A stretch of 64,000 nucleotides of DNA from contig NZ_CP044130.1 in the NCBI RefSeq assembly GCF_009617995.1, positions 159,918-223,917 on the forward strand. The letters run 5' to 3'. The first letter of the stretch is position 1; every line of letters begins with the position of its first letter. This document shows positions 1 to 64,000 of the stretch, piece after piece. The translations under genes were made by a program, and so were the position numbers. Under the pieces are notes generated by a model. The model was not told where the DNA came from. It saw only the letters and a list, made by a program, of their open reading frames with translations, and searched no databases. This stretch comes from Halomicrobium sp. LC1Hm. GTDB lineage: Archaea > Halobacteriota > Halobacteria > Halobacteriales > Haloarculaceae.

Positions 1-751
1 CCGCGAGGTGCGCGGTGACGGCCTCCGGCGGCGTAACGTCGTACCGTTCGAGCACGGCCAGCGCGTCGCCGTACGTCGTCTCGTCCGGAACAGTCGGCCC
101 ACTGCCGATGGCCGACAGGTCGTTGCCGACGACGTCAGAGAGGACGAGCGTGGCGACGGTGGCCGGCGCGGCCGCCGCTGCGAGGCGGCCCCCCTTGCTC
201 TCCGAGAGGTGTTTGCGGACCGCGTTGATCTCGTCGATGGGCGCGCCGCTGTCGAGCAGCAGCGCCGTCGTCTCGCGGAGTTCCGTCAGCGAGAGGTCGC
301 CGGCCGGAGCCGTCAGGAGTGCGCTCGTCCCGCCGGTGACGACCGGGACCACGAGCGTCTCGGCGTCGGCCTCGGCCACCAGTGCCAGCAGTTCGGCCGT
401 GGCCCGGACGTTGCGCTCGGACGGGAGGGGGTGGTCGCCGGTGACACACCGGACGCGGTCGCTCTCGGTCGGGTGTTTGGTCACGACCAGTCCGTCGGTA
501 ACGTGGTCGCCGAGGATCGATTCCAGCGCGGTGACGACGCCGCTGGCGGCTTTCCCGCCCCCGACGACGAACACGTCGCGGTACGCGGTGAGGTCGTACT
601 CGGTGCCGGCGATCGACAGCGTCTCGTCCGAGACGGTGACGTTCGCCCGGATCGCCGCTTCGGGTGCCGCGGCGGCGACGGCGCGTTCGAGACAGTCGAG
701 TGCGAGGGCGTGAGTCGGACTGCGCTCCAGTGTCGCTCGGTTCTCGATCAT
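1..751 (-). CDS. Glycerate 2-kinase (GckA/MOFRL type), 3' end outside window
   Basis: The frame starts with ATG at 751 (MIENRATLERSPTHALALD) and stays open to the window edge, so about 250 N-terminal residues are present and the C-terminus is missing. The sequence carries the glycerate kinase hallmarks VFVVGGGKAA, TGDHPLP, VVTGGTSALL, the KHLSESKGGRLA stretch, and LVLSDVVGNDLSAIGSGPT. These belong to the MOFRL/DUF4147 family, which phosphorylates D-glycerate to 2-phosphoglycerate in the cytoplasm, for example in the semi-phosphorylative Entner-Doudoroff branch or sugar-acid breakdown. It lies next to a sugar-degradation locus, so feeding uronate-derived carbon into glycolysis is a reasonable inference. 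The family call is firm; the pathway link is inferred. Confidence 0.85.
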   Translation of the reverse strand, partial: MIENRATLERSPTHALALDCLERAVAAAAPEAAIRANVTVSDETLSIAGTEYDLTAYRDVFVVGGGKAASGVVTALESILGDHVTDGLVVTKHPTESDRVRCVTGDHPLPSERNVRATAELLALVAEADAETLVVPVVTGGTSALLTAPAGDLSLTELRETTALLLDSGAPIDEINAVRKHLSESKGGRLAAAAAPATVATLVLSDVVGNDLSAIGSGPTVPDETTYGDALAVLERYDVTPPEAVTAHLA

Positions 752-852
752 GGCTCACCGTGCGTGCTCCGACCCAAAAGAGTGTGTGTTCGAGGCTGAC
801 CGATCAGTCGAGAGGAGACAGTACGGGACGGGCCGTCCCAGACCCGCCGCAG

Positions 853-2070
853 TTACCAGAACCGGTCGTGGTGTTCGGTCGCCCGGACGAGCGCCTCGAC
901 GTAGAAGTAGTCTCCCCAGATGCAACACTCGCCGTAGTCGCCGTCCGACGGGTGGTACGCTCCGTCGGTCAACAGCCCGTTGGACGCCTCGCCCGCGGTG
1001 TAGTGCTCGGTGAGACTGGCCAGCGTCGCCAGCGAGGCGTTGCGGTAGGCCGGGACACGCTCGTCGCCACTGGGGAGCTGTCGGGAGAGTTCGTCCAGCC
1101 CGCAAGCGGCGACGGCGGCGGCCGAGCTGTCGCGGATCGCCGGGTCCGTCGGGGCGTCGAAGTCCCACAGTGGGACGTGGTCGTCCTCGACGTGTGAGAG
1201 GTAGTAGTTCGCGACCTTGGCCGAGAGCCCCGCGTAGGCACCGGTATCGAGGTAGTCGGCGGCGACCGCGTAGCCGTAGATCGCCCACGTCTGGCCCCGC
1301 GACCAGCAGGAGTCGTCGTCGTACCCCTGGGCCGTCTCACCACCCAGAGCCGTCCCGTCCTCGACGTCACACCGGAACGTGTGAAACGTCGAGGCGTCCG
1401 GGCGGACGACGTGGGCGGCGTTCGTGCGGGCGTGAGAGGCCGCGATAGCTCGGTACCGCGGGTCGTCCGTAACCTCGCTGGCCCAGAACAGCAGCGGGAG
1501 GTTCATCATCGTGTCGACGATCATCCGCCCGCGGTTCTCGTCGTCTTCGTCGTCCATGCTCCCCCACGCCTGGAGGAGACCGGGCGTCTGCCAGTAGCGG
1601 TCGGTGAGCAGGTCGGCCCCGCGGAGCGCGATCGATCGGTACCGCTCCTCGTCGGTCAGCCGGTAGCCGGCGACCGCCGACAGCGTGTACAGAAAGCCCA
1701 GATCGTGCGTCTCGACGAGGCCGTCGTCGAGGCGGTGCGCGAACGTCTCCAGTTGTGCCTCGGCGGCGTCTCTGAACCGCCGCTGGCCGGTCACGTCGTA
1801 GGCGACCCAGCACAGTCCGGTCCAGAAGGCGGTCGTCCACCCGTCGGTGTTGTCGGTCGACCCGTAGAGGAGGTCGTCGCTCGAAGCCGTCGGGAACCGG
1901 TCGTAGTACCGATCGAGGTTCTCGCCGATCCGCTTGATCGCGGCCGTCAACGCCTGTTCTAGCTGTTCCTGGCTTCGCTCTGGCTGGTCGAAGTAGCGGT
2001 CGGGAAGCGCCGGTTCGGACACTGCAGCCGCGAGCGCCTGAGGACTTCGGCTCATTCGGTTCGAACTCAC
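853..2070 (-). CDS. GH88 unsaturated glucuronyl hydrolase
   Basis: 405 residues. The protein matches glycoside hydrolase family 88, which removes the 4,5-unsaturated uronic acid left by polysaccharide lyases through hydration of the double bond. HDLGF (Asp123) and IVDTMMNLPLL (Asp186) align with the two catalytic aspartates of Bacillus UGL. NTDGWTTAFWTG, SRGQTWAIYGYA and the C-terminal CIWGDYFYVEAL are further family motifs. There is no signal peptide, so it should act in the cytoplasm on imported disaccharides. ATG at 2070 is chosen; ATG at 2055 is possible. It is divergent from the ABC transporter operon and shares a palindromic control region with it. Partnership with the PL8 lyase 8 kb away is inferred. 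Confidence 0.88.
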   Translation of the reverse strand: MSSNRMSRSPQALAAAVSEPALPDRYFDQPERSQEQLEQALTAAIKRIGENLDRYYDRFPTASSDDLLYGSTDNTDGWTTAFWTGLCWVAYDVTGQRRFRDAAEAQLETFAHRLDDGLVETHDLGFLYTLSAVAGYRLTDEERYRSIALRGADLLTDRYWQTPGLLQAWGSMDDEDDENRGRMIVDTMMNLPLLFWASEVTDDPRYRAIAASHARTNAAHVVRPDASTFHTFRCDVEDGTALGGETAQGYDDDSCWSRGQTWAIYGYAVAADYLDTGAYAGLSAKVANYYLSHVEDDHVPLWDFDAPTDPAIRDSSAAAVAACGLDELSRQLPSGDERVPAYRNASLATLASLTEHYTAGEASNGLLTDGAYHPSDGDYGECCIWGDYFYVEALVRATEHHDRFW

Positions 2071-2078
2071 TCCAGACG

Positions 2079-2096
2079 GACAATAAACCTATTGTC
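2079..2096. promoter_or_regulatory. 18-bp palindromic operator candidate
   Basis: GACAATA-AACC-TATTGTC is a perfect 7-bp dyad. It sits 9 bp before the GH88 start, where that gene's core promoter would lie, and about 35 bp before the TATA of the divergent transporter operon. This position suits a repressor controlling both directions. The regulator is unknown and none is encoded nearby. Confidence 0.5.
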
Positions 2097-2133
2097 GAAA
2101 CCTGGCGGGGGTGTGCCATCCGAAAACTATATG

Positions 2134-2139
2134 TATAAA
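2134..2139 (+). promoter_or_regulatory. TATA box of the sugar ABC transporter operon
   Basis: TATAAA lies 25-30 bp before ATG 2165, the usual archaeal TATA-to-start distance. It therefore predicts a leaderless or near-leaderless transcript and supports choosing ATG 2165 over the upstream GTG at 2111. Confidence 0.55.
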
Positions 2140-2164
2140 CGTCATAGTTATTCCCACGTCCGCA

Positions 2165-3535
2165 ATGACAGACCAGAATGCGAGCAGCGATCGGCGACAG
2201 CTACTGAAGGCGCTCGGCACGCTCAGTATCGCAGGTATGGCTGGCTGTATCAGCCAAAGCGGCTCCGACGGGGACGGCTCGGGCGAGAGCGGAGACGGCT
2301 CCACCGACGAGTCCGAGGGCAGCTCCACGGAGGGCGGGGAGGCCACGCCGGTACCGATGGCCGATTCGTTCAGTTTCTGGGAGCTGAGCAAGACGTGGGG
2401 GCCACACATCGAGCGCTACGAGTCCGAGACCGACGCGACGGTCGAACACACGAACATGGGCCCGGACGAACTGCTCGACAACCTCCAGACGCGACTGCTC
2501 TCGGGGACCGGTGCGCCCGACGCCGCGATGGTCGAGTACACCTCGCTCAAGCAGGTCGCAAAGACCGGCGGGCTGCGTGACGTCTCCGACTGGATCGACG
2601 AGGCCGACATCCGCGACGACTTCACGTCGGGGATCTGGGAGGTCGTCAGCGACGGCGACGCGGTGTACGAAGTCCCCTACGACATCGGACCGGCGACGCT
2701 GTTCTACCGCAAGGACATCTGGGACGAGCACGGGCTCGACGACGACATCGAGACCTACGACGAGTTCATCGCGGAGGGCAAGAAGCTCCCGGACGACGTG
2801 TCGCTGCTGTCGCTTCCGGGCAACAGCCTCTCGGTGTTCTGGCGGATGATGTACCGCCAGCTCGGCGGCGTCGAGTTCGACGAGGAAGGCCGACTCGCGT
2901 TTGACAACGACAAAGCGGTGCAGGCGATGGCCCAGCTCCAGGAGCTGGCCGACGCCGGCATCACGGACGACACCGCGAGCTGGAGCCAGCAGTGGTTCGC
3001 CGGCTTCAACGAGGGGACCCTCACGGCCTACCTCTCGGGGGCGTGGTTCAGCGGGACGCTGATGTCCTCGATGGACGAGGCGGCGGGCGACTGGCGGGGC
3101 ATGAAGATCCCGGCCCTGGAGTCGGGCGGGACCCGTGCGAGCAACATCGGCGGCTCCGGCGTCTGCTTCCCGGCCCAGAACGACGAGGCAACGGCACGCC
3201 GGGCCTTCGACTTCGTCGTCAACACGACGACCAGCGTCGAGGAGATGGCGAACCTGTTCGCCGAAGAGGGCAACATCAGCGCGTACATGCCCGCGTGGGA
3301 CGACGAGGCCTTCGAGAACCCCCGCGAGTTCTTCGGCGGGCAGGCGCTCGGTTCGCTGTGGACCGACATCGCCGACGACATTCCGCCGTACCGCTACACG
3401 CTCGACTCGCCGAAGATCATGAACCTGCTCAACCCGCTCCTGCAGGAGGTCGTCTACGGTGACCTCGATCCCGAGTCGGCACTGGAGGAGTGGGTCACCC
3501 AGTCCGCCAACGAGACCGGGCGTGAAGTCGCCTAA
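2165..3535 (+). CDS. Sugar ABC transporter substrate-binding lipoprotein (CUT1)
   Basis: 456 residues from ATG 2165. The N-terminus has a twin-arginine signal (DRRQLLKAL, Arg10-Arg11) and a lipobox with Cys28 (AGMAGC), followed by an acidic Ser/Gly/Asp/Glu linker. It should be exported folded by Tat and lipid-anchored outside the membrane. The rest is a family 1 extracellular solute-binding fold (SFWELSKTWGPHIERYE, YEVPYDIGPATLFYRKDIWDE, FNEGTLTAYLSGAWFSG) as in maltose/oligosaccharide binders. The permease start follows its stop after one base, so it is the first gene of a four-gene transport operon. Given the GH88, PL8 and GH2 neighbours, the ligand is probably an oligosaccharide from an acidic polysaccharide; this is inference. 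Confidence 0.88.
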   Translation: MTDQNASSDRRQLLKALGTLSIAGMAGCISQSGSDGDGSGESGDGSTDESEGSSTEGGEATPVPMADSFSFWELSKTWGPHIERYESETDATVEHTNMGPDELLDNLQTRLLSGTGAPDAAMVEYTSLKQVAKTGGLRDVSDWIDEADIRDDFTSGIWEVVSDGDAVYEVPYDIGPATLFYRKDIWDEHGLDDDIETYDEFIAEGKKLPDDVSLLSLPGNSLSVFWRMMYRQLGGVEFDEEGRLAFDNDKAVQAMAQLQELADAGITDDTASWSQQWFAGFNEGTLTAYLSGAWFSGTLMSSMDEAAGDWRGMKIPALESGGTRASNIGGSGVCFPAQNDEATARRAFDFVVNTTTSVEEMANLFAEEGNISAYMPAWDDEAFENPREFFGGQALGSLWTDIADDIPPYRYTLDSPKIMNLLNPLLQEVVYGDLDPESALEEWVTQSANETGREVA

Positions 3536-3536
3536 C

Positions 3537-4514
3537 ATGAGCCGCCAGCTGCTCGTTCCGCTGCTCGATCAGGTTCGATTCAAGCGCGAGCAGTTGAAAG
3601 ACCGACTCCCGACGCTGCCTGGAACGCCGCTGTTGTTCTTGAGTCCGTTCTTCCTGCTGTTCGGCGTGTTCCTCGCGATTCCGGTGTTCTACACCTTCTA
3701 CCTGTCTTTCTTCACGTTCCAGGGCGTCTCGACGGAGGCGCTGTTCGCCATCGACATCGGGGCGTACCAGATCATGATTCCCGAGATGGCGAACCTCCAG
3801 TACGTCGGTCTGGACAACTATCGACGCCTGCTCACCGACAGCGTGTTCTACCAGTCGCTGTTGAACACGGCGATCATCTTCGTCGTGCAGGTGCCCCTGA
3901 TGGTCGCGCTGGCACTCGGGCTCGCGCTCGTGTTGAACGCCGCCTACACCAGGTACAAGGGCATCTTCAGGAGTCTCCTGTTGCTCCCGGTGTCGGCGAA
4001 CACGGTCGCGTACTCCGCCGTGTTCATCGTGATCGCGGCGGAAGGCGGGATCGCCGACATCGCGCTCGGAGCCGTGGGGATCAGTCCGATCGACTGGCTC
4101 AGCGACGGGTTCTGGGCGCGGAACCTCGTGGCGTTCATGTCGGTGTGGCGCTGGACGGGGTACAACATGATCATCATCCTCGCCGGGCTACAGACGATCT
4201 CGCCGTCGCTGTACGAGGCCGCGGAGATCGGCGGCGCGACGAAGATCCAGAAGTTCCGCCACATCACGCTGCCACAGCTGAAACCGATCATGCTGTTCGT
4301 CTTCGTGACGACGACGATCGGCGTCTTCAAGAAGTTCGCCGAGCCGATGATCGTCATCAGCTCCGGGGGCCCGATCAACGAGACGCGAACGATCGTCTAC
4401 TACATCTGGCAGGTCGCGTTCCAGAACCTCGAACTGGGCTACGGGAGCGCACTGACCGTCGCCCTCGTGGCGATCATCATGACCCTGTCGCTCATCCAAT
4501 TCAAGGTGTCCTAA
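3537..4514 (+). CDS. Sugar ABC transporter permease, MalF/UgpA type
   Basis: 325 residues from ATG 3537, one base after the binding-protein stop. An N-terminal cytoplasmic stretch precedes six predicted membrane segments. The EAA loop reads YEAAEIGGATKIQKFRHITLPQLKP, the coupling helix that docks on the ATPase. MetI-like permeases of the CUT1 family form a heterodimer with the next gene product. An in-frame start exists at 3459 inside the previous gene, but ATG 3537 is preferred because it gives normal family length and spacing. An 11-base-scale intergenic distance is absent, so translational coupling in the operon is likely. Confidence 0.87.
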   Translation: MSRQLLVPLLDQVRFKREQLKDRLPTLPGTPLLFLSPFFLLFGVFLAIPVFYTFYLSFFTFQGVSTEALFAIDIGAYQIMIPEMANLQYVGLDNYRRLLTDSVFYQSLLNTAIIFVVQVPLMVALALGLALVLNAAYTRYKGIFRSLLLLPVSANTVAYSAVFIVIAAEGGIADIALGAVGISPIDWLSDGFWARNLVAFMSVWRWTGYNMIIILAGLQTISPSLYEAAEIGGATKIQKFRHITLPQLKPIMLFVFVTTTIGVFKKFAEPMIVISSGGPINETRTIVYYIWQVAFQNLELGYGSALTVALVAIIMTLSLIQFKVS

Positions 4515-4515
4515 G

Positions 4516-5367
4516 ATGCACGAAAAACTCGAAAAGGAGGCGCTGTGGCAGTTCGGTGGCTACGGGTTCCTCATCGCCGTCACGATGGTGATGATGTTCC
4601 CCATCTACTGGGTCGTCGTCGCCTCGACGCTGCCACAGTCGGCGATCTTCGCCGGTGGTGCCGGTGAACTGCCGCGGCTGATTCCGGGGTCGAACTTCCT
4701 GGCGAACGCCGAGGCACTCGCCGCCCGTCCGGAAGTCGACTTCTACCGGAGCATGCTCAACAGTCTCGTGATCGCGGTCGTCTACACGGGCCTGGCGCTG
4801 CTGTTCTGTTCGATGGGCGGCTTCGCGCTGGCGAAGTACGACTTCAAGTACAAGCGGGCGCTGTTCATGGGGATTCTGGGAACGCTGTTGCTCCCGACGA
4901 ATCTGCTGGTGATCCCGCTGTTCCTGCTCGTCTCGAACATGGGTCTGTCGAACAGCTACTGGGCCGTGATCCTCCCGTGGGCCGCGTATCCGCTGGGGAT
5001 CTTCTTCATGAAACAGGCGATGCAGTCGATCCCGGACTCGCTGCTCGAAGCCGCACGGATGGACGGCGCGTCGGAGTTTCAGCTGTACTACCGCGTCGTG
5101 CTCCCGTCGATGAAGTCGTCGCTCGCCGCGCTGGCGGTGATCCTGTTTCTCTTCCAGTGGAACCTCTTCCTGTGGCCCCTCGTGGTGTTGCGCGAAGGGA
5201 AGTACACCATCCCGGTGGCCATCTCGAAGATCATGAGCAACGACATGATCGCGTACGACCAGTTGATGGTCGCGTCCGCGATGGCGATCGTCCCGATGTT
5301 CGTGGTGTTCATCCTGCTACAGCGCCACTTCGTAAACGGTATACTCGGCGGAGCAGTCAAGGAGTGA
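4516..5367 (+). CDS. Sugar ABC transporter permease, MalG/UgpE type
   Basis: 283 residues, starting one base after the first permease. It is the second half of the inner-membrane channel, with about six membrane segments and the EAA loop EAARMDGASEFQLYYRVVLPSMK. The N-terminal segment (FLIAVTMVMMFPIYWVVVAST) and the large extracellular loop before the core are typical of MalG-like carbohydrate permeases. It would pair with the preceding permease and the MalK-like ATPase that follows 6 bp downstream. Confidence 0.87.
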   Translation: MHEKLEKEALWQFGGYGFLIAVTMVMMFPIYWVVVASTLPQSAIFAGGAGELPRLIPGSNFLANAEALAARPEVDFYRSMLNSLVIAVVYTGLALLFCSMGGFALAKYDFKYKRALFMGILGTLLLPTNLLVIPLFLLVSNMGLSNSYWAVILPWAAYPLGIFFMKQAMQSIPDSLLEAARMDGASEFQLYYRVVLPSMKSSLAALAVILFLFQWNLFLWPLVVLREGKYTIPVAISKIMSNDMIAYDQLMVASAMAIVPMFVVFILLQRHFVNGILGGAVKE

Positions 5368-5373
5368 TACACG

Positions 5374-6495
5374 ATGACAGCAATAACTCTCGATGGATTG
5401 ACGAAGAGCTACGACGCGACTGACATGGACGACATCCCCGACAACGAGATCGTCGCTGTCGAGGACGTCGACCTCGACATCGAGGACGGCGAGTTCCTCG
5501 TCTTCGTCGGCCCGTCGGGCTGTGGGAAGTCGACGACGCTGCGATGTATCGCCGGCCTCGAAGACGCGACCGGCGGAGAGATCCGGTTCGGTGAGACGGT
5601 CGTCAACGACCTCCGGCCGCGGGACCGCGACGTGGCGATGGTGTTCCAGAACTACGCGCTGTACCCCCACATGACGGTCCGGAAGAACATCAGCTTCGGT
5701 CTGCGCCTCTCCTCGACGCTGACGACGCCGGAGATCGACAGTCGGGTCACCGACGTGGCCGAGATGATGGGGATCGAGGACCTCCTCTCGAAGACGCCTG
5801 ACGAGCTCTCGGGCGGGCAACAGCAACGCGTCGCGCTCGGGCGCTCGATCGTTCGCGAACCCGGTATCTTCCTGATGGACGAACCGCTCTCGAACCTCGA
5901 CGCGAAGCTCCGGGCGGAGATGCGCACCGAGATCCAGGAGCTCCAGAACGACCTCGGCGTGACGACGGTGTACGTCACCCACGACCAGACCGAGGCGATG
6001 GCGATGGGCGATCGGATCGCCGTGCTGAACGACGGCCTCCTCCAGCAGGTCGCACCGCCCGAAGAGCTCTATCGGAGTCCCGCAAACGAGTTCGTCGCCG
6101 GCTTCATCGGGAGCCCGAGCATCAACTTCTTCGACGTGAGCGTCGACGGACAGACGCTGACCGACCCGAGTGGCTTCAGCTACGAACTCGAAGCCCACAG
6201 CGTCGAGGACGACACCGCCCGCCTCGGGATCCGTCCGGAAGACCTGACGATCGAAGAGGGCGGCGACGACATGACCGTCACCGTCGTCGAGAAGATGGGC
6301 AACGAGAACTTCATCTACGGCACCGTCGGCGACACGGAGGTCGTCGCCCGGACCGAGGTGACCGTTCGCCCGGAGCCCGGCCAGCGGGTCGGTCTCTCCT
6401 TCGCCGAGTCGGCGATGTACCTCTTCGAGAGCGAAACCGGCGCGGCGATCAAGACCAAGACCGACGAGATCGAACCGCAGGCGGCGCAGTTCTAA
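5374..6495 (+). CDS. Sugar ABC transporter ATPase, MalK/UgpC type
   Basis: 373 residues. The nucleotide-binding domain has Walker A GPSGCGKST (residues 46-54), the Q-loop in MVFQNYALYPHMTV, the signature LSGGQQQRVALGRS, Walker B IFLMDEPLSNLDAK and the switch histidine in YVTHDQTEAMAM. A C-terminal MalK-type OB-fold (about residues 250-373, with LGIRPEDLTIEEG) follows. This places it with sugar importers and not exporters. It powers the two permeases before it and ends the operon. A hairpin repeat starts about 130 bp downstream, between this gene and the convergent GH2 gene. Confidence 0.9.
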   Translation: MTAITLDGLTKSYDATDMDDIPDNEIVAVEDVDLDIEDGEFLVFVGPSGCGKSTTLRCIAGLEDATGGEIRFGETVVNDLRPRDRDVAMVFQNYALYPHMTVRKNISFGLRLSSTLTTPEIDSRVTDVAEMMGIEDLLSKTPDELSGGQQQRVALGRSIVREPGIFLMDEPLSNLDAKLRAEMRTEIQELQNDLGVTTVYVTHDQTEAMAMGDRIAVLNDGLLQQVAPPEELYRSPANEFVAGFIGSPSINFFDVSVDGQTLTDPSGFSYELEAHSVEDDTARLGIRPEDLTIEEGGDDMTVTVVEKMGNENFIYGTVGDTEVVARTEVTVRPEPGQRVGLSFAESAMYLFESETGAAIKTKTDEIEPQAAQF

Positions 6496-6627
6496 ACCGT
6501 CGCCGCTCGCATTCTCTTTCGGCGTCGGCGTGTCACGCCCAGAGAGATCGACCAGAGACGGAGCGTACTGTGGCGCGTTCGAGGCGACGGCGAGTGGAAA
6601 ACGAGAGGAGACGGCGTGCGTATCGCT
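6496..6627. other. Gap between convergent ATPase and GH2 genes
   Basis: No gene is seen. The stretch leads into the hairpin repeat at 6628. Confidence 0.5.
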
Positions 6628-6708
6628 CATACTGCCGGCTGTCACTTCGTGACGATCTTCGGCCACCCCGGGGTGGCGAAATCGTTCACAGACGTACAGC
6701 CGGTCGTA

Positions 6709-6711
<3 letters not shown>
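6628..6711. repeat. Nested hairpin repeat, copy 1
   Basis: Full copy of a dispersed ~84-bp element. Outer arms CATACTGCCGGCTGT and ACAGCCGGTCGTATCA flank an inner stem CCACCCCGGGGTGG within TTCGGCCACC...GGGTGGCGAA. The right end supplies the TGA stop codon (6709-6711) of the GH2 gene. It sits between two convergent genes, so it may act as a bidirectional terminator. Other copies are at 25220-25302 and 58941-59023, with fragments at 48038 and 48960. Confidence 0.8.
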
Positions 6712-10039
<3,328 letters not shown>

Positions 10040-13000
10040 ATGTCTGACGGCTGGTCGCGCCGCTCGGTACTCAAGTCCAGTCTGGGACTCTCGCTGGCCG
10101 GTGTCTCGCTGTCTGGCACGACCGAGACGGTGACCGGAGCGAGCGAGTACGAGACGCTCAGACAGCGGTGGGCACAGTTGCTCACCGGTGGCGACTTCGA
10201 CGCGACACAGTTCGAGTATCAGGATCCGCTGGCCGAACTGGACGAGACGGCACAGGACCACTGGGAGACGATGGACACCAGCGCCGACCGTGATCGGCTC
10301 TGGTCCGATCTCCCGATCCCGGCGTCGTCCAGCGCGAGCGCGAGCGAGAGCAACATCACCGACAGCTACGGCCGCCTCCAGGAGATGGCCATGGCCTACG
10401 CCACGAACGGGAGTTCACTGGAGGACGATAGCGCGCTCGTGGCAGACATCGTCGACGGACTCGACTTCCTCTACGATCGGGTCTACAACGAGGACCAGTC
10501 CCAGTTTGGCAACTGGTGGCACTGGGAGATCGGCTCGCCGATGCGTCTCGTCAGTGTCTGTGCGCTGGTCGGCGACGAGCTGTCCTCGACACAGGAGACG
10601 AACTACACGAACGCCGTCGGCGCTCACACCGGAACGCCCTACGAGTACACGGAGTACGACGTGACGAGTGGCGGTGCCAACCGCGTCGACATGTGTATCA
10701 TCACCGCGCTCCGTGGCGCGATCTCGGGGACGGACTCGACGATCGCTCTCGCCCGAGACTGCATCGAAGAGAGCGATATCTTCCAGTACAACACCAGCGG
10801 CGGCGGGAACGGCCTCTACCGCGACGGGTCGTACGTCTACCACAAAGAGATACCCTATATCGGGTCGTACGGTGCGATCCTGCTCGAAGGGCTCGGTGAA
10901 CTGTTCACCGTCCTCGACGGGACGACCTGGGAGATCACGGACGTCGACCACGACGTGATCTACGACGCCGTCGGTGACGCGGTCGCCCCGTTCATGTACA
11001 GAGGGCTGATGATGGACGCGGTCAGCGGCCGGTCGATCTCGCGGGCCGACCAGACCGACCACGTACGCGGCCACGGCATCACCGCGACCGTCCTTCGGCT
11101 GGCGAACACCGCACCGGAACCCTACGCCAGCGAGTTCCGGTCACTCGCCAAGGGCTGGATCGAGAACGACACGTGGGACAGTTTCCTGAGCGATGCAGAC
11201 GTGCCCGACATCGCGAACGCGACGGCAGTCCTCGACGATTCGACGATCAGTGCCGCCGACGAACCGGTCCGACACGACGTGTTCCACAACATGGACCGGG
11301 TCGTACACAACCGCTCTGAGTGGGCCTACACGATCAGCATGTGCTCGGAGCGGATCGCACGCTACGAGGCGATCAACGAGGAGAACCTCCGTGGCTGGTA
11401 CACCGGTGCCGGGATGACCCAGCTGTACAACGACGACCTCGGCCACTACACCGACGGCTACTGGCCGACCGTCGACCCCTACCGGCTCCCCGGAACGACC
11501 GTCGACACCCGCGAGCGGTCCACTCTCGACGGCACTCACCACCCACGACCGTCGACACAGTGGGTCGGCGGCGCGTCGGTCGACGAGTTCGGGATCGCCG
11601 GAATGGAGTTCGACGCCGAGGGTGCATCACTCACCGGCAAGAAGTCATGGCTGCACCTCGACGATACCGTCGTCGCACTCGGTGCCGACATCACCAGCTC
11701 CGACGGCCGCCCGATCGAGACCACCGTCGAGAACCGGAATCTCCACACGGACGGAAGCGAGACGCTCACCGTCGACGACACCGAGAAGTCCACGACACCG
11801 GACTGGTCCGAGACGCTCACCGACGTGTCCTGGGCGCACCTCGACGGCGTCGGTGGCTACCTGTTCCCGAACCAGCCGACCCTCGAAGCCAAGCGCGAGG
11901 AACGCACCGGTTCCTGGCAGGAGATCAACGCGGGCGGACCGAGCGAGTCGCTGACCCGCGAGTACTAGACCCTCTGGCTCGACCACGGTGTCGATCCCAG
12001 CGCCGAGACGTACGCGTACGCACTGCTCCCGGGCCACACTGCGTCCGAGACGCGACAGCGGAGTCAGGAGCCCGGCTTCGAGATCGTCGCCAACGACGCC
12101 ACGGTCCAGGCCGTCACGGTGCCACGCCTGGGGTTGACAGCCGCCAACTTCTGGAGTAGCGGTTCGATCACGGTCCCCGGCTCCGAGCGGACGCTCTCGG
12201 TGAGCGGCCCGGCAGCCGTCGTCGTCAGACACCGCAACGACGAACTCGTGATCGGCGTCGCCGACCCCTCCCGAACACAGGAGACGGTCACCGTCGAGTA
12301 CGAGCACTACACGGACGGAATCGTCAGTACAGACTCGGCGGTCGGCGTCACGCAGTTCCGGCCAGGTGTCACGATGGAGGTCGCCGTCGGCGGCACTCGC
12401 GGTGCGACTCACTCGGCGACCTTCGACGCTCCCGTCACGGAGCTCTCACCGCGTGCAGACACGTTCGTCCGGGACGGGTCGTACTCCGGTGACAACTACG
12501 GTTCGTGGTCCTCGTTGGTCGTCAAAGGCGGTCCGACGGGTTACAGCAGAGAGTCGTATCTCGCGTTCGACCTGGCGTCAGTCGCGGGCGAGGTACAGGA
12601 GGCCGTGCTCGACGTGTACGGCGCGGTCACCGACGACAACGGCGGAGCGTCCGTCGACTGTACGGTCGCCGCCGTCGACGACGACAGCTGGACGGAGGAC
12701 GGACTCACCTGGGACACGAAACCCGATCTGGGCTCGTCGCTGGGCTCTCTGACCGTCACGCGGGAACGGCGCTGGTGGCGCGAAGACGTGACCGAGTTCG
12801 TACAGACAGCGGCCAGCGGTGACGGTATCGCCAGCGTCGCACTCCGGCAACCGAACGACGAGCGCTACGCCAGCTTCGACAGCCGGGAGGCAGACGAGAA
12901 CCCGCCGTCGCTGCGCGTCACGACCAGTCGCCCCGACACGACGGCGCTCACCCCGACGGCCGACACGTTCGTCCGGGACGGGTCGTACTCCGGTGACAAC

Positions 13001-13435
13001 TACGGATCGTGGTCGTCGCTGGTCGTCAAGAACGCGGCGACCGACTACAGTCGACAGGGGTATCTCACCTTCGACCTGAGCGCGCTGTCGGGTTCGATCG
13101 ACGAGGCCGTGCTCTACCTCTACGGCGCGGTCACCGACGACAGCGGCGGAGATGCCGTCGACTGTGCAATCAACGCCGTCGGCGACGACAGCTGGACGGA
13201 GAGCGGACTCACCTGGGACACGAAACCCGATCTGGGCTCGGCACTCGGTTCGGTGACCGTCACCCGGACGCCGCAGTGGTGGACCGTCGACGTGACCGAG
13301 TTCGTCCAATCGGAGGCCGGCGGCGATGGCGTCGTCAGTCTGGCCGTCCAGCAGCCACAGAGCGGCCTGTACACCGACTTCAACAGCCGAGACGCCGACG
13401 AGAAGGTGCCGACGCTTCGGGTACAGACCTCGTAG
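10040..13435 (+). pseudogene. Secreted PL8 polysaccharide lyase, split by one in-frame amber codon
   Basis: A single frame of 1132 codons is interrupted only by TAG at 11966-11968 (codon 643). The N-terminus has a Tat signal (SRRSVLKSSLGLSLAGVSL). The catalytic alpha/alpha domain matches hyaluronate/chondroitin/xanthan lyases: GANRVD (Asn214), YVYHKEIPYIGSYG (His268, Tyr277), MDRVVHNRSEWAY, NLRGWYTGAGMTQLYN and DGYWPTVDPYRLPGTTVD. After the stop the frame continues with TLWLDHGVDP and YAYALLPGHT, the conserved PL8 beta-sandwich, then two CBM-like repeats. Enzymes of this family cleave uronic-acid polysaccharides by beta-elimination outside the cell. A TAC-to-TAG change is the simplest origin, since the sites around it look intact. 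It could be a recent pseudogene, a sequencing error, or readthrough. If two products are made, 10040-11968 still holds the active site. Confidence 0.85.
12441..13432 (+). repeat. Two tandem DNRLRE/CBM96-like domains in the PL8 gene
   Basis: Two copies of about 165 residues sit at the C-terminus, offset by 504 bp (168 codons). Each has PxADTFVRDGSYSGDNYG, a middle AVTDDxGG and DDSWTExGLTWDTKPDLG, and a closing VTEFVQ and LRVxTS. A 44-bp stretch is identical between 12458-12501 and 12962-13005, showing recent duplication or conversion. Domains of this type (DNRLRE, related to CBM96) are found on secreted archaeal and bacterial polysaccharide-degrading enzymes, and probably bind the substrate. 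Confidence 0.75.
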
Positions 13436-14099
13436 CCGGACACCGAACTCTTTCATCACAGTTGGAGACTGTTCGAGCCGCCGACAGCGTGACCAGACCG
13501 ACGACAGCCGTCGAGAGTCAGTACGTGTGCAGATATGACGACTACAGTCCAGTATCGCTAAAGCGTTCGCTGCGAGAACCGGATCTATGCCAGAAAAACG
13601 CGAGAGAACAACTCATGATGAGGAGAAGTCTGTCTATAGTGTATAGGATTCTGTATTAGCGGATTTAGTGGCGTATTAGACCAGCGGTTTGCGTTACAGC
13701 ACTAAAGCTGTAATGTCGTCGGGTCATCCCGTACCTCGTCCAGTCGATCGGAGAACGACCGTCGATCGACGACCCGAGCTGACTCCCCGAATCGGCCGTA
13801 TCTGTGATGATTCTAGAGGGATTTTCTCCCATATATAACATATATCTGCCATACTATTCTCGTATATCAAATATAACCACGCTACTGCGAGTCTTCAGCT
13901 ACAATCACGTATTTTCGCCCTCTTTATCCGAAATATAGATGTATCTTTGGCTTGCTTGGCGTCAGGTCTGCCTTTCAAACCATCAGGTGGCCACACATAG
14001 CTCTGAGCGACGGTCGGTGTCGCCACCGGCGAATCGGTTCGGGAGAACGCTCCCGGTCGTCGGACAACAGCGATCCGCATGAAGCAATCGATGATCGAC
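13436..14099. other. AT-rich intergenic stretch, no gene
   Basis: No credible gene. Base composition drops sharply (for example the ATATATAACATATATC-like area near 13835), unlike its flanks. A small hairpin TTACAGC-ACTAAA-GCTGTAA lies at 13694-13713. The stretch ends in the decayed ABC ATPase and looks like a deletion or insertion scar. Confidence 0.55.
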
Positions 14100-14500
14100 C
14101 GGCCGGTGATCGCGTGCGCACGCGCCAGGCCGACCCGCTGTTGTTGCCCGCCCGAGAGGGTCTCGGGCGCTCTGTCGGCGAGTTCGGCGATGTCGAGTAG
14201 CTCCACAGCTCTGTGGCGCGGTCCCGTCGCTCGGCCTTCTCGACGCCCTGCATCTTCGGACCGAACGCGACGTTCGCGAGGACGCTCATGTTGTCGAACA
14301 GCGCGTACGACTGGAACACGAGCCCGACGTTTCGCCGCTCTGGGGGGACGTGGGTCACGTCCTCGTCGGCGAATCGGACCCGGCCGGCCGTCGGCGTCTC
14401 GAAGCCGGCGATCGTCCGCAGCGTCGTCGTCTTGCCACAGCCCGACGGCCCGACGACGCCGAGGATCTCGCCCTCGGCGACGGTCAGATCGACTGTCTCG
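14100..14500 (-). pseudogene. ABC transporter ATPase remnant, truncated and frameshifted
   Basis: Directly behind the proA stop codon, the minus strand encodes ETVDLTVAEGEILGVV then Walker A GPSGCGKTTT, then THVPPERRNVGLVFQSYALFDNMSV with the Q-loop. A one-base shift near 14205 moves the frame, after which MELLDIAELADRAPETL and the signature SGGQQQRVGLARAHAI follow. The Walker B half is missing and the sequence dissolves after about 14100. About 20 codons of the 5' end are also absent, replaced by the proA 3' end. It resembles polyamine/iron/sulfate-type importer ATPases. It is non-functional. Confidence 0.75.
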
Positions 14501-15832
14501 CTACTCGTCGGCGAGACGCCCGGGCGTCCACTCGCCGTCGAAGTCTTCGTGGGTGAAGGCCCTGGCGTCGTCGCCCGCGTAGGTGGCCACGAGCTGGCCG
14601 TCGCCTTCGAGGTAGTACTTGTAGGTCGTCAGCCCGGCCAGGCCGACCGGGCCGCGAGCGTGGATCTTCCCCGTCGAGATGCCGACCTCCGCGCCGAGGC
14701 CGTAGCGGTAGCCGTCGGCGAAGCGAGTCGAGGCGTTGTGGAAGACGCTCGCGGCGTCGATGCCGGTCATGAACAGCTCGGCGGTCTCGGCGTCCTCGGT
14801 GACGATCGACTCGGTGTGTTTCGAGCCGTGAGCGTTGACGTGCTCGACGGCCTGGTACACGTCCGAGACGACCTTGATCGACAGTTCGAGGTCGCCGTAC
14901 TCGCTGTCCCAGTCGTCGTCGGTCGCCTCGCCCACGTCGACGATCTCGCGGGTCGCCTCGTCACCGCGGAGCTCGACGCCGGCCGCCTCGTAGCGCTCGA
15001 CGATGGCCGGCAGGAACGTCGCTGCGACGCTGTCGTCGACCAGCAGCGTCTCGACGGCGTTACAGACCGCCGGGTACTGGACCTTGGCGTCGAAGGCGAT
15101 CTCTTCGGCCTGTTCGAGGTTTGCGGCCTCGTCGACGTAGACGTGACAGATCCCTTCGGTGTGGCCCAGCACGGGGATCTGGGTGTTGTTCTGGATGTAG
15201 GAGACGAACTCCGAGGAGCCACGGGGCATCAGCAGGTCCACCTTGTCGTCCATCTCCAGCAGCGCGTCGACTTCCTCGTGGGCTTCGATGAGCTGGACCC
15301 AGCCGTCTGGCAGTTCGGCGGTCGCCTCGCGGATGAGTTCATAGAGGACGCGGTTGGACTCGCTGGCCTCGCTGCCGCCCTTGAGGATGACGGCGTTGCC
15401 GGACTTGAGCGCGAGGGCGGCGATCTGGACCAGCGCGTCTGGCCGCGACTCGAAGATGGTGCCGACGACGCCGATCGGCACGGCGACCTTGTACAGTTCG
15501 AGGTCCGCGTCCAGTTCTCGGGCCGCGAGCGTCTCGCCGAGGGGATCGTCCTGTTGGGCGACGCTCTCGACCATCTCGGCGATGCTCTCAAGTTTCGCGT
15601 CGTCGAGCTTCAGGCGATCGACGAGTGCCTGGGTGTACTCGCCGCGTTCGAGCATGGCCTCTGCCTCCTGTACGTCGGTCGCGTTGGCTTCACGGATCTC
15701 TCTCTCGTGGTCGCGAATGGCGTCGGCGATCGACTCCAGCGCCGCGTCGCGGGTCGCCTCGTCGACGTTTGCCAGCCGCAGTGCGGCGTGCTGTGCGTCG
15801 GTCACCTGGGATTCGGTGTCGTACTCAGTCAT
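14501..15832 (-). CDS. proA: Gamma-glutamyl phosphate reductase ProA
   Basis: 443 residues. It reduces gamma-glutamyl phosphate to glutamate semialdehyde with NADPH in proline synthesis, in the cytoplasm. Family motifs include [44 protein letters not shown] and the catalytic cysteine in [14 protein letters not shown] (Cys257). The C-terminal [17 protein letters not shown] is also typical. The start overlaps the proB stop by 8 bp, so the genes are translationally coupled. It is the last gene of proC-proB-proA; an ABC ATPase remnant abuts its stop codon. Confidence 0.95.
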
Positions 15833-16673
15833 CTGTGGCTCCGTTTATCGGGACGAATAGCGTGCCCACCGATTTGGCAGTAGCGATCCGTTCCAGCACG
15901 TCGCGGTCCGCCGAGCCGGCGATGATCGCCGGTGTGCCGTGTTCGCTCACGTCGCGCGCGCCCTCGACTTTCGTCTGGATGCCGCCGAACTCGGCGGTGG
16001 TGCTGTCGTCGACGAGCGACTGGACGGCGTCGTAGTTCGTGCCGACGGCCTCGATCAGCTCCGCGTCGTCGTCGTCTTTCGGGTTGCCCGTGTAGACGCC
16101 GCCGACGTCGGTCAGGGTCACCAGCAGGTCGACGTTGACGCCGATGGCCACCGACGCCGAGAGCATGTCGTTGTCGCCGATCTGGATCTCCTCGGTCGCG
16201 ATCGCGTCGTTCTCGTTGATGATCGGCACGATCCCCCAGTCGAACAGGGTCTCGATGGTGTTGCGGACGTTCGTGAACCGTTCGGGGTTGGACAGATCGT
16301 GCTCGGTCAGCAGGATCTGTGCGACCGTCTGGTCGTAGCGGTCGAAGCTCTGGGTGTAGTGGCGCATCAGGTGGCTCTGTCCGACCGTCGAGAGGGCCTG
16401 GCTCTCCTCGACGGTCTCGGTCTCCTCGTCGATCAGCCCCTTGCCCGCACCGACCGCGCCCGACGAGACCAGCAGCACGTCTTTCCCCCGCTTCCGGAGG
16501 TCCATGATGTCGCTGACCAGCTTGTCGAGCTTCACGCGATCGAGCTGGGAGTCGTCGTCGGTCAGCGAGTTCGTCCCCGCCTTGACGATCACGCGCTGGG
16601 CGTCGGCGGCCTGCTCGCGGGCCCGCTCGACGGTCGCCTCGTCGACGGTCGCGATCGCCGACTGCTCACTCAT
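15825..16673 (-). CDS. proB: Glutamate 5-kinase ProB
   Basis: 282 residues. It phosphorylates glutamate with ATP, the first step of proline synthesis. Amino acid kinase motifs are [11 protein letters not shown] near the N-terminus, [39 protein letters not shown] and [12 protein letters not shown]. It lacks the C-terminal PUA domain of the 367-residue E. coli enzyme, as expected for short forms. Both ends overlap neighbours by 8 bp, so proC, proB and proA are one tightly coupled operon. Confidence 0.94.
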
Positions 16674-17442
16674 CGTCGAACGCCTCGGCGAGTTCTCGGG
16701 ACCGCTGCTCGGCGGCTTCGACGGCCTCGACGACGGCCGTGTCGGCGTCGCTGTCCCACAGGACCTCCATCCCCTCGATGGTCGTCCCGTTGGGCGAGCA
16801 GACGGCGTCGATGAGCTCGGAGACGCTCCGGTCGTCTCGGAGGACCGTCTCGGCTGCGCCCTTGAACGTCTGGGCCGCCAGCGTCTCGGCCTGCTCGGGG
16901 TCGAGGCCGCCGTCGATGCCGGCCTCCTTCATCGCGTCGATGAGGTAGAAGGCGAAGGCCGGGCCGCTGCCGTTGACTGCCGTCGACACGTCCATCAGTT
17001 CTTCGTCGATCTCGACGAACTCGCCGACCGCGTCCAGCAGTTCCCGCACGTCGTCGTCGATCCCCGCTCGGGTGGCCGCCGCGGCCATGTCGCCGGTCTC
17101 GGCCGCCAGGTTCGGCATGATCCGGACGACCGTCGCGTCGGTCTCCTCGGCGACGAACGACCGCGGGACGCCCGCCGCGATGGTGAGAAGCGACTGGTCC
17201 GGTCGGAGATCGAGATCAGCGAGGACTGCCGAGACTGCCTTCGGTTTGACTGCCAACACGACGATCGCTGCCTCTCTGGCCGCGTCGATGTCGTCGGTCG
17301 TCTCGTCGGCGTCGTCGGCGACTGACGCCAGCGCCTCGGGATCGAGGTCGATCGCTGTCACTTCGTAGGCTCCGGTCTGGGCGAGCCCCTTCACGAAGGC
17401 CCCACCCATGTTGCCACAGCCGATAACGCTCACGTGTGTCAT
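16666..17442 (-). CDS. proC: Pyrroline-5-carboxylate reductase ProC
   Basis: 258 residues from ATG 17442. It reduces pyrroline-5-carboxylate to proline. The N-terminal Rossmann motif is [17 protein letters not shown]; the C-terminal dimerisation domain has [16 protein letters not shown] and the [13 protein letters not shown] stretch typical of ProC. In-frame codons run further upstream to 17520, but starting at 17442 places the dinucleotide motif at the usual N-terminus. It is the first gene of the operon; the 90 bp to the thioredoxin gene must hold the promoter. Confidence 0.94.
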
Positions 17443-17532
17443 CCTATCTCCACAGGGGAGACTGAGGTACATACCAACTACGGCTTCGTCCGAGCAGCGC
17501 GACGCTGCCCGGTCGATCACACGCTACCTGGC

Positions 17533-17886
17533 TCACGCGGTGTACTGTTCGACGAGCGACCGTAGCTCGTCTTCGCCCTGGACGCCGACGATCTCTTCGA
17601 CCTGCTCGCCGTCGGCAAAGAGGACGAGCGTGGGCACGCCGCGGACGCCGTAGGCCGTCGCGAGCTGCTGGTTCTCGTCGACGTCGACTTTCGCCACGGC
17701 GGCGTCCGTCTCGGCCGCGAGGGCCTCGACGACCGGTTCGAGCATCTGGCAGGGGCCACACCAGTCGGCGTAGAAGTCCGCCAGGACGACGTCGTAGTCT
17801 GCGACTGCGTCGTTCAGCTCGGACTGTCCGTCGACGTGTACTGGCTCCGTCGGCGCGCTGGCATCCGTTTCGATATCGGTTGTCAT
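17533..17886 (-). CDS. trxA: Thioredoxin (CGPC)
   Basis: 117 residues from ATG 17886. The thioredoxin fold has the redox site DFYADWCGPCQMLEP (Cys43, Cys46), the cis-proline in GVRGVPTLVLFADG, and a short acidic extension before the domain. It reduces protein disulfides or persulfides in the cytoplasm. ATG 17886 is chosen because upstream codons enter the promoter, which carries the GTATTGTTTGGTAC element at 17928-17941 and a CTCTTAAC TATA. The shared promoter element suggests it belongs to the sulfur regulon that follows. Confidence 0.9.
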   Translation of the reverse strand: MTTDIETDASAPTEPVHVDGQSELNDAVADYDVVLADFYADWCGPCQMLEPVVEALAAETDAAVAKVDVDENQQLATAYGVRGVPTLVLFADGEQVEEIVGVQGEDELRSLVEQYTA

Positions 17887-17927
17887 CACTCCATCGTAGG
17901 TGGCTCTCGTAGTTAAGAGTTTTGGAC

Positions 17928-17941
17928 GTACCAAACAATAC
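17928..17941 (-). promoter_or_regulatory. Sulfur-regulon element A (thioredoxin promoter)
   Basis: On the gene's strand it reads GTATTGTTTGGTAC, then GT, CCAA, A and ACTCTTAAC as TATA. The layout (14-mer, 2 nt, CCAA-like, 1 nt, TATA region) recurs at 20206, 25008, 29015 and 18542. Confidence 0.55.
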
Positions 17942-18089
17942 TGCTGGCAGGCCCAGTCAGCCGACGACGGGCTGTCGCACTCTCTCCGGCACGTGCGACT
18001 CGGGAGCACGAATCCGGTGAAAATCCACAGCAGGCAGTCTCAGCGGGAGGGGCGTCGCGTGGCGGGGTCGGGGCTGTCGAACCGGGGGC

Positions 18090-18494
18090 TCAGCCCTCGA
18101 CCGACGGCGCTGTCGCGTCGCGATCTTCGTACTTCGTCTCGAACTCCTGGATGAGCTGGCCCATCTTCGCGTACCAGTCGTTGAGGAGCCGCTGCATGTC
18201 GTCCGCGATGTTCGCGGGGTCGGTCGGTCTGTAGACGTGGTAGTAGCCTCCTTGGTCGTAGTTGACCTGTTCTTTCTGGATGAATCCGGACTGGAGGAGC
18301 CGCTGTACGGCCCGGTACGCGGTCGAGCGTTCACGGTCGACGGCGTCTGCGATCTCGTCGACGGTGAGCGCGTCCTCGGTGTCGACGAGCGACTGGAAGA
18401 CCTCTCGATCGAGCTGTTTGAGTCCGTGGAAACACTCCAGAAGCCCCTCACACTCCATGTCCCGCTGAAGCTGTTCAGACATCGAATCTGGCAT
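18090..18494 (-). CDS. TrmB-like winged-helix regulator of the sulfur island
   Basis: 134 residues if ATG 18494 is used; ATG 18482 and 18509 are alternatives. The TATA CTTTTAAC (about 18523-18530) favours a leaderless start near 18494. A winged helix-turn-helix (LTVDEIADAVDRERSTAYRAVQRLLQSGFIQKE) follows an N-terminal helix, and a C-terminal helix rich in aromatic and acidic residues (DDMQRLLNDWYAKMGQLIQ) probably dimerises. Cys20 or so (DMECEGLLECF has two cysteines) could sense thiols or sulfide. Because it lies among the sulfur genes and carries the same promoter element, I infer it controls them and itself. The TrmB family assignment is moderate. Confidence 0.75.
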   Translation of the reverse strand: MPDSMSEQLQRDMECEGLLECFHGLKQLDREVFQSLVDTEDALTVDEIADAVDRERSTAYRAVQRLLQSGFIQKEQVNYDQGGYYHVYRPTDPANIADDMQRLLNDWYAKMGQLIQEFETKYEDRDATAPSVEG

Positions 18495-18541
18495 CGGTAT
18501 CGAGTACACGTACGGCCTACCGCGTTAAAAGACTTGTGTGC

Positions 18542-18555
18542 GAATTCCACAATGC
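18542..18555 (-). promoter_or_regulatory. Sulfur-regulon element H (regulator's own promoter)
   Basis: GCATTGTGGAATTC on the gene's strand is a weaker match to GTATTGTNNNGTTA, spaced like the others 10-11 nt before the TATA CTTTTAAC. It suggests autoregulation. Confidence 0.4.
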
Positions 18556-18693
18556 CGCACGAACTCCTGCCGGCAGATCGACGGCGTGAGCCAGTGGCGG
18601 ACACCGTGGCTCGTCCGGCTGCCGATCTTGTCTCTTTCGCGAACTATCACCCGGCGGACGGGACCCTTCAGTCTGCACGACGGCCGGCAGGAA

Positions 18694-19812
18694 TCAGGTC
18701 CACTCCGGTTCGAGCGCGTCGAGCAGGCTGTCGATCTCGCTGCGGGTGTTGACCGCGTGGACCGACGCGCGGACTGCGTTCGGTGTCGGCAGAGCGCGAA
18801 CGACGATCCCTCGCGAGGCGAGGCGATCGACCGTCGCCTCGGGGTCGTCGACGTCGATCGTGACGAGTCCCGACTCCGGTTCCGCCGGACTGTGGAGTCG
18901 TTCGTTCGGGACACCGTCGGTCAACTGCCCGGCCAACTCCTGAATCTGGCTCTCGATGCGGCCGACGCCCACCTCCTCGATCACGTCGATCGCCTCGGCC
19001 AGCGCGACGTGTGGCGCGGGGTTCGACGAGCCGACCTCGAATCGCCCCGCGCCGGGTACGAACTCGTATGGATCTGCCGTCGGTGTCTCGACGCTTCGGT
19101 AGCCGACTGTCGCGGGCCTGAGCGATTCTGCCGACGCCCGGTCGACGTAGAGGAAACCACCGCCCCACAGCCCAAGCAGCCACTTGTGACCGGCCGCCGC
19201 GACGGCGTCTGCGCCCCACTGGGCGACGTTCATCGGGAGCTGACCCGGCACCTGTACGGCGTCGACGAGCGCGAACGCGCCGGCCTCGTGGGTGATCTCG
19301 ACGAGGTCCGCGACGGGCAGGCGAGTGCCGTGCGTCCACGTCACGGCACTGAAACACGCGAGTCGCGCGCCGTCGACGGCCGCGGCGAAGGCGTCGCGGT
19401 CGACCCGTCCGTCCTCGGTCTCGACGACGCGAACCTCGACGCCTTCCCGTTCCAGGCGTTGCCACGGGAGCGTCCCGGCCGGATGTTCGAGATCGGTCCG
19501 AACGACCACGTCACCGGGCTGCCAGTCGATCGCGTTCGCGACGGCGTTGATGCCGGCAGTCGTACTCTCCGTGAGCGCGATCTCGGGGGGCGCTGCACCG
19601 ACGAAGTCGGCGACCCGCTCTCGGGTCCGGTCGTAGGCGTCGAACGCCACGTCGTACGGATCGTTTCGAGCGCTCGTCTCGTACTCGTGTCTCCGGACGA
19701 ACTCGTCGGCCGCTTCGACGACGTACCGCGGACTCGGCCCGTGAGCGCCGAAGTTCAGGTAGATGTCCTCGTGCAGGGCGGGCGTGTCGGCGCGAAGTTC
19801 TCTGGGATTCAT
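18694..19812 (-). CDS. Class V aminotransferase, cysteine desulfurase-like
   Basis: 372 residues. The fold-type I PLP domain has LTESTTAGINAVANAI, FSAVTWTHGTRLPV, ALVDAVQVPGQLP and the PLP lysine in AAAGHKWLLGLWGGGF (Lys210). The family contains SufS/NifS desulfurases and isopenicillin-N epimerase-like enzymes. The C-terminal loop (IVVRALPTPNAVRASVHAVNT) lacks the active-site cysteine of SufS, so persulfide formation on a cysteine is not supported; a lyase on a sulfur amino acid is possible. The start follows the thioredoxin-like gene by 15 bp, so both are one operon under element B. Confidence 0.78.
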   Translation of the reverse strand: MNPRELRADTPALHEDIYLNFGAHGPSPRYVVEAADEFVRRHEYETSARNDPYDVAFDAYDRTRERVADFVGAAPPEIALTESTTAGINAVANAIDWQPGDVVVRTDLEHPAGTLPWQRLEREGVEVRVVETEDGRVDRDAFAAAVDGARLACFSAVTWTHGTRLPVADLVEITHEAGAFALVDAVQVPGQLPMNVAQWGADAVAAAGHKWLLGLWGGGFLYVDRASAESLRPATVGYRSVETPTADPYEFVPGAGRFEVGSSNPAPHVALAEAIDVIEEVGVGRIESQIQELAGQLTDGVPNERLHSPAEPESGLVTIDVDDPEATVDRLASRGIVVRALPTPNAVRASVHAVNTRSEIDSLLDALEPEWT

Positions 19813-19827
19813 GTCGTTTTCGATGAA

Positions 19828-20166
19828 TCAGTCGCTATACCGGGCGATCAGGTCGCGAAGTGACTGTTCGCTCTGGCCGCCACGAAGCTGTTTCACCGGC
19901 TGCCCGTCGGCGAACAGGACGAACGTGGGTGTGCTCTGGGCACCGAACTCGATCGCGGTTTCGAGGTTCGATTCGATGTCGATCGTCAGGATCGTCGCAT
20001 CAGTGTCGTTCGCGAGTGCTTCCAGAACCGGCTTCATTCGCTTGCAGGTGCCACACCACTCCGTGTAGAATTCCGCGAGCGCGACGCTACTGTCTCCGAG
20101 GACCGTGGCGATGTCGTCATCACCGAGTGAAACCACGCTGTCCGTCTCCGCTGTCTGTGTCGACAT
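19828..20166 (-). CDS. Thioredoxin-like protein (CGTC)
   Basis: 112 residues, thioredoxin fold with the redox site AEFYTEWCGTCKRMKP (Cys38, Cys41) and cis-proline in GAQSTPTFVLFADG. The Thr in the CxxC pair makes it a variant of ordinary thioredoxin. It precedes the class V aminotransferase in an operon, so it may recycle persulfide or disulfide on that enzyme or on TusA/rhodanese; inferred. TATA ACTATTAAAC and element B are upstream. Confidence 0.88.
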   Translation of the reverse strand: MSTQTAETDSVVSLGDDDIATVLGDSSVALAEFYTEWCGTCKRMKPVLEALANDTDATILTIDIESNLETAIEFGAQSTPTFVLFADGQPVKQLRGGQSEQSLRDLIARYSD

Positions 20167-20205
20167 TACCGGATACTACGCGCTGGCTGTTTAATAGTCT
20201 TGGGC

Positions 20206-20219
20206 TAACTATACAATAC
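20206..20219 (-). promoter_or_regulatory. Sulfur-regulon element B
   Basis: GTATTGTATAGTTA, followed by GC, CCAA, G and ACTATTAAAC (TATA). It is 39 bp from the thioredoxin-like start codon. Confidence 0.6.
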
Positions 20220-20273
20220 AATTGCGCGCGGTCCCCCTCTCGCCGGTGCCAAGAGCGACCGCATCGGTGCTCT

Positions 20274-20900
20274 CTAGCGTGACTCTCCGGTGGCGTGTTC
20301 GCGACCGATCGCGCCTGCAAGCGCCAACAGGTAGCCCAGTCCGTACTGGACATCCGGATCGCGCAGCCCGCGAAGCAATCCGAGGAGACCGACGCGTTCA
20401 GCCGGTTCTCGTTCCGCGCTACCGACACTCTCCAGTAGCGTCTCGATTCCGTCACGAGTATCGTTGTCCGCGGCCGTCTGTGCGACCTCGCCGAGCCCGG
20501 TGCCGGTGGCGGCCAGCGATTTGACCATCTCGTCGTCGAGCGCCGCGGTCGCCAGTGATCCGACCTCCGCCAGTTCCGCCAGTTCGTCGAGCGTTCCGCT
20601 CTCTTGCAGCGCGAGCAGGGTTTCGAGCGCGTCCTGTAGCTCGTCGCCGTTGTCGCCGACGGTCTCGGCCAGCGCGACGGTCTCGTCGGTCGCGAGCCCG
20701 TCTGCGGACTCGACGAGCGTCGATCCCGTCGACGAGAGCTCCCGTACCATCTCGTCGTCGAGGGCGCTCTCACCGAGCGAGAGCACGTCGAGCAGTTCGT
20801 TGACGGCGTCGAGACGTGCCACGAACTCGGCGACTGCCTCTGGATTTTCCTCGATCGCTGCTTCGAGGTCGGGTTGCTCAGTGGCGCGCTCCCCGGACAT
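20274..20900 (-). CDS. DUF1641 protein, partner of SQR
   Basis: 208 residues from ATG 20900; the frame continues upstream but overlaps the SQR gene. The protein is acidic and largely helical, with two copies of LDDEMV(R/K)xLxxTG (near residues 50 and 120), and ends in the DUF1641 block GLLRGLRDPDVQYGLGYLLALAGAIGRE. No catalytic motif is recognised. Genes of this family lie beside FAD-dependent sulfide or formate oxidoreductases and probably act as accessory or membrane-association proteins; this is known context and not a shown function. It starts 2 bp after the SQR stop. Confidence 0.8.
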   Translation of the reverse strand: MSGERATEQPDLEAAIEENPEAVAEFVARLDAVNELLDVLSLGESALDDEMVRELSSTGSTLVESADGLATDETVALAETVGDNGDELQDALETLLALQESGTLDELAELAEVGSLATAALDDEMVKSLAATGTGLGEVAQTAADNDTRDGIETLLESVGSAEREPAERVGLLGLLRGLRDPDVQYGLGYLLALAGAIGREHATGESR

Positions 20901-20902
20901 CG

Positions 20903-22048
20903 TCAGAGCAACCCCCGTGCGGTGAGCCAGTACGCCTCGTTGTACGCTAGCTTCGACCAGTGGAGCTTCTCCGACGGCGGTGCGGGCGCGGGCGGCGTCT
21001 CGTAGTCGAACTCGACGAACGACGCCGCGTCCATCCCCGTTTCGATGAAACACAGCGTCTTGCCGTCGTAGGTCGCCGTCGCCGGCCGACCGCGGATCTC
21101 GCTTGCGAGGCGCTGGCCGACGACGCCGGCCTGGTAGTGGGCGACGCTGCCCGCGTTCGGGACGCCGGTGTCGGCGGTGTCGCCGAGCGCGTAGACGTTC
21201 TCGGCGGCCTCGGCTTCCAGCGTGTGCTTGTCCACGTCGACCCAGCCGTCGTCGCCCAGCCCCGCCTCCTCGATGAGGTCGACGCCGGCGTGGGGCGGGA
21301 TCGTCACGAGGAGGTCGTAGTCGAGTTCGGTCCCCTCCATGGACGTGATCGTCTCCGCCTCCGGGTCGACCGACTCGGCGTTGAAGAACGTCTCGACGTC
21401 GATGTCCCGTTCTTCCATGATCGGACGGGCCCACTCGGCGATGTGGGGATTGCCGTGGACGCGCTGGATCGGATACGTGTACGTGATCTCGACATCCTCG
21501 CGGAGGCCCCGCTCGCGGAGCCAGTCGTCGGCCATGAAGACGAACTCCAGCGGTGCCGCCGGGCACATGTGGGGCGTCCCGACGACGCTCAACACGAGCC
21601 TGCCCTCGGTCAGCGACAGCAGTTCGTCGCGCAGATCGACCGCGCCGGACTCGCTGTAGTAGTCGTGGCCGCCGTCGGCGAGCCCCGGAATCTCCTCCGG
21701 TACGAGCGTCGATCCCGTCGCGAGGACGAGGTGGTCGTACTCGATGGTGTCGTCGCCTTCCATGCTCTCCAGGCGCTCGGCGTCGGTGTCGATCTCGGTC
21801 ACGCGATCGATCCGGATGTCGACCCGGTCGTCGACGAGGTCTTCGAGCGGCCGCCGGCCGTCGTCGGGCTCGCGCTGGCCGAATGGGACGTACAGCCAGA
21901 CCGGCTTGTAGACGTGGTCGGCGTCGTCGTTGATCAGTGTGATCCGCACGTCTCCAGCGTCGAGTTCGGGTTCGAGGCGGTCGGCGAGATCGTTCGCGAG
22001 GACGGACCCACCGGTCCCGCCGCCGACGATGACGACGTGCTCGGTCAT
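20903..22048 (-). CDS. sqr: Sulfide:quinone oxidoreductase-like flavoprotein
   Basis: 381 residues from ATG 22048. The FAD-binding motif is VVIVGGGTGGSVLANDLADRL; YKPVWLYVPFG and the second dinucleotide motif in ATGSTLVPEEIPG follow. Cys162 (GTPHMCPAAPLEF) and Cys333 (KTLCFIETG) match the redox cysteine pair that forms the trisulfide in SQR. The family oxidises sulfide to polysulfide or persulfide at the membrane and passes electrons to quinone. The start overlaps the TusA stop by 4 bp (ATGA), and DUF1641 follows. The order tusA-sqr-DUF1641 suggests that sulfane sulfur leaves via TusA. Confidence 0.85.
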   Translation of the reverse strand: MTEHVVIVGGGTGGSVLANDLADRLEPELDAGDVRITLINDDADHVYKPVWLYVPFGQREPDDGRRPLEDLVDDRVDIRIDRVTEIDTDAERLESMEGDDTIEYDHLVLATGSTLVPEEIPGLADGGHDYYSESGAVDLRDELLSLTEGRLVLSVVGTPHMCPAAPLEFVFMADDWLRERGLREDVEITYTYPIQRVHGNPHIAEWARPIMEERDIDVETFFNAESVDPEAETITSMEGTELDYDLLVTIPPHAGVDLIEEAGLGDDGWVDVDKHTLEAEAAENVYALGDTADTGVPNAGSVAHYQAGVVGQRLASEIRGRPATATYDGKTLCFIETGMDAASFVEFDYETPPAPAPPSEKLHWSKLAYNEAYWLTARGLL

Positions 22049-22281
22049 GCTTTCTCCACGTAGAACTCGTGGTGGTCGTCCAGTTCTTCGACGGCGCGCA
22101 GTTCGTTGCCGGCTTCCTCGGCCCACTCGGGAACGTCGGACAGTGACTGCTCGTTGTCGCTCAGCAGGCGGACCACCTCGCCGGAGTCGGCGCTCCGAAT
22201 GGCTCCGATGAGGTCCATCAGTGGGCCGGGGCAGGCTGCGCCCCTGGCGTCGACGGTTTCGTCGGGTTCCATGTCGGTCAT
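22045..22281 (-). CDS. TusA-family sulfur carrier 1
   Basis: 78 residues. The N-terminal block VDARGAACPGPLMDLIGAIR holds the carrier cysteine (Cys17) in the CPxP motif that defines TusA/SirA proteins. The fold is about 80 residues and acts in the cytoplasm by carrying sulfur as a persulfide. It starts the operon with sqr and DUF1641 by a 4-bp overlap. ATG 22281 is used; ATG 22272 is possible. Element G lies 40 bp upstream in reverse orientation. Confidence 0.9.
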   Translation of the reverse strand: MTDMEPDETVDARGAACPGPLMDLIGAIRSADSGEVVRLLSDNEQSLSDVPEWAEEAGNELRAVEELDDHHEFYVEKA

Positions 22282-22320
22282 AGATCGCTCACAGGTAATC
22301 GTTAGGTCTCGACCGTATTA

Positions 22321-22334
22321 GTATTGCACACCAA
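22321..22334. promoter_or_regulatory. Sulfur-regulon element G, reversed
   Basis: GTATTGCACACCAA on the plus strand, opposite to the tusA gene. It keeps the GTATTG half but diverges after it. The orientation is like element E before the second tusA. Confidence 0.35.
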
Positions 22335-22414
22335 TTCCAAGACTCTGGGAATCCAAAGTTCGGACGGACCCATCATGAGGAAGTCCGGCGACAACGTGGT
22401 CGCGCTGTCAACTG

Positions 22415-23665
22415 TCACTCGTTGGTCTGGGAGTGCCACGTCGCCGGCAGCTGCGTGTAGACGACCGCGTTGTCGACGAGCACGTCGACGGGCACGTACT
22501 CGTCGGGCGCGTGGACCGTGTCTGTGCCGAGCGCGAACTCGACGGTCGGAATGCCCGCGTGTCGGAGTTTCTTGGCGTCGCCACCGCCCGTCGCACTCCG
22601 TCGAAAGATCCGCGTTTCCGTCACGTCCGCCGCCGTCGACGCCACCGCTTCGACGAGCGGGCTGTCGGGTGCCTCGGCGGTGCCGACGCTCCAGGAGACG
22701 TCGGCGATCGTGATACCGTCGCAGCCGGCGACACACTCCCGAATGCCCGCCAGTACGTCGGGCGTGTGGACGCCCGCCGTCAGCCGCACGTCGATCTCGG
22801 CGCGGGCGGACTGTGGGACGCTGTTTATCGCGTCACCGCCCTCCAGGACGCCGAGATTGATCGAGGGGTACCAGAACAGTTCCCGAGCGACGCCTTCGCC
22901 CATCGAGGGGGCGTAGTACTCGACGGACTCTTCGACGATGGCTGCCACGTCCGGATCGATTTCGAGGCGTTGGGTTCCGAACCGCTCGCGCACGGTCTCG
23001 ACGGCCTCGTAGAGCCGCTCGATTGCGTTGACGCCGACGACTGGCCGGGAGCCGTGGGCACCCTCGCCCGCTGCTTCGAGCGTCAGCCAGATGCTCCCTC
23101 GATCTGCGACCGTGACGGAGTGGCGGCCTTCCGCACAGGTCGGTTCGCCGATCACGCAGGCGTCGGCGTCAAGCATCTCTGCGTCCAGTAGCGCAGGCAG
23201 TCCGGCATCGCCGCCGACTTCCTCGTCGCTCACGAAAGCGAACTGGAGGTCGACGGGCGGGGTCGTGTCGGTGGTCACGAACGCCTGTATCGTGAACAGC
23301 ATCGACGCCACGGCACCCTTCATGTCGGTCGCACCGCGGCCGTAGACCCGATCGTCGGCGCGTTCGCCGAGTGGGTCCCGCGTCCACGCGTCGGCGTCGA
23401 ACGGGACCGTATCGAGGTGGCCGTTGTACAGCAGCGTGCGGTCGGACTCGCCCGGAACTTCGACGAGCAGATTCGGTTTCGCTGGATCGACCGCGAACCG
23501 CTCGCTGTCGACCGAAAGGGGGTCGAGGAACCGCTCGATCTCGGCGACGATCTCGCGCGTGTCGCCGGGCGGGTTCGACGTGTCGGCCGCGAGCAGATCG
23601 AGGGCGATCTCGCTCAGCTCCTCGCGATGTGCCCGAACGAACGTCGCGGGTGTCGTGTCGGTCAT
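22415..23665 (-). CDS. M20 family peptidase / deacetylase (ArgE/DapE type)
   Basis: 416 residues. A dinuclear zinc site is visible: His83 and Asp85 in YNGHLDTVPFD, Asp114 in GRGATDMKGAVA, and Glu148-Glu149 in FVSDEEVGG. The dimerisation domain contains the GAHGSRPVVGVNAIERL block typical of ArgE/DapE/CPG2. The family removes acyl groups from amino acids, or cleaves small peptides. Substrate cannot be predicted: no arginine or lysine genes are adjacent. It is 35 bp after the exporter gene on the same strand, so joint transcription is possible, though it has no sulfur-regulon element of its own. Confidence 0.85.
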   Translation of the reverse strand: MTDTTPATFVRAHREELSEIALDLLAADTSNPPGDTREIVAEIERFLDPLSVDSERFAVDPAKPNLLVEVPGESDRTLLYNGHLDTVPFDADAWTRDPLGERADDRVYGRGATDMKGAVASMLFTIQAFVTTDTTPPVDLQFAFVSDEEVGGDAGLPALLDAEMLDADACVIGEPTCAEGRHSVTVADRGSIWLTLEAAGEGAHGSRPVVGVNAIERLYEAVETVRERFGTQRLEIDPDVAAIVEESVEYYAPSMGEGVARELFWYPSINLGVLEGGDAINSVPQSARAEIDVRLTAGVHTPDVLAGIRECVAGCDGITIADVSWSVGTAEAPDSPLVEAVASTAADVTETRIFRRSATGGGDAKKLRHAGIPTVEFALGTDTVHAPDEYVPVDVLVDNAVVYTQLPATWHSQTNE

Positions 23666-23699
23666 GTGTCTGTCTTGGTGTGGTCACCACAAAAACCGG

Positions 23700-24758
23700 C
23701 TAGTCGGCTGTCGACGTCTGCTGACGACGTGTCACGCGCAGTGACGACAGCGCCGTATAGAGGATCGCCACGGCGACGACGACCGCCGCGCCGACGACGA
23801 GCACCAGTCCGAGCAGTTCGAGCGTCGGGCTCCCGACGTAGGACCCGATCTCGCCGACGCCGACGGCAACGGCACCGACCAGCAACATGCCGCCGAAGTA
23901 GATCTTGATGCCGTCGGCGTCGACGACGGCGGTCGCGGCGGAGCCGATACGCGCACCGAGTGCGCTCCCGAACAGCAGCGGTGCGACGATACCGAGGTCG
24001 ACGCCGCCACCCTGTCCGTAGAGGTAACTCCCGAGACCGCCGGAGAAGACGATCTCGAAGAGGTCCGTCCCGACGGCGACGGGCACGGGAACACCGATCG
24101 CGTAGATCATCGCCGGCATCCGGATGAATCCGCCACCGACGCCGAGAAAGCCCGACAGGAGGCCGGTCGCGAAGGCGACGGCCGTGATGACCCACGCGGA
24201 CACGCGGATGTCGCCTCGGAGCGTCACCATCGGCGGAATCCGAACGGTTCGTTGAATCGTTTTTGCGACGTCGGGGATCTCGTACTCGCTGAGGTCCTTG
24301 TCAGCAGCCTCGTGATCGATGCTATCCCCGCCGTCACCGCCCAGGGCGTCACGGGTCACCATCGCCCCGACGCCGCCAAGCAAGACGACGTACGCGACGC
24401 TGATGATCCCACCAGCCAGTCCCAGCGATTCGAGGTAGTAGACGCTGGCGCGCCCGGCCTCGATACCGATGGTCGTGCCGGTAATCATGATCACGCCCAG
24501 CTTGTAGTCGACCTGCCCGAGATCGTGGTGCTTCAGGGTCGCGATGACGGCCGTCCCGAAGACGAACGCCATCCCGCTCCCGACTGCGACGGGCGCAGGG
24601 TAATCGAGCATCAGCAGAGCGGGGGTGACGAGGAACGACCCGCCCATGCCGAAGAATCCGAACAGGACGCCCACGACGAGGCCGAATCCGACGAACAGCG
24701 CGAGCATTTCGGGGCTCGTCCCCAGGATCCCGGACCCGCCGAGCAGGCTATCGAGCAT
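23700..24758 (-). CDS. TauE/SafE family sulfite/anion exporter
   Basis: 352 residues from ATG 24758; GTG 24767 would add three. About eight membrane segments fall in two halves, each beginning with a family glycine motif (FGFFGMGGSFLVTPALLML and SGFLGVGGGFIRMPAM). A soluble acidic loop (residues about 145-190) separates them. Members export sulfite, sulfoacetate or similar anions. In the sulfur island it would remove sulfite made by the persulfide dioxygenase-like protein. The start overlaps the small membrane gene upstream. Confidence 0.85.
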   Translation of the reverse strand: MLDSLLGGSGILGTSPEMLALFVGFGLVVGVLFGFFGMGGSFLVTPALLMLDYPAPVAVGSGMAFVFGTAVIATLKHHDLGQVDYKLGVIMITGTTIGIEAGRASVYYLESLGLAGGIISVAYVVLLGGVGAMVTRDALGGDGGDSIDHEAADKDLSEYEIPDVAKTIQRTVRIPPMVTLRGDIRVSAWVITAVAFATGLLSGFLGVGGGFIRMPAMIYAIGVPVPVAVGTDLFEIVFSGGLGSYLYGQGGGVDLGIVAPLLFGSALGARIGSAATAVVDADGIKIYFGGMLLVGAVAVGVGEIGSYVGSPTLELLGLVLVVGAAVVVAVAILYTALSSLRVTRRQQTSTAD

Positions 24759-24912
24759 TCGTCTCACCCCCCACGAGGAGCTTCATCAGATACGGTCCGA
24801 AGAGCCGTTCGAGACTCCCATAGCCCACGTACAGCACGATCGCCTCCAAGAGGATCGTGCCGATGAGCACTGCCGTTTCGGGGTCCCACGTGGGTATCTC
24901 TAGTCCAGCCAT
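24748..24912 (-). CDS. Small membrane protein (54 aa) ahead of the TauE gene
   Basis: 54 residues from ATG 24912 (MAGLEIPTWDPETAVL), with one strong membrane helix (AVLIGTILLEAIVLYVGYGSLE) and a short charged tail. It overlaps the TauE gene by about 11 bp, so it is cotranslated. Small proteins of this kind occur before TauE/SafE genes in haloarchaea and could be a subunit of the exporter; the role is inferred. A GTTATAGG-like TATA and element C are upstream. Confidence 0.7.
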   Translation of the reverse strand: MAGLEIPTWDPETAVLIGTILLEAIVLYVGYGSLERLFGPYLMKLLVGGETNAR

Positions 24913-25007
24913 CGATTCTCCCTCTGACGTTCGACCGCGGAAATTCGTTGTTGGCACATTTCTGCTCACCTCCCTCTATCCGGTTCGTCCCTATAACGGT
25001 TTTGGGA

Positions 25008-25021
25008 ATACTATACAATAC
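25008..25021 (-). promoter_or_regulatory. Sulfur-regulon element C
   Basis: GTATTGTATAGTAT, then TC, CCAA, A and ACCGTTATAGG (TATA). It differs from element B at two positions of 14. AATACTATA is also directly repeated here (25007-25015 and 25017-25025). It lies 95 bp before the small membrane protein, implying a longer leader. Confidence 0.6.
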
Positions 25022-25219
25022 TATATTCGAGTAACCTTCGCTGGAGTACCGATAACGTATAGAGAACGTATCCCCCTCTCGGCGGCGTTCCAAGCGCAGT
25101 TCGTCGCCTGGACTGTGGCTGTCGCTGTCACACGTTGGAGTGCTCGACCGAGAGCTATCGTAACAATTGAAACGATTGACACACCGATCGCACTGCTGTC
25201 TCGGGTGTGCATTGACTTT
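25022..25219. other. Intergenic stretch, no gene
   Basis: No gene is seen between element C and hairpin repeat copy 2. Confidence 0.5.
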
Positions 25220-25302
25220 CATACTGCCGGCTGTACGTCTGTGAAGAATTTCGCGACCACGGGGTCGCGAATATCTTGAAACAGTGACAGCCGGCAGTAT
25301 CA
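25220..25302. repeat. Nested hairpin repeat, copy 2
   Basis: Outer arms CATACTGCCGGCTGT / ACAGCCGGCAGTATCA are perfectly complementary over 14-15 bp; the inner stem is TTCGCGACC-ACG-GGGTCGCGAA. It lies 52 bp downstream of the PiT permease stop codon, again at a gene 3' end. The inner stem sequence differs from copies 1 and 3 but both sides changed together, so base pairing is conserved. Confidence 0.8.
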
Positions 25303-25353
25303 ATGGCTACTATACTGGGGTGTCTGTCACCGAGGGATATTGTGTCGGCCCTG

Positions 25354-26529
25354 CTACAGCAGCAGGTCCGCGGCGGCGTACGCGAGCACGAACGAGAGGC
25401 CGAACGACCCTGCCCACGCTCCCACAGTCACGAGTATCTTCCGTGCGTCGACCGCGTCGCGTCCGCCGACGGCGGCACCGCTTCCGATGATGGCGCTGAC
25501 GACGATCTCGTTGAACGACACCGGAACGCCCAGCAGGACGGCCAGTTGTGCGATCAGGAACGACGGCACGAGTGCCGAAATGGAGCGTCGCGGTCCCAGC
25601 GAGGAGTAGTCCTGTGCCAGCGACTTGATCATTCGAGGCGCGCCCGTCCACGACCCGGCGAGCATCCCCAGCCCGCCGCCGACGAGCACGGTCATCGTCG
25701 ACACCATCCCGATCTCGTCGAGCAGGGGCAGCAACGGCCCGACGGCGAGGCCGACCTGACTCCCGCCCGCGGAGAAGGCGACGAGTGAGCCCAGCGCGAG
25801 CAGTACGCGCCGCAGGCCGCCGCGTTCGTCACGGCGAATGTCCCACCGGACGACGGCGGCGACGGCCAGCGCGACGACGCCGGTCACGACGAGCCCCGAC
25901 GCGAGGCCGTCCACTGCCAGCACGCGTTGCCCGAGCCCGCGGACCGTCCCCGACGTGGTCCCCTCGCCGAGGAAGCTGAACTCGACGTTCGCGAGGACGG
26001 CACCGACGAGACCGGCGAGGGCCGGGATGCTGTCCCGCTCGGGAACGTCGGGACGGGGCAAGACGCTGGCGATGACGAACGCGATGCCGCCGCCGATGAC
26101 AGGCGTCAACACCCAGACGGCGGCGATCTGCTGGTACTTCGCCCAGACCGGCGTCCCGCCCAGCGCGAGGCCGACGCCGATGACGGCACCCGTCACGGTG
26201 AACGCGGTCGCGATCGGATACCCCGTCGTGATCCCGACCGCCATCAGCCCCGCGCCCAGTACGAGCACGAGGATGACGCCGGCGACGGGCAGACTGATGC
26301 CGCCCACGAGACCGCTCCCGACCGCTTCCGAGACGCTCCCGCCCTGTGTGACCGCCCCTGCGAACCCGAAGATGCCGACCAGAAAGGCGGCCCGCATCGT
26401 CCCGATGGCGTTCGCGCCGACGGCCGGTGCGAAAGGGGTCGCGCCGCTCGATCCGGCACCGATGACCCACGCCATGAACAGGCTGGCGAGCGCTGCACCG
26501 ACGAAGAGAGCGATGAGGGCGGGATCCAT
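25354..26529 (-). CDS. PiT family anion permease
   Basis: 391 residues, almost wholly hydrophobic, with about ten membrane segments in two related halves. Each half has a GAN-type motif (FAPAVGANAIGTMRAAF and the SWTGAPRMIKSLAQDY region), as in the PiT inorganic phosphate transporters. The GANDVANA signature is altered here. Bacillus CysP shows that PiT-fold proteins can move sulfate. Because this gene ends the operon of rhodanese-MBL and YeeE genes, sulfate or thiosulfate is a plausible substrate; phosphate cannot be excluded. The gap to the previous gene is 8 bp. Confidence 0.82.
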   Translation of the reverse strand: MDPALIALFVGAALASLFMAWVIGAGSSGATPFAPAVGANAIGTMRAAFLVGIFGFAGAVTQGGSVSEAVGSGLVGGISLPVAGVILVLVLGAGLMAVGITTGYPIATAFTVTGAVIGVGLALGGTPVWAKYQQIAAVWVLTPVIGGGIAFVIASVLPRPDVPERDSIPALAGLVGAVLANVEFSFLGEGTTSGTVRGLGQRVLAVDGLASGLVVTGVVALAVAAVVRWDIRRDERGGLRRVLLALGSLVAFSAGGSQVGLAVGPLLPLLDEIGMVSTMTVLVGGGLGMLAGSWTGAPRMIKSLAQDYSSLGPRRSISALVPSFLIAQLAVLLGVPVSFNEIVVSAIIGSGAAVGGRDAVDARKILVTVGAWAGSFGLSFVLAYAAADLLL

Positions 26530-26537
26530 GGAACTGG

Positions 26538-26999
26538 TCAGTCCGCGCCCGTTACGGCGGTGTCACGTGCCTGGCTGCGGCTCCGCCAGTATCCCTGAGC
26601 GTACGCGCCCAGGAACATCCCGGCCAGCGCCCAGAGGATCGTGACGTTGCCGACGCCCAGGCTCGCGTACGCGGCACCCGGACAGATGCCCGAAAGCCCC
26701 CAGCCGACGCCGAAGATGGCACCCCCGACCAGGACGTTCCGATCGAACGGCTTCAGGCGACGCTCGTAGCGGTCACCCGTCAGGGGTGCCGCGTCCCGAA
26801 TCCGGGGCAGCAGGGCGAACGCGATCCCGGAGACGATAGCGGCCCCGAACATCACGAACGGGAGGCCGAGGTCGTCGAACTGGAGGAAGTTCAGCACGAC
26901 CTCCGGTCGCGCCATGTGGCTGAACCCGAGCCCGAAGCCGAACACGATGCCGCCGACGAAGATCAGCGGCTTGAACAGCGGGTGGCGGTCGTCGCTCAC
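26538..26999 (-). CDS. YeeE/YedE (TsuA-like) transporter half, short form B
   Basis: 153 residues starting at GTG 26999 (VSDDRHPLFKPLIF). Four membrane segments are seen, with the family cysteine motif WGLSGICPGAAYAS. The YeeE/YedE family includes the thiosulfate importer TsuA, which moves thiosulfate through conserved cysteines; this is a half-size protein and needs its partner, the next gene upstream. In-frame codons continue to 27068, but the added residues are the direct-repeat region and are low in hydrophobicity. It precedes the PiT permease by 8 bp. Confidence 0.82.
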   Translation of the reverse strand: MSDDRHPLFKPLIFVGGIVFGFGLGFSHMARPEVVLNFLQFDDLGLPFVMFGAAIVSGIAFALLPRIRDAAPLTGDRYERRLKPFDRNVLVGGAIFGVGWGLSGICPGAAYASLGVGNVTILWALAGMFLGAYAQGYWRSRSQARDTAVTGAD

Positions 27000-27099
27000 G
27001 TGTCGCTCCCTCCGTTCGCTCCCGTTCGCGTCTGCCGAGGCCTCTCGCTGGTCGGCCTCGCTGCCCACGTGTCGCTCCCTCCGTTCGCTCCCGTTCGCG
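26997..27099. repeat. Two 34-bp direct repeats, 69-bp period
   Basis: A 34-bp unit starting CACGTGTCGCTCCCTCCG and ending CCCGTTCGCG occurs at 26997-27030 and 27066-27099, identical, separated by 35 bp. The first copy contains the GTG start codon of the YeeE-B gene. Sequence of the type GAGCGAACGGGAGC is common low-complexity spacer DNA in haloarchaea. Replication slippage is the likely origin. Confidence 0.8.
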
Positions 27100-27198
27100 C
27101 ATTCCGAGACCCTCGCTGCTCACGGCTCACAGTCGTTCGCCGCTCGCTCTTCGAGGCGCGAACGTAGTGAGCACCTCGCACCGCTCGCGTCTCGCGCA

Positions 27199-27756
27199 TC
27201 ACGGGCTCACCCCCAGCGCTGCGACGACCTGGGCGGTCCCGATGGCGACGGTCAGGAACGTCACCACGCCGACCAGCGACGTCTTCGACGCCGAGCCGAC
27301 GCCGCAGACGCCGTGCCCGGACGTACAGCCCTTGCCGATTCGGGTGCCGATTCCGACGAGGATGCCGCCGAGGAACAGCCGCCACGGCTGCACCTCTGTC
27401 ATCCAGAGCGTCACCCCGGCGACCTCGTACAGCTGGCCGGTCGTCCCGGGTTCGTACAGCGAGCTCGTGACCAGCCCGGACTGGACGGTCGCCGCGAACG
27501 CCAGCCCGCCGAGGATGATGCCCAGCGTGAACACCACGCGCCAGTCCCGTGAGCCGACGTACCGCTGGAACCGCGACTGGTCGGAGACGTACGACAGCGT
27601 CGACTCCAGGAACGTACTCGCCCCGGCTGGGATACCCGTCCCGATGTAAATCAGAACGGTGCCGAGCCCGACGAGCAGTCCGCCGACGGCGTAGCGGCTG
27701 ATCCCGTTGGGAAACAGCTCGGCGGTCACCTGAAGCGCGAGTGGATCAGTCACCAT
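27199..27756 (-). CDS. YeeE/YedE (TsuA-like) transporter half A
   Basis: 185 residues with about five membrane segments. The conserved thiosulfate-path motif GIGTRIGKGCTSGHGVCG holds two cysteines. Together with the short form B it makes a two-part transporter equivalent to a full TsuA. It is 8 bp after the rhodanese-MBL gene in the same operon. The gap to the next gene is 200 bp of low-complexity sequence with direct repeats, so B may be expressed separately. Confidence 0.85.
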   Translation of the reverse strand: MVTDPLALQVTAELFPNGISRYAVGGLLVGLGTVLIYIGTGIPAGASTFLESTLSYVSDQSRFQRYVGSRDWRVVFTLGIILGGLAFAATVQSGLVTSSLYEPGTTGQLYEVAGVTLWMTEVQPWRLFLGGILVGIGTRIGKGCTSGHGVCGVGSASKTSLVGVVTFLTVAIGTAQVVAALGVSP

Positions 27757-27764
27757 CGCCCGCC

Positions 27765-28958
27765 TCAGTCATCCGCCAGCGAGCCCTGGCTGGCGGCGCA
27801 GTTGTTCGGGCCGAGTTCGAGCGTGAACGCCTCCTCGTCGTCGACGGCGTTCTGTCCGAGGTTCGTCGCGATGATCTCTTCGTAGTTGGCCGGACGGGGC
27901 GGCATGTCCGAGAGGATCAGGTCGACGAAGTCGTCCTCGTCCATCGTGAGCGCGTCCATCTCGGCGACGAGCTCGCCGATGGGCGCGGTGTAGGTGCCGT
28001 CGTCGGCGGGCTCGGCGGCGTCGCTGAAGTGCGCGCCCCCGATTAGCGTGTCGTCGGGCAGCGTCAGCACGCGCTCCTGCAGGGATTCGTAGAGCATGCG
28101 CGCGGCGTCGGGCGCGCCGTCGTCGCCCTCTTCGAGGTCGGGGCGGGCGACGCTCTCGACGAACAGCCCGTCGCCGGTCGCGAGCAGGCTGTCGTCGATC
28201 AGATACGAGGTCATCCCGGTCGTGTGGCCGGGCGTGTAGACGGCCTCGATGGTGGCGTCGCCGACCTGGAAGGTGTCGCCGTCCGCGGCAGTGGTCAGCT
28301 CGTCAGCGTAGGTGACACCGCGGTCGACCGCGGCCTCGGGGATGACGCCCTCGACGCCCTCCGCGTCCAGATTCCGCACGCCCGAGATGTGGTCGGCGTG
28401 GATGTGGGTGTCCAGCGCGTACTGCAGGTCGACGCCGAGTTCCGCGGCGTCCGCGAGGTAGCGGTCGGTGAACGCCCGCAGCGGGTCGATAATTGCGGCT
28501 TCGCCGTCGTCGTACAGCAGGTAACCCAGGCAACCCGAGGAGGGTCGCTGGTACTGCAGGAGCGTGCCCGCGCCGTCGTAGCGCTCGACCTCGACGGCCT
28601 CGTAGATGCTCGCCCAGCCGTTCATCCCGTCTTCGAGGTGGTCCACGTCGTAGCCCTGTTCGACGAGCGTGCCCGCGACGTACTCGCTGGCACCCCCCTT
28701 CGCACAGAGGACCGTCACTTCGCGGTCGTCGGGGATCCGGTCGAGCACGCTGTCGTCGATCTCGTCGTCGAGGAACTCGAAGTACGGGACGTTGATCGAC
28801 GTGACGTTCTCGCCGTCGATCCGCCACTCCTCGTAGTCCGATTGCATGCGCGCGTCGAGGAGCGTGACGTCCTCGCCGTCGTCGATTCGATCCTTCAGCG
28901 TCTTCGGTGCGACGCTCGAAACGTCTGCGTCCGGGGTCGGAAAGTCTTCGGCGTTCAT
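27765..28958 (-). CDS. Rhodanese-metallo-beta-lactamase protein, persulfide dioxygenase-like
   Basis: 397 residues from ATG 28958. An N-terminal rhodanese domain (about 15-125) has the active cysteine in VTVLCAKGGAS (Cys85); the C-terminal metallo-beta-lactamase domain (130-330) has THIHADHISG (His185-His190), TPGHTTGM and GDGLFVESVARPD, as in ETHE1/BlaRH-type persulfide dioxygenases. It would take sulfane sulfur and oxidise persulfide to sulfite in the cytoplasm. The order (rhodanese first) differs from PRF proteins with rhodanese last. It leads the operon with both YeeE halves and the PiT gene. Element D is upstream. Confidence 0.88.
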   Translation of the reverse strand: MNAEDFPTPDADVSSVAPKTLKDRIDDGEDVTLLDARMQSDYEEWRIDGENVTSINVPYFEFLDDEIDDSVLDRIPDDREVTVLCAKGGASEYVAGTLVEQGYDVDHLEDGMNGWASIYEAVEVERYDGAGTLLQYQRPSSGCLGYLLYDDGEAAIIDPLRAFTDRYLADAAELGVDLQYALDTHIHADHISGVRNLDAEGVEGVIPEAAVDRGVTYADELTTAADGDTFQVGDATIEAVYTPGHTTGMTSYLIDDSLLATGDGLFVESVARPDLEEGDDGAPDAARMLYESLQERVLTLPDDTLIGGAHFSDAAEPADDGTYTAPIGELVAEMDALTMDEDDFVDLILSDMPPRPANYEEIIATNLGQNAVDDEEAFTLELGPNNCAASQGSLADD

Positions 28959-29014
28959 GTCGTACACCCTCAGCTATTGGGTCGATGCACAAAAGGGTTT
29001 GCAAAGAAATTCAC

Positions 29015-29028
29015 TAACTACACAATAC
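29015..29028 (-). promoter_or_regulatory. Sulfur-regulon element D
   Basis: GTATTGTGTAGTTA on the gene's strand, 56 bp before the rhodanese-MBL start codon, with an AT-rich region following. Confidence 0.55.
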
Positions 29029-29121
29029 AGTACTCCGAGAAGGAGAGCAAAAAGCTGTTGAAAGCCATTCAACGGTACTTTGTGAGCACCCATATCTATA
29101 TTCGACCACACAGACTGTTGC

Positions 29122-29175
29122 AGTACGCACAATAACCAACATTCTTTTAACCCCGAAGGCGGTATTGTGCGATAG
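29122..29175 (+). promoter_or_regulatory. tusA2-dsrE promoter with elements E and F
   Basis: Element E at 29122-29135 (AGTACGCACAATAA, the reverse of TTATTGTGCGTACT) is followed by CCAAC and TATA TTCTTTTAACC at 29141-29151. Element F (GTATTGTGCGATAG) at 29162-29175 lies between TATA and the start codon, where binding would block transcription. A pair flanking TATA suggests two-way control. Confidence 0.5.
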
Positions 29176-29206
29176 CTCCAATACGAATCAACGGAGCAGA
29201 TACACT

Positions 29207-29452
29207 ATGAGTGCTGAATTCGACATCGCAGAGACGCTCGACGTGAAAGGTGCATCGTGTCCCATGCCAGTGGTGAAAACGAAGTCCGCTATCGACGACC
29301 TCTCCGAGGGTGACGTCCTCGAAGTGCTGGCGACGGACTCCGGCAGTATGAGCGACATCGACGGCTGGGCCTCCGGAACCGAGGGCGTCGAGCTGCTCGA
29401 CCAGGCGGAAGGCGACGACGTGTACAAACACTACGTCCGCAAGACGGAGTGA
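29207..29452 (+). CDS. TusA-family sulfur carrier 2
   Basis: 81 residues from ATG 29207. TLDVKGASCPMPVVKTKSAI has the CPxP carrier motif (Cys18). The fold and size match TusA/SirA. It is followed 2 bp later by the DsrE-like gene. A TusA-DsrE pair is a known sulfur-transfer module; the two would hand sulfur to one another. It differs from TusA1 enough to suggest a distinct partner. Confidence 0.9.
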   Translation: MSAEFDIAETLDVKGASCPMPVVKTKSAIDDLSEGDVLEVLATDSGSMSDIDGWASGTEGVELLDQAEGDDVYKHYVRKTE

Positions 29453-29454
29453 CG

Positions 29455-30027
29455 ATGAGCACGGACACGCCAGACGCGCCCGGCGACGAGACGCCCTCTC
29501 GCGCGGAACTCGCCGCGCGCGTCGACGAACTGGAAGACGCGCTCGCCGAGGCCACCAGCGAGGACGACGGCAAGAAGATGAGCATCATCGCCACCAAGGG
29601 GACCCTGGACATGGCGTACCCGCCGCTCATCCTCGCCAGCACTGCCGCCGCGTTCGGCTACGAGGTGACGGTCTTTCACACGTTCTGGGGGCTGGAGATC
29701 CTCCACGAGGAGCGCTCGAAGGACCTCAAGCTCAGCTCCGTGGGCAACCCCAACATGCCGGTCCCGAACGCCGTCGCCGCGCTCCCCGGAATGGACCGCG
29801 TCACGACGAAGATGATGGAGAAGAAGATCGCGGACAACGACACCGCCACCATCGAGGAACTCATCGAGACGAGCCTCGACATGGGCGTGGAGTTCCAGGC
29901 CTGTCAGATGACGATCGAGCTGATGGACTACGACGAATCGGAGTTCTACGACGGCGTCACGACCGGCGTCGGCGCTGCGACGGCGCTACAGGACATGGCC
30001 GATGCCGACATCCAGCTTCTCGTCTGA
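29455..30027 (+). CDS. DsrE/DsrF-like sulfur relay protein
   Basis: 190 residues from ATG 29455. An acidic N-terminal coiled-coil-like helix (SRAELAARVDELEDALAEAT) precedes the DsrE domain: KKMSIIATKGTLDMAYPPLILASTAAAFGYEVTVFHT and the conserved cysteine in GVEFQACQMTIELM. Such DsrE/DrsE proteins carry sulfur in sulfur oxidation and tRNA thiolation. It is coupled to tusA2. The protein also has the GMDRVTTKMMEKK stretch typical of the peroxiredoxin-like DsrE subgroup. Confidence 0.85.
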   Translation: MSTDTPDAPGDETPSRAELAARVDELEDALAEATSEDDGKKMSIIATKGTLDMAYPPLILASTAAAFGYEVTVFHTFWGLEILHEERSKDLKLSSVGNPNMPVPNAVAALPGMDRVTTKMMEKKIADNDTATIEELIETSLDMGVEFQACQMTIELMDYDESEFYDGVTTGVGAATALQDMADADIQLLV

Positions 30028-30040
30028 CAGCGCTACTGGT

Positions 30041-30090
30041 TTAGGCTAACCTAAGGATGGAAACCGTTTTGTAACATTAGGCTAGCCTAA
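30041..30090 (+). promoter_or_regulatory. Two DtxR/Idr iron boxes
   Basis: TTAGGCTAACCTAA (30041-30054) and TTAGGCTAGCCTAA (30077-30090) are near-perfect palindromes matching the DtxR-family iron box and the motif known for haloarchaeal Idr regulators. Their centres are 36 bp apart. The second ends 6 bp before the start codon and overlaps where transcription would begin. Iron-loaded repressor should switch this gene off. Confidence 0.85.
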
Positions 30091-30095
30091 ATTGT

Positions 30096-31283
30096 ATGGG
30101 TGACGAGGCACATTCCGACGTACCGACTCGGCGCGAATACATGAAATACGGCAGTGCAGTCGTTACTGGTGGCCTACTCGCCGGCTGTAGTGAGCAGTCC
30201 GGTTCTGACGCGACCCCGGCACAGTCGAGCACTCCGACGACGTCGACGCCGACGAAAACGTCGACGCCGGAGGACGAGAGCTACTCTGTCACGATGGAAC
30301 CGGTCGGCACGCTCGAATTCGACGCTGTCCCGGAGCGAGTCGCACCGTTTACCGCCGATTACATCGACATGATGGTGGCGCTTGGTCACGGAGACGCCGC
30401 CCAGTCGATCTGGTACCAGGGTCGGTACAAGACACGCCACTACGAGGAACTCGACGGCGTTTCGATCGATCTCGACTCGCTCACACAGATCTGGAACGAC
30501 GGGATCTCCAAGGAGACGTTCTACGACATCGACGCGGATCTGCATCTCATGGATCCCTCCGCGCCCACCGACTGGTTCCAGGCCTGGGATCAGCAGGATC
30601 TCGAAGAGATCCGAAGCAACGTCGCCCCTTTCCTCGGCAACGTCATCTTCCGCCGGACGGACTCGTGGCACGATTACCGGTACTACTCGCTGTACGAGGC
30701 CTTCGAAAAGGTCGCCGAGGTGTTTCGGGAGCGCGATCGGTTCGAAGCGATCCGATCGATGCACGACGAACTGGTCGCGACGGTTCAGTCGCGTCTCCCG
30801 TCTCCCGACGAGCGGCCAAACGCCGCGCTCGTCTTTGCCGGCGAAGAGCCCGAAGAGTTCTCGCCGTACCGGCTTTCGGGCAACGGTGCGAACAAGGAGC
30901 ACTACCACACGCTGGGGCTGTCAGATGCGTTCGCCGGGAGCGGCATCGACGGACTCTCCACGACCGACACAGGGACCATCGACTACGAAACGCTGCTGGA
31001 GATCGATCCCGACTCGCTGCTGTTGCGCTATCACAAGCAGGGCAAGAGTCGCGAGGAATTCGAGGCGTCGATCCTCTCGTACATGCAGGACCACCCGGTC
31101 GGCAGCCAACTGACCGCCGTTCAGGAGGGGCGGGTGTTCCGTGGCGGCCCGATCTATGCGGGGCCGCTTCACAACCTCTTCATGATCGAGCGCTACGCGA
31201 CCGGCTACTTCCCAGAGGCGTTCACCGGGGACGAGCTGTTCGATCGACAACGCCTCGCCGACATCATTAACGGCAACGTCTGA
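30096..31283 (+). CDS. Iron-siderophore ABC transporter binding lipoprotein
   Basis: 395 residues. Tat lipoprotein signal: Arg12-Arg13 in TRREYMKYG and lipobox Cys31 (LLAGC), then a Ser/Thr/Pro linker. A class III (FepB/BtuF-like) binding fold follows: VPERVAPFTADYIDMMVALGHGDAA, IDYETLLEIDPDSLLLR and an end helix. It would deliver ferric siderophore or hydroxamate to a permease. No permease is adjacent; an iron-type ATPase fragment lies at 60766. Two iron boxes cover the promoter. Confidence 0.86.
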   Translation: MGDEAHSDVPTRREYMKYGSAVVTGGLLAGCSEQSGSDATPAQSSTPTTSTPTKTSTPEDESYSVTMEPVGTLEFDAVPERVAPFTADYIDMMVALGHGDAAQSIWYQGRYKTRHYEELDGVSIDLDSLTQIWNDGISKETFYDIDADLHLMDPSAPTDWFQAWDQQDLEEIRSNVAPFLGNVIFRRTDSWHDYRYYSLYEAFEKVAEVFRERDRFEAIRSMHDELVATVQSRLPSPDERPNAALVFAGEEPEEFSPYRLSGNGANKEHYHTLGLSDAFAGSGIDGLSTTDTGTIDYETLLEIDPDSLLLRYHKQGKSREEFEASILSYMQDHPVGSQLTAVQEGRVFRGGPIYAGPLHNLFMIERYATGYFPEAFTGDELFDRQRLADIINGNV

Positions 31284-31556
31284 CTGCTATCCGATTCGGC
31301 GCTCACCTCGACCGTGGCCGTCGAGCGCGTGCCCGAGCACGCTGGGTGGTCGGGCTACTCGCGCTGTCTGTCGTCTGGCACAGCGGTTGTGCTGAGAGTG
31401 AGGCCGCTCGCAGCAGGCCACGGACCGTAGCGTTTTGTCTCCGGGGTTCAACTGTCAACCATCCATGTCCACGTCAGGTACGCTCGACGTTCGTCGTCGC
31501 CACTTCGTCTCGCCCCGCCACGACGCAACGACCTGCGGTTCACTCGCCGGTTGCTG
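31284..31556. other. Gap between iron-binding and Bat-like genes
   Basis: No gene, hairpin or recognisable operator was seen in this 270-bp stretch. Confidence 0.5.
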
Positions 31557-34418
31557 ATGGCTCCAGACACGCTTGCGTCTGCCCGAACTCTGTTGGTCGG
31601 GACCTCGGAGTGGGTCGACAACGCTGCGACGGCGTTCGACGAGCGGACGACGCTCTTGCGGGCCGACACCGCCGACGCGGCGCTCACGCTGATCGACGAG
31701 CGGTCGCCTGACTGTCTGGTCACGGCGTACGACCTCCCCGACTCGACCGGGGTCGACCTCCTGCGAGACGTTCGCGACGTGGCCTCGGCGCTCCCGGTCG
31801 TCGTCGGCGCGGCCGACGGCAACGAATCGGCGGCCAGCGACGCGATCGCCGCCGGTGTCGACGACTATGTCGTGATCGACGAAACGGCCGCGCAGCCGAG
31901 CGACGCCCTCCTCGACCGGACGAGGGCGGTGCTCGAAGCGACGCCGGACAGTGACCGTCACGAGCGCCGGGCACGCCAGTTCGAGGCGGTGTTCGCGGAC
32001 GCGCGGACCGCGACGTGGGTGCTCGATCCCGACGGCTCGCCCGTGCGAGCGAACCAGACCGCTCGCGAGATCGGCGACGACGCGGCGTCGGCACAGACGG
32101 GTGGCCCGTTCTGGACGCTCCCGTGGCTGTCGGGCGACGAACGGACCAGGGCCGACGTGCAACGCCTCGTGGAGCGTGGCATCGATGGGGCTTTCGCCCA
32201 CGCCGTCGTCACGCTGGCGGCGATCGACGGGCCGTCGCGAGTGTTCGACCTGTCGGTCCGGCCGGTCGAGGACGGCGGCGGCGGTGTCGATTCGATCGTC
32301 GTCGAGGCCGTCGACATCACGGACCGGGTCGAACTCGAACGCGACCTTCGCCGATCCGAGGCGCTCCACCGAGTGACGCTGAACAACATGACCGACACCG
32401 TCCTCATGACCGACGAGGACGGGGAGTACACGTACGTCTGCCCGAACGTCCACTTCATCTTCGGCTACACGGCCGCGGAGATCCGCGAGCAAAAGCCCAT
32501 CGAGGAGTTGCTGGGAGAGGACCTCTTCGACCGTGAGGAGCTGGCTCGGCGTGGCGTCTGCAAGAACATCGAGTGTACGGCCACGGACAAGGCCGGACGC
32601 GAGCACACGCTCCTGGTCAACGTCCGGGAGGTGTCGATCCAGGACGGGACACTCCTCTACAGCTGTCGGGACATCACCAAACGCAAGCGCCGCGAGGACG
32701 CGCTGGCCGCGCTGCACGGGACTGCACGGCAGTTCCTCTACGCGGAGACCCACCAGGAGATCGCACAGCGCGTCGTCGACGACGCGCCGGCAGTCCTCGG
32801 CGTCGACGCCGTCGCGGTGTACCTGTTCGACGACGCGGCCAACGAACTCCGGCCGGCGGCGTACTCGCCGGCGGCGACAGAGCTACACGGCCCACTCCCG
32901 ACGGTCGCGGTCGACGACGAGACGCTGCCGGGACACAGCTTCGTCGCGGACGACACGCTGTTTTTCGACGACGTTCACCACGCGGACCGACTGGCCAACC
33001 GGGCGACGGAGTTTCGCGGGACGAGCTACATCCCGCTGGGTGACCACGGCGTGTTCGTCGCCGCCTCGCCCGAGGTCGGTGCCTTCGACGACGTGACCCG
33101 TGAGCTGGCGGACCTGTTCGCCGCGACCACCGAGGCGGCGCTCGATCGCGTGGCCCGCGAGGCACAGCTCCGCGAGCGAGACCGACAACTCCAGCGCCAG
33201 AACGAGCAGCTGTCGGCGCTGAACCGCATCAACGACACGATCCGCGAGATCGGGCGGACGATCGTGCGAGCGGAGACCCGCGAGGAGATCGACCGGGCGG
33301 TCTGTGAGCGACTGACCGACGGCGACCGGTTCAGCTTCGCGTGGATCGGCTCCGTCGACCCCGCCAACGAACGCCTCGAACCGCGGGCCTGGGCCGGCGA
33401 CGAGCAGGGGTATCTGGACTGCCAGCCGTTCGCCGTCGGCGCGTCTGACACCGAACCGTCCGGCCAGGCCGCGGCGACGGACACCGTGACTCTGGAGACG
33501 AACGTCGCGGCCGGACTGCGAGACGAGCCCTGGCGAACGGAGGCGCTCCGGCGCGATTTCACGTCCGTCCTGAGCGTTCCGCTCGTGTACAACGACCTCA
33601 GCCACGGCGTCCTCTCGGTCTACGCCGACTCCAAGGACGCCTTCGACGAGACGGCGCGGGCGGTGCTCGCCGAACTCGGCGAAACGATCGCGTCGGCGCT
33701 CAGCGCACTCGAACGGAAGAACGCGCTCCTCACGCCGTCGGTCACCCGCGTCGAGTTCACGGTCGACGATCCGACCTTCCTCCTCTCGCGGCTCGCCGAC
33801 CAGGCGGGGTGTACGGTCAGCTACCAGGGCGGCATCCGACAGACCGAAGCGGGCAGTGCCCTCTTTCTCACCGTCGAGGGCGCGCCGGTCGACGCCGTCG
33901 TCGACCACGCCGCCGAGATGGCGTCGGTCGACGAGGTGCAGGCGGTCAGCGCCGACGAGAACGGCGGCGTCGTGCGGCTCGTCGTGGCGCGCTTTCTCGC
34001 ACAGGAACTGGCCGACCACGGCGCGCTCCTCCGGGAGGTCACCGCCAGTCGAGCGGGCACCGAACTCCGCGTCGACGTGCCAGAGCGCATCACCGTCCGG
34101 GAGATCACGGAACTGATCGGCCAGACGGTGTCCAACGTCGAACTCCGCTCCAGACAGACTGTCGAGCAACCCACACGGCACGACGTTCGCTCGACCGTCC
34201 TCGACGAGATGACCGAGCGGCAACTGGAAGTGGTCCAGACCGCCTACTACAGCGGGTTCTTCGAGTCGCCCCGAGAGACCAACGGCAAGGAACTCGCGGC
34301 GATGCTCGACATCTCCCCACCCGCGTTCTACCAGCACGTCAGGGCCGCCCAGCAGAAACTGTTCACGGCGGTGTTCGAGGCACACGGCCTCCTGGAGTCT
34401 GGTAGGTTCAATAGTTAA
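31557..34418 (+). CDS. Bat-like sensor-regulator (pseudo-receiver, 2 PAS, 2 GAF, HTH_10)
   Basis: 953 residues from ATG 31557 (TTG 31551 also in frame). Order: receiver-like domain (about 8-105), PAS (140-250), PAS (265-385; DGEYTYVCPNVHFIFGYT), GAF (395-540), GAF (565-715), Bat domain (725-880) and C-terminal HTH_10 (MTERQLEVVQTAYYSGFFESPRETNGKELAAMLDIS). The receiver has Ala57 where the phosphate-accepting Asp would be (LVTAYDLPD), and lacks the switch lysine, so it is a pseudo-receiver. Bat-type proteins bind DNA in response to redox or light in haloarchaea. It may control the downstream gdh operon or be unlinked; the targets are not visible. Confidence 0.9.
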   Translation: MAPDTLASARTLLVGTSEWVDNAATAFDERTTLLRADTADAALTLIDERSPDCLVTAYDLPDSTGVDLLRDVRDVASALPVVVGAADGNESAASDAIAAGVDDYVVIDETAAQPSDALLDRTRAVLEATPDSDRHERRARQFEAVFADARTATWVLDPDGSPVRANQTAREIGDDAASAQTGGPFWTLPWLSGDERTRADVQRLVERGIDGAFAHAVVTLAAIDGPSRVFDLSVRPVEDGGGGVDSIVVEAVDITDRVELERDLRRSEALHRVTLNNMTDTVLMTDEDGEYTYVCPNVHFIFGYTAAEIREQKPIEELLGEDLFDREELARRGVCKNIECTATDKAGREHTLLVNVREVSIQDGTLLYSCRDITKRKRREDALAALHGTARQFLYAETHQEIAQRVVDDAPAVLGVDAVAVYLFDDAANELRPAAYSPAATELHGPLPTVAVDDETLPGHSFVADDTLFFDDVHHADRLANRATEFRGTSYIPLGDHGVFVAASPEVGAFDDVTRELADLFAATTEAALDRVAREAQLRERDRQLQRQNEQLSALNRINDTIREIGRTIVRAETREEIDRAVCERLTDGDRFSFAWIGSVDPANERLEPRAWAGDEQGYLDCQPFAVGASDTEPSGQAAATDTVTLETNVAAGLRDEPWRTEALRRDFTSVLSVPLVYNDLSHGVLSVYADSKDAFDETARAVLAELGETIASALSALERKNALLTPSVTRVEFTVDDPTFLLSRLADQAGCTVSYQGGIRQTEAGSALFLTVEGAPVDAVVDHAAEMASVDEVQAVSADENGGVVRLVVARFLAQELADHGALLREVTASRAGTELRVDVPERITVREITELIGQTVSNVELRSRQTVEQPTRHDVRSTVLDEMTERQLEVVQTAYYSGFFESPRETNGKELAAMLDISPPAFYQHVRAAQQKLFTAVFEAHGLLESGRFNS

Positions 34419-34421
34419 CCC

Positions 34422-34449
34422 TCACTATCGACGTGCCCCTCGATAGTGA
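34422..34449. promoter_or_regulatory. 10-bp inverted repeat after the Bat-like gene
   Basis: TCACTATCGA and TCGATAGTGA flank an 8-nt loop, a perfect stem. It starts a few bases after the regulator's stop and lies about 70 bp before the next start codon. It may be a terminator or an operator for the next operon. Confidence 0.5.
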
Positions 34450-34489
34450 ACCGCTGGATACTCCCTAAAACACCTAATACACCTTAACC

Positions 34490-34509
34490 GAGTGCCGCCG
34501 CTGGCACTC
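34490..34509 (+). promoter_or_regulatory. Small hairpin before the zinc-ribbon start
   Basis: GAGTGCC-GCCGCT-GGCACTC forms a 7-bp stem ending 10 bp before ATG 34520. An RNA hairpin in the leader could limit translation of the zinc ribbon and the coupled gdh gene; inferred. Confidence 0.3.
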
Positions 34510-34519
34510 GTGACCCTAC

Positions 34520-34663
34520 ATGAGAGATGTCAACCAGGAGCCCGAGGAAGAGACGCCGTACGAGTGCTTCGACTGTGGAACGATCGTCGTCACCGAGGAC
34601 AACCCGACCACCTGTCCGGAGTGTGGCGGCGAGATACGGAATCGCCTGACACCGATCGAGTGA
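34520..34663 (+). CDS. Zinc ribbon / rubrerythrin-like peptide (47 aa) coupled to gdh
   Basis: 47 residues, [24 protein letters not shown]... Two knuckles CFDC and CPEC (spaced by about 14) form a rubredoxin-like metal ribbon. It is too short for most gene callers. Its TGA (34661-34663) overlaps the ATG of glutamate dehydrogenase by one base, so translation is coupled. Proteins of this type are often found before glutamate dehydrogenase in haloarchaea; the role is unknown but redox or metal regulation of the enzyme is possible. Confidence 0.8.
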
Positions 34664-35958
34664 TGGCGTCCGAATCAGTAACGGCCGACCGCGACGACTC
34701 GGAGGCTGGGGCGGACACGGAGTCCGCCGTCGAGACGGCGCGCCGACAGCTCCACCGGGCCGCGGCCCACCTCGACATCGATCCCGCCATCGTCGAGCGG
34801 CTCAAACACCCCACGAAAGTTCAGGAAGTCACCGTCCCCATCGAGCGTGACGACGGCTCCGTCGAGGTGTTCACGGGGTATCGAGCCCAGCACGACAGCG
34901 TCCGTGGACCCCACAAGGGCGGCCTCCGGTATCACCCAGAGGTGACCAGAGACGAGTGTGTCGGCCTCGGGATGTGGATGACCTGGAAGTGCGCGGTCAT
35001 GGACATCCCCTTCGGCGGAGCGAAAGGCGGGATCGCAGTCGACCCCAAGCGACTCAGCGCGTCCGAGAAAGAGCGCCTCACGCGTCGGTTCGCCGAGGAG
35101 ATCCGCGACAGCATCGGCCCGAACAGAGACATTCCGGCCCCGGACATGGGCACCGATCCACAGACGATGGCCTGGCTCATGGACGCCTACTCGATGCAGG
35201 AAGGCGAGACGGTGCCCGGCGTCGTGACGGGGAAACCGCCGGCCGTCGGCGGGAGCCACGGCCGCGACGAGGCCCCCGGCCGGAGCGTCGCGATCGTCAC
35301 CCGCGCGGCCGTCGAGTACTACGAGAAGGACCTCTCGGCGACCACGGTCGCGATCCAGGGGTACGGCAGCGTCGGCGCGAACGCTGCCCGACTCCTCGAC
35401 GACTGGGGCGCGACGATCGTCGCCGTCAGCGACGTCAACGGCGCGATCTACGATCCGGACGGCCTCGACACCCACTCGATTCCCAGCCACGACGAGGAGC
35501 CAGAGGCGGTGACACGCCAGTCGGTCCCCCACACGATCACCAACGACGAACTCCTCGAACTCGACGTCGACGTGCTCGTTCCGGCCGCGCTCGGCAACGT
35601 CCTGACGGCCGAGAACGCCGCCGACGTGCGGGCCGACCTCGTCGTCGAGGGTGCCAACGGACCGACGACCAGCGCCGCAGACGAGATCTTCGCCGACCGC
35701 TCGCTCCCCGTGATCCCCGACATCCTCGCGAACGCGGGCGGCGTCACGGTGTCGTACTTCGAGTGGCTCCAGGACATCAACCGCCGCTCATGGTCCAGAG
35801 AGCGCGTCAACGACGAACTCGAAAGCGAGATGCTCGCCGCGTGGCGCGACGTTCGCGACGCGTTCGACGAGCGAGACGTTCGGTGGCGCGACGCCGCTTA
35901 CACCGTCGCCCTGGAGCGCATCGCAGCGGCCCACGAGGCCAGGGGACTCTGGCCCTGA
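34663..35958 (+). CDS. Glutamate dehydrogenase (Glu/Leu/Phe/Val type)
   Basis: 431 residues from ATG 34663. It interconverts glutamate and 2-oxoglutarate plus ammonia. The catalytic region has [13 protein letters not shown] (Lys85), [19 protein letters not shown] (Lys109, Lys121) and PAPDMGT; the nucleotide fold has [14 protein letters not shown]. An acidic N-terminal extension of about 25 residues is typical of halophiles. An in-frame start at 34492 exists but would overlap the zinc ribbon, and starting at 34663 gives normal length. NAD or NADP preference cannot be judged. Confidence 0.9.
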
Positions 35959-35963
35959 GCTGT

Positions 35964-38132
35964 TCACTCCGCCCGGCTCCCGCCGGGGAGGACGAGTGTG
36001 ACGGCGCTCCCTCGTGGCTCGGCGTCGTCGAACTGGAGCGTGCCGTCGACGGCGGTCACGATCCGTTTGACCAGCCACAGCCCCATGCCGCTGCTGTGTA
36101 ACAGCGGTTCGATGCTGCTGTCTTCGGTGATGACTTTCCGTTCCCGGGCCGGGATTCCCGGCCCGTCGTCCGTGACGGTGATCTCCACCGAGCCGCCGGT
36201 CTGGCGGCCGACCACCGACACCTCGGGGTGATCGCGGTCTGAGTGGACGACGGCGTTCTCGACGAGTTCGCGGATCGCGCGCTCGATCTCGCCGGCCGTC
36301 GTCAGCTGGAGGCCGGCGTCGACGTCGACGGCGATCTCGGCGTCTGCGTGCTCGGCCTCTAGCTCGGCGACCAGATCCGTCACGACCCGCGTGAGATCGA
36401 GCGTCGCGTGCGTCGGCGGTTCGGTCAACAGCTCGACGATCTCGCGTTCCTTGTTCGCCTGCGTGAGCAGTCGTTCGACCGCGTCTTCGATCGGCGCTGC
36501 GAGTTCTGCGACCTCTTTCGAGGCACGAGCGTCGATGATCTCTGCCCGCCCGCGGATGACGTTCAGCGCGTTGTGGAGGTTGTGCCTGAGCAGGCGATCC
36601 AGCGAGGCGAGCTGTTGTTCGCGCTCGACCTGTTCGGTCACGTCTCGCATTGTGGCGACCAACCCCTGGATCGTCCCACTCTCGTCGGTCAGCGGCGTGT
36701 ACTGGACGTTGAACGTGTGGTCGGATCTGCCCGATCGCGTTCGTGTCGCGCGGAACTGGACCGTCTCGCCCTCGAAGCCTCGGTCGAGGTAGGGCTCGAC
36801 GACCTCGAACTGTTCGGAGGCCAGGAGGTCGACCAGCCGCGTCTCAGTGACCGACTCCGGGTCCATCCCGTGGAACTGCCGATAGGACTCGTTGGCAAAG
36901 AGGAACTGGTAGTCGTGATCGACCGCGGCGATCAGCTCACTCGCCCCCTCGATCGCGTGCTCGTACTGCCGGAGCTGTGCCTCCCGTCGGCGCTGTTCCG
37001 TCGTGTCGTTTTGAATCGCGACGTAGGACACCACCTCGCCGTCGTCGTCGGTCAGGGGAGCGATCGTCTGATGGGCGTAGTACAGCGCCCCCGACTGCCG
37101 GCGGTCGCGGATCTCTTCTTCCCACACGTCGCCGCTCGTGATAGTCGACCACAGGTCCTCGTAGTACTCCTCTGACATCGTGCCAGAGGAGAGGATCGCG
37201 GGCGTCTTCCCGAGCACGTCGTCGCTCTCGTAGCCCGTCATCTCCTCGAAGGCGGGGTTGACGTAGGTGATCGTGCCGTCCGGGTCGGTCATGTAGATGG
37301 CGTGTCCGGCCGCCTCGACGGCTCGCTGGAACTGTCGGAGCATCTGCTCGTCGGCTCTCCGGTCGTCGATGTCTCGCACCACCAGCACGGTCGCCGGACC
37401 GTCGCTCCAGTGAACTCGCGTCGCGGTGACTTCGACCGACAGCTCTCGGTCCGCGCTGGTCGTCAGGATCGTTTCGAACTGCTCGACTGGCTGGTCGCCA
37501 GACTGTACGGTAGCTAGCGACGCGGCGAGGTCTCCTCCGTCGGGCGGCGACAGCCACGACTCGATGGGATGGCCGGCGGCTTGAGTTCGGTCGTCGAGGG
37601 CCAGCAGATCGAGGCCGGTCGCGTTGACGTACTCACAGTGGTCGTCGCGAACGACGGCGATCATGTCGTTTGCAGCGTCTAACAACGTAGTCGCTCGCGT
37701 CTCGGGATCGAACAGGCCCTGCTGGCTGCGGTGGTAGTCGACCGCGTCGACGACGAGCGTCGCCAGTCGGTCCCACTGGTCGTCGTGACGCCCCTTGATG
37801 AGGTACTCCGTCACGTCGGCGGAGATCGCGTGGCTGGCGATCTCTTCGTTCCCTTCGCTGGTGAACAGTACGAACGGGAGCATCGGTGCCTGCGTCCGGA
37901 CCGATTCGAGAAACGCGAGCCCGTCCGTGTCGGGCAGATCGTGGTCGCTGACGATGCAGTCGACACCCCTGTCGCCAGCGAGTCGTTCGATCCCCTCTCC
38001 GACCGTCCCCGCCGTGGTGACGGTGAGGGCGTCGTGTTCGCCGAGGTGACGCTCACAGGAACTCGCGAACGAGGGGTCTGCCGTCACCGCGAGCACGCGC
38101 ACGCGCTCACGCTCACTCCTGTGGGTGGTCAT
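35964..38132 (-). CDS. Hybrid sensor histidine kinase with receiver and PAS domains
   Basis: 722 residues. An N-terminal receiver (about 10-125) has the phosphate acceptor Asp63 (IVSDHDLPDTDG) and switch lysine in EYLIKGR. Three PAS domains follow (about 145-260, 280-390 and 400-515; the middle one DPDGTITYVNPAFEEMTGYES). HisKA has the phospho-histidine in LLRHNLHNALNVI near 530, and HATPase_c has ENAVVHSD and DDGPGIP. No membrane segment is present, so it senses cytoplasmic signals. Convergent with gdh at a 5-bp distance. Confidence 0.9.
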   Translation of the reverse strand: MTTHRSERERVRVLAVTADPSFASSCERHLGEHDALTVTTAGTVGEGIERLAGDRGVDCIVSDHDLPDTDGLAFLESVRTQAPMLPFVLFTSEGNEEIASHAISADVTEYLIKGRHDDQWDRLATLVVDAVDYHRSQQGLFDPETRATTLLDAANDMIAVVRDDHCEYVNATGLDLLALDDRTQAAGHPIESWLSPPDGGDLAASLATVQSGDQPVEQFETILTTSADRELSVEVTATRVHWSDGPATVLVVRDIDDRRADEQMLRQFQRAVEAAGHAIYMTDPDGTITYVNPAFEEMTGYESDDVLGKTPAILSSGTMSEEYYEDLWSTITSGDVWEEEIRDRRQSGALYYAHQTIAPLTDDDGEVVSYVAIQNDTTEQRRREAQLRQYEHAIEGASELIAAVDHDYQFLFANESYRQFHGMDPESVTETRLVDLLASEQFEVVEPYLDRGFEGETVQFRATRTRSGRSDHTFNVQYTPLTDESGTIQGLVATMRDVTEQVEREQQLASLDRLLRHNLHNALNVIRGRAEIIDARASKEVAELAAPIEDAVERLLTQANKEREIVELLTEPPTHATLDLTRVVTDLVAELEAEHADAEIAVDVDAGLQLTTAGEIERAIRELVENAVVHSDRDHPEVSVVGRQTGGSVEITVTDDGPGIPARERKVITEDSSIEPLLHSSGMGLWLVKRIVTAVDGTLQFDDAEPRGSAVTLVLPGGSRAE

Positions 38133-38286
38133 ACTCGACCGGAGTGGATTGACGGGGATATGTCTTTCATCACGGGCCGAAGATGTTCACAGCCACGGTA
38201 ACGAGACTCTCGACGGCGGCGTCGACTGTCACGTCACGTGGTGCTTCGACGGCCCGACGTGGCGACGTGCTGGACTGCCAGCAACG
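38133..38286. other. Short gap, no gene
   Basis: Nothing recognisable between the kinase and HemAT genes, other than the kinase promoter. Confidence 0.4.
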
Positions 38287-39840
38287 TCACTCTGCGAGTC
38301 GCTCTGCCGTCTCGCTGATCTCGCGGATCGTCTTCGTCTGCTCTTCGTTTGCGGCTGCGACGGCTTCTACCTCGTCGGCGACCTGGTCAGCCTGGTCGAC
38401 GAGTTCGTCCACCATACCCGCCACCGCCTCCGCAGAGGCGGCCTGATCGTCGGTCGCGTCCGAGACCTCGTGGATCCCGCGAGAGGCCTCGGCCACGACG
38501 TCGACGATCTCCTGGAGGGTCTCCGTCGCCGATTCGACCCGCTCGATCCCGCGGTCGACGTCCTTCGCGGTCGCTTCGAGACTGGCGACTGCGTTCTCGG
38601 TGTCGGCCTGGATCTCCTCGACCATCTCCTCGATCTCGCTGGCGTGTGTGCGAGACTCCTCGGCGAGGCTCTTGACCTCGTCTGCGACGACGGCGAAGCC
38701 GTCGCCGGCCTCGCCGGCACGGGCGGCCTCGATGGAGGCGTTCAGCGCCAGCATGTTCGTCTGATCGGAGATGTCGTTGATCATGTCCACGATCTCGTCG
38801 ATCTCTGCGACACGCTCTTCCAGCCGGTCCACGTCGCTGACGACGTCTCCGGACGACTCCTGAACTCGCTCCATCGCCTCGATCGCGTCGGCGGCGGCGG
38901 TCCGCCCGTCCTCGGCGAGTCGCTCGGCACGCTCGCTCGTGGCCGCGACCTCGTCGGCCGTCGAGGCGATCTCTTCGACGGTCGCGCTGACGTTGCTGAC
39001 CTCGCGTCCGACGGTTTCGGTCGTCTCTGCCTGTTCGCGAGCGATGTCGCTGATCTCGTCTGTGCTGGTGGCCACGTCCTCGGCGGAGTCTCGGAGCGTC
39101 CGGATCGGATCTGCGAGGTCCTGCTCGATCTCCGCCATGAGCTGCTCGCGCTCTTCGATCGACTGTTCGAGTTCCTGACTGTAGGAGTGGATGTACGTGT
39201 CGGCGACGACCTGCATGTCGAGGTTGATAATTCGCAAGACTGCGAGGATCTCTTCGAGGCCGCGATCCAGTTCTTCGCCGACGATCTCCTCGACCGACTC
39301 TCGGGTGCCTGCCTCGACCGTCTGGGGACCGCCGTCGCCCGCGAGAGCCGCTGTGTCTGTCAGGCGGTCGACGAGCCGTTCCTCGACCCGGTCGAACAGG
39401 AGCGGGAAGATGAGATCGTAGTAGACGCCGTACTGTCCGATGTAGTGTTTCATCGGCATTTCGAGCAGATCGTGGATCTTGCCGATCCGCGCGCGGTCGC
39501 GGAAGTAGTCCATTCCGTACTCACCGCTCGCGAGGGTCACGAGATACGCGGACTGGGTCTCTTTGAGCTGCTGGAGAGACTTGTCCGACCGGCCGATCAC
39601 GTCGCTGGTCTGCTGGTGGTCGGTCAGGTTGTCGTAGAAGCCGTCTGCGATCTCGTCGGTGTGGGCTCGAAACAGTTCTTCGAGTTCCGAGAGGTGCTGT
39701 TCGTCGGTCTCGTCGAAGCCGACGAACTCCTTTCGCCACTCGATCTCCGACTTGTCGATGCCACACGCGGCGACGAGCGAGTCGACGTCGAGGAGGGCGT
39801 TGAGGCCGCCGTCTCCGAAGGTGTTCGACCAGTCTTTCAT
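38287..39840 (-). CDS. hemAT: HemAT-type globin-coupled chemotaxis transducer
   Basis: 517 residues from ATG 39840. The N-terminal globin domain (about 1-180) has the proximal heme histidine in [14 protein letters not shown] (His123). The rest is the cytoplasmic MCP signalling domain with long coiled coils and the hairpin [40 protein letters not shown] core. No membrane segment is seen, as in Halobacterium HemAT (489 residues). It senses oxygen or CO and drives aerotaxis through CheA. It lies beside the terminal oxidase region, which fits an oxygen-related cluster. Confidence 0.9.
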
Positions 39841-39953
39841 ACCCCGAGAGAAAAAACGCCCGAAAGTAAGCCTGTCCCTCCGTTCCCAGCAGTGATAACT
39901 CCAGGGCACCCGAGCCCTGCGAAGGACCACTGGCCGAGACAGCACTGTCGGGA

Positions 39954-39969
39954 GTTGTCGAGAGACAAC
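39954..39969. promoter_or_regulatory. Oxidase-locus dyad 1 (GTTGTC-GAGA-GACAAC)
   Basis: Perfect 6-bp dyad. TTTAATTA at about 39975-39982 looks like TATA, and ATG 40006 follows 36 bp after the dyad. Same spacing at 43345 and 46849. Confidence 0.65.
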
Positions 39970-40005
39970 CCCTGATTTAATTAGCGGTGTGGCGTACCGG
40001 AGCCC

Positions 40006-40194
40006 ATGGCACGGATCCCGCTCTCGTGGCTGCCGCTGGTGGGACTGCTCACGATCCCGTCGGTGCTCGCGTTCGTGATCTGGCTAGAGCCCGTCGCGGT
40101 GCTCGCCGTCCTCAACACTGTCCTGATCGTGGTCGCCGTCCGCATCATGTTCGATTCGGCGGACGAACGGCGGCTGCCCGGCGGCCTCGCCTGA
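40006..40194 (+). CDS. Small two-helix membrane protein (62 aa), oxidase-assembly operon
   Basis: 62 residues with two membrane helices ([20 protein letters not shown] and [19 protein letters not shown]). No family is recognised by name. It begins the operon with the SafE-like and copper ATPase genes, 4 bp before the next start. A function in oxidase assembly is inferred from position. Upstream is the oxidase dyad. Confidence 0.7.
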
Positions 40195-40198
40195 CGCG

Positions 40199-40972
40199 AT
40201 GTCTGTCCCGCAGGTGTCTGGTGCCCTCGCTGGCCAGGTCGAACTGGCCGTCTTCGCGCTGGTCGGACTGCTGGGTGGCGTCCACTGTCTGGGCATGTGT
40301 GGACCGCTGGTGACTGTCTACGCCGATCAGATGGGGACGGACGGCCCGGCGACCTGGCAGACGATCCGCCAGCACCTGCTCTTCAACCTCGGGCGGACCG
40401 TGAGCTACACCGCCCTCGGGGCGCTGTTCGGCGGGCTGGGTGCGCTGCTGTACGACGCCGCGGCGGTCGCGGCCGTCGCGAACGACGTTCGCGCGGTCGC
40501 CGGTCTGGTGATCGGCGGTGTCATCCTCCTCGTCGGCGCGAACTACCTGTTGACGGGAACTGGGGGGCTGTTCGGTCACGCCCCGACACCGGCGGTCTTC
40601 GAACGGGTGAGTACCGCGTTGCTCGACCGGATCGAGCGGTGGGTTCGTGGCCCCCGTATCGTCGCGCTCGGCGCGGCTCACGGGGTCCTCCCGTGTCCCC
40701 TGCTGTACCCCGCGTTTCTGTACGCCTTCGCGACGGGGTCGCCGGTCCGTGGCGGCGTCGCGCTCGCCGTGCTGGGGCTGGCGACGGTGCCGACCGTCTT
40801 CGCCTACGGCGTCGCGTTCCAGTCGATCTCGCCGCGGTTTCAGGGCCCGCTCCACCGCGTCCTCGGCGTCACGTTCTTGCTGCTTGGCTACCTCCCGCTG
40901 GCACACGGTGCGATGTTGCTGGGAATCCACCTCCCGCATCCGACCATTCCGATCTACCAACCACTGGGATAA
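40199..40972 (+). CDS. SafE-like membrane protein for oxidase biogenesis (COG2836 type)
   Basis: 257 residues with about six membrane segments. The motif FALVGLLGGVHCLGMCGPLV holds Cys30 and Cys34, and a second CP motif is AAHGVLPCPLLYPAF. These are hallmarks of the COG2836 branch of TauE/SafE-like proteins, found with cytochrome oxidase copper-delivery genes. The cysteines could handle copper in the membrane. The gene is followed 2 bp later by a copper P-type ATPase. Confidence 0.85.
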   Translation: MSVPQVSGALAGQVELAVFALVGLLGGVHCLGMCGPLVTVYADQMGTDGPATWQTIRQHLLFNLGRTVSYTALGALFGGLGALLYDAAAVAAVANDVRAVAGLVIGGVILLVGANYLLTGTGGLFGHAPTPAVFERVSTALLDRIERWVRGPRIVALGAAHGVLPCPLLYPAFLYAFATGSPVRGGVALAVLGLATVPTVFAYGVAFQSISPRFQGPLHRVLGVTFLLLGYLPLAHGAMLLGIHLPHPTIPIYQPLG

Positions 40973-40974
40973 CT

Positions 40975-43314
40975 ATGGGCGAGTGTACGCTCTGTGGCCT
41001 GTCGACGCCTGAGCCGCCCCACACCGCTCCGGACGTGGACGGTGCCTTCTGCTGTCAGGGATGCCTGACGGTCGCCCGCACGCTCGACGACGCGCCCGCC
41101 GACGCCGATCCCCAGACGGCCGTCGACACCGGGCCAGACGTGGACACCGTCGAGGGCGACCGGTCCTACTTCGACGTCGACGGGATGCACTGTGCCACCT
41201 GCGAGACGTTCCTCGAAGCCACCGCGACCGACGTTGCCGGCGTGCGCGCCGCCGAGGCCAGCTACACCGCCGGCATGGTGCGTGTCGTCTTCGACCCGGC
41301 GACGGCCGAACCCGACGCGATCGCGGACCGCATCTCGGGGCACGGCTACGACGCGACGCGGGAGGGCGCGGCGTCGGCCGACGACGCCCAGGAGACCGTC
41401 GGTCGTCTCATGGTCGGTGGCTTCTTCGGGATGATGGTGATGGCCTGGTACGTCCTCTTTCTCTATCCCGTGTACACCGGCGTCGCGCCGTCGTCGCTGC
41501 TCGTCGACCTGAACGGTCCCGCGGGTGGGTTCCTGTTCGCGAACGTCTGGGTCATGGCGACGGTCGTGGTGGCTTACACCGGCTATCCGCTGTTCCGTGG
41601 TGCGGTCGTGAGCCTGCGGGTCGGCCACCCGAACATGGACCTGCTCGTCGCGATCGCGGCGGCGACGGCTTACGGCTACAGCACGATCGCGATGGCGCTG
41701 GGCCAGACGGATCTGTACTTCGACGTGGCGGTCGTCGTCGTCCTCGCGGTGACCGTCGGCGACTACTATCAGGAGCGTGTCCGCCGACGAGCTATGGGCC
41801 GCCTCGCAACGGTCTCCGACGAACGAGCGGACACGGCGCGCCGCCGGACGGCCGACGGCACCGAGGCGGTCTCTCGGTCGGCAATCGACGGCGGCGACGA
41901 ACTGGTGGTCAAAGGCGGCGAACCGGTCCCCGTCGACGGGACGGTCGTCGAGGGCACGGCCGCGGTCGACGAGTCACTGGTCACCGGCGAGTCGTTGCCG
42001 GTCTCGAAAGCCACCGGGGACGCGGTTCTGGGTGGGACGACGGTCACCGACGGTGGGATCGTCGTCCGCGCCGACGAGGACCCGACGAGCACTGTGGATC
42101 GACTCGCGGAGACGCTGTGGGACGTACAGAGCGCGACACCCGGCGCACAGCGCCTCGTCGACAAGATCGCGGCGGTGTTCGTCCCGCTCGTGTTCGTCCT
42201 GGCTGTCGGGACGCTGGTCGTCCACCTGCTCGCGGGCAGGGGGGCGACCGCGGCACTGTTGACCGGTCTGACCGTGCTCGTCGTCTCCTGTCCCTGTGCG
42301 CTGGGGCTGGCGACGCCGATGGCCGTCGCCGCCGGGATTCGAGACGCTCTCGACGCGGGCATCGTGATCACCGACGACACGGCCCTGGAGACGGCACCGG
42401 CGGTCGACACCGTCGCGCTCGACAAGACGGGCACCCTCACCACGGGATCGATGACCGTTCGGACGGTCGCGGGCCACGACGAGGCCCTCGCGTACGCCAG
42501 CGCCGTCGAACAGTTCGCGACCCACCCCGTCGCGGAGGCGATCTCCGAGGCGGGGACACCGCCCGACCAGCCCGTCACAGCCTTCGAGACGATTCCCGGA
42601 CGGGGCGTGCAGGCGACAGTCGGCGACAGGACCGTGCTGGTCGGCGACGAGTCGCTGTTCGCGGCGCGGGACTGGACCGTCCCCAGCGGCGTGGCCGCCA
42701 CCTACGACGATGCTGGTGACGACGCGATCGCGAGCTACGTCGGCTGGGACGGGCGCGTTCGCGGTGCCGTCGTCGTCGGCGACGAGGTGCGCGAGGGGTG
42801 GCAATCGGTGCTCGATCGCCTCGCGGCCGACCGCCGCGTCGTCGTGATCACGGGCGACGACCGGGCGGCGGCCGAACAGTTCGCCTCCCACCGCTCGGTC
42901 GACGAGGTCTTCGCCGGTGTCCCGCCCGAGGCCAAGGCCGCGGTCGTCGATCGGCTGGGAGCCGACGGCACCGTGGCGATGGTCGGCGACGGGAGCAACG
43001 ACGCGCCGGCACTGGGGGCGGCCGACCTCGGGATCACCGTCGAGAGTGGGACACGGCTCGCGTTCGACGCGGCAGACGTGGTCGTCACAGACGACACTCT
43101 CGCCGCGCTGCCCGAGGTGTTCGCCACGACGGAAGGGACCCGCCGACGGATCCGCGAGAACCTCGGCTGGGCGTTCCTGTACAACGGGATCGCGCTGCCA
43201 CTCGCCGTCGTCGGTGTCCTGAACCCCCTGTTTGCCGCCGTGGCGATGGCGACCAGTAGCCTGCTCGTCGTGCTCAACTCGACCCGCCCGGTCGGTGGCG
43301 AGGCGGGGTCGTAG
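40975..43314 (+). CDS. copA: Copper P1B-type ATPase (CopA/CcoI)
   Basis: 779 residues from ATG 40975. The N-terminus has CxxC (ECTLCG), FCCQGC and an HMA domain with MHCATC. The membrane metal site is CPC (Cys439-Pro-Cys441 in VVSCPCALGLATP), the phosphorylation site DKTGTLT (Asp483), TGES in SLVTGESLPV, and hinge GDGSNDAPAL. An N-terminal extra zinc/copper-binding knuckle resembles CcoI/FixI ATPases that supply copper to heme-copper oxidases. The frame is open further upstream (from 40297), which is rejected as it would overlap the SafE-like gene. Operon with the two genes before it. Confidence 0.93.
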   Translation: MGECTLCGLSTPEPPHTAPDVDGAFCCQGCLTVARTLDDAPADADPQTAVDTGPDVDTVEGDRSYFDVDGMHCATCETFLEATATDVAGVRAAEASYTAGMVRVVFDPATAEPDAIADRISGHGYDATREGAASADDAQETVGRLMVGGFFGMMVMAWYVLFLYPVYTGVAPSSLLVDLNGPAGGFLFANVWVMATVVVAYTGYPLFRGAVVSLRVGHPNMDLLVAIAAATAYGYSTIAMALGQTDLYFDVAVVVVLAVTVGDYYQERVRRRAMGRLATVSDERADTARRRTADGTEAVSRSAIDGGDELVVKGGEPVPVDGTVVEGTAAVDESLVTGESLPVSKATGDAVLGGTTVTDGGIVVRADEDPTSTVDRLAETLWDVQSATPGAQRLVDKIAAVFVPLVFVLAVGTLVVHLLAGRGATAALLTGLTVLVVSCPCALGLATPMAVAAGIRDALDAGIVITDDTALETAPAVDTVALDKTGTLTTGSMTVRTVAGHDEALAYASAVEQFATHPVAEAISEAGTPPDQPVTAFETIPGRGVQATVGDRTVLVGDESLFAARDWTVPSGVAATYDDAGDDAIASYVGWDGRVRGAVVVGDEVREGWQSVLDRLAADRRVVVITGDDRAAAEQFASHRSVDEVFAGVPPEAKAAVVDRLGADGTVAMVGDGSNDAPALGAADLGITVESGTRLAFDAADVVVTDDTLAALPEVFATTEGTRRRIRENLGWAFLYNGIALPLAVVGVLNPLFAAVAMATSSLLVVLNSTRPVGGEAGS

Positions 43315-43344
43315 CCCTCGACCACGGCGGGCCGTCGTCCCGAA

Positions 43345-43360
43345 GTTGTCCTGTGACAAC
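43345..43360. promoter_or_regulatory. Oxidase-locus dyad 2 (GTTGTC-CTGT-GACAAC)
   Basis: Perfect 6-bp dyad, 37 bp before ATG 43398 of the oxidase operon. Confidence 0.65.
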
Positions 43361-43397
43361 CCAGAGTACATGTCAGTTCGCTCGGACCCAACCGAGT

Positions 43398-43775
43398 ATG
43401 AGGGGTCTCGAAATAGCACTGGCCACAGCGTCGGGTGGTGGTTCCGGCGGGAGTCGCATGTTACTGCTGACGACCGCGATCGGCCTCGGAGTCACCGCCG
43501 GTATCCTGCTACTCAGCTATCGATTCGGGTGGCACGATCGGCCCGACACGTCGTTCGAGTCGCACGGCGACGAGCGAACGGACACACAGCGAGCAGCCGG
43601 GGTGATGTACGAGTCGTCGGTGGCCGAATCCGAGACGGAGTCGGTCGACCACGACGCGTTCGACCCCGTCGGGACGGCGACGTTGCTGGCGCTCTACTTC
43701 GCCGTCGTCTCCCTGACCTGGCTGTTCATGTACTTCGTCGAGTTCCTCGACAACGGACCAACGGTGATCGGGTGA
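43398..43775 (+). CDS. Membrane protein of the ba3-type oxidase operon (125 aa)
   Basis: 125 residues with two membrane helices (MLLLTTAIGLGVTAGILLL and ATLLALYFAVVSLTWLFMYF) and an acidic soluble stretch between. It begins the operon, 2 bp before subunit II. Proteins of this type occur in haloarchaeal cba/ba3 loci as small subunits. Nothing in the sequence shows cofactor ligands. Confidence 0.75.
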   Translation: MRGLEIALATASGGGSGGSRMLLLTTAIGLGVTAGILLLSYRFGWHDRPDTSFESHGDERTDTQRAAGVMYESSVAESETESVDHDAFDPVGTATLLALYFAVVSLTWLFMYFVEFLDNGPTVIG

Positions 43776-43777
43776 CT

Positions 43778-44296
43778 ATGCACGTCCACAGATTCGAACG
43801 CATCTGGCTGGTGGGATCGCTGCTGTTGATCGCTCTGTTCGTCGCGACGGTGACCTACGGGGCCGTCGGCGCTGGCTACGGGATGGTCGACGCCGAGGGT
43901 GGACAGGTCGACGGGACCAACCCTACTGCGAGCGAGAACTTCCGCGAACCCGGCGTCTACAACGGGAGCGAAGACGGTCACTACGACGTCTACGTGCGGA
44001 CACAGCGGTTCCTGTTCGTCCCCGGAACGAACGAACCCATCCGCGTACCGGCCAACAGTACCGTGACCTTCCACGTGACCAGCAGCGACGTCCTCCACGG
44101 CTTCGAGGTCGTCGGCACGAACATCAACACGATGACCGTTCCGGGACAGAAGGCGACGGTCACGGCCGAGTTCGACGAGCCGGCCGAGTACGGTATCGTC
44201 TGTAACGAGTACTGTGGTAGCGGCCACCACACGATGGAGGGATCACTGCAAGTGGTCCCACCCTCGGAGTTCAACGAGACGAGTGAGGTGCAGTAA
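43778..44296 (+). CDS. Heme-copper oxidase subunit II (CuA, ba3-like)
   Basis: 172 residues from ATG 43778. One N-terminal membrane anchor is followed by a cupredoxin with CuA ligands: His in SSDVLHGFEV, and CNEYCGSGHHTMEG. The short form with a single helix is typical of the ba3 (B-type) oxidases of Thermus. It accepts electrons outside the membrane. The in-frame upstream extension to 43232 overlaps the previous genes and is rejected. Confidence 0.92.
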   Translation: MHVHRFERIWLVGSLLLIALFVATVTYGAVGAGYGMVDAEGGQVDGTNPTASENFREPGVYNGSEDGHYDVYVRTQRFLFVPGTNEPIRVPANSTVTFHVTSSDVLHGFEVVGTNINTMTVPGQKATVTAEFDEPAEYGIVCNEYCGSGHHTMEGSLQVVPPSEFNETSEVQ

Positions 44297-44298
44297 CG

Positions 44299-46047
44299 AT
44301 GGCACACGCACACGACGACCCGACCAGCGAGAACCGAGCACAATCTGAGCTGACTGCCGGCAACCGAGTTGCCTTCGTCGACCAGTATCCCACCGCGGCA
44401 CGCGTGACGCGACTGTGCTTTGGCGTCTCGTTTACCGCTCTGTTGATCGGTGCGGTGCTCGGGATCGTCCAGGCGCTGCACCGGACGAACGTCTTCCGGG
44501 GCGTGATCAGCTCGGTCGACTACTACACGGTGCTGACCGGCCACGGCGTCTTGCTCGCGCTGTTCTTTACGATCTTCTTCCTCTCTGGGGTCTTCTCCTG
44601 GGGCGTCGCCCGGAGTCTCGGCCGCGACCTCCTCTCGCGGCGCTTCTCGCTGTTCTGGTTCGGGCTCCAACTCGCCGGTGCCACCGCGGTCGCCCTGGCC
44701 ATCTTCGGCGGCTTCGTCGGCGAGATTCCCTTCGAGGCAGACGTGCTCTACACCTTCTACGCACCCCTGCAGGCCCATCCGCTGTTCTACGCCGGACTGG
44801 CGGCGTGGCTCGTCGGCACGTGGCTCGCGGGTGCCGACTGGATCCGCCTGTACCTCCACTGGCGGCGTGACAACGGCGGTGAGCGGATCCCACTCCAGAC
44901 GTTCATGGTGTTGACGACGACGCTGATGTGGTACATCGCCACCATCGGGGTCGCCGTCGAGGTGCTCGTGTTCCTCCTGCCGCTCTCGCTGGGGCTGATC
45001 GACAGCGTCGATCCGCTGCTCACTCGGACGCTGTTCTGGTACTTCGGCCACCCGGTCGTCTACTTCTGGCTCATGCCGGCGTACTTCGCGTGGTACACGA
45101 TCCTGCCCAAGCTCGCCGGTGGCCGACTGTTCAGCGATCCGCTCGCGCGCGTCGTGTTCGTCCTCTTCTTGATCCTCTCGACGCCCGTCGGGTTCCACCA
45201 CCAGTACGCGGACCCCGGGATCGCGGAAGGATTCAAGTTCGTCGCGATGACCAACACGATGTTCCTGTTGCTTCCGAGCTTCCTCACCGCGTTTACCGCC
45301 GTCGCGAGCATCGAGTACGGCGCGCGACAGCGCGGCGGGAAGGGCTACCTTCGCTGGATGACCGCCCTGCCGTGGTCGAATCCGGCCTTCGCCGGGTGTG
45401 CGCTCGCTGGCCTGATGTTCGCCGCGGGCGGGTTCTCTGGGATCGTCAACGCGGGCATGAACATCAACTCGCTGATCCACAACACGCTGTGGGTGCCGGG
45501 CCACTTCCACCTCACTGTCGGGACGGCCAGCGCGCTGACGATGATGGCGATCAGCTACTGGCTGTACCCACAGGTCACGGGCAAGCGCCTCCAGTTCTAC
45601 GGCCTCGCACAGATCCAGCCCTACGTCTGGTTCATCGGGATGGCCCTGATGTCGAACGCGATGCACCGGGCGGGACTGGCCGGCGTCCCGCGCCGGACCG
45701 CCGAGCCACAGTACCAGCAGTTCTCTTTCGATGCGGTCTTCGGATCGGTCCCGGAGATGCGACTGCAGATCGCGGCCGGCGCTCTGCTGCTGACGATCGG
45801 TGCCCTGCTGTTCGTCACCGTGATGGTGGGCACCTGGCTCGCAGAGCGTGGCCGCGGACGGCTCCGCGTCGACAGTCACCTCCCCGAACCGATCTCCGGG
45901 GTCTCGGACAGCCCGCGCGTGCTGGACAACATGAAACTGTGGGTCGTCGTGGCCGTCGTGCTCGTGGCCATCGCCTACGGCTTCCCGATCTACTCGATGC
46001 TGGCAGACGGGGCCTTCAATCCGGCTGTTCCGCCGGTCCCCGTCTGA
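44299..46047 (+). CDS. Heme-copper oxidase subunit I (ba3-like)
   Basis: 582 residues, 12-14 membrane segments. Heme a and CuB ligands are visible: LTGHGVLLALFF, WYFGHPVVYFWLMP (CuB His), TPVGFHHQYADPG (His-His) and VPGHFHLTVGTASA (proximal and low-spin). The Tyr after GHPVVYF replaces the usual Glu-type D-channel region, as in B-type oxidases (ba3). It reduces oxygen to water and pumps protons. The start is 2 bp after subunit II. Confidence 0.93.
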   Translation: MAHAHDDPTSENRAQSELTAGNRVAFVDQYPTAARVTRLCFGVSFTALLIGAVLGIVQALHRTNVFRGVISSVDYYTVLTGHGVLLALFFTIFFLSGVFSWGVARSLGRDLLSRRFSLFWFGLQLAGATAVALAIFGGFVGEIPFEADVLYTFYAPLQAHPLFYAGLAAWLVGTWLAGADWIRLYLHWRRDNGGERIPLQTFMVLTTTLMWYIATIGVAVEVLVFLLPLSLGLIDSVDPLLTRTLFWYFGHPVVYFWLMPAYFAWYTILPKLAGGRLFSDPLARVVFVLFLILSTPVGFHHQYADPGIAEGFKFVAMTNTMFLLLPSFLTAFTAVASIEYGARQRGGKGYLRWMTALPWSNPAFAGCALAGLMFAAGGFSGIVNAGMNINSLIHNTLWVPGHFHLTVGTASALTMMAISYWLYPQVTGKRLQFYGLAQIQPYVWFIGMALMSNAMHRAGLAGVPRRTAEPQYQQFSFDAVFGSVPEMRLQIAAGALLLTIGALLFVTVMVGTWLAERGRGRLRVDSHLPEPISGVSDSPRVLDNMKLWVVVAVVLVAIAYGFPIYSMLADGAFNPAVPPVPV

Positions 46048-46074
46048 TCTGGGACCCTCTCGGCCGATCCGCCG

Positions 46075-46791
46075 TCACGTCGACGAGAGGAAGGCGTCGA
46101 CCAGTTCCGCCTCGGCTCGCCTGAGTCGGTACGAGACGGTCGAGCGGGGCTCGTCGAGGCGCGACGCGACCGCTTCCAGCGTCGTTTCCCGCGGCGTCTC
46201 GTAGTACCCCATCTCCGCTGCGAGTTCGAGCACACGGCGCTGTTCGGGGCGCAGCGACAGCGAAGCCAGCGGGTCCGTCGGGGGCGTCGTGACCGTTTCG
46301 AGGTGTTCGAACCGGAAGGTAATCTCCTCTCTGAGCTTCCCGCTGATCGTGTCGTAGAGCAGTCCGACCCGCTCGTCGGTCTGCATCAGGACGCGCCAGC
46401 GCTCCTCCGACCCTCGGCGCGTGACTTCGATGAGGACCGCACCCGGCAGATAGCGGTTCGCGACCAGCGAGACGGAGTCACAGCTGCTCGCGTCGACGAC
46501 GTGTGTGTACACCGTCGCGTGGCCGGCAGAGGTCGCGAGCACCTCGCTGTGGCGATCGCCGCCACAGCGCCTGTCGCTGATCGAGAACCCGCCGTACTCG
46601 TCGCTCGTGAGCAGCCCGGCCGCTCGTTCGACGGACTCCGAGCCGCCGCTGAGACGATCGAGCCGCCAGAACTCGCTGTCGGTCATCGGACAGATCAGCG
46701 TCGTCGCGTGCATCTCGGGAGCGTCGATGAACACGTCCATCACGGCGTCGGCCCCCTCCGCGTAGTTCAGCGTGAAGACGAACTCCCGCAT
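46075..46791 (-). CDS. Bat-type HTH_10 regulator beside the oxidase
   Basis: 238 residues. The N-terminal 150 residues form a sensory domain (MREFVFTLNYAEGADAVMDVFI) with three cysteines (LICPMTD, DRRCGGD, ASSCDS). The C-terminal HTH_10 is LSLRPEQRRVLELAAEMGYYETPRETTLEAVASRLDEPRSTVSYR. It lies between the oxidase operon and the small subunit-like gene, is convergent to the former and divergent from the latter. I infer it binds the GTTGTC-N4-GACAAC sites. Cysteines could sense redox or a metal. Confidence 0.82.
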   Translation of the reverse strand: MREFVFTLNYAEGADAVMDVFIDAPEMHATTLICPMTDSEFWRLDRLSGGSESVERAAGLLTSDEYGGFSISDRRCGGDRHSEVLATSAGHATVYTHVVDASSCDSVSLVANRYLPGAVLIEVTRRGSEERWRVLMQTDERVGLLYDTISGKLREEITFRFEHLETVTTPPTDPLASLSLRPEQRRVLELAAEMGYYETPRETTLEAVASRLDEPRSTVSYRLRRAEAELVDAFLSST

Positions 46792-46848
46792 CTAGCTGCA
46801 CTGATTCCCCAAGGGGCCAGTCTCTTTCGGTCTCTCTGTCGACGGGTG

Positions 46849-46864
46849 GTTGTCCTGAGCCAAC
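46849..46864. promoter_or_regulatory. Oxidase-locus dyad 3 (GTTGTC-CTGA-GCCAAC)
   Basis: One mismatch from the dyad consensus. It is 36 bp before ATG 46901 and 57 bp before the start of the divergent Bat-type gene, which could also be autoregulated. Confidence 0.55.
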
Positions 46865-46900
46865 GGAGGATTCACGTAGTCGAGTCCCCGACGGTGAGGT

Positions 46901-47026
46901 ATGAGCGATACGGGCACTGGTGAACAGTCGATGCCGTGGTTTCTCAAGACGATTATCCTCGTTGCGATCCTCGTAGTGCTTTTCATCGTCGCCATCGACC
47001 TGCTGACCTTCGCGGGCGCGCTGTAA
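46901..47026 (+). CDS. 41-aa single-helix protein, possible oxidase subunit
   Basis: 41 residues, MSDTGTGEQSMPWFLK followed by a helix (TIILVAILVVLFIVAIDLLTF). It is too short for routine gene calling. The promoter dyad at 46849 shows coregulation with the oxidase. Thermus ba3 oxidase has a similar 34-residue subunit IIa with one helix, so it may be that kind of subunit, encoded apart from subunits I and II. Confidence 0.65.
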   Translation: MSDTGTGEQSMPWFLKTIILVAILVVLFIVAIDLLTFAGAL

Positions 47027-47271
47027 CGGCGGGCCGGGGTGGCCGCGTGCCGGCGTTTCCGTCGTCGTCGTCGTCCGCGTCACTCACGGCATCGTCAGTT
47101 GCAGTCGGCTCCAGTACCGAGAGCCGGTGATGAGCGACGGAGCCGGGTCGGCCAGCTGTCCACGTCGGCGTGTGGACGCTTGGAGCCGCCCGGACGCCGT
47201 CCCCAGCGACGGTTTTCTGGCTCGGAAAAACGGCGTCCGGGGTTATGTCGTCGGGCGTCCTCTGCCCATCC
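47027..47271. other. Gap, no gene seen
   Basis: No convincing gene or motif. TTATG near 47244 may form part of the next promoter. Confidence 0.4.
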
Positions 47272-48036
47272 ATGGGTGTCCTCCAAGCACTCCAACGTAC
47301 GCCCGGCGCACTCAAGCGTGCCCCCGGGCTGTTGGTCCCCCAACTGATCGTGTTCGTCCTGTTGCTTCCCCAGCTGCTGTTGCAGTCGGCAGCGCCGCTC
47401 CTCTCCTCGCTGGTCTCGCTGGGCGTCTCCGGCATCTTCCTCGTCGTGACGCCCTTCATCCAGGGCGGGATGTTCGGCATGGCCGACGAGGCACTGCGAG
47501 GCCGTAGTTCGCTGTCGCGGTTCTTCGCCGACGGGAAGTCGAACTACGTGCAGTTGCTGATCGCCTACGTCCTCCTACTGGTCGTCAACGGCGTGCTCGG
47601 CGTCGTCGCCGTATTCGCTGGCGTCGGCGCGTTGCTGGGCCACGACACCACCGGACTGGTGCTCCTCGCCGTCGTCGCCGTCGTCGGCCTCCTGTACCTC
47701 CTCGTGACGTTCTTCGTCCAGTTCTACGGACAAGCCATCGTCGTCGACGGGGAGTCCGCGATCGCTGCGTTCGCACGGAGCTACCGCGTCGTCCGGGCGA
47801 ACCTGCTCGGAACGATCGGCTATCTGGTGGTCGCGGTGCTCGTCGGCGGCGTGGCGGGCGGGCTCTATGGAGGCCTGTCGGTGCTGGCGACGCCAGAAGT
47901 CGCGGCGTACGGCCTGCCGGCGCTCTCGACCCCGCTGCTCGTCGTCGTCGGCCTCCTGGTAGCGGTCGTCGGGAGCGTCGTCTCGGCGTTCTCGCTGACG
48001 TTCTCCGTCGGGGTCTACGACGAGTTCACCGCCTGA
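47272..48036 (+). CDS. DUF7847-type membrane protein
   Basis: 254 residues from ATG 47272 (MGVLQALQRTPGALKRAP). About six membrane segments: LLVPQLIVFVLLLPQLLLQ, LVSLGVSGIFLVVTPFI and others. The pattern of an N-terminal amphipathic stretch, then paired helices, matches a haloarchaeal membrane family of unknown function. A second, related gene is at 49095. In-frame codons upstream (to 47170) do not look hydrophobic. The stop codon runs into a palindrome ACTGCCGGCAGT (48038-48049), the outer arm of the hairpin repeat family. Confidence 0.6.
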   Translation: MGVLQALQRTPGALKRAPGLLVPQLIVFVLLLPQLLLQSAAPLLSSLVSLGVSGIFLVVTPFIQGGMFGMADEALRGRSSLSRFFADGKSNYVQLLIAYVLLLVVNGVLGVVAVFAGVGALLGHDTTGLVLLAVVAVVGLLYLLVTFFVQFYGQAIVVDGESAIAAFARSYRVVRANLLGTIGYLVVAVLVGGVAGGLYGGLSVLATPEVAAYGLPALSTPLLVVVGLLVAVVGSVVSAFSLTFSVGVYDEFTA

Positions 48037-48037
48037 T

Positions 48038-48049
48038 ACTGCCGGCAGT
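48038..48049. repeat. Hairpin-repeat arm fragment (ACTGCCGGCAGT)
   Basis: A perfect 12-bp palindrome preceded by GAT, matching the outer arms of the nested hairpin repeat without the inner part. It begins directly after a stop codon (48034-48036). Confidence 0.5.
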
Positions 48050-48213
48050 GACGCCGTCGCGGGTCTGCCACTTCGAGTGGTCATCCGCTCCTCGGGCAGA
48101 TCCACGCAGAGGTACAGTCTCCTTCTGACAGCAAAGCTACCGCTCCGGATAACTGCCCCCTGACAGCGTTCGAATCTGTGACAGCCATCGTGTCGGCTCT
48201 CCACGCCGCCGAG
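48050..48213. other. Short gap, no gene
   Basis: Nothing recognisable. Confidence 0.4.
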
Positions 48214-48540
48214 TCAGGTACGGCGGTACAGAGAGTAGAGGATGGTGACGAGGCCGACGACCTCGATCGTCCTGGTGAGAATCGGGACGTAGTAGCTGTA
48301 GACGATCGGCCCGAAGCCGAGGACAGTCCCGGCGGACGTGACGACCAACGAGACAACGAAGGGGACGACCGTGAGCAAGACCAGTCCGACCGCGAGCAAC
48401 AGCATCGGCTGGCTGTCGTTGCGGCGGTACCCGCGATACGCCTGGAACACGATCGCGAAGCTGAGCACCAGGCCAAGCAGCGTCACCGCCAGTAACGCGA
48501 GGTAGTGTACGTACAGTCCCGTGCTGCCGGTTTGTATCAT
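48214..48540 (-). CDS. Small membrane protein (DUF7521-like), regulator operon
   Basis: 108 residues with three membrane helices (YLALLAVTLLGLVLSFAIVF, MLLLAVGLVLLTVVPFVVSLV, ILTRTIEVVGLVTILYSLY). It starts 1 bp after the winged-helix gene's stop, so the pair is one operon. Such a pairing of an ArsR-like repressor with a small three-helix protein is common in haloarchaea. The function is unknown; the membrane protein may regulate the activity of the repressor. Confidence 0.7.
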   Translation of the reverse strand: MIQTGSTGLYVHYLALLAVTLLGLVLSFAIVFQAYRGYRRNDSQPMLLLAVGLVLLTVVPFVVSLVVTSAGTVLGFGPIVYSYYVPILTRTIEVVGLVTILYSLYRRT

Positions 48541-48541
48541 G

Positions 48542-48889
48542 TTAGATCCCCTCCCAGAGGTTGGTAAAGCGGTCTGCGGGGTCCTCTGGTTCGCCCGCGT
48601 CGATCGTCACCGAAAGCTCTCCCTCGTCGAGCTCGACGGTGAGTCGATCGAGACACGCCTCGAAGACACTGTAGTGGTGGCCGTTCTGTCGCACTTTCGT
48701 CTGTTCGACGAGCAGGTCACACTCGACGAGCCGTTCGGTCCGCCGGTAGATCGTCGGCAAGGACGCGTCACATCGGTCGCTCAACGCTTTAGCTGACATC
48801 GGTTCGACACTCGTCTGAGTAAGGATCTCCCGTGCGTACTCGTCGTCGAGGAGTGCGAAGATATCCTCGTCGGCGGGACCCTCACTCAC
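48542..48889 (-). CDS. ArsR-like winged-helix regulator
   Basis: 115 residues using GTG 48889 (VSEGPADEDIFALLDDEY). The winged helix reads AREILTQTSVEPMSAKALSDRCDASLPTIYRRTERLVECDLL, followed by a beta wing with VRQNGHHYSVFEACLDRLTVELDEGEL. TTG 48913 would add eight residues. The cysteines may bind a ligand but no clear metal motif is seen. It leads the small membrane protein; targets are unknown. Confidence 0.75.
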   Translation of the reverse strand: MSEGPADEDIFALLDDEYAREILTQTSVEPMSAKALSDRCDASLPTIYRRTERLVECDLLVEQTKVRQNGHHYSVFEACLDRLTVELDEGELSVTIDAGEPEDPADRFTNLWEGI

Positions 48890-48959
48890 GGTCGGCCCTT
48901 CTGGACGGACCAAGTAATAGCTACCACTTCTTTTCCGGGTCGGAAAATCGGGTGGTGTT

Positions 48960-48999
48960 CATACCGCCGGCTGTACGTCTGTAAAGCCATCGCCACGCT
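48960..48999. repeat. Left half of the nested hairpin repeat
   Basis: CATACCGCCGGCTGTACGTC and the following TGTAAAGCCATCGCCACG match the left half of copy 2; the right half is missing. It is a truncated copy upstream of the 49095 gene. Confidence 0.6.
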
Positions 49000-49094
49000 G
49001 AACGGGGCTGTGTCGGATACGCTCCCGTCGGTCGACTTCTCGGGCACAGAGACACTCCGTAGAATTGAACTCAGCGGGTGACAAATCCCGCAGC

Positions 49095-50042
49095 ATGGCC
49101 CTCCACGTTCGACAGACGATTGCCGGTGGTCTCGCACGCGCGCTCTCGCGAAACGGCGCTCTCCTCGTGGCGACGTTCTTCGCTGCGAGCCTCCTCCAGG
49201 GCGCGTTCATGTGGGTGCTGGCGACGACGTACATTCCCCTCGGCACGAGCGGAGCGATGACACCGGCCGGCGCGCCGGCACCCGGGACGGCGCTCCCAGC
49301 GTTGGCGTCGGCGGGCGCTGCGCTGCTGGGTGGACTCACCGGCGGGATACTCACAGTCCCCATCCAGGTCGTCGCCGTTCGTGCGCTCGTCGACGACGGG
49401 CGCGACCACATCCCCGAACAGCTGGTCTTTCGGTCCCTCGGCTGGGCGACGCTGCGGCTGTTCGTCGCCTCCCTGTTGAAGATGGCTGTCATGTTCGTTC
49501 TGACGATGCTCAGTGTGATCGCCGTCTTTTTGGCGGCGATCGGGGTTTTCCTGGTGCTACCGGAATCACTACAGACGACACTCCTCGGTGCGTGGTACGC
49601 GCCGCTGCTCCTGGTCCCAGCCTTCCTGCTGGCCGCCCTTCCGGTCGCTGTCGTCGTCGTGGTGTTCGCCTTCGTCGAGCACGAAATCGTCGTCCGGGAC
49701 GCGTCAGTCCCGTCGGCGTTCGTTCGGAGCTGGCGCGTCGGCGCTGGCAACCGACTGCGACTGGGGCTCGCACTCGTCGTCCCCTACGCGGTGAACATGG
49801 TCTTCAGCCTGCTCTTCGGACAGCTCACGCCCAATGTGACGTTCCAGTCGCCGATGTTCCTGGCCAGCCAGGCGATTTTCTCGCTGGAGTCTGCGGTGGT
49901 CTCGATCGTCGTCCTCGGCATCACCGCTCAGGCGTGGGTCCAGTTGACCGGTGTCGACGGCCCGCTCGAAGCCTACTGGAACGCGAGCGACGGGGAATCG
50001 AGTCCGGCTCCAGACGGCGCGGCGACAGACGCGATCGAGTGA
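49095..50042 (+). CDS. DUF7847-type membrane protein, second copy
   Basis: 315 residues from ATG 49095 (MALHVRQTIAGGLARAL). Six to eight membrane segments and an acidic tail after residue 290 are seen. Organisation is like the 47272 gene: soluble start, then paired helices with a conserved VVRDASVPSAFVRSWRV-type linker as compared with VVDGESAIAAFARSYRVV. They are paralogues of one family. Function is not known. Four residues of possible extension before ATG 49095 are not supported. Confidence 0.6.
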   Translation: MALHVRQTIAGGLARALSRNGALLVATFFAASLLQGAFMWVLATTYIPLGTSGAMTPAGAPAPGTALPALASAGAALLGGLTGGILTVPIQVVAVRALVDDGRDHIPEQLVFRSLGWATLRLFVASLLKMAVMFVLTMLSVIAVFLAAIGVFLVLPESLQTTLLGAWYAPLLLVPAFLLAALPVAVVVVVFAFVEHEIVVRDASVPSAFVRSWRVGAGNRLRLGLALVVPYAVNMVFSLLFGQLTPNVTFQSPMFLASQAIFSLESAVVSIVVLGITAQAWVQLTGVDGPLEAYWNASDGESSPAPDGAATDAIE

Positions 50043-50388
50043 AGGCGGCTCCGTTCTCGACGGTATCCGAGGAATTTCGGCAACGTCTCGATCCCTACGA
50101 CACTGAGACATCGAAACGAGCGCCCGACGACCGTGATCGACTTCTCGGATAGGTTTTCACAGCTGCTACAATATTGCCGCCGGATGCAGTCGACCTTCTC
50201 CGACAGCTATCACGCTGTATTGTCGTACCGTCGAAATGTCGCTGCCGTCTCGTTCGGTTGTGTGGAAAAAGCGGCCAACACCGTCGCGCTTCCCGGCGGC
50301 ACCTCGTTCGTCGTCGCCGTTCTCGCTCACCGCGCTGGGACGACGACGCCGAAAGAGTTTTTCTGAGTGGGCCCAATATTCCACATGA
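50043..50388. other. Intergenic stretch before DUF302 gene
   Basis: No gene is seen. GTATTGTCGTACCG at 50217-50230 resembles the sulfur-regulon element, but it lies about 160 bp before the next start codon, unlike the other sites. Confidence 0.4.
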
Positions 50389-50829
50389 ATGACGCTCCCT
50401 ATCGACCCGACACAGATCGATCCCGACGACATCGGCGAGGCCCAGACGACGCTGGAGATGGACCACGAAGACGCCGTCGAACACGTCCGCGAGGTGTTCA
50501 CGGCTGCGGGCTTCGGCGTTCCGGTCGAGTTCTCGCCGTCGGAGATGCTCAACGAGAAGGTCGACGCGGACCGGGACCCCTACTACGTCCTCGGTGCCTG
50601 CAACCCGGCCGTCGCGGATCGAGCGCTCGACGCGACCGACAACCGACTGGGCGCGCTCATGCCGTGCAACGTCGTCGTCTGGGAGGAAGCGCCCGGCCGA
50701 CAGCGCGTCTACCACGTCTCGATCATGCGTCTCGCGCGCCTGGTCGGCATGGCTCCCGACGACGACGTGATGGCCGACATCGTCGCCGACACCGGGGAGA
50801 TGGTCGACGAAGCCTTCGAGAACCTCTGA
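50389..50829 (+). CDS. DUF302 protein
   Basis: 146 residues from ATG 50389. The DUF302 fold is suggested by HEDAVEHVREVFTAAGFGVPVEFSPSEMLNEKV, YYVLGACNPAVADRALD and the cysteine in GALMPCNVVVWEE. Proteins of this family are associated with sulfur or heme metabolism genes, but their reaction is unknown. It is followed after one base by a methyltransferase gene, so they form an operon. Another start (ATG 50385) is in a different frame. Confidence 0.85.
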   Translation: MTLPIDPTQIDPDDIGEAQTTLEMDHEDAVEHVREVFTAAGFGVPVEFSPSEMLNEKVDADRDPYYVLGACNPAVADRALDATDNRLGALMPCNVVVWEEAPGRQRVYHVSIMRLARLVGMAPDDDVMADIVADTGEMVDEAFENL

Positions 50830-50830
50830 G

Positions 50831-51391
50831 ATGGGATTTCACACTTTCGACGCCGCGCGGGCGGACAAGCTGGAGGACGCGGCCCGTCGGTACCGCGCTC
50901 TCTCTGCCGAGGAACTGCTCTGGGCGCTGTCGCTGGACGGCGACGACGTGATCGCAGACCTCGGCAGCGGGACCGGCTTCTACACCGACGACGCTGCCGT
51001 CATCGCCGACACGGTGTACGCCGTCGACGTACAGAGCGAGATGCACGACTACTACCGGGAGAAGGGTGTTCCAGACAACGTCGAACTGGTGACCAGCGGC
51101 GTCGCCGACCTCCCGCTGGCGACCGACGGTCTCGACGCGGCCTTCTCGACGATGACGTACCACGAATTCGCGGACGAGGCTGCCCTCACGGAGATCGCGC
51201 GGGTGCTGACCGACGGCGGGCGACTCGTCGTCGCCGACTGGGCGGCCAGTGGCAGCGGCGACGCCGGTCCGCCTCTCGACGAGCGCTTTACCGCGTCGCA
51301 GGCGACCGACGCACTCCGAGACGCCGGCTTCACCATCGAACACGAGGCCGTTCGCCCGGAGACGTTCCTCGTGATCGCCACGAGACAGTAG
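50831..51391 (+). CDS. Class I SAM-dependent methyltransferase
   Basis: 186 residues. The SAM-binding motif I is VIADLGSGTGFYTDD, followed by an acidic residue at the end of strand 2 (YAVDVQSEM) and post-I LPLATDGLDAAFSTMTYHEF. It has no recognised substrate-binding domain. It is translationally linked to DUF302 (stop and start 1 bp apart). Such pairs are often seen near sulfur or metalloid genes, so methylation of a thiol or metalloid is possible; this is a guess. Confidence 0.85.
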   Translation: MGFHTFDAARADKLEDAARRYRALSAEELLWALSLDGDDVIADLGSGTGFYTDDAAVIADTVYAVDVQSEMHDYYREKGVPDNVELVTSGVADLPLATDGLDAAFSTMTYHEFADEAALTEIARVLTDGGRLVVADWAASGSGDAGPPLDERFTASQATDALRDAGFTIEHEAVRPETFLVIATRQ

Positions 51392-51443
51392 GCCGCCGTT
51401 CTTTCCAGTAGCTATTTTCGAACAGCCCAACACGTGCCCAGTG

Positions 51444-51925
51444 ATGTCGCCTCCGTCCCGCCGCGATACCCTCCGACTCGCGGGTCTCGCCGGTGTGAGT
51501 GCCCTCGCTGGCTGTCGTTCGGTGACGCCGTGGCGCGGGCCGAACGAACAGCCGCCACGATCGGTCGGTACGTCCTGGTCGCCGTCGGCTGAGACGTGGC
51601 GCTTTCCCCACGGCGACCTTCGAAACACGGCGAGCACTCCTCACGGAGTACAGACCGCCCCGAGCGTCGCCTGGCAGGATTCTTTCGACGGCGGCCGCTT
51701 GACGACACCAATCGGTGCTGTCGTCGCTGCAACGCCGGAGCAGGTGATTACTGCACGGCGGTTCGATAGCGAGGTCCAACTGCACGCCGAAGACGCGACG
51801 GTCGGATACCCACTTCCCGCTCGCGCCGCGTTCGGTGTCGATGACTAGCGATCGACTCTTCGTCACCGGTCGACAGGGGTGTCGTGGCACTGACTGGTGA
51901 TTTGGTGTGGAGTAAACACCATCCA
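51444..51925 (+). pseudogene. PQQ-like beta-propeller lipoprotein, truncated and frameshifted
   Basis: From ATG 51444 a Tat lipoprotein signal is clear (SRRDTLRLAGLAGVSALAGC), followed by WRFPHGDLRNTASTPHG, an opening typical of PQQ-like propellers. The frame stops at 51848, but the sequence continues in frame +1 as DRLFVTGRQG and, after another shift at a GGGG run, as VVALTGDLVWSKHHP. It then ends in AT-rich DNA near 51925 with most of the propeller missing. It is a decayed gene, not a functional short protein. Confidence 0.7.
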
Positions 51926-52029
51926 ATCTAACCCATACATATACTTACCTTATATGTGTGTATAATCGATAAGATACACTTTTCATGGCCATGTATATAC
52001 GTATATTTCCTTATCTGCTTCTACTATCG
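51926..52029. other. AT-rich junction, no gene
   Basis: Very AT-rich (for example TATATGTGTGTATAATCG near 51953) and unlike its surroundings. Likely marks the truncation breakpoint. Confidence 0.4.
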
Positions 52030-52257
52030 CTACTTCCCGTGTGGTTCTGGCGGTTTACAGAGCAGTGTGACCGTCGGCCCACGGTCTCTGTCGCGTTCGA
52101 CGACCTCGACGACATCCCCAGTGTACTGCACGCCGCCAGCGTCGGAGGCGACGATCGAGTGGCCGCGAACGTCCCAGTCCGGCAGCAGCCGCTCCGGAGA
52201 CCCGGTGACGCAGACGCACGTGTAGTCACGGCTGATCTTGAGTTTCCCTCTGCCCAA
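52030..52257 (-). CDS. Hypothetical small protein (75 aa)
   Basis: 75 residues, MGRGKLKISRDYTCVCVTGSPE..., from a TTG start (the only option after the upstream stop). Sequence looks protein-like (acidic C-terminal half, DVVEVVERDRD) but no family is recognised. A plus-strand frame overlaps it with a hydrophobic start (MAMYIRIFPYLLLLSLL), so the strand is not certain. Low confidence. Confidence 0.35.
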   Translation of the reverse strand: MGRGKLKISRDYTCVCVTGSPERLLPDWDVRGHSIVASDAGGVQYTGDVVEVVERDRDRGPTVTLLCKPPEPHGK

Positions 52258-52383
52258 GTCGGTCGTGTGGTGCTGTGAGCAAACGGTAAACTAGCTGTCA
52301 CCGATTCGGATCGTACCGTCATAACGGTGACCCCGATCGGTAGAGATGGGGTTCCGACGGCCGGCGAGTGTTCTGCAGGGCAG

Positions 52384-52611
52384 CTAGAGGAGCAACGAGA
52401 CAATCGCGAGGACGACGAAGACGATGACGATCCACTTGGCGATGCGCATACTGAGACCAGCCACACCGCTCGCACCGAGCACGGCGGCGACTTCCGCCAG
52501 TACGAGGAAGGCGATCGCGATACCGATGAGGTCGCCCCCGAACTGGAGGGGAGCGAACGCGGTGGTGTCGAATACGGCCTGTGTTCGTGCCACGCGTATC
52601 GTCCATGCCAC
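52384..52611 (-). CDS. DUF1328-type small membrane protein
   Basis: 75 residues from GTG 52611. Two membrane helices with [47 protein letters not shown], matching the DUF1328 (YtjA) block, though with an extra N-terminal 25 residues. These are stress-associated small membrane proteins of unknown mechanism in bacteria and archaea. A start inside the added stretch could be the real one. Alone on its strand. Confidence 0.7.
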
Positions 52612-52939
52612 TGGGGGTTAGCAGCCTCGGTACCCGAATAAGGACGGCGTATCATGCCACTCCACCCCTGAGCGGTGCTTCGCGTCGCCGTACCCACTCC
52701 GCCACCCGTGCGTCGTCTGTCCTCACCGCACGGCAGAAAGCGCGGCGACACTGCTCGACCGGAGCCGCTCCTGTCGGACCAGGGGCTGGCACTCGCCGGA
52801 TCACGACGGTTGCCAATTACACGTTATATTACAATAGTACGCCTGTTATATAATGCCGATACCGACCAGTCGCTGATCGAAGGACACCACTACTGCGGTA
52901 GGGAGGGTTTCAGATTCCGGCGGGTACCCACTTTCGGTG
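52612..52939. other. Intergenic stretch, no gene
   Basis: No supported gene. The stretch 52805-52860 is AT-rich. Confidence 0.4.
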
Positions 52940-53303
52940 CTTGCGGAATCAGTCGCCGTCGCGGACGTGGAGTCGTCGATGGAAGAAAACGACGAGTCGG
53001 CCACCTGCTTGACGACGCCATCGAGATCCCGTGGATGGGATACCGGATCGGCCTCGACCCGCTCATCGGCATCGCGCCGGTCGCGGGCGACGCCGTCGCA
53101 GCCGCCGCGTCGCTGTATATCGTCTTCGAAGGGGTCCGTGTCGGCGTCCCGTTCCGGACGCTGGCAGCGATGCTCTCTTTGTCGCACTGGATTTCCTCGT
53201 CGGGTCGGTCCCCGTCCTCGGGTCGATCGTCGACGCGATGCTGAAGGTCAACGATCGAAACGCCACGGCTTTTGACGACTCTGTCTCTCTAGATCACCAG
53301 TAA
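52940..53303 (+). pseudogene. DUF4112 protein, frameshifted
   Basis: Three frames together encode AESVAVADVESSMEEN, then GHLLDDAIEIPWMGYRIGLDPLIGIAPVAGDAVAAAASLYIVFEG, then VALDFLVGSVPVLGSIVDAMLKVNDRN and a stop at 53301. The middle and last parts are the two halves of a DUF4112 protein. Shifts lie near 53000 and 53176 (one base lost after CTCTC). The frame is broken but the residues are well conserved, so it decayed recently or contains sequence errors. The function of the family is unknown. Confidence 0.7.
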
Positions 53304-53481
53304 CGTCGTCACAACCACCACCGACCAGCAGTGTATTCTCCATCGCCTTCTCGTGAATGGCATCTCGGCGTCCTCCTCGTGAAACACGCCCTCGAACTCG
53401 CATCCCGAGAGACCGTCCAGTACACTCTCCTCAATTGTTATCGGTGGAGGCTTGATGCCGTCTCCGCTCTAAGTGTGAGAT
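53304..53481. other. Short gap, no gene
   Basis: Nothing recognisable apart from the uspA promoter. Confidence 0.4.
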
Positions 53482-53900
53482 ATGTATACCGATATTCTGA
53501 TTCCGACAGACGGGAGCCAGGGCGCGAAAGCTGCTCTCGAACACAGTATAGAGATCGCATCGAAATGGGATGCGACCCTGCATACCCTATACGTCGCCGA
53601 TGCTCGCCTGGCGCGCTCCGGACCGTTGCTCGAAACGCTACGAGGAGAAGGCCGCAAGGCAGTACGGGATGTCGAGGTGACTGGCATCCAAGTCGGCCTG
53701 GCCGTCGTGACTGAAATCGTCGAGGGGAACCCACACGAAGAGATTCTGGACTACGTCACTGAGTACGGCATCGACATAGTCATTATGGGCACCACGGCCG
53801 GACAGGTCTCGACAGAGTCCTGATGGGAAGCGTCGCCGGGCGAGTGGTTCGACAGTCTCCCGTTCCTGTACTGACCGTTCGGCGCGAGAAGGAGGGCTGA
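53482..53900 (+). pseudogene. Universal stress protein UspA, -1 frameshift
   Basis: From ATG 53482: MYTDILIPTDGSQGAKAALEH and later [18 protein letters not shown] fit the UspA fold, including the conserved IPTDGS start. The frame stops at 53823, but the expected [20 protein letters not shown] and [10 protein letters not shown] end in the next frame at 53900. One base is missing around 53793 (GGCACC-AC instead of GGCACCCAC, which would restore MGTHGR). It may be a real mutation or a sequencing error; the ATP-binding GxxGxxxxG region is hit by it. Confidence 0.75.
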
Positions 53901-53921
53901 CTTTCCATCAGACTTCGACCT

Positions 53922-56666
53922 CTAGACCTCCTTCTCGTGGGTTTGCGAGGGAGACTGTTCCTCTGTTTTGGAGCGTGGGGGGTGCCGCGCTTTCCAGCTC
54001 AGCTTGTGGAGTTCGATGGCGACGGCGATGGTCAGGGCAATCCCGCCGAGAACGAGCCACTGTTCCAGCGCGATAGGTGCCGTTCCGAGGACCGCCTGAG
54101 CGGGCGGGAAATACATCGCTCCGAGGTGGACCAAGAACGCTGTAATGGTTCCAGTGAGCAATATCGGGCTCCGAAACGGCGAGAGCTTGAACAGCGATGT
54201 CGTCTCGGATCGAGCATTGCCAATGTTAATCATCTGGAACAGGACTATGAGGAGAAGCAAGTGATTGCGAACGGCGGCCTCTGAAAGCCCCTGCGCGAGC
54301 AACCAGACGAACGTCCCGAACCCGACCACGCCAATCACCAGCGCGGCGACGAGCGTCCGTTCGATCATGATCTGATTGAAAATCCGCTCGTCCGGTGAGC
54401 GTGGTGGACGATGTAATACGTCTCCTTCTTTGGGTTCGAAGGCCAGAGCGACATCCTGGATCCCGTTTGTGACCAGGTTCAACCAGAGGATCTGGACGGG
54501 GACCAGCGGGAGTGGCAGTCCGGCCGCCAGGCTCAACAGGACGAGGGCGACTTCGCCAGCGCCGGTGGAGATGAGCAAGAAAATGACCTTCCGGATATTG
54601 TCGAACGCGACACGGCCCTGTTCGATACCGGCGACTATCGTCGAAAAGTTGTCATCACTGATGACGAGTTCGGCCGCATCGCGGGCCACGTCAGTTCCCA
54701 TTTTCCCCATAGCGATGCCGATATTCGCCTGTCGAAGCGCCGGTGCGTCGTTGACTCCGTCACCCGTGACGGCGACGTAGTGTCCCATCCCCCGGGCAGC
54801 TTCGACGATCTTGAGTTTCTGATCCGGCGAGACGCGTGCGAACACCAGCGTCTTTTCGAGTATCTCTTCGAGTTTCTCTTGTGAGGCGTCTATGAGTTCG
54901 GCCCCAGTGGTTACCTCGTCTGCCGACTCGGCAAGTCCGAGATCTCGGGCGATGGCGAGTGCCGTCTCCGGATGATCTCCGGTAATCATCGTGACTGAGA
55001 TACCAGCCCGTTGCGCCGACGCAATCGCCTCTGAGACGCCGGTTCGAAGCGGATCGACCAGTCCGAGAAAGCCCAGAAACGTCAGGTCGGTTGGTTCGGA
55101 AGGCGACCGTTCCAGTTCTCTATCGGTCTCCACTGCTCTGTCCGCAACTGCGAGCACGCGGTACCCGTTGTGGGCCATCTCGTTTGCCTGCTGCTGGAGG
55201 GCCGACGGTGAAAATTCGCCCTTGCTTGCATCCGTACACATCTCTAGAACGCGCTCGGGCGCGCCCTTGACGAATACTCGGGTCTCGTCGTCTGTCTGGT
55301 GGAACGTTGCCGCATAGCGCTGTTCGGGCTCGAAGGGGATCTCGTCAGTTTGTGGATGCGTATCGAGTGCAGACTGGCGGGACCACCCGAGCTTGCGACC
55401 GAGTACGAGGAGAGCAATGTCGGTTGGATCACCGCGCCACGTCCACTCGTCGTTCCGCCGAGACAGGTGTCCCTCGTTGCAGAGCACAGACGCGCGAGCG
55501 AGACGAGACAACTCCTCGGCGCGGTCTGGATTCACAGACTGCCCGTCTTTGAGGACGTTCCCCTTCGGGGCATACCCCTCGCCCGTCACCTCGAACGAGG
55601 TTCCGTCTGGCAGCTGGACCTGTTTGACGGTCAGTTCGTTGGCAGTCAGCGTCCCGGTCTTGTCCGACGCGATCATCGTACAACTTCCGAGTCCCTCGAC
55701 GGCCACCAGGCGACGAACGATGACACCCACTTTCGCCATTCGCCGGCTAGCGACGCCCAGCGCGACGGTAATTCCGACGGGGAGACCTTCAGGAATCGCC
55801 GAGACAGCCAGTGCAACGGCGAACAGGAACATCTCGACGGCGTCGTACTGTTGGACGAAGATTCCGAGAAGCGCAGTGGTCGCTGCGGCGACGAGGACGA
55901 CGAGGCCGACGATTCGGGTGAATCGCTCCATGCGCATCACGAGCGGTGGCTGCCCGCCCTCGACGGCCGTGACGTCCTCGGCCAGTTGCCCGACGGTCGT
56001 GTCGGCACCCGTTTCGACGACGACACCGCGTCCACGTCCCCGATTCACCACGGTCCCAGCGTAGGCCATATTACGTCGGTCTCCGAGTAGGGCACGGTCG
56101 TCGCCTGTCCATCCCTCGTCTTTCAGGACCGGTGCCGATTCACCGGTGAGTGCAGACTCGTCGATCTCCAGCCCCTGCGTTGAGACCAAACGAATGTCTG
56201 CAGGAACGCGATAGCCCGATTCGAGGAGAACGACGTCGCCCGGAACCACATCTTCTCCATCGATGTCGTGCGTCTCCCCATCTCGGATAACTGTCGCGCG
56301 GGTACGGATGAGTTGTTGTAGTGCCTGGCTGCTGCGTTCTGCACGCCATTCCTGGATACCACCGACCAGCGCATTGACCAACAACACCGCAACGATGAAC
56401 CCAGCGTCAGTCTCCTCGCCGATGGCGAACGAGACGATTGCCGCAATAGCGAGAATGTAGATGAGCGGGTTCTTGAACTGACGGAAGAAGATCTGCCACA
56501 CAGTGACCGGCTTTGCCTTCGGCAGGCGATTTGGGCCGCGTTCAGAGCGTCGTCTTTCAGCTTCCTCGGTCGAGAGACCATCTGAATCGGCGTCAAGAGA
56601 GTCGTAAATCTGGCCTAGCCTCCTCGAATACCAAGATGCAGTGTCCGTTGAAGCGGAGACAGCCAT
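53922..56666 (-). CDS. Type II cation P-type ATPase
   Basis: 914 residues. A cation-ATPase N-terminal domain (GLSTEEAERRRSERGPNRLPK) precedes ten membrane segments. Motifs: TGES in DESALTGESAPV, PEGLPVGITVAL, phosphorylation Asp335 (ASDKTGTLT), FVKGAPER, TGDHPETA and GDGVNDAPALRQA. It is of the PMA/SERCA type, thus a Ca2+, Mg2+ or Na+/K+ pump; the ion cannot be read. An acidic tail follows the last helix. The gene ends 21 bp after the uspA pseudogene. The final membrane part and the acidic tail agree with a full-length protein. Confidence 0.9.
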   Translation of the reverse strand: MAVSASTDTASWYSRRLGQIYDSLDADSDGLSTEEAERRRSERGPNRLPKAKPVTVWQIFFRQFKNPLIYILAIAAIVSFAIGEETDAGFIVAVLLVNALVGGIQEWRAERSSQALQQLIRTRATVIRDGETHDIDGEDVVPGDVVLLESGYRVPADIRLVSTQGLEIDESALTGESAPVLKDEGWTGDDRALLGDRRNMAYAGTVVNRGRGRGVVVETGADTTVGQLAEDVTAVEGGQPPLVMRMERFTRIVGLVVLVAAATTALLGIFVQQYDAVEMFLFAVALAVSAIPEGLPVGITVALGVASRRMAKVGVIVRRLVAVEGLGSCTMIASDKTGTLTANELTVKQVQLPDGTSFEVTGEGYAPKGNVLKDGQSVNPDRAEELSRLARASVLCNEGHLSRRNDEWTWRGDPTDIALLVLGRKLGWSRQSALDTHPQTDEIPFEPEQRYAATFHQTDDETRVFVKGAPERVLEMCTDASKGEFSPSALQQQANEMAHNGYRVLAVADRAVETDRELERSPSEPTDLTFLGFLGLVDPLRTGVSEAIASAQRAGISVTMITGDHPETALAIARDLGLAESADEVTTGAELIDASQEKLEEILEKTLVFARVSPDQKLKIVEAARGMGHYVAVTGDGVNDAPALRQANIGIAMGKMGTDVARDAAELVISDDNFSTIVAGIEQGRVAFDNIRKVIFLLISTGAGEVALVLLSLAAGLPLPLVPVQILWLNLVTNGIQDVALAFEPKEGDVLHRPPRSPDERIFNQIMIERTLVAALVIGVVGFGTFVWLLAQGLSEAAVRNHLLLLIVLFQMINIGNARSETTSLFKLSPFRSPILLTGTITAFLVHLGAMYFPPAQAVLGTAPIALEQWLVLGGIALTIAVAIELHKLSWKARHPPRSKTEEQSPSQTHEKEV

Positions 56667-56744
56667 TTTACTGGAAGTACGCCGGGGGACAACTTAGTGG
56701 TCAGTGTCGAGAGCGACAGTCCTACGCTGTGAGACAGACTCCGT

Positions 56745-56820
56745 GAGCCCCCCATCACGACGAGATCGACATCGTGCTCCTCAACGTCGGACCGAATCCC
56801 TCGGTAGTCCCGTGTTCTAT
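56745..56820 (-). pseudogene. UspA C-terminal fragment
   Basis: On the minus strand a frame reads YRGIRSDVEEHDVDLVVMG, the piece before the nucleotide-binding end of UspA, with no start and no continuation. It is a remnant of a second universal stress protein gene just upstream of the P-type ATPase. Confidence 0.45.
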
Positions 56821-56911
56821 CGGGATGGCGAGATTGACTGATCCGGTGTCTTGGACCAGAGTCGATCGCTCATCGCCGATTTGTACGGTACATATCACAG
56901 CCACAACGCCG

Positions 56912-57721
56912 TCAGAGCAGTGCGACCTGTACGAGCGAGAGCACCACCAACGGGACGTGGAACGCGGCGTGGGCCACCATCGCTGCCTCAAGGCTTCGCT
57001 GCCAGTACAGCCACCCGAGGAGGACGCCGGCAATTGCATTCAGAAGGATCGTTCGGACCGTAAGCGCCGGGGTTAACTCGACGGACTGAGCGAGTGCCGG
57101 GAGATGACCGATGCCGAACAGCACGGCAGAGACCACGATCGCGACCCACATGACCCACGGACCGGGCCCGTCCGAACGACGACCCGTGACGTACCAGCCG
57201 ACGAATGTGAGCGTCGACATGAGCCCGAACCGGAGGAGTAACTCTTCCGTGATGCCTCCGTAGAGGAAGCGGACCGGAGCGTACGCGAGGACGTTCGCCA
57301 CGGTCAGATCGGTCGCCCCGATTGCGGACTGGGGTAGGTCCTGAGCGACGAATGGCGACAAGGCAACGTCGAGAAGTAGAATGAGTACGCCCCCGAATGC
57401 GCCGAGGCTAACGGCGAGGCCAACCTCCGGACGGAGGCGTCGCCAGATTCTGCCACCGATTCCCTCTCTATCATTGAGGTACGATTGCAGTCCCACTTGT
57501 GGAGCCGCGTACGTACCGAGCAGACACGCGACGACAAGTAGGAGAAGCGAATTGACACCTGAGAACACAGCAAGGAGTGGGGGCGATAGTCCAGCTGGGA
57601 CCGCTATCGACGGCGTCGTGAGATAAATGTACCCCATGAGGGCGAGGATTCCCGGAATACCAGCTAGCAGCATCACGCTGAATCGTTTTACGAAGGAGGT
57701 GTTTACAGTCGTCTCTGTCAT
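56912..57721 (-). CDS. CPBP family intramembrane metalloprotease
   Basis: 269 residues, seven to eight membrane segments. Motif 1 is GGITEELLLRFGLMS (EExxxR), motif 2 VLFGIGHLPAL, and motif 3 VAHAAFH, the three CPBP/Abi blocks. CPBP proteins are related to CAAX proteases; in prokaryotes roles include bacteriocin immunity and membrane protein cleavage. No clear neighbour suggests a target. Confidence 0.85.
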   Translation of the reverse strand: MTETTVNTSFVKRFSVMLLAGIPGILALMGYIYLTTPSIAVPAGLSPPLLAVFSGVNSLLLLVVACLLGTYAAPQVGLQSYLNDREGIGGRIWRRLRPEVGLAVSLGAFGGVLILLLDVALSPFVAQDLPQSAIGATDLTVANVLAYAPVRFLYGGITEELLLRFGLMSTLTFVGWYVTGRRSDGPGPWVMWVAIVVSAVLFGIGHLPALAQSVELTPALTVRTILLNAIAGVLLGWLYWQRSLEAAMVAHAAFHVPLVVLSLVQVALL

Positions 57722-57774
57722 AGTCTCTCAGGTATGTGTTTCAGAAGCTAAGATAAGATGTCGCCGAATTGTGG

Positions 57775-58473
57775 TCAGTCGCGGATTTGGATGTCTCCAA
57801 ACATCGCGATACCAGTTACGATGAGTTCCGGCTCGTCTTTTTTTGCTCGATTCGCGGGTCCTTGTGGGCGACGGTCGGTCGTATCGCCGAAGACGTTGAG
57901 CGTCTCGATTCGGACGTCCCACGCATCTGGAACCCGGACTTCAGCGTCCCCGAACACAGATACCGTCTCGATGATTGCGGGACGTGTCCGGACGGAGGAC
58001 TCACGGAGATCAATGACCGCATCACCGAACACCGAGACAAGTTCTGCGCCAGTGAACTGATCCGTGGACACTCGGCGTTCGTCGGTTCCGAATATGGCGA
58101 TCGCGATCAATTCGTCGGCAGCCCTATGACCCTCAAGTGCGATACGCTGGCGTCGGCGTGAGCGATTGATCATGACGAGTACGCCGAAGAGAACGACGAA
58201 CAGGGGCCACCAGGTGCCGATCGCCCCATCGGGCACGACGCCAACGTTCCTGAGGAAGAACGTTCCTGCAATTGCGATAACCATGGCTGGACCGACGAGG
58301 TTTCGGAACTCGCTCCTGATCAGCGCCCACACGCCGATCAGGACGAACAGCGCCGCGATCCAGCCCCACACCGACCGCATTTCGACGAGTCCCGTCGTCG
58401 AGAGCAAGAGAACGAGTCCGATCAACACGATAACGGTTCCTGTCGTGAGCCGGCCAACCAGATTTCGGGGCAT
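57775..58473 (-). CDS. LiaF-like membrane protein
   Basis: 232 residues from ATG 58473. Four membrane helices at the N-terminus (VGRLTTGTVIVLIGLVLLL, WGWIAALFVLIGVWALI and two more) precede a soluble beta-rich repeat domain with ALEGHRAADELIAIAIFG, TGAELVSVFGDAVIDL, RPAIIETVSVFGDAEVRVP and IETLNVFGD. This is the LiaF-like/DUF1707-associated SVFGD fold. A TATA TTTATAAA (58493-58500) lies 20-27 bp before ATG 58473, supporting a leaderless start. In bacteria LiaF-type proteins sense envelope stress; the haloarchaeal role is unknown. Confidence 0.8.
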   Translation of the reverse strand: MPRNLVGRLTTGTVIVLIGLVLLLSTTGLVEMRSVWGWIAALFVLIGVWALIRSEFRNLVGPAMVIAIAGTFFLRNVGVVPDGAIGTWWPLFVVLFGVLVMINRSRRRQRIALEGHRAADELIAIAIFGTDERRVSTDQFTGAELVSVFGDAVIDLRESSVRTRPAIIETVSVFGDAEVRVPDAWDVRIETLNVFGDTTDRRPQGPANRAKKDEPELIVTGIAMFGDIQIRD

Positions 58474-58940
58474 CGTACCTATTTCGTTCGGGTTTATAAA
58501 ATAGGTGTCACCTATTGAGGGTTTCAACAGCGCCGTTTTAATCACAGCCAACTGGTTCCCAGCGGGGCCAGAACCCTTCGCCGGCAGATTTTGCTTCATC
58601 CAGCACGACGTGAGTGGGAAACCAGGATTTGGAGAGCAAAAATCGGCTCCTGCGTAGCACTCACGGGTATACAGTCGGTATCTGGCTGTGGGTTTTCTTC
58701 TTTCCGTACTCTTCCTCGCTGGATACCGGTGGTACGGCGACGAGAATCGTGGGGCAGCAGTATGGCTCGTCGGGTTGCCGACCGTCGCGATGCTGGGCTG
58801 AACCACGTACTGCCGATTCTTTTGGCCGAAACTCCATCCACCGACCTGGAACGCTCCGGCTTACACGTCCGTTTGCTGGCTGTACTGTTTGACCTACGAC
58901 GTGCTCTAGAGGCACCAGAGCTGATGAGTGCCAGTATGTT
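58474..58940. other. Degenerate stretch with a membrane-protein-like fragment
   Basis: No complete gene. A plus-strand piece near 58680-58800 would encode YLAVGFLLSVLFLAGYRWYG and stops soon after, with no start codon in frame. It may be a broken gene. Ends in hairpin repeat copy 3. Confidence 0.4.
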
Positions 58941-59023
58941 GATACTGCCGGCTGTAACTTCGTGAAGATCTTCGCCACTCGGGGGTGGCGAAATCATTCA
59001 CAGATTTTCAGCCGGTAGTATGA
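58941..59023. repeat. Nested hairpin repeat, copy 3
   Basis: Left arm GATACTGCCGGCTG, right arm CAGCCGGTAGTATGA; inner stem TTCGCCACTC-GGGGGTGGCGAA. It is nearly identical to copy 1 over the inner region (AACTTCGTGAAGATCTTCGCC). It stands in a gene-poor stretch. Confidence 0.8.
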
Positions 59024-59554
59024 GGAAGTCAGCCACCAGCTGAACTTGCTGTTGGTGGTCCCACCGGGAGATGATTCCGCCGTCTCGATTGCGAAGTGTC
59101 GATAATTCGCGAGAGATTCTGGTGACGACCGTAATCCGCACCGATCTGCTACGAGAGCAACCGTTCGTAGCGCACGCTCTGAGCTAGTTGCGGGATCCGT
59201 GCTTGACCGACAGCGTCGGGGTACTTCAAAGTGGTCGTGATTATTGGAGTAATCACGTACAAGTGTATATTCACCCGAAATGCCGAATTCCCGCAGTAGC
59301 AGTTCTGAGACTCCAAATCCCCAATCCATAAACCACATAAAGATATATAGAAGCCAGCATTTTGGAGGTTGAGACTACAGGGGGTATAGAGGGTCTGTAA
59401 TGCGTGGTATCGGCCGAATCGATGGGTGGAATCTGATCAGATCGCTTTCTGAACGGCGGTTATTATTCCTTTTCCAACTAATCCACAGAGTTTCCGAAAC
59501 TCTGGATAGTGTCGCCACTCAGACGCCCCGCTATCGCGAAGGGAGCACTCCTTA
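59024..59554. other. Gene-poor stretch with a small palindrome
   Basis: No recognised gene; a minus-strand frame (58994-59338) has no family signature. CAGAGTTTC-C-GAAACTCTG at 59487-59505 is a stem just past the transposase stop and may be its terminator. Confidence 0.4.
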
Positions 59555-60470
59555 CTATCCGATTCCGGTTTCCTTCTTCACCAGCGTCAGCGTATTATCA
59601 GCCGTCACGATCGGCGAGTGCTCGCATTCACCGGTCAACTGCACCTGCACGAGTAGATCGACCGCTCGCCAGATCGAGTACAGGAGACACGCAAACGCGA
59701 AATAGAAGAACCGCAGACCGAAATGCTTCGAGGTCGTCGCACCCATGAACCGCTTGATCGATTTGTAGCCGCTCTCAATTTCCCATCTGTACCCGTACTC
59801 GGTAAGGAGCCCGCTATTCCGATTCGTCATGAACACCGAATACTGCTGATGATCGGTGTGTTCGGAGTTCTCTTTACGTCAGTAGATCAGCGTCGTCGAG
59901 TGCCACTCGTTATTGCCCAAGTGCAATTTTCGATCAGTTTCGTAGCGGTCCTTTCCCTTCTTGAGAAGTCGTTTCGCCTGCGCTTTTTCGCTGATCTGCA
60001 TCCGCTTGGGCACGACGTAGGAGAGGCCGCGCTGGCTGAGCATCTCCAGGATGTGCTGGCTGTCGAACTCACGGTCCATCAGTACGTTATCGACGTGAAC
60101 GGCTGCCTCCGCCGAGTCCAAGAGGTCTTCGACGATCTCCTTACGCGTATGTCCTTTCCGCACCGGCCGGGCGTCCAGCACAATCGGGACAGCGTTCCCG
60201 ACCAGCTGGACCGTCGCCCACTGGTAGGCGTACTCATCGGTTTTCTCCTTCGTCCCGATAATCTCGTCTTCGTGCCCAGCTCGATCGCCGGTGAACGGAT
60301 CAGACTCAGTAATATCGATGGCAACGATGCCGGCCCGAAAGAACTCCTTCGTGTCTGCGACCCGATCCAAGAGGCGACTCACGGCGTGGCGGTACATCTC
60401 GCGTATCTTATCGATGGCGGCAGTAACAGGCCGCCGGAAGGACGCTTGCGATCTGATGGGCTGCACGAGA
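59555..60470 (-). pseudogene. IS4-superfamily DDE transposase, disrupted
   Basis: Two stretches in the same frame are separated by TGA at 59879. The first has SQASFRRPVTAAIDKIREMYR, GIVAIDITESDPFTGDR (first Asp), VLMDREFDSQHILEMLSQRG (second Asp). The second has FMTNRNSGLLTEYGYRWEIESGYKSIKRFMG, matching the YREK signature Y-x2-R-x3-E-x6-K exactly, and the end WRAVDLLVQVQLTGECEHSPI. The N-terminus is missing after about 60470, where an IS6-like fragment abuts. Not functional. Confidence 0.8.
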
Positions 60471-60483
60471 GTTTGCTCTCGTG
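60464..60483. repeat. Perfect 8-bp hairpin at an IS junction
   Basis: CACGAGAG-TTTG-CTCTCGTG stands where the IS6-like and IS4-like sequences meet. It may be an end structure of an inserted element. Confidence 0.5.
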
Positions 60484-60716
60484 AACGTCGGCGGGTCGCT
60501 CTGTGCTTCAGACAGCGTCTGCACCCAATTCCAGACAGCGCCATGAGAACAATCGACACCCAGTAACTCTAAGATCGCCACCGTCTCCCTGATCGACAGC
60601 CCCGCCGTGTGGAGATGCACTCCAAATCGCCGGACGGGTGTCGGGGTGCGCTTGTTCTCCCAAACGTCTTGATCGTCCGTTTCTAACGTTTCTCTGAGCA
60701 GGTCTGCGAGTTCCAT
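60480..60716 (-). pseudogene. IS6-like transposase N-terminal fragment
   Basis: MELADLLRETLETDDQDVWE and VRRFGVHLHTAGLSIRETVAILELLGVDCSHGAVWNWVQTLSEAQSDPPT match the helix-turn-helix start of haloarchaeal IS6-type transposases. It then breaks off. Only about 75 residues remain. Confidence 0.6.
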
Positions 60717-60765
60717 GATCAGTTCTCGCTACGGCCTGCTCGTTCCTCAATCCCTCAACTAGACA

Positions 60766-61563
60766 GTGCCCGCCGGAGAGAATCTCGTCCTTTCGTATCC
60801 GAATAGCGAAGGCCCAGTAGTTGACGGTGAGTCGATGACAGTCAACGCCGGTGCAGTGCCGGCACTGGTCGGGCCGAACGGTTCAGGGAAGAGCACGCTC
60901 CTGAAAGGACTGGCCGACCAGCTCGCACCCGACGCCGGGTCGGTGCTGGTCGACGGGCGGGAGGTCCAGTCGTTCAACAAGAAGGAGCTCGCCCGGACGA
61001 TGGACCTGCTCTCTCAGGAGAGCACCTCGCCGGATAGCATCACCGTCGAGAATCTCGTCTATCACGGCCGCTACCCACATCGCGAATTCTTCGAGAGCGT
61101 CACCGAGGTGGACGAACACGCTGTTGACCGCGCTATCGAGCTGGCCGGCTGCGACCACCTCCGCGACCGCGAGGTGGGCAGCCTTAGCGGCGGGCAGAAA
61201 CAGCTGGCGTGGATCGCGATGGTGCTCGCGCAGGACACCGACGTCCTGCTGCCGGACGAGCCGACGACGTTCCTCGACCTCCACCACCAGCTCGAAGTAA
61301 TGGAGATCATCAAGACGCTCCGCACTGAGAGCGATATCACGGTGGTCGTCGTCCTGCACGACATCCAGCAGGCGGCGCGGCTCGCCGACGAGATGGTCGC
61401 GCTCAAAGAAGGCGCAATCCAGGCTCGTGGCACGCCCGAAGAGGTCGTCACCGAGGAGCTACTCGCAGAGGTGTTCGAGATCGACGCCGAAGTCGATCTG
61501 ACACCTCGAGGTCCGCGGATCGAACCGCTCCGGCCTCGCCACCGAGAGCGGCCAGTAGTCTGA
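60766..61563 (+). pseudogene. Iron-siderophore ABC ATPase, ends replaced by IS sequence
   Basis: 265 codons from GTG 60766. Walker A is VGPNGSGKSTLL, the Q-loop is in LLSQESTSP, signature SLSGGQKQLAWIAMVLAQ, and the H-switch VVVLHDIQQA. The class is FecE/FepC. In Walker B the hydrophobic residue before DEP is proline (DVLLPDEPTTFLD) where Leu is usual, a likely harmful change. The N-terminus (PAGENLVLSYPNSEGPVV) starts directly at the IS6-like fragment without the normal first residues, and the C-terminus joins IS5 sequence. Probably inactive, though the frame is open. It would have served an iron transporter like that of the 30096 gene. Confidence 0.7.
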
Positions 61564-62686
61564 TGTCGAGTTCACGCAGTGCTTCGCGGAGTGACTACTT
61601 GTCATAGCCTTTATCGGCCGCCAGAGACCGCAGATCGCCCGCATTCCGGCGGGCGATCTGCTCAGCGAGGTCTGCGTCGCTTCCTTCCCGAGTCGTCGAG
61701 CAGTGTACGTCAAGGACTGCCTGCGTCTCTGTATCGACGAGTTTCGTGACTTTCAGTTTCTGGACACGGTAGCTTATACGCTGAACAGGCGCAATACCAC
61801 GGCGTTCACGCCGTGGATACGCGCCGTCACTTGGGGAACGTATCCACGTTCGACAGCACTCTGAGTTTCAGAATACTGGTGTTTAAGCGACAGGAAACCC
61901 GATCAGTAGGTAGGAATCGGTCGGAACGGAGCGGATTCCGACCCGTCCTTCGGAGGTGGCCTGTCCACCCACATGCAATGAGACAGTATCCGAAAGGGGA
62001 GTCGGTGAACGCACATTCCAGCAGAGTGTGTCTGTGCCGACTGCTCAAAGCGAGTCAGAAGGTACCCCCGACTCTGCTGACGCCTACTGGCGTCCCTGTG
62101 GCAAAAACAACACCGGGACGCCATATACGGTCGAGGATAGGGGTAACGGCCACTTGGCATGGCCAGCAGTCCACCAGTCCGACACTGTGGGACTACCCGT
62201 GCCCGAAAGGACTGGGAGTCCGGTGATTGGACGACAGACCTGAAACTCCCACCGCTCGGGATTCCTCCGCGTTCACGCGGAGGAGGATGTCAATCGCTGG
62301 CAGTAGTGGCGGCTCGCTGCTGATCGTTCGTAGAATGTGGCGTCGATAGCAGCGTGTTTCGAGGGGTCGTGTAGCTGCGCCGACTGGCGCAGCAACACTC
62401 GACAGACACTCATACTGATCCGGTCGAACGCCTTACACAGCGTGGATGGTGAGGAGAAATCGGCCGCGTTAAGGCCGATCTCCCCGGTTCTTTGCGGCAT
62501 CTCTTTCAGCAGGTCAATCGTCATCCGGTAGGACGCATCAAGGTAAATTCAGAGACAATGCAGGGAAACGAGGACATCGTCGGCGAATCCGCCACCACCT
62601 TCCGGGGCGGCGGATTCGTCTCCATCACCGGTAACAACTTGAGTAATCGGCACAATCTCACTAGTGAAGCGGGAGATTTGTGTCAT
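61564..62686 (-). pseudogene. IS5-family transposase, disrupted by stops and an insertion
   Basis: Start ATG 62686 (MTQISRFTSEIVP). The protein carries GGGGFADDVLVSLHCL, then an in-frame TGA, then IYLDASYRMTIDLLKEMPQ, TLCKAFDRISMSVCRVLLRQSAQLHDPSKHAAIDATFYERS (first catalytic Asp) and HYCQR. The next residues, SYRVQKLKVTKLVDTETQAVLDVHC, resume on the other side of the 516-bp element. SLAADKGYDK is followed by TAG at 61594. The sequence ends at about 61564 inside SLREALRELDIR. Three separate lesions show it is inactive. Confidence 0.85.
61778..62293. mobile_element. 516-bp IS200/IS605-type element with hairpin ends (PATE-like)
   Basis: Left end has hairpin CCACGGCG-TTCA-CGCCGTGG (61797-61816); right end has TCCTCCGCG-TTCA-CGCGGAGGA (62263-62284) followed by GATGTCAA. 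Both loops are TTCA. The element lies after TTAT (61774-61777). Joining the flanks, TTAT to TCGCTGG, restores HYCQR-I-SYRVQ of the IS5 protein in frame, which fixes both ends. No target duplication, as expected for this family. No intact transposase is inside. Short non-coding haloarchaeal elements of this kind (palindrome-associated) are moved by IS200/IS605 TnpA in trans. Confidence 0.8.
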
Positions 62687-62721
62687 GGACAACCGAATCA
62701 TCCCGCTTCAACTCCTTTGGT

Positions 62722-62967
62722 TTAGCGACCTATCCCGACGCCGTCTAGTGATTCAACAGAGCCGAAGTAGGTCAGTGGAAGTTCACAGACGAACTGCTCA
62801 ACTGAGTTGTAACTCGGATGAGTAAACCAGACCTCTGAAACGACTTGGACATCCGATTCCAGCGCGGTGAGTGAGGTACGGTCGTACAGCGGCGTCGAAT
62901 TGTATGCTGGCAAATACATAAATAAGAACTCGTCTATCCGAATGATTTTCCACGGATGGATCGTCAA
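62722..62967 (-). CDS. Hypothetical protein (81 aa)
   Basis: 81 residues, MTIHPWKIIRIDEFLFMYLP..., less acidic than neighbours. No family is recognised. It lies between the IS5 remnant and the ABC ATPase, so it may be a shortened permease-side gene or an unrelated gene brought with the IS. Low confidence that it is a real gene. Confidence 0.25.
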   Translation of the reverse strand: MTIHPWKIIRIDEFLFMYLPAYNSTPLYDRTSLTALESDVQVVSEVWFTHPSYNSVEQFVCELPLTYFGSVESLDGVGIGR

Positions 62968-62984
62968 CTACTACATGGTATTGA

Positions 62985-63893
<909 letters not shown>

Positions 63894-64000
63894 CGCACTC
63901 GGAGGGGGCTACTCGCCGACTGTAACATCGGAATATCGTTCTGGAGGACCATACCAGCGGTTCGTAGAATACCTGTAAAAACATTTGGAACGACTGTCCT
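63894..64000. other. Region upstream of ABC ATPase
   Basis: Contains the promoter of the ABC ATPase; AT-rich end (about 63975-63990). No gene seen. Confidence 0.4.

Follow-up and report, generated by a model that had tools for sequence, protein, structure and literature searches.

A spaced inverted repeat at sulfur-gene promoters of Halomicrobium sp. LC1Hm and a TrmB-type protein as its putative reader

Genes and promoter elements of the sulfur island

The window analyzed here (the whole stretch of 64,000 nucleotides from Halomicrobium sp. LC1Hm) contains a 12.5-kb island of genes that appear to handle sulfur compounds and thiols. Its genes and promoter elements, followed by one protein encoded beyond it, are as follows:

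17533 to 17889, minus strand: thioredoxin gene (PF00085; TIGR01068 above its cut-off)
17917 to 17943, minus strand: dyad of the thioredoxin promoter, CAGTATTG-N11-CAAAACTC (3 mismatches; composite)
18090 to 18494, minus strand: candidate regulator, TrmB-type single winged helix of 134 aa (PF01978)
18534 to 18552, minus strand: variant element of the regulator promoter, TTGTG-N9-CACAA, followed by TTTTAA (conserved in relatives)
18694 to 19812, minus strand: gene of the SufS-like cysteine desulfurase family (class V aminotransferase; SufS model below its cut-off)
19828 to 20166, minus strand: thioredoxin-like gene (PF00085)
20195 to 20221, minus strand: dyad of the thioredoxin-like promoter, TTGTATTG-N11-CAAGACTA (2 mismatches; composite)
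20903 to 22048, minus strand: type III sulfide:quinone reductase (SQR)-like gene (NF049943, below its cut-off)
22045 to 22281, minus strand: tusA1 gene (PF01206)
22319 to 22345, minus strand: dyad of the tusA1-SQR promoter, GAGTCTTG-N11-CAATACTA (2 mismatches)
23700 to 24767, minus strand: TauE/SafE sulfite exporter gene (PF01925)
24748 to 24912, minus strand: DUF7512 gene, the first of the TauE operon (PF24352)
24997 to 25023, minus strand: dyad of the TauE operon promoter, TAGTATTG-N11-CAAAACCG (3 mismatches; composite)
25354 to 28958, minus strand: rhodanese-MBL, two YeeE/YedE-type transporters and a PHO4/CysP-like permease (profile scans)
29004 to 29030, minus strand: degenerate dyad of the rhodanese-MBL promoter, CTGTATTG-N11-AATTTCTT (exact search; class consensus)
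29118 to 29132, plus strand: second element before the tusA2 core promoter, TTGCAGTACGCACAA (TTG-N9-CAA; exact search)
29160 to 29186, plus strand: dyad of the tusA2 leader, CGGTATTG-N11-CAATACGA (3 mismatches)
29175 to 29197, plus strand: leader hairpin GCTCC/GGAGC (arm-swap tests)
29207 to 30027, plus strand: tusA2 and dsrE2-like genes (profile scans; NF047629 below its cut-off)
31551 to 34418: GAF/BAT/HTH_10 protein (profile scan)

An initial annotation had noted eight related AT-rich words in this region and attributed them to one regulator, probably the product of the 18090 gene. Exact search recovered all eight, on the minus strand at 17928, 18542, 20206, 25008, 29015 and 29122 and on the plus strand at 22321 and 29162, and profile scans agreed with the names given to the genes downstream. 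GTATTGT occurs six times in the window (1.4 expected), a count that none of 100 shuffles reached. The words proved to be left halves of an inverted repeat of about 27 bases, TAGTATTG-N11-CAATACTA, which has eight sites in the 3.33-Mb genome at up to three mismatches, five of them inside the island, and none for the reversed control. The composite TATTGT-N9-CCAARAC has three sites genome-wide (control, 0), all within the island, at the thioredoxin, thioredoxin-like and TauE operon promoters; here CCAA belongs to the right half of the dyad and overlies the presumed BRE. The expected concentration at sulfur promoters was thus found for both forms. At these same three promoters the annotated spacing of two nucleotides before CCAA holds, but the claim that TATA follows after one more nucleotide does not, as the AT box begins after 3-6 nt; a composite in which a single base separates CCAA from TATA, which is our rendering of that pattern, matches two places in the window at up to three mismatches (0.24 expected), neither of them an annotated site.

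The remaining words differ in character. Two of the three words placed around the tusA genes lie in full dyads, GTATTGTGCGATAG at tusA2 and GTATTGCACACCAA at tusA1-SQR, where the gene-proximal half is the better one and the site occupies the same place in relatives. The word GTATTGTGTAGTTA is indeed present before rhodanese-MBL, but its right half AATTTCTT matches at only 4 of 8 positions, so that this dyad, which ends just 5' of the presumed BRE, falls outside the eight. The word GCATTGTGGAATTC before the regulator gene is conserved but is a variant with different spacing, and TTATTGTGCGTACT near tusA2 is part of the separate TTG-N9-CAA element, a block conserved in relatives that takes the form TTG-N11-CAA in Haloferax. 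The dyad is common to five promoters of sulfur- or thiol-handling genes in the island and weaker at a sixth.

No sulfur gene was recognized alongside the three dyads outside the island (L193, L194 and L195). By eye, the L193 dyad coincides with the first codons of a cydA-like gene (cytochrome bd). Three additional matches to the short word in this genome were taken as chance: L001 is intergenic, L002 lies before a subtilisin-like gene (by eye) and L003 lies within a gene.

Conservation of the dyad in haloarchaea

Promoters of the same genes carry the dyad in other haloarchaea as well, namely before thioredoxin, thioredoxin-like, TauE, rhodanese-MBL and both TusA operons, and the conservation on which the initial annotation had staked its proposal is thereby borne out. 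A position weight matrix built from TauE promoters only placed 82 of its best 100 matches upstream of island genes (80 loci), 44 in the training class and 38 outside it, compared with 3 for the reversed control at the same threshold. In a first spacing test the gap was forced by the tusA2 anchor and nearly so by the thioredoxin and TauE anchors; when the test was repeated with spacing unforced, the right half peaked at gap 11 in the tauE, thioredoxin, thioredoxin-like, rhodanese-MBL and tusA2 sets, and the DUF7512 set gave a tie (two at gap 11, two at gap 5). The rhodanese-MBL class has the consensus right half AAYTACTA, also at gap 11 and 5' of the BRE. Among loci chosen by the tool, all 30 composites lie before thioredoxin, tauE/DUF7512, tusA2 or thioredoxin-like genes, and 21 of 30 dyads have sulfur genes alongside, a count to which four tusA relics and a single 46% match contribute. 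ATTG-N11-CAA was found in none of 11 tusA1 regions in the coding orientation; since their stronger half lies on the opposite strand, tusA1 sites were seen only when both strands were searched (15 tusA1 rows).

In 118 of the 391 genomes the strict dyad is absent; 101 of these genomes have the regulator. Of the 108 dyad rows fetched, 36 lack a listed gene in the vicinity, including all nine fetched Haloferax matches. Among seven fetched Haloferax composites, L151-L153 and L156 have in common the flank of a transposase-like gene (by eye), whereas a Trk-like gene follows L154 and L157 and a DUF302 gene follows L155.

Could the repeats be no more than a shared core promoter (BRE/TATA), or copies of promoters duplicated inside the island, without any specific regulator? 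The overlap of the right half with the presumed BRE at three promoters speaks for this. However, dyad sites are few in the genome, the N11 spacing is kept across genera, and the gap-11 form is absent before the operon-internal genes tested (PHO4, 0/40; SQR, 0/11; DUF1641, 0/16; yeeE1, 0/49). At tusA2, moreover, it lies downstream of the AT box (TTTTAA, 29145-29150), beginning 9 bases later. Reading CCAA as nothing but a BRE was rejected as a full account: at tusA2 the dyad sits apart from the BRE, and the rhodanese-MBL class carries AAYTACTA at gap 11 before its BRE. We regard the core-promoter explanation as very improbable.

The tusA2 leader also contains a hairpin, which covers a Shine-Dalgarno-like GGAG and has its 5' arm within the operator. 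Its arms covary in swap tests, on which we relied because MAFFT had aligned the short arms of the leader wrongly. Irrespective of the regulator, the hairpin suggests a second control of tusA2, at the RNA level. A search of Rfam gave one sub-threshold match, attributed to chance.

A TrmB-type protein as candidate reader

The product of the 18090 gene matches PF01978 (59.1 bits) as a single winged helix without a sugar-sensing domain, and Cys15 and Cys21 are present in 96 of 96 homologues. Membership of the Sta1 and Lrs14 families was rejected, as both NCBIfam scores are under the curated cut-off (73.9 against 80 and 39.6 against 90, respectively). A structure model was poor (pLDDT 61, residues 6-24 below 50) and too weak to place the cysteines. 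In its own promoter, TTGTG-N9-CACAA is the only such site in the genome, compared with 9 for the reversed control. Among 82 regulator promoter regions, the gap is 13 in 47 and 11 in 21, and all 14 Haloferax regulator promoters have TTG-N11-CAA; this set gave a weak mean dyad score in the anchored test and, in the unforced test, a good right half at none of seven TATTG sites.

The regulator gene is accompanied by tauE, rhodanese-MBL or dsrE in the fetched stretch at 60 of 80 loci, and dsrE lies 4.3-4.6 kb from it in 14 of 14 Haloferax genomes. The regulator is absent from 17 of 391 genomes (of these, only 12 have a completeness of 90% or more and a contamination of 5% or less), and all 17 also lack the dyad, the composite and dsrE; P values for this co-occurrence are inflated by genome kinship. 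Because the regulator-less genomes are also without dsrE, target loss alone could explain their missing dyads. Among the 49 dsrE-less genomes, a dyad or composite was found in 14 of 32 with the regulator and in 0 of 17 without it; of these 14 genomes, six of which were not fetched, the sites L101, L179, L181 and L209 adjoin no recognized sulfur gene.

We consider it unlikely that another transcription factor reads the dyad and that the 18090 product is just one more member of the regulon or a partner protein, acting for instance with OxsR. Such a factor would fit the variant spacing at the regulator promoter, the nearby GAF/BAT/HTH_10 protein and the HVO_1360-OxsR heterodimers proposed in PMC9426492; moreover, since the regulator and its target dsrE disappear together, co-occurrence cannot separate reader from target. 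Against it stand the persistence of sites in dsrE-less genomes only where the regulator is kept, its linkage to sulfur genes, and the reported OxsR motif, which is CG-rich and unlike the dyad. The 18090 gene product is thus probably the reader of the dyad; this best inference rests on linkage, co-occurrence, the variant element in its own promoter and its relation to OxsR.

Relation to known thiol switches and a proposed mechanism

The closest described system is OxsR (HVO_2970, arCOG02242) of Haloferax volcanii, a TrmB-type single winged helix for hypochlorite stress whose sites lie beside BRE/TATA, with activation reported where the site is upstream (PMC9426492). The candidate regulator shares the single winged helix, putative sites by BRE/TATA and an N-terminal cysteine at the matching place: its C21 aligns opposite C20 of chain 3r0a. 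Allowing for a presumed tag offset, that residue is probably C17 of MM_1094, which forms a disulfide and is aligned with OxsR C24 in the same source. The candidate differs in having two invariant cysteines instead of one, and in a putative AT-rich dyad and sulfur-gene targets instead of the motif CGGnCGnGCG, which TAGTATTG-N11-CAATACTA does not resemble. In the sections consulted, that paper mentions HVO_1360, a small TrmB protein carrying C15 and C21, solely as a potential partner of OxsR and gives it no motif or regulon. The candidate regulator has both cysteines, as does protein P0123 of H. volcanii DS2, whose homologues in 14 Haloferax genomes adjoin DUF7512-tauE and lie near dsrE. We infer that P0123 is HVO_1360; the regulator is probably its orthologue and, through it, probably belongs to the arCOG of OxsR.

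This kinship and the shared cysteine position, together with two thioredoxins among the targets, are what would be expected if the regulator bound the dyad but sensed general oxidants such as hypochlorite, as OxsR does, rather than reactive sulfur. Most other targets, however, look like genes for sulfur transfer, sulfide oxidation and sulfite export, and C15 is a second invariant cysteine; general-oxidant sensing therefore seems rather improbable.

SurR of Thermococcales is an archaeal sulfur-responsive thiol switch (PMC9426492). It belongs to the ArsR family, with another fold and other targets, and no ArsR model was among the Pfam and NCBIfam matches of the regulator. The SurR motif is also unlike the dyad. 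The bacterial sulfane-sulfur repressors SqrR, BigR, CstR and SoxR/sHdrR, of the ArsR or CsoR families, control SQR, rhodanese, dioxygenase, TusA and TauE genes. They resemble the present case in the predicted cysteine-sensor logic and differ in acting on promoters of bacterial RNA polymerase. In searches of an open-licence paper library, we found no regulator of sulfur handling described for haloarchaea.

On the sequence evidence, we lean slightly towards an inverted-repeat operator at sulfur promoters that is bound by a dimer of the 18090-18494 TrmB-type regulator. The dimer would bind the N11 dyad at the island promoters and probably read its own promoter through the variant with altered spacing. 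Reactive sulfur (sulfane sulfur, persulfide) would modify Cys21, together with Cys15, on the N-terminal dimer helix, thereby switching DNA binding. The regulator may act as a repressor that blocks TFB, TBP or polymerase until reactive sulfur releases it; repression is favored because the dyad lies over the presumed BRE at the thioredoxin, thioredoxin-like and TauE promoters, abuts it at rhodanese-MBL and is near the expected transcription start of tusA2. The main alternative sign is activation where the site lies upstream, as for OxsR. Once released, the genes would serve to pass sulfur along TusA/DsrE, SQR and rhodanese-MBL, with TauE exporting sulfite.

A wider reading, which we hold tentatively and find doubtful, would make the two-cysteine winged-helix protein a Halobacteria-wide sulfane-sulfur sensor and the first archaeal TrmB-fold persulfide switch. 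Its N11-dyad regulon would comprise TusA, DsrE, SQR, rhodanese-MBL, TauE, thioredoxin, DUF302 and Usp genes, and the tusA2 bases would be used twice, as DNA operator and as mRNA arm over the ribosome-binding site.

With operator and gene both named, and with listed targets that hold for Haloferax, the question becomes open to a direct genetic test in a model archaeon. If the proposal is true, it would add a new fold and a new DNA code to the known reactive-sulfur thiol switches.

A spaced inverted repeat in the sulfur gene promoters

Homologues place the window among the haloarchaea; its G+C content is 64% (source genome 3.33 Mb, two contigs). The initial annotation had described eight related words around the sulfur and thiol genes and ascribed them to one regulator, probably the TrmB-type gene at 18090-18494 (minus strand). 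All eight were recovered in the window by exact search, on the strands as described, and GTATTGT alone is enriched there (6 observed vs. 1.4 expected). Upstream regions were collected from 80 named loci with a regulator homologue (the best 80 of 280 in the scan), and the promoters are kept as conserved blocks in relatives:

TauE and thioredoxin (trx) promoters: tAGTATTGT-n-CCAAAAC-n-TTA
Rhodanese-MBL promoter: tAGTATTGT...AAYTACTATGCAAA...CTT
tusA2 promoter: GTATTGTGCGnTAGCTCCAATAC
Regulator promoter: ATTGTG...CACAAgTCTTTTAAC

The unit common to these blocks is a dyad, TAGTATTG and CAATACTA, 11 bases apart. When TATTG sites were scored at every gap from 3 to 24 for a right half matching at 6 or more of 8 positions, gap 11 ranked top in each of the tauE (15/53 TATTG sites), trx (17/60), thioredoxin-like trxL (5/5), rhodanese-MBL (28/51) and tusA2 (42/55) sets. 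In the DUF7512 set, gap 11 (2/30) tied with gap 5 (2), and none of the seven TATTG sites in regulator promoters had such a right half at gap 11; in the latter, CAA lies two bases off in 47/82 regions vs. gap 11 in 21/82. The shorter form ATTG-N11-CAA was present in the regions of trx (40/48), tauE (41/48), DUF7512 (21/25), trxL (5/5) and tusA2 (46/50), and at this gap it was absent upstream of PHO4 (0/40), SQR (0/11), DUF1641 (0/16), M20 (0/3) and yeeE1 (0/49), as well as from tusA1 regions in coding orientation (0/11). In rhodanese-MBL regions, CAA at gap 21 (35/48) is the presumed BRE.

Other elements were seen in the window. Upstream of the gene at 30096 are two palindromes, TTTAGGCTAACCTAA (30040-30054) and TTAGGCTAGCCTAA (30077-30090), that resemble iron-regulator boxes. 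An inverted repeat at 25200-25300 (CTGCCGGCTG...CAGCCGGCAG, with inner palindrome CGCGACCACGGGGTCGCG at 25252-25269) separates the TauE operon from the PHO4 operon; it may be a dispersed repeat, since ATACTGCCGGCTG recurs at 6629. For the PHO4-family gene (25354-26529), the match to a CysP sulfate permease model falls far short of the cut-off; the substrate may be sulfate or thiosulfate.

Specificity and distribution of the dyad

In its own genome, the full dyad (up to 3 mismatches) occurs at 8 places (reversed control, 0): trx, trxL, tusA1, TauE and tusA2 in the island and three on the other contig. The rhodanese-MBL site of the window is not among them because it is too degenerate. The composite TATTGT-N9-CCAARAC occurs three times, each time within the island (control, 0), and the word first noticed, RTATTGTNNNGTWN, has seven, four of them in the island. 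A PWM built from TauE promoters only was run over the 80 loci (1.49 Mb in total). Of its 100 best matches, 82 fall no more than 350 bp upstream of an island gene, and 38 of those 82 belong to classes other than the training one; the reversed PWM gave 3 matches at this threshold. Among the top 260, 165 were upstream of island genes (control, 24). One own-genome dyad with 3 mismatches (C1:1122990, L193) falls within the opening codons of a gene that by eye looks cydA-like; cytochrome bd resists sulfide.

Of 391 Halobacteria genomes, 273 have the strict dyad and 200 the composite; the reversed patterns gave 7 (dyad) and 10 (composite) matches altogether, counted from rows. All 30 sampled composite loci lie upstream of trx, tauE/DUF7512, tusA2 or trxL, and 21 of 30 sampled dyad loci lie beside sulfur genes, a figure that takes in four tusA relics (33-59%) and one match at 46%. 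Further dyads among the matches listed, leaving out those with the tusA2-leader word AGCTCCAATA and one other, made up 108 rows (107 distinct places). Of these, 72 adjoin queried genes (tusA2 38, tusA1 15, Usp 11, rhodanese-MBL 4, DUF302 3, trxL 1) and 36 adjoin none of these six; by eye, the remaining rows include tusA relics and, in L101, a molybdopterin oxidoreductase next to a rhodanese-like gene. The 14 Usp and DUF302 rows are not independent because both genes were queried only after being seen next to dyads; without them, 58/108 rows remain.

Several retrieved stretches merit separate description. In L103, L108, L109, L117 and L118 (at 1500), dyads are retained beside apparent remnants of tusA in decay; a conserved 232-aa gene lies downstream of these. 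DUF302 genes in L010 (11968-12382), L155, L178 and L180 (Pfam for L010 and L178 only) have a dyad or composite just upstream and are likely further regulon members. Universal-stress-protein genes with a dyad-like site occur in L026 (8456; the only one with Pfam), L046 (8360), L075 (8399), L098, L099 and L102, some divergent from tauE. In L052 (11856-14872), a second, diverged island copy includes a separate regulator (60%), and its rhodanese-MBL is preceded by a TTG-N11-CAATACTA site.

Haloferax promoters and the tusA2 leader

The strict dyad search found no sulfur gene in Haloferax (9/9 retrieved matches elsewhere). Promoters were read directly in 14 genomes of the genus, where the regulator adjoins DUF7512-tauE and dsrE is 4.3-4.6 kb away. 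TTG-N11-CAA is present at the regulator (14/14), DUF7512-tauE (14/14) and tusA2 (14/14, twice), and TATTG-N11-[AG]AC[TG]AC, a pattern defined post hoc from the sites, at rhodanese-MBL (11/14); other gaps match in at most 2/14. Thus, the code seems to be retained even as individual letters change, and in Haloferax the regulator's own promoter falls into the N11 class. Two of the 14 regulators have an in-match TGA. At the place of the second Haloferax tusA2 dyad, the window instead has a TTG-N9-CAA element.

The tusA2 dyad spacer is more conserved than those of other promoter classes, and its GCTCC is complementary to GGAGC ahead of the start codon:

29175-29197: hairpin of the tusA2 leader (GCTCC/GGAGC), covering the ribosome-binding site, 5' arm inside the operator

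Of 77 leaders, 66 contain a complement of 4 nt or more, and the arms covary between genera (pairs include GCTCC/GGAGC, ACTCC/GGAGT, GCCC/GGGC, GTCC/GGAC and CACC/GGTG). With one representative per arm type, 5/12 matched vs. 9/132 mismatched combinations pair (permutation P 0.0014); in a looser set of 87 leaders, a few tusA1 leaders included, the best-stem score was 11.25 matched vs. 8.51 swapped (swapped maximum 9.18 in 300). The covarying arms suggest that the spacer carries a second code, an RNA leader hairpin beside the DNA operator; alternatively, GCTCC/GGAGC might act as an inverted repeat in DNA.

The candidate regulator and its mode of action

The 18090 gene encodes a single PF01978 winged helix (closest named homologue, Halomicrobium katesii, 98%). 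Its family is near-universal (374/391 genomes, E 1e-30; DsrE, 342/391), and at least one of eight island genes neighbours it in 67 of the 80 loci (none in 13), with tauE, rhodanese-MBL or dsrE in the same stretch in 60. No DsrE (0/17), dyad or composite was found in the 17 genomes that lack the regulator, of which 12 are at least 90% complete (hypergeometric values 2.8e-17, 6e-10 and 3.5e-6; common descent inflates all three). In the 49 genomes without DsrE, either site was found in 14/32 with the regulator vs. 0/17 without (P 0.0008), the site counts being dyad and composite search results and part of the genomes being assigned by difference between regulator and DsrE searches. Sites retrieved from these 14 adjoin rhodanese-MBL, tusA1, DUF302 or Usp (L182, L214, L217, L178, L180, L201), and four adjoin no listed gene. 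The strict form of the dyad is missing from 101 regulator-bearing genomes.

Cys15 and Cys21 are present in 96/96 homologues (lowest identity, 59%), at least 92 of which also carry the recognition helix RERSTAYR. Both cysteines occur in the H. volcanii DS2 homologue (P0123). The OxsR paper (PMC9426492) describes HVO_1360 as having C15 and C21, being 28% identical to OxsR and a possible OxsR partner; no other paper in the open-licence collection searched names it.

At trx, trxL and TauE, the right half of the dyad overlaps the presumed BRE, and at rhodanese-MBL the dyad ends at this element. At tusA2 it begins 9 bases past the AT box, where it would span the expected transcription start. A repressor blocking basal factors would provide one mechanism for all positions, and an activator would account for the upstream-placed dyads. 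OxsR both represses and activates, by site position, according to the same paper (PMC9426492). For the dyad regulator, we infer repression rather than activation, and its signal, given the target genes and the regulator cysteines, would be reactive sulfur.
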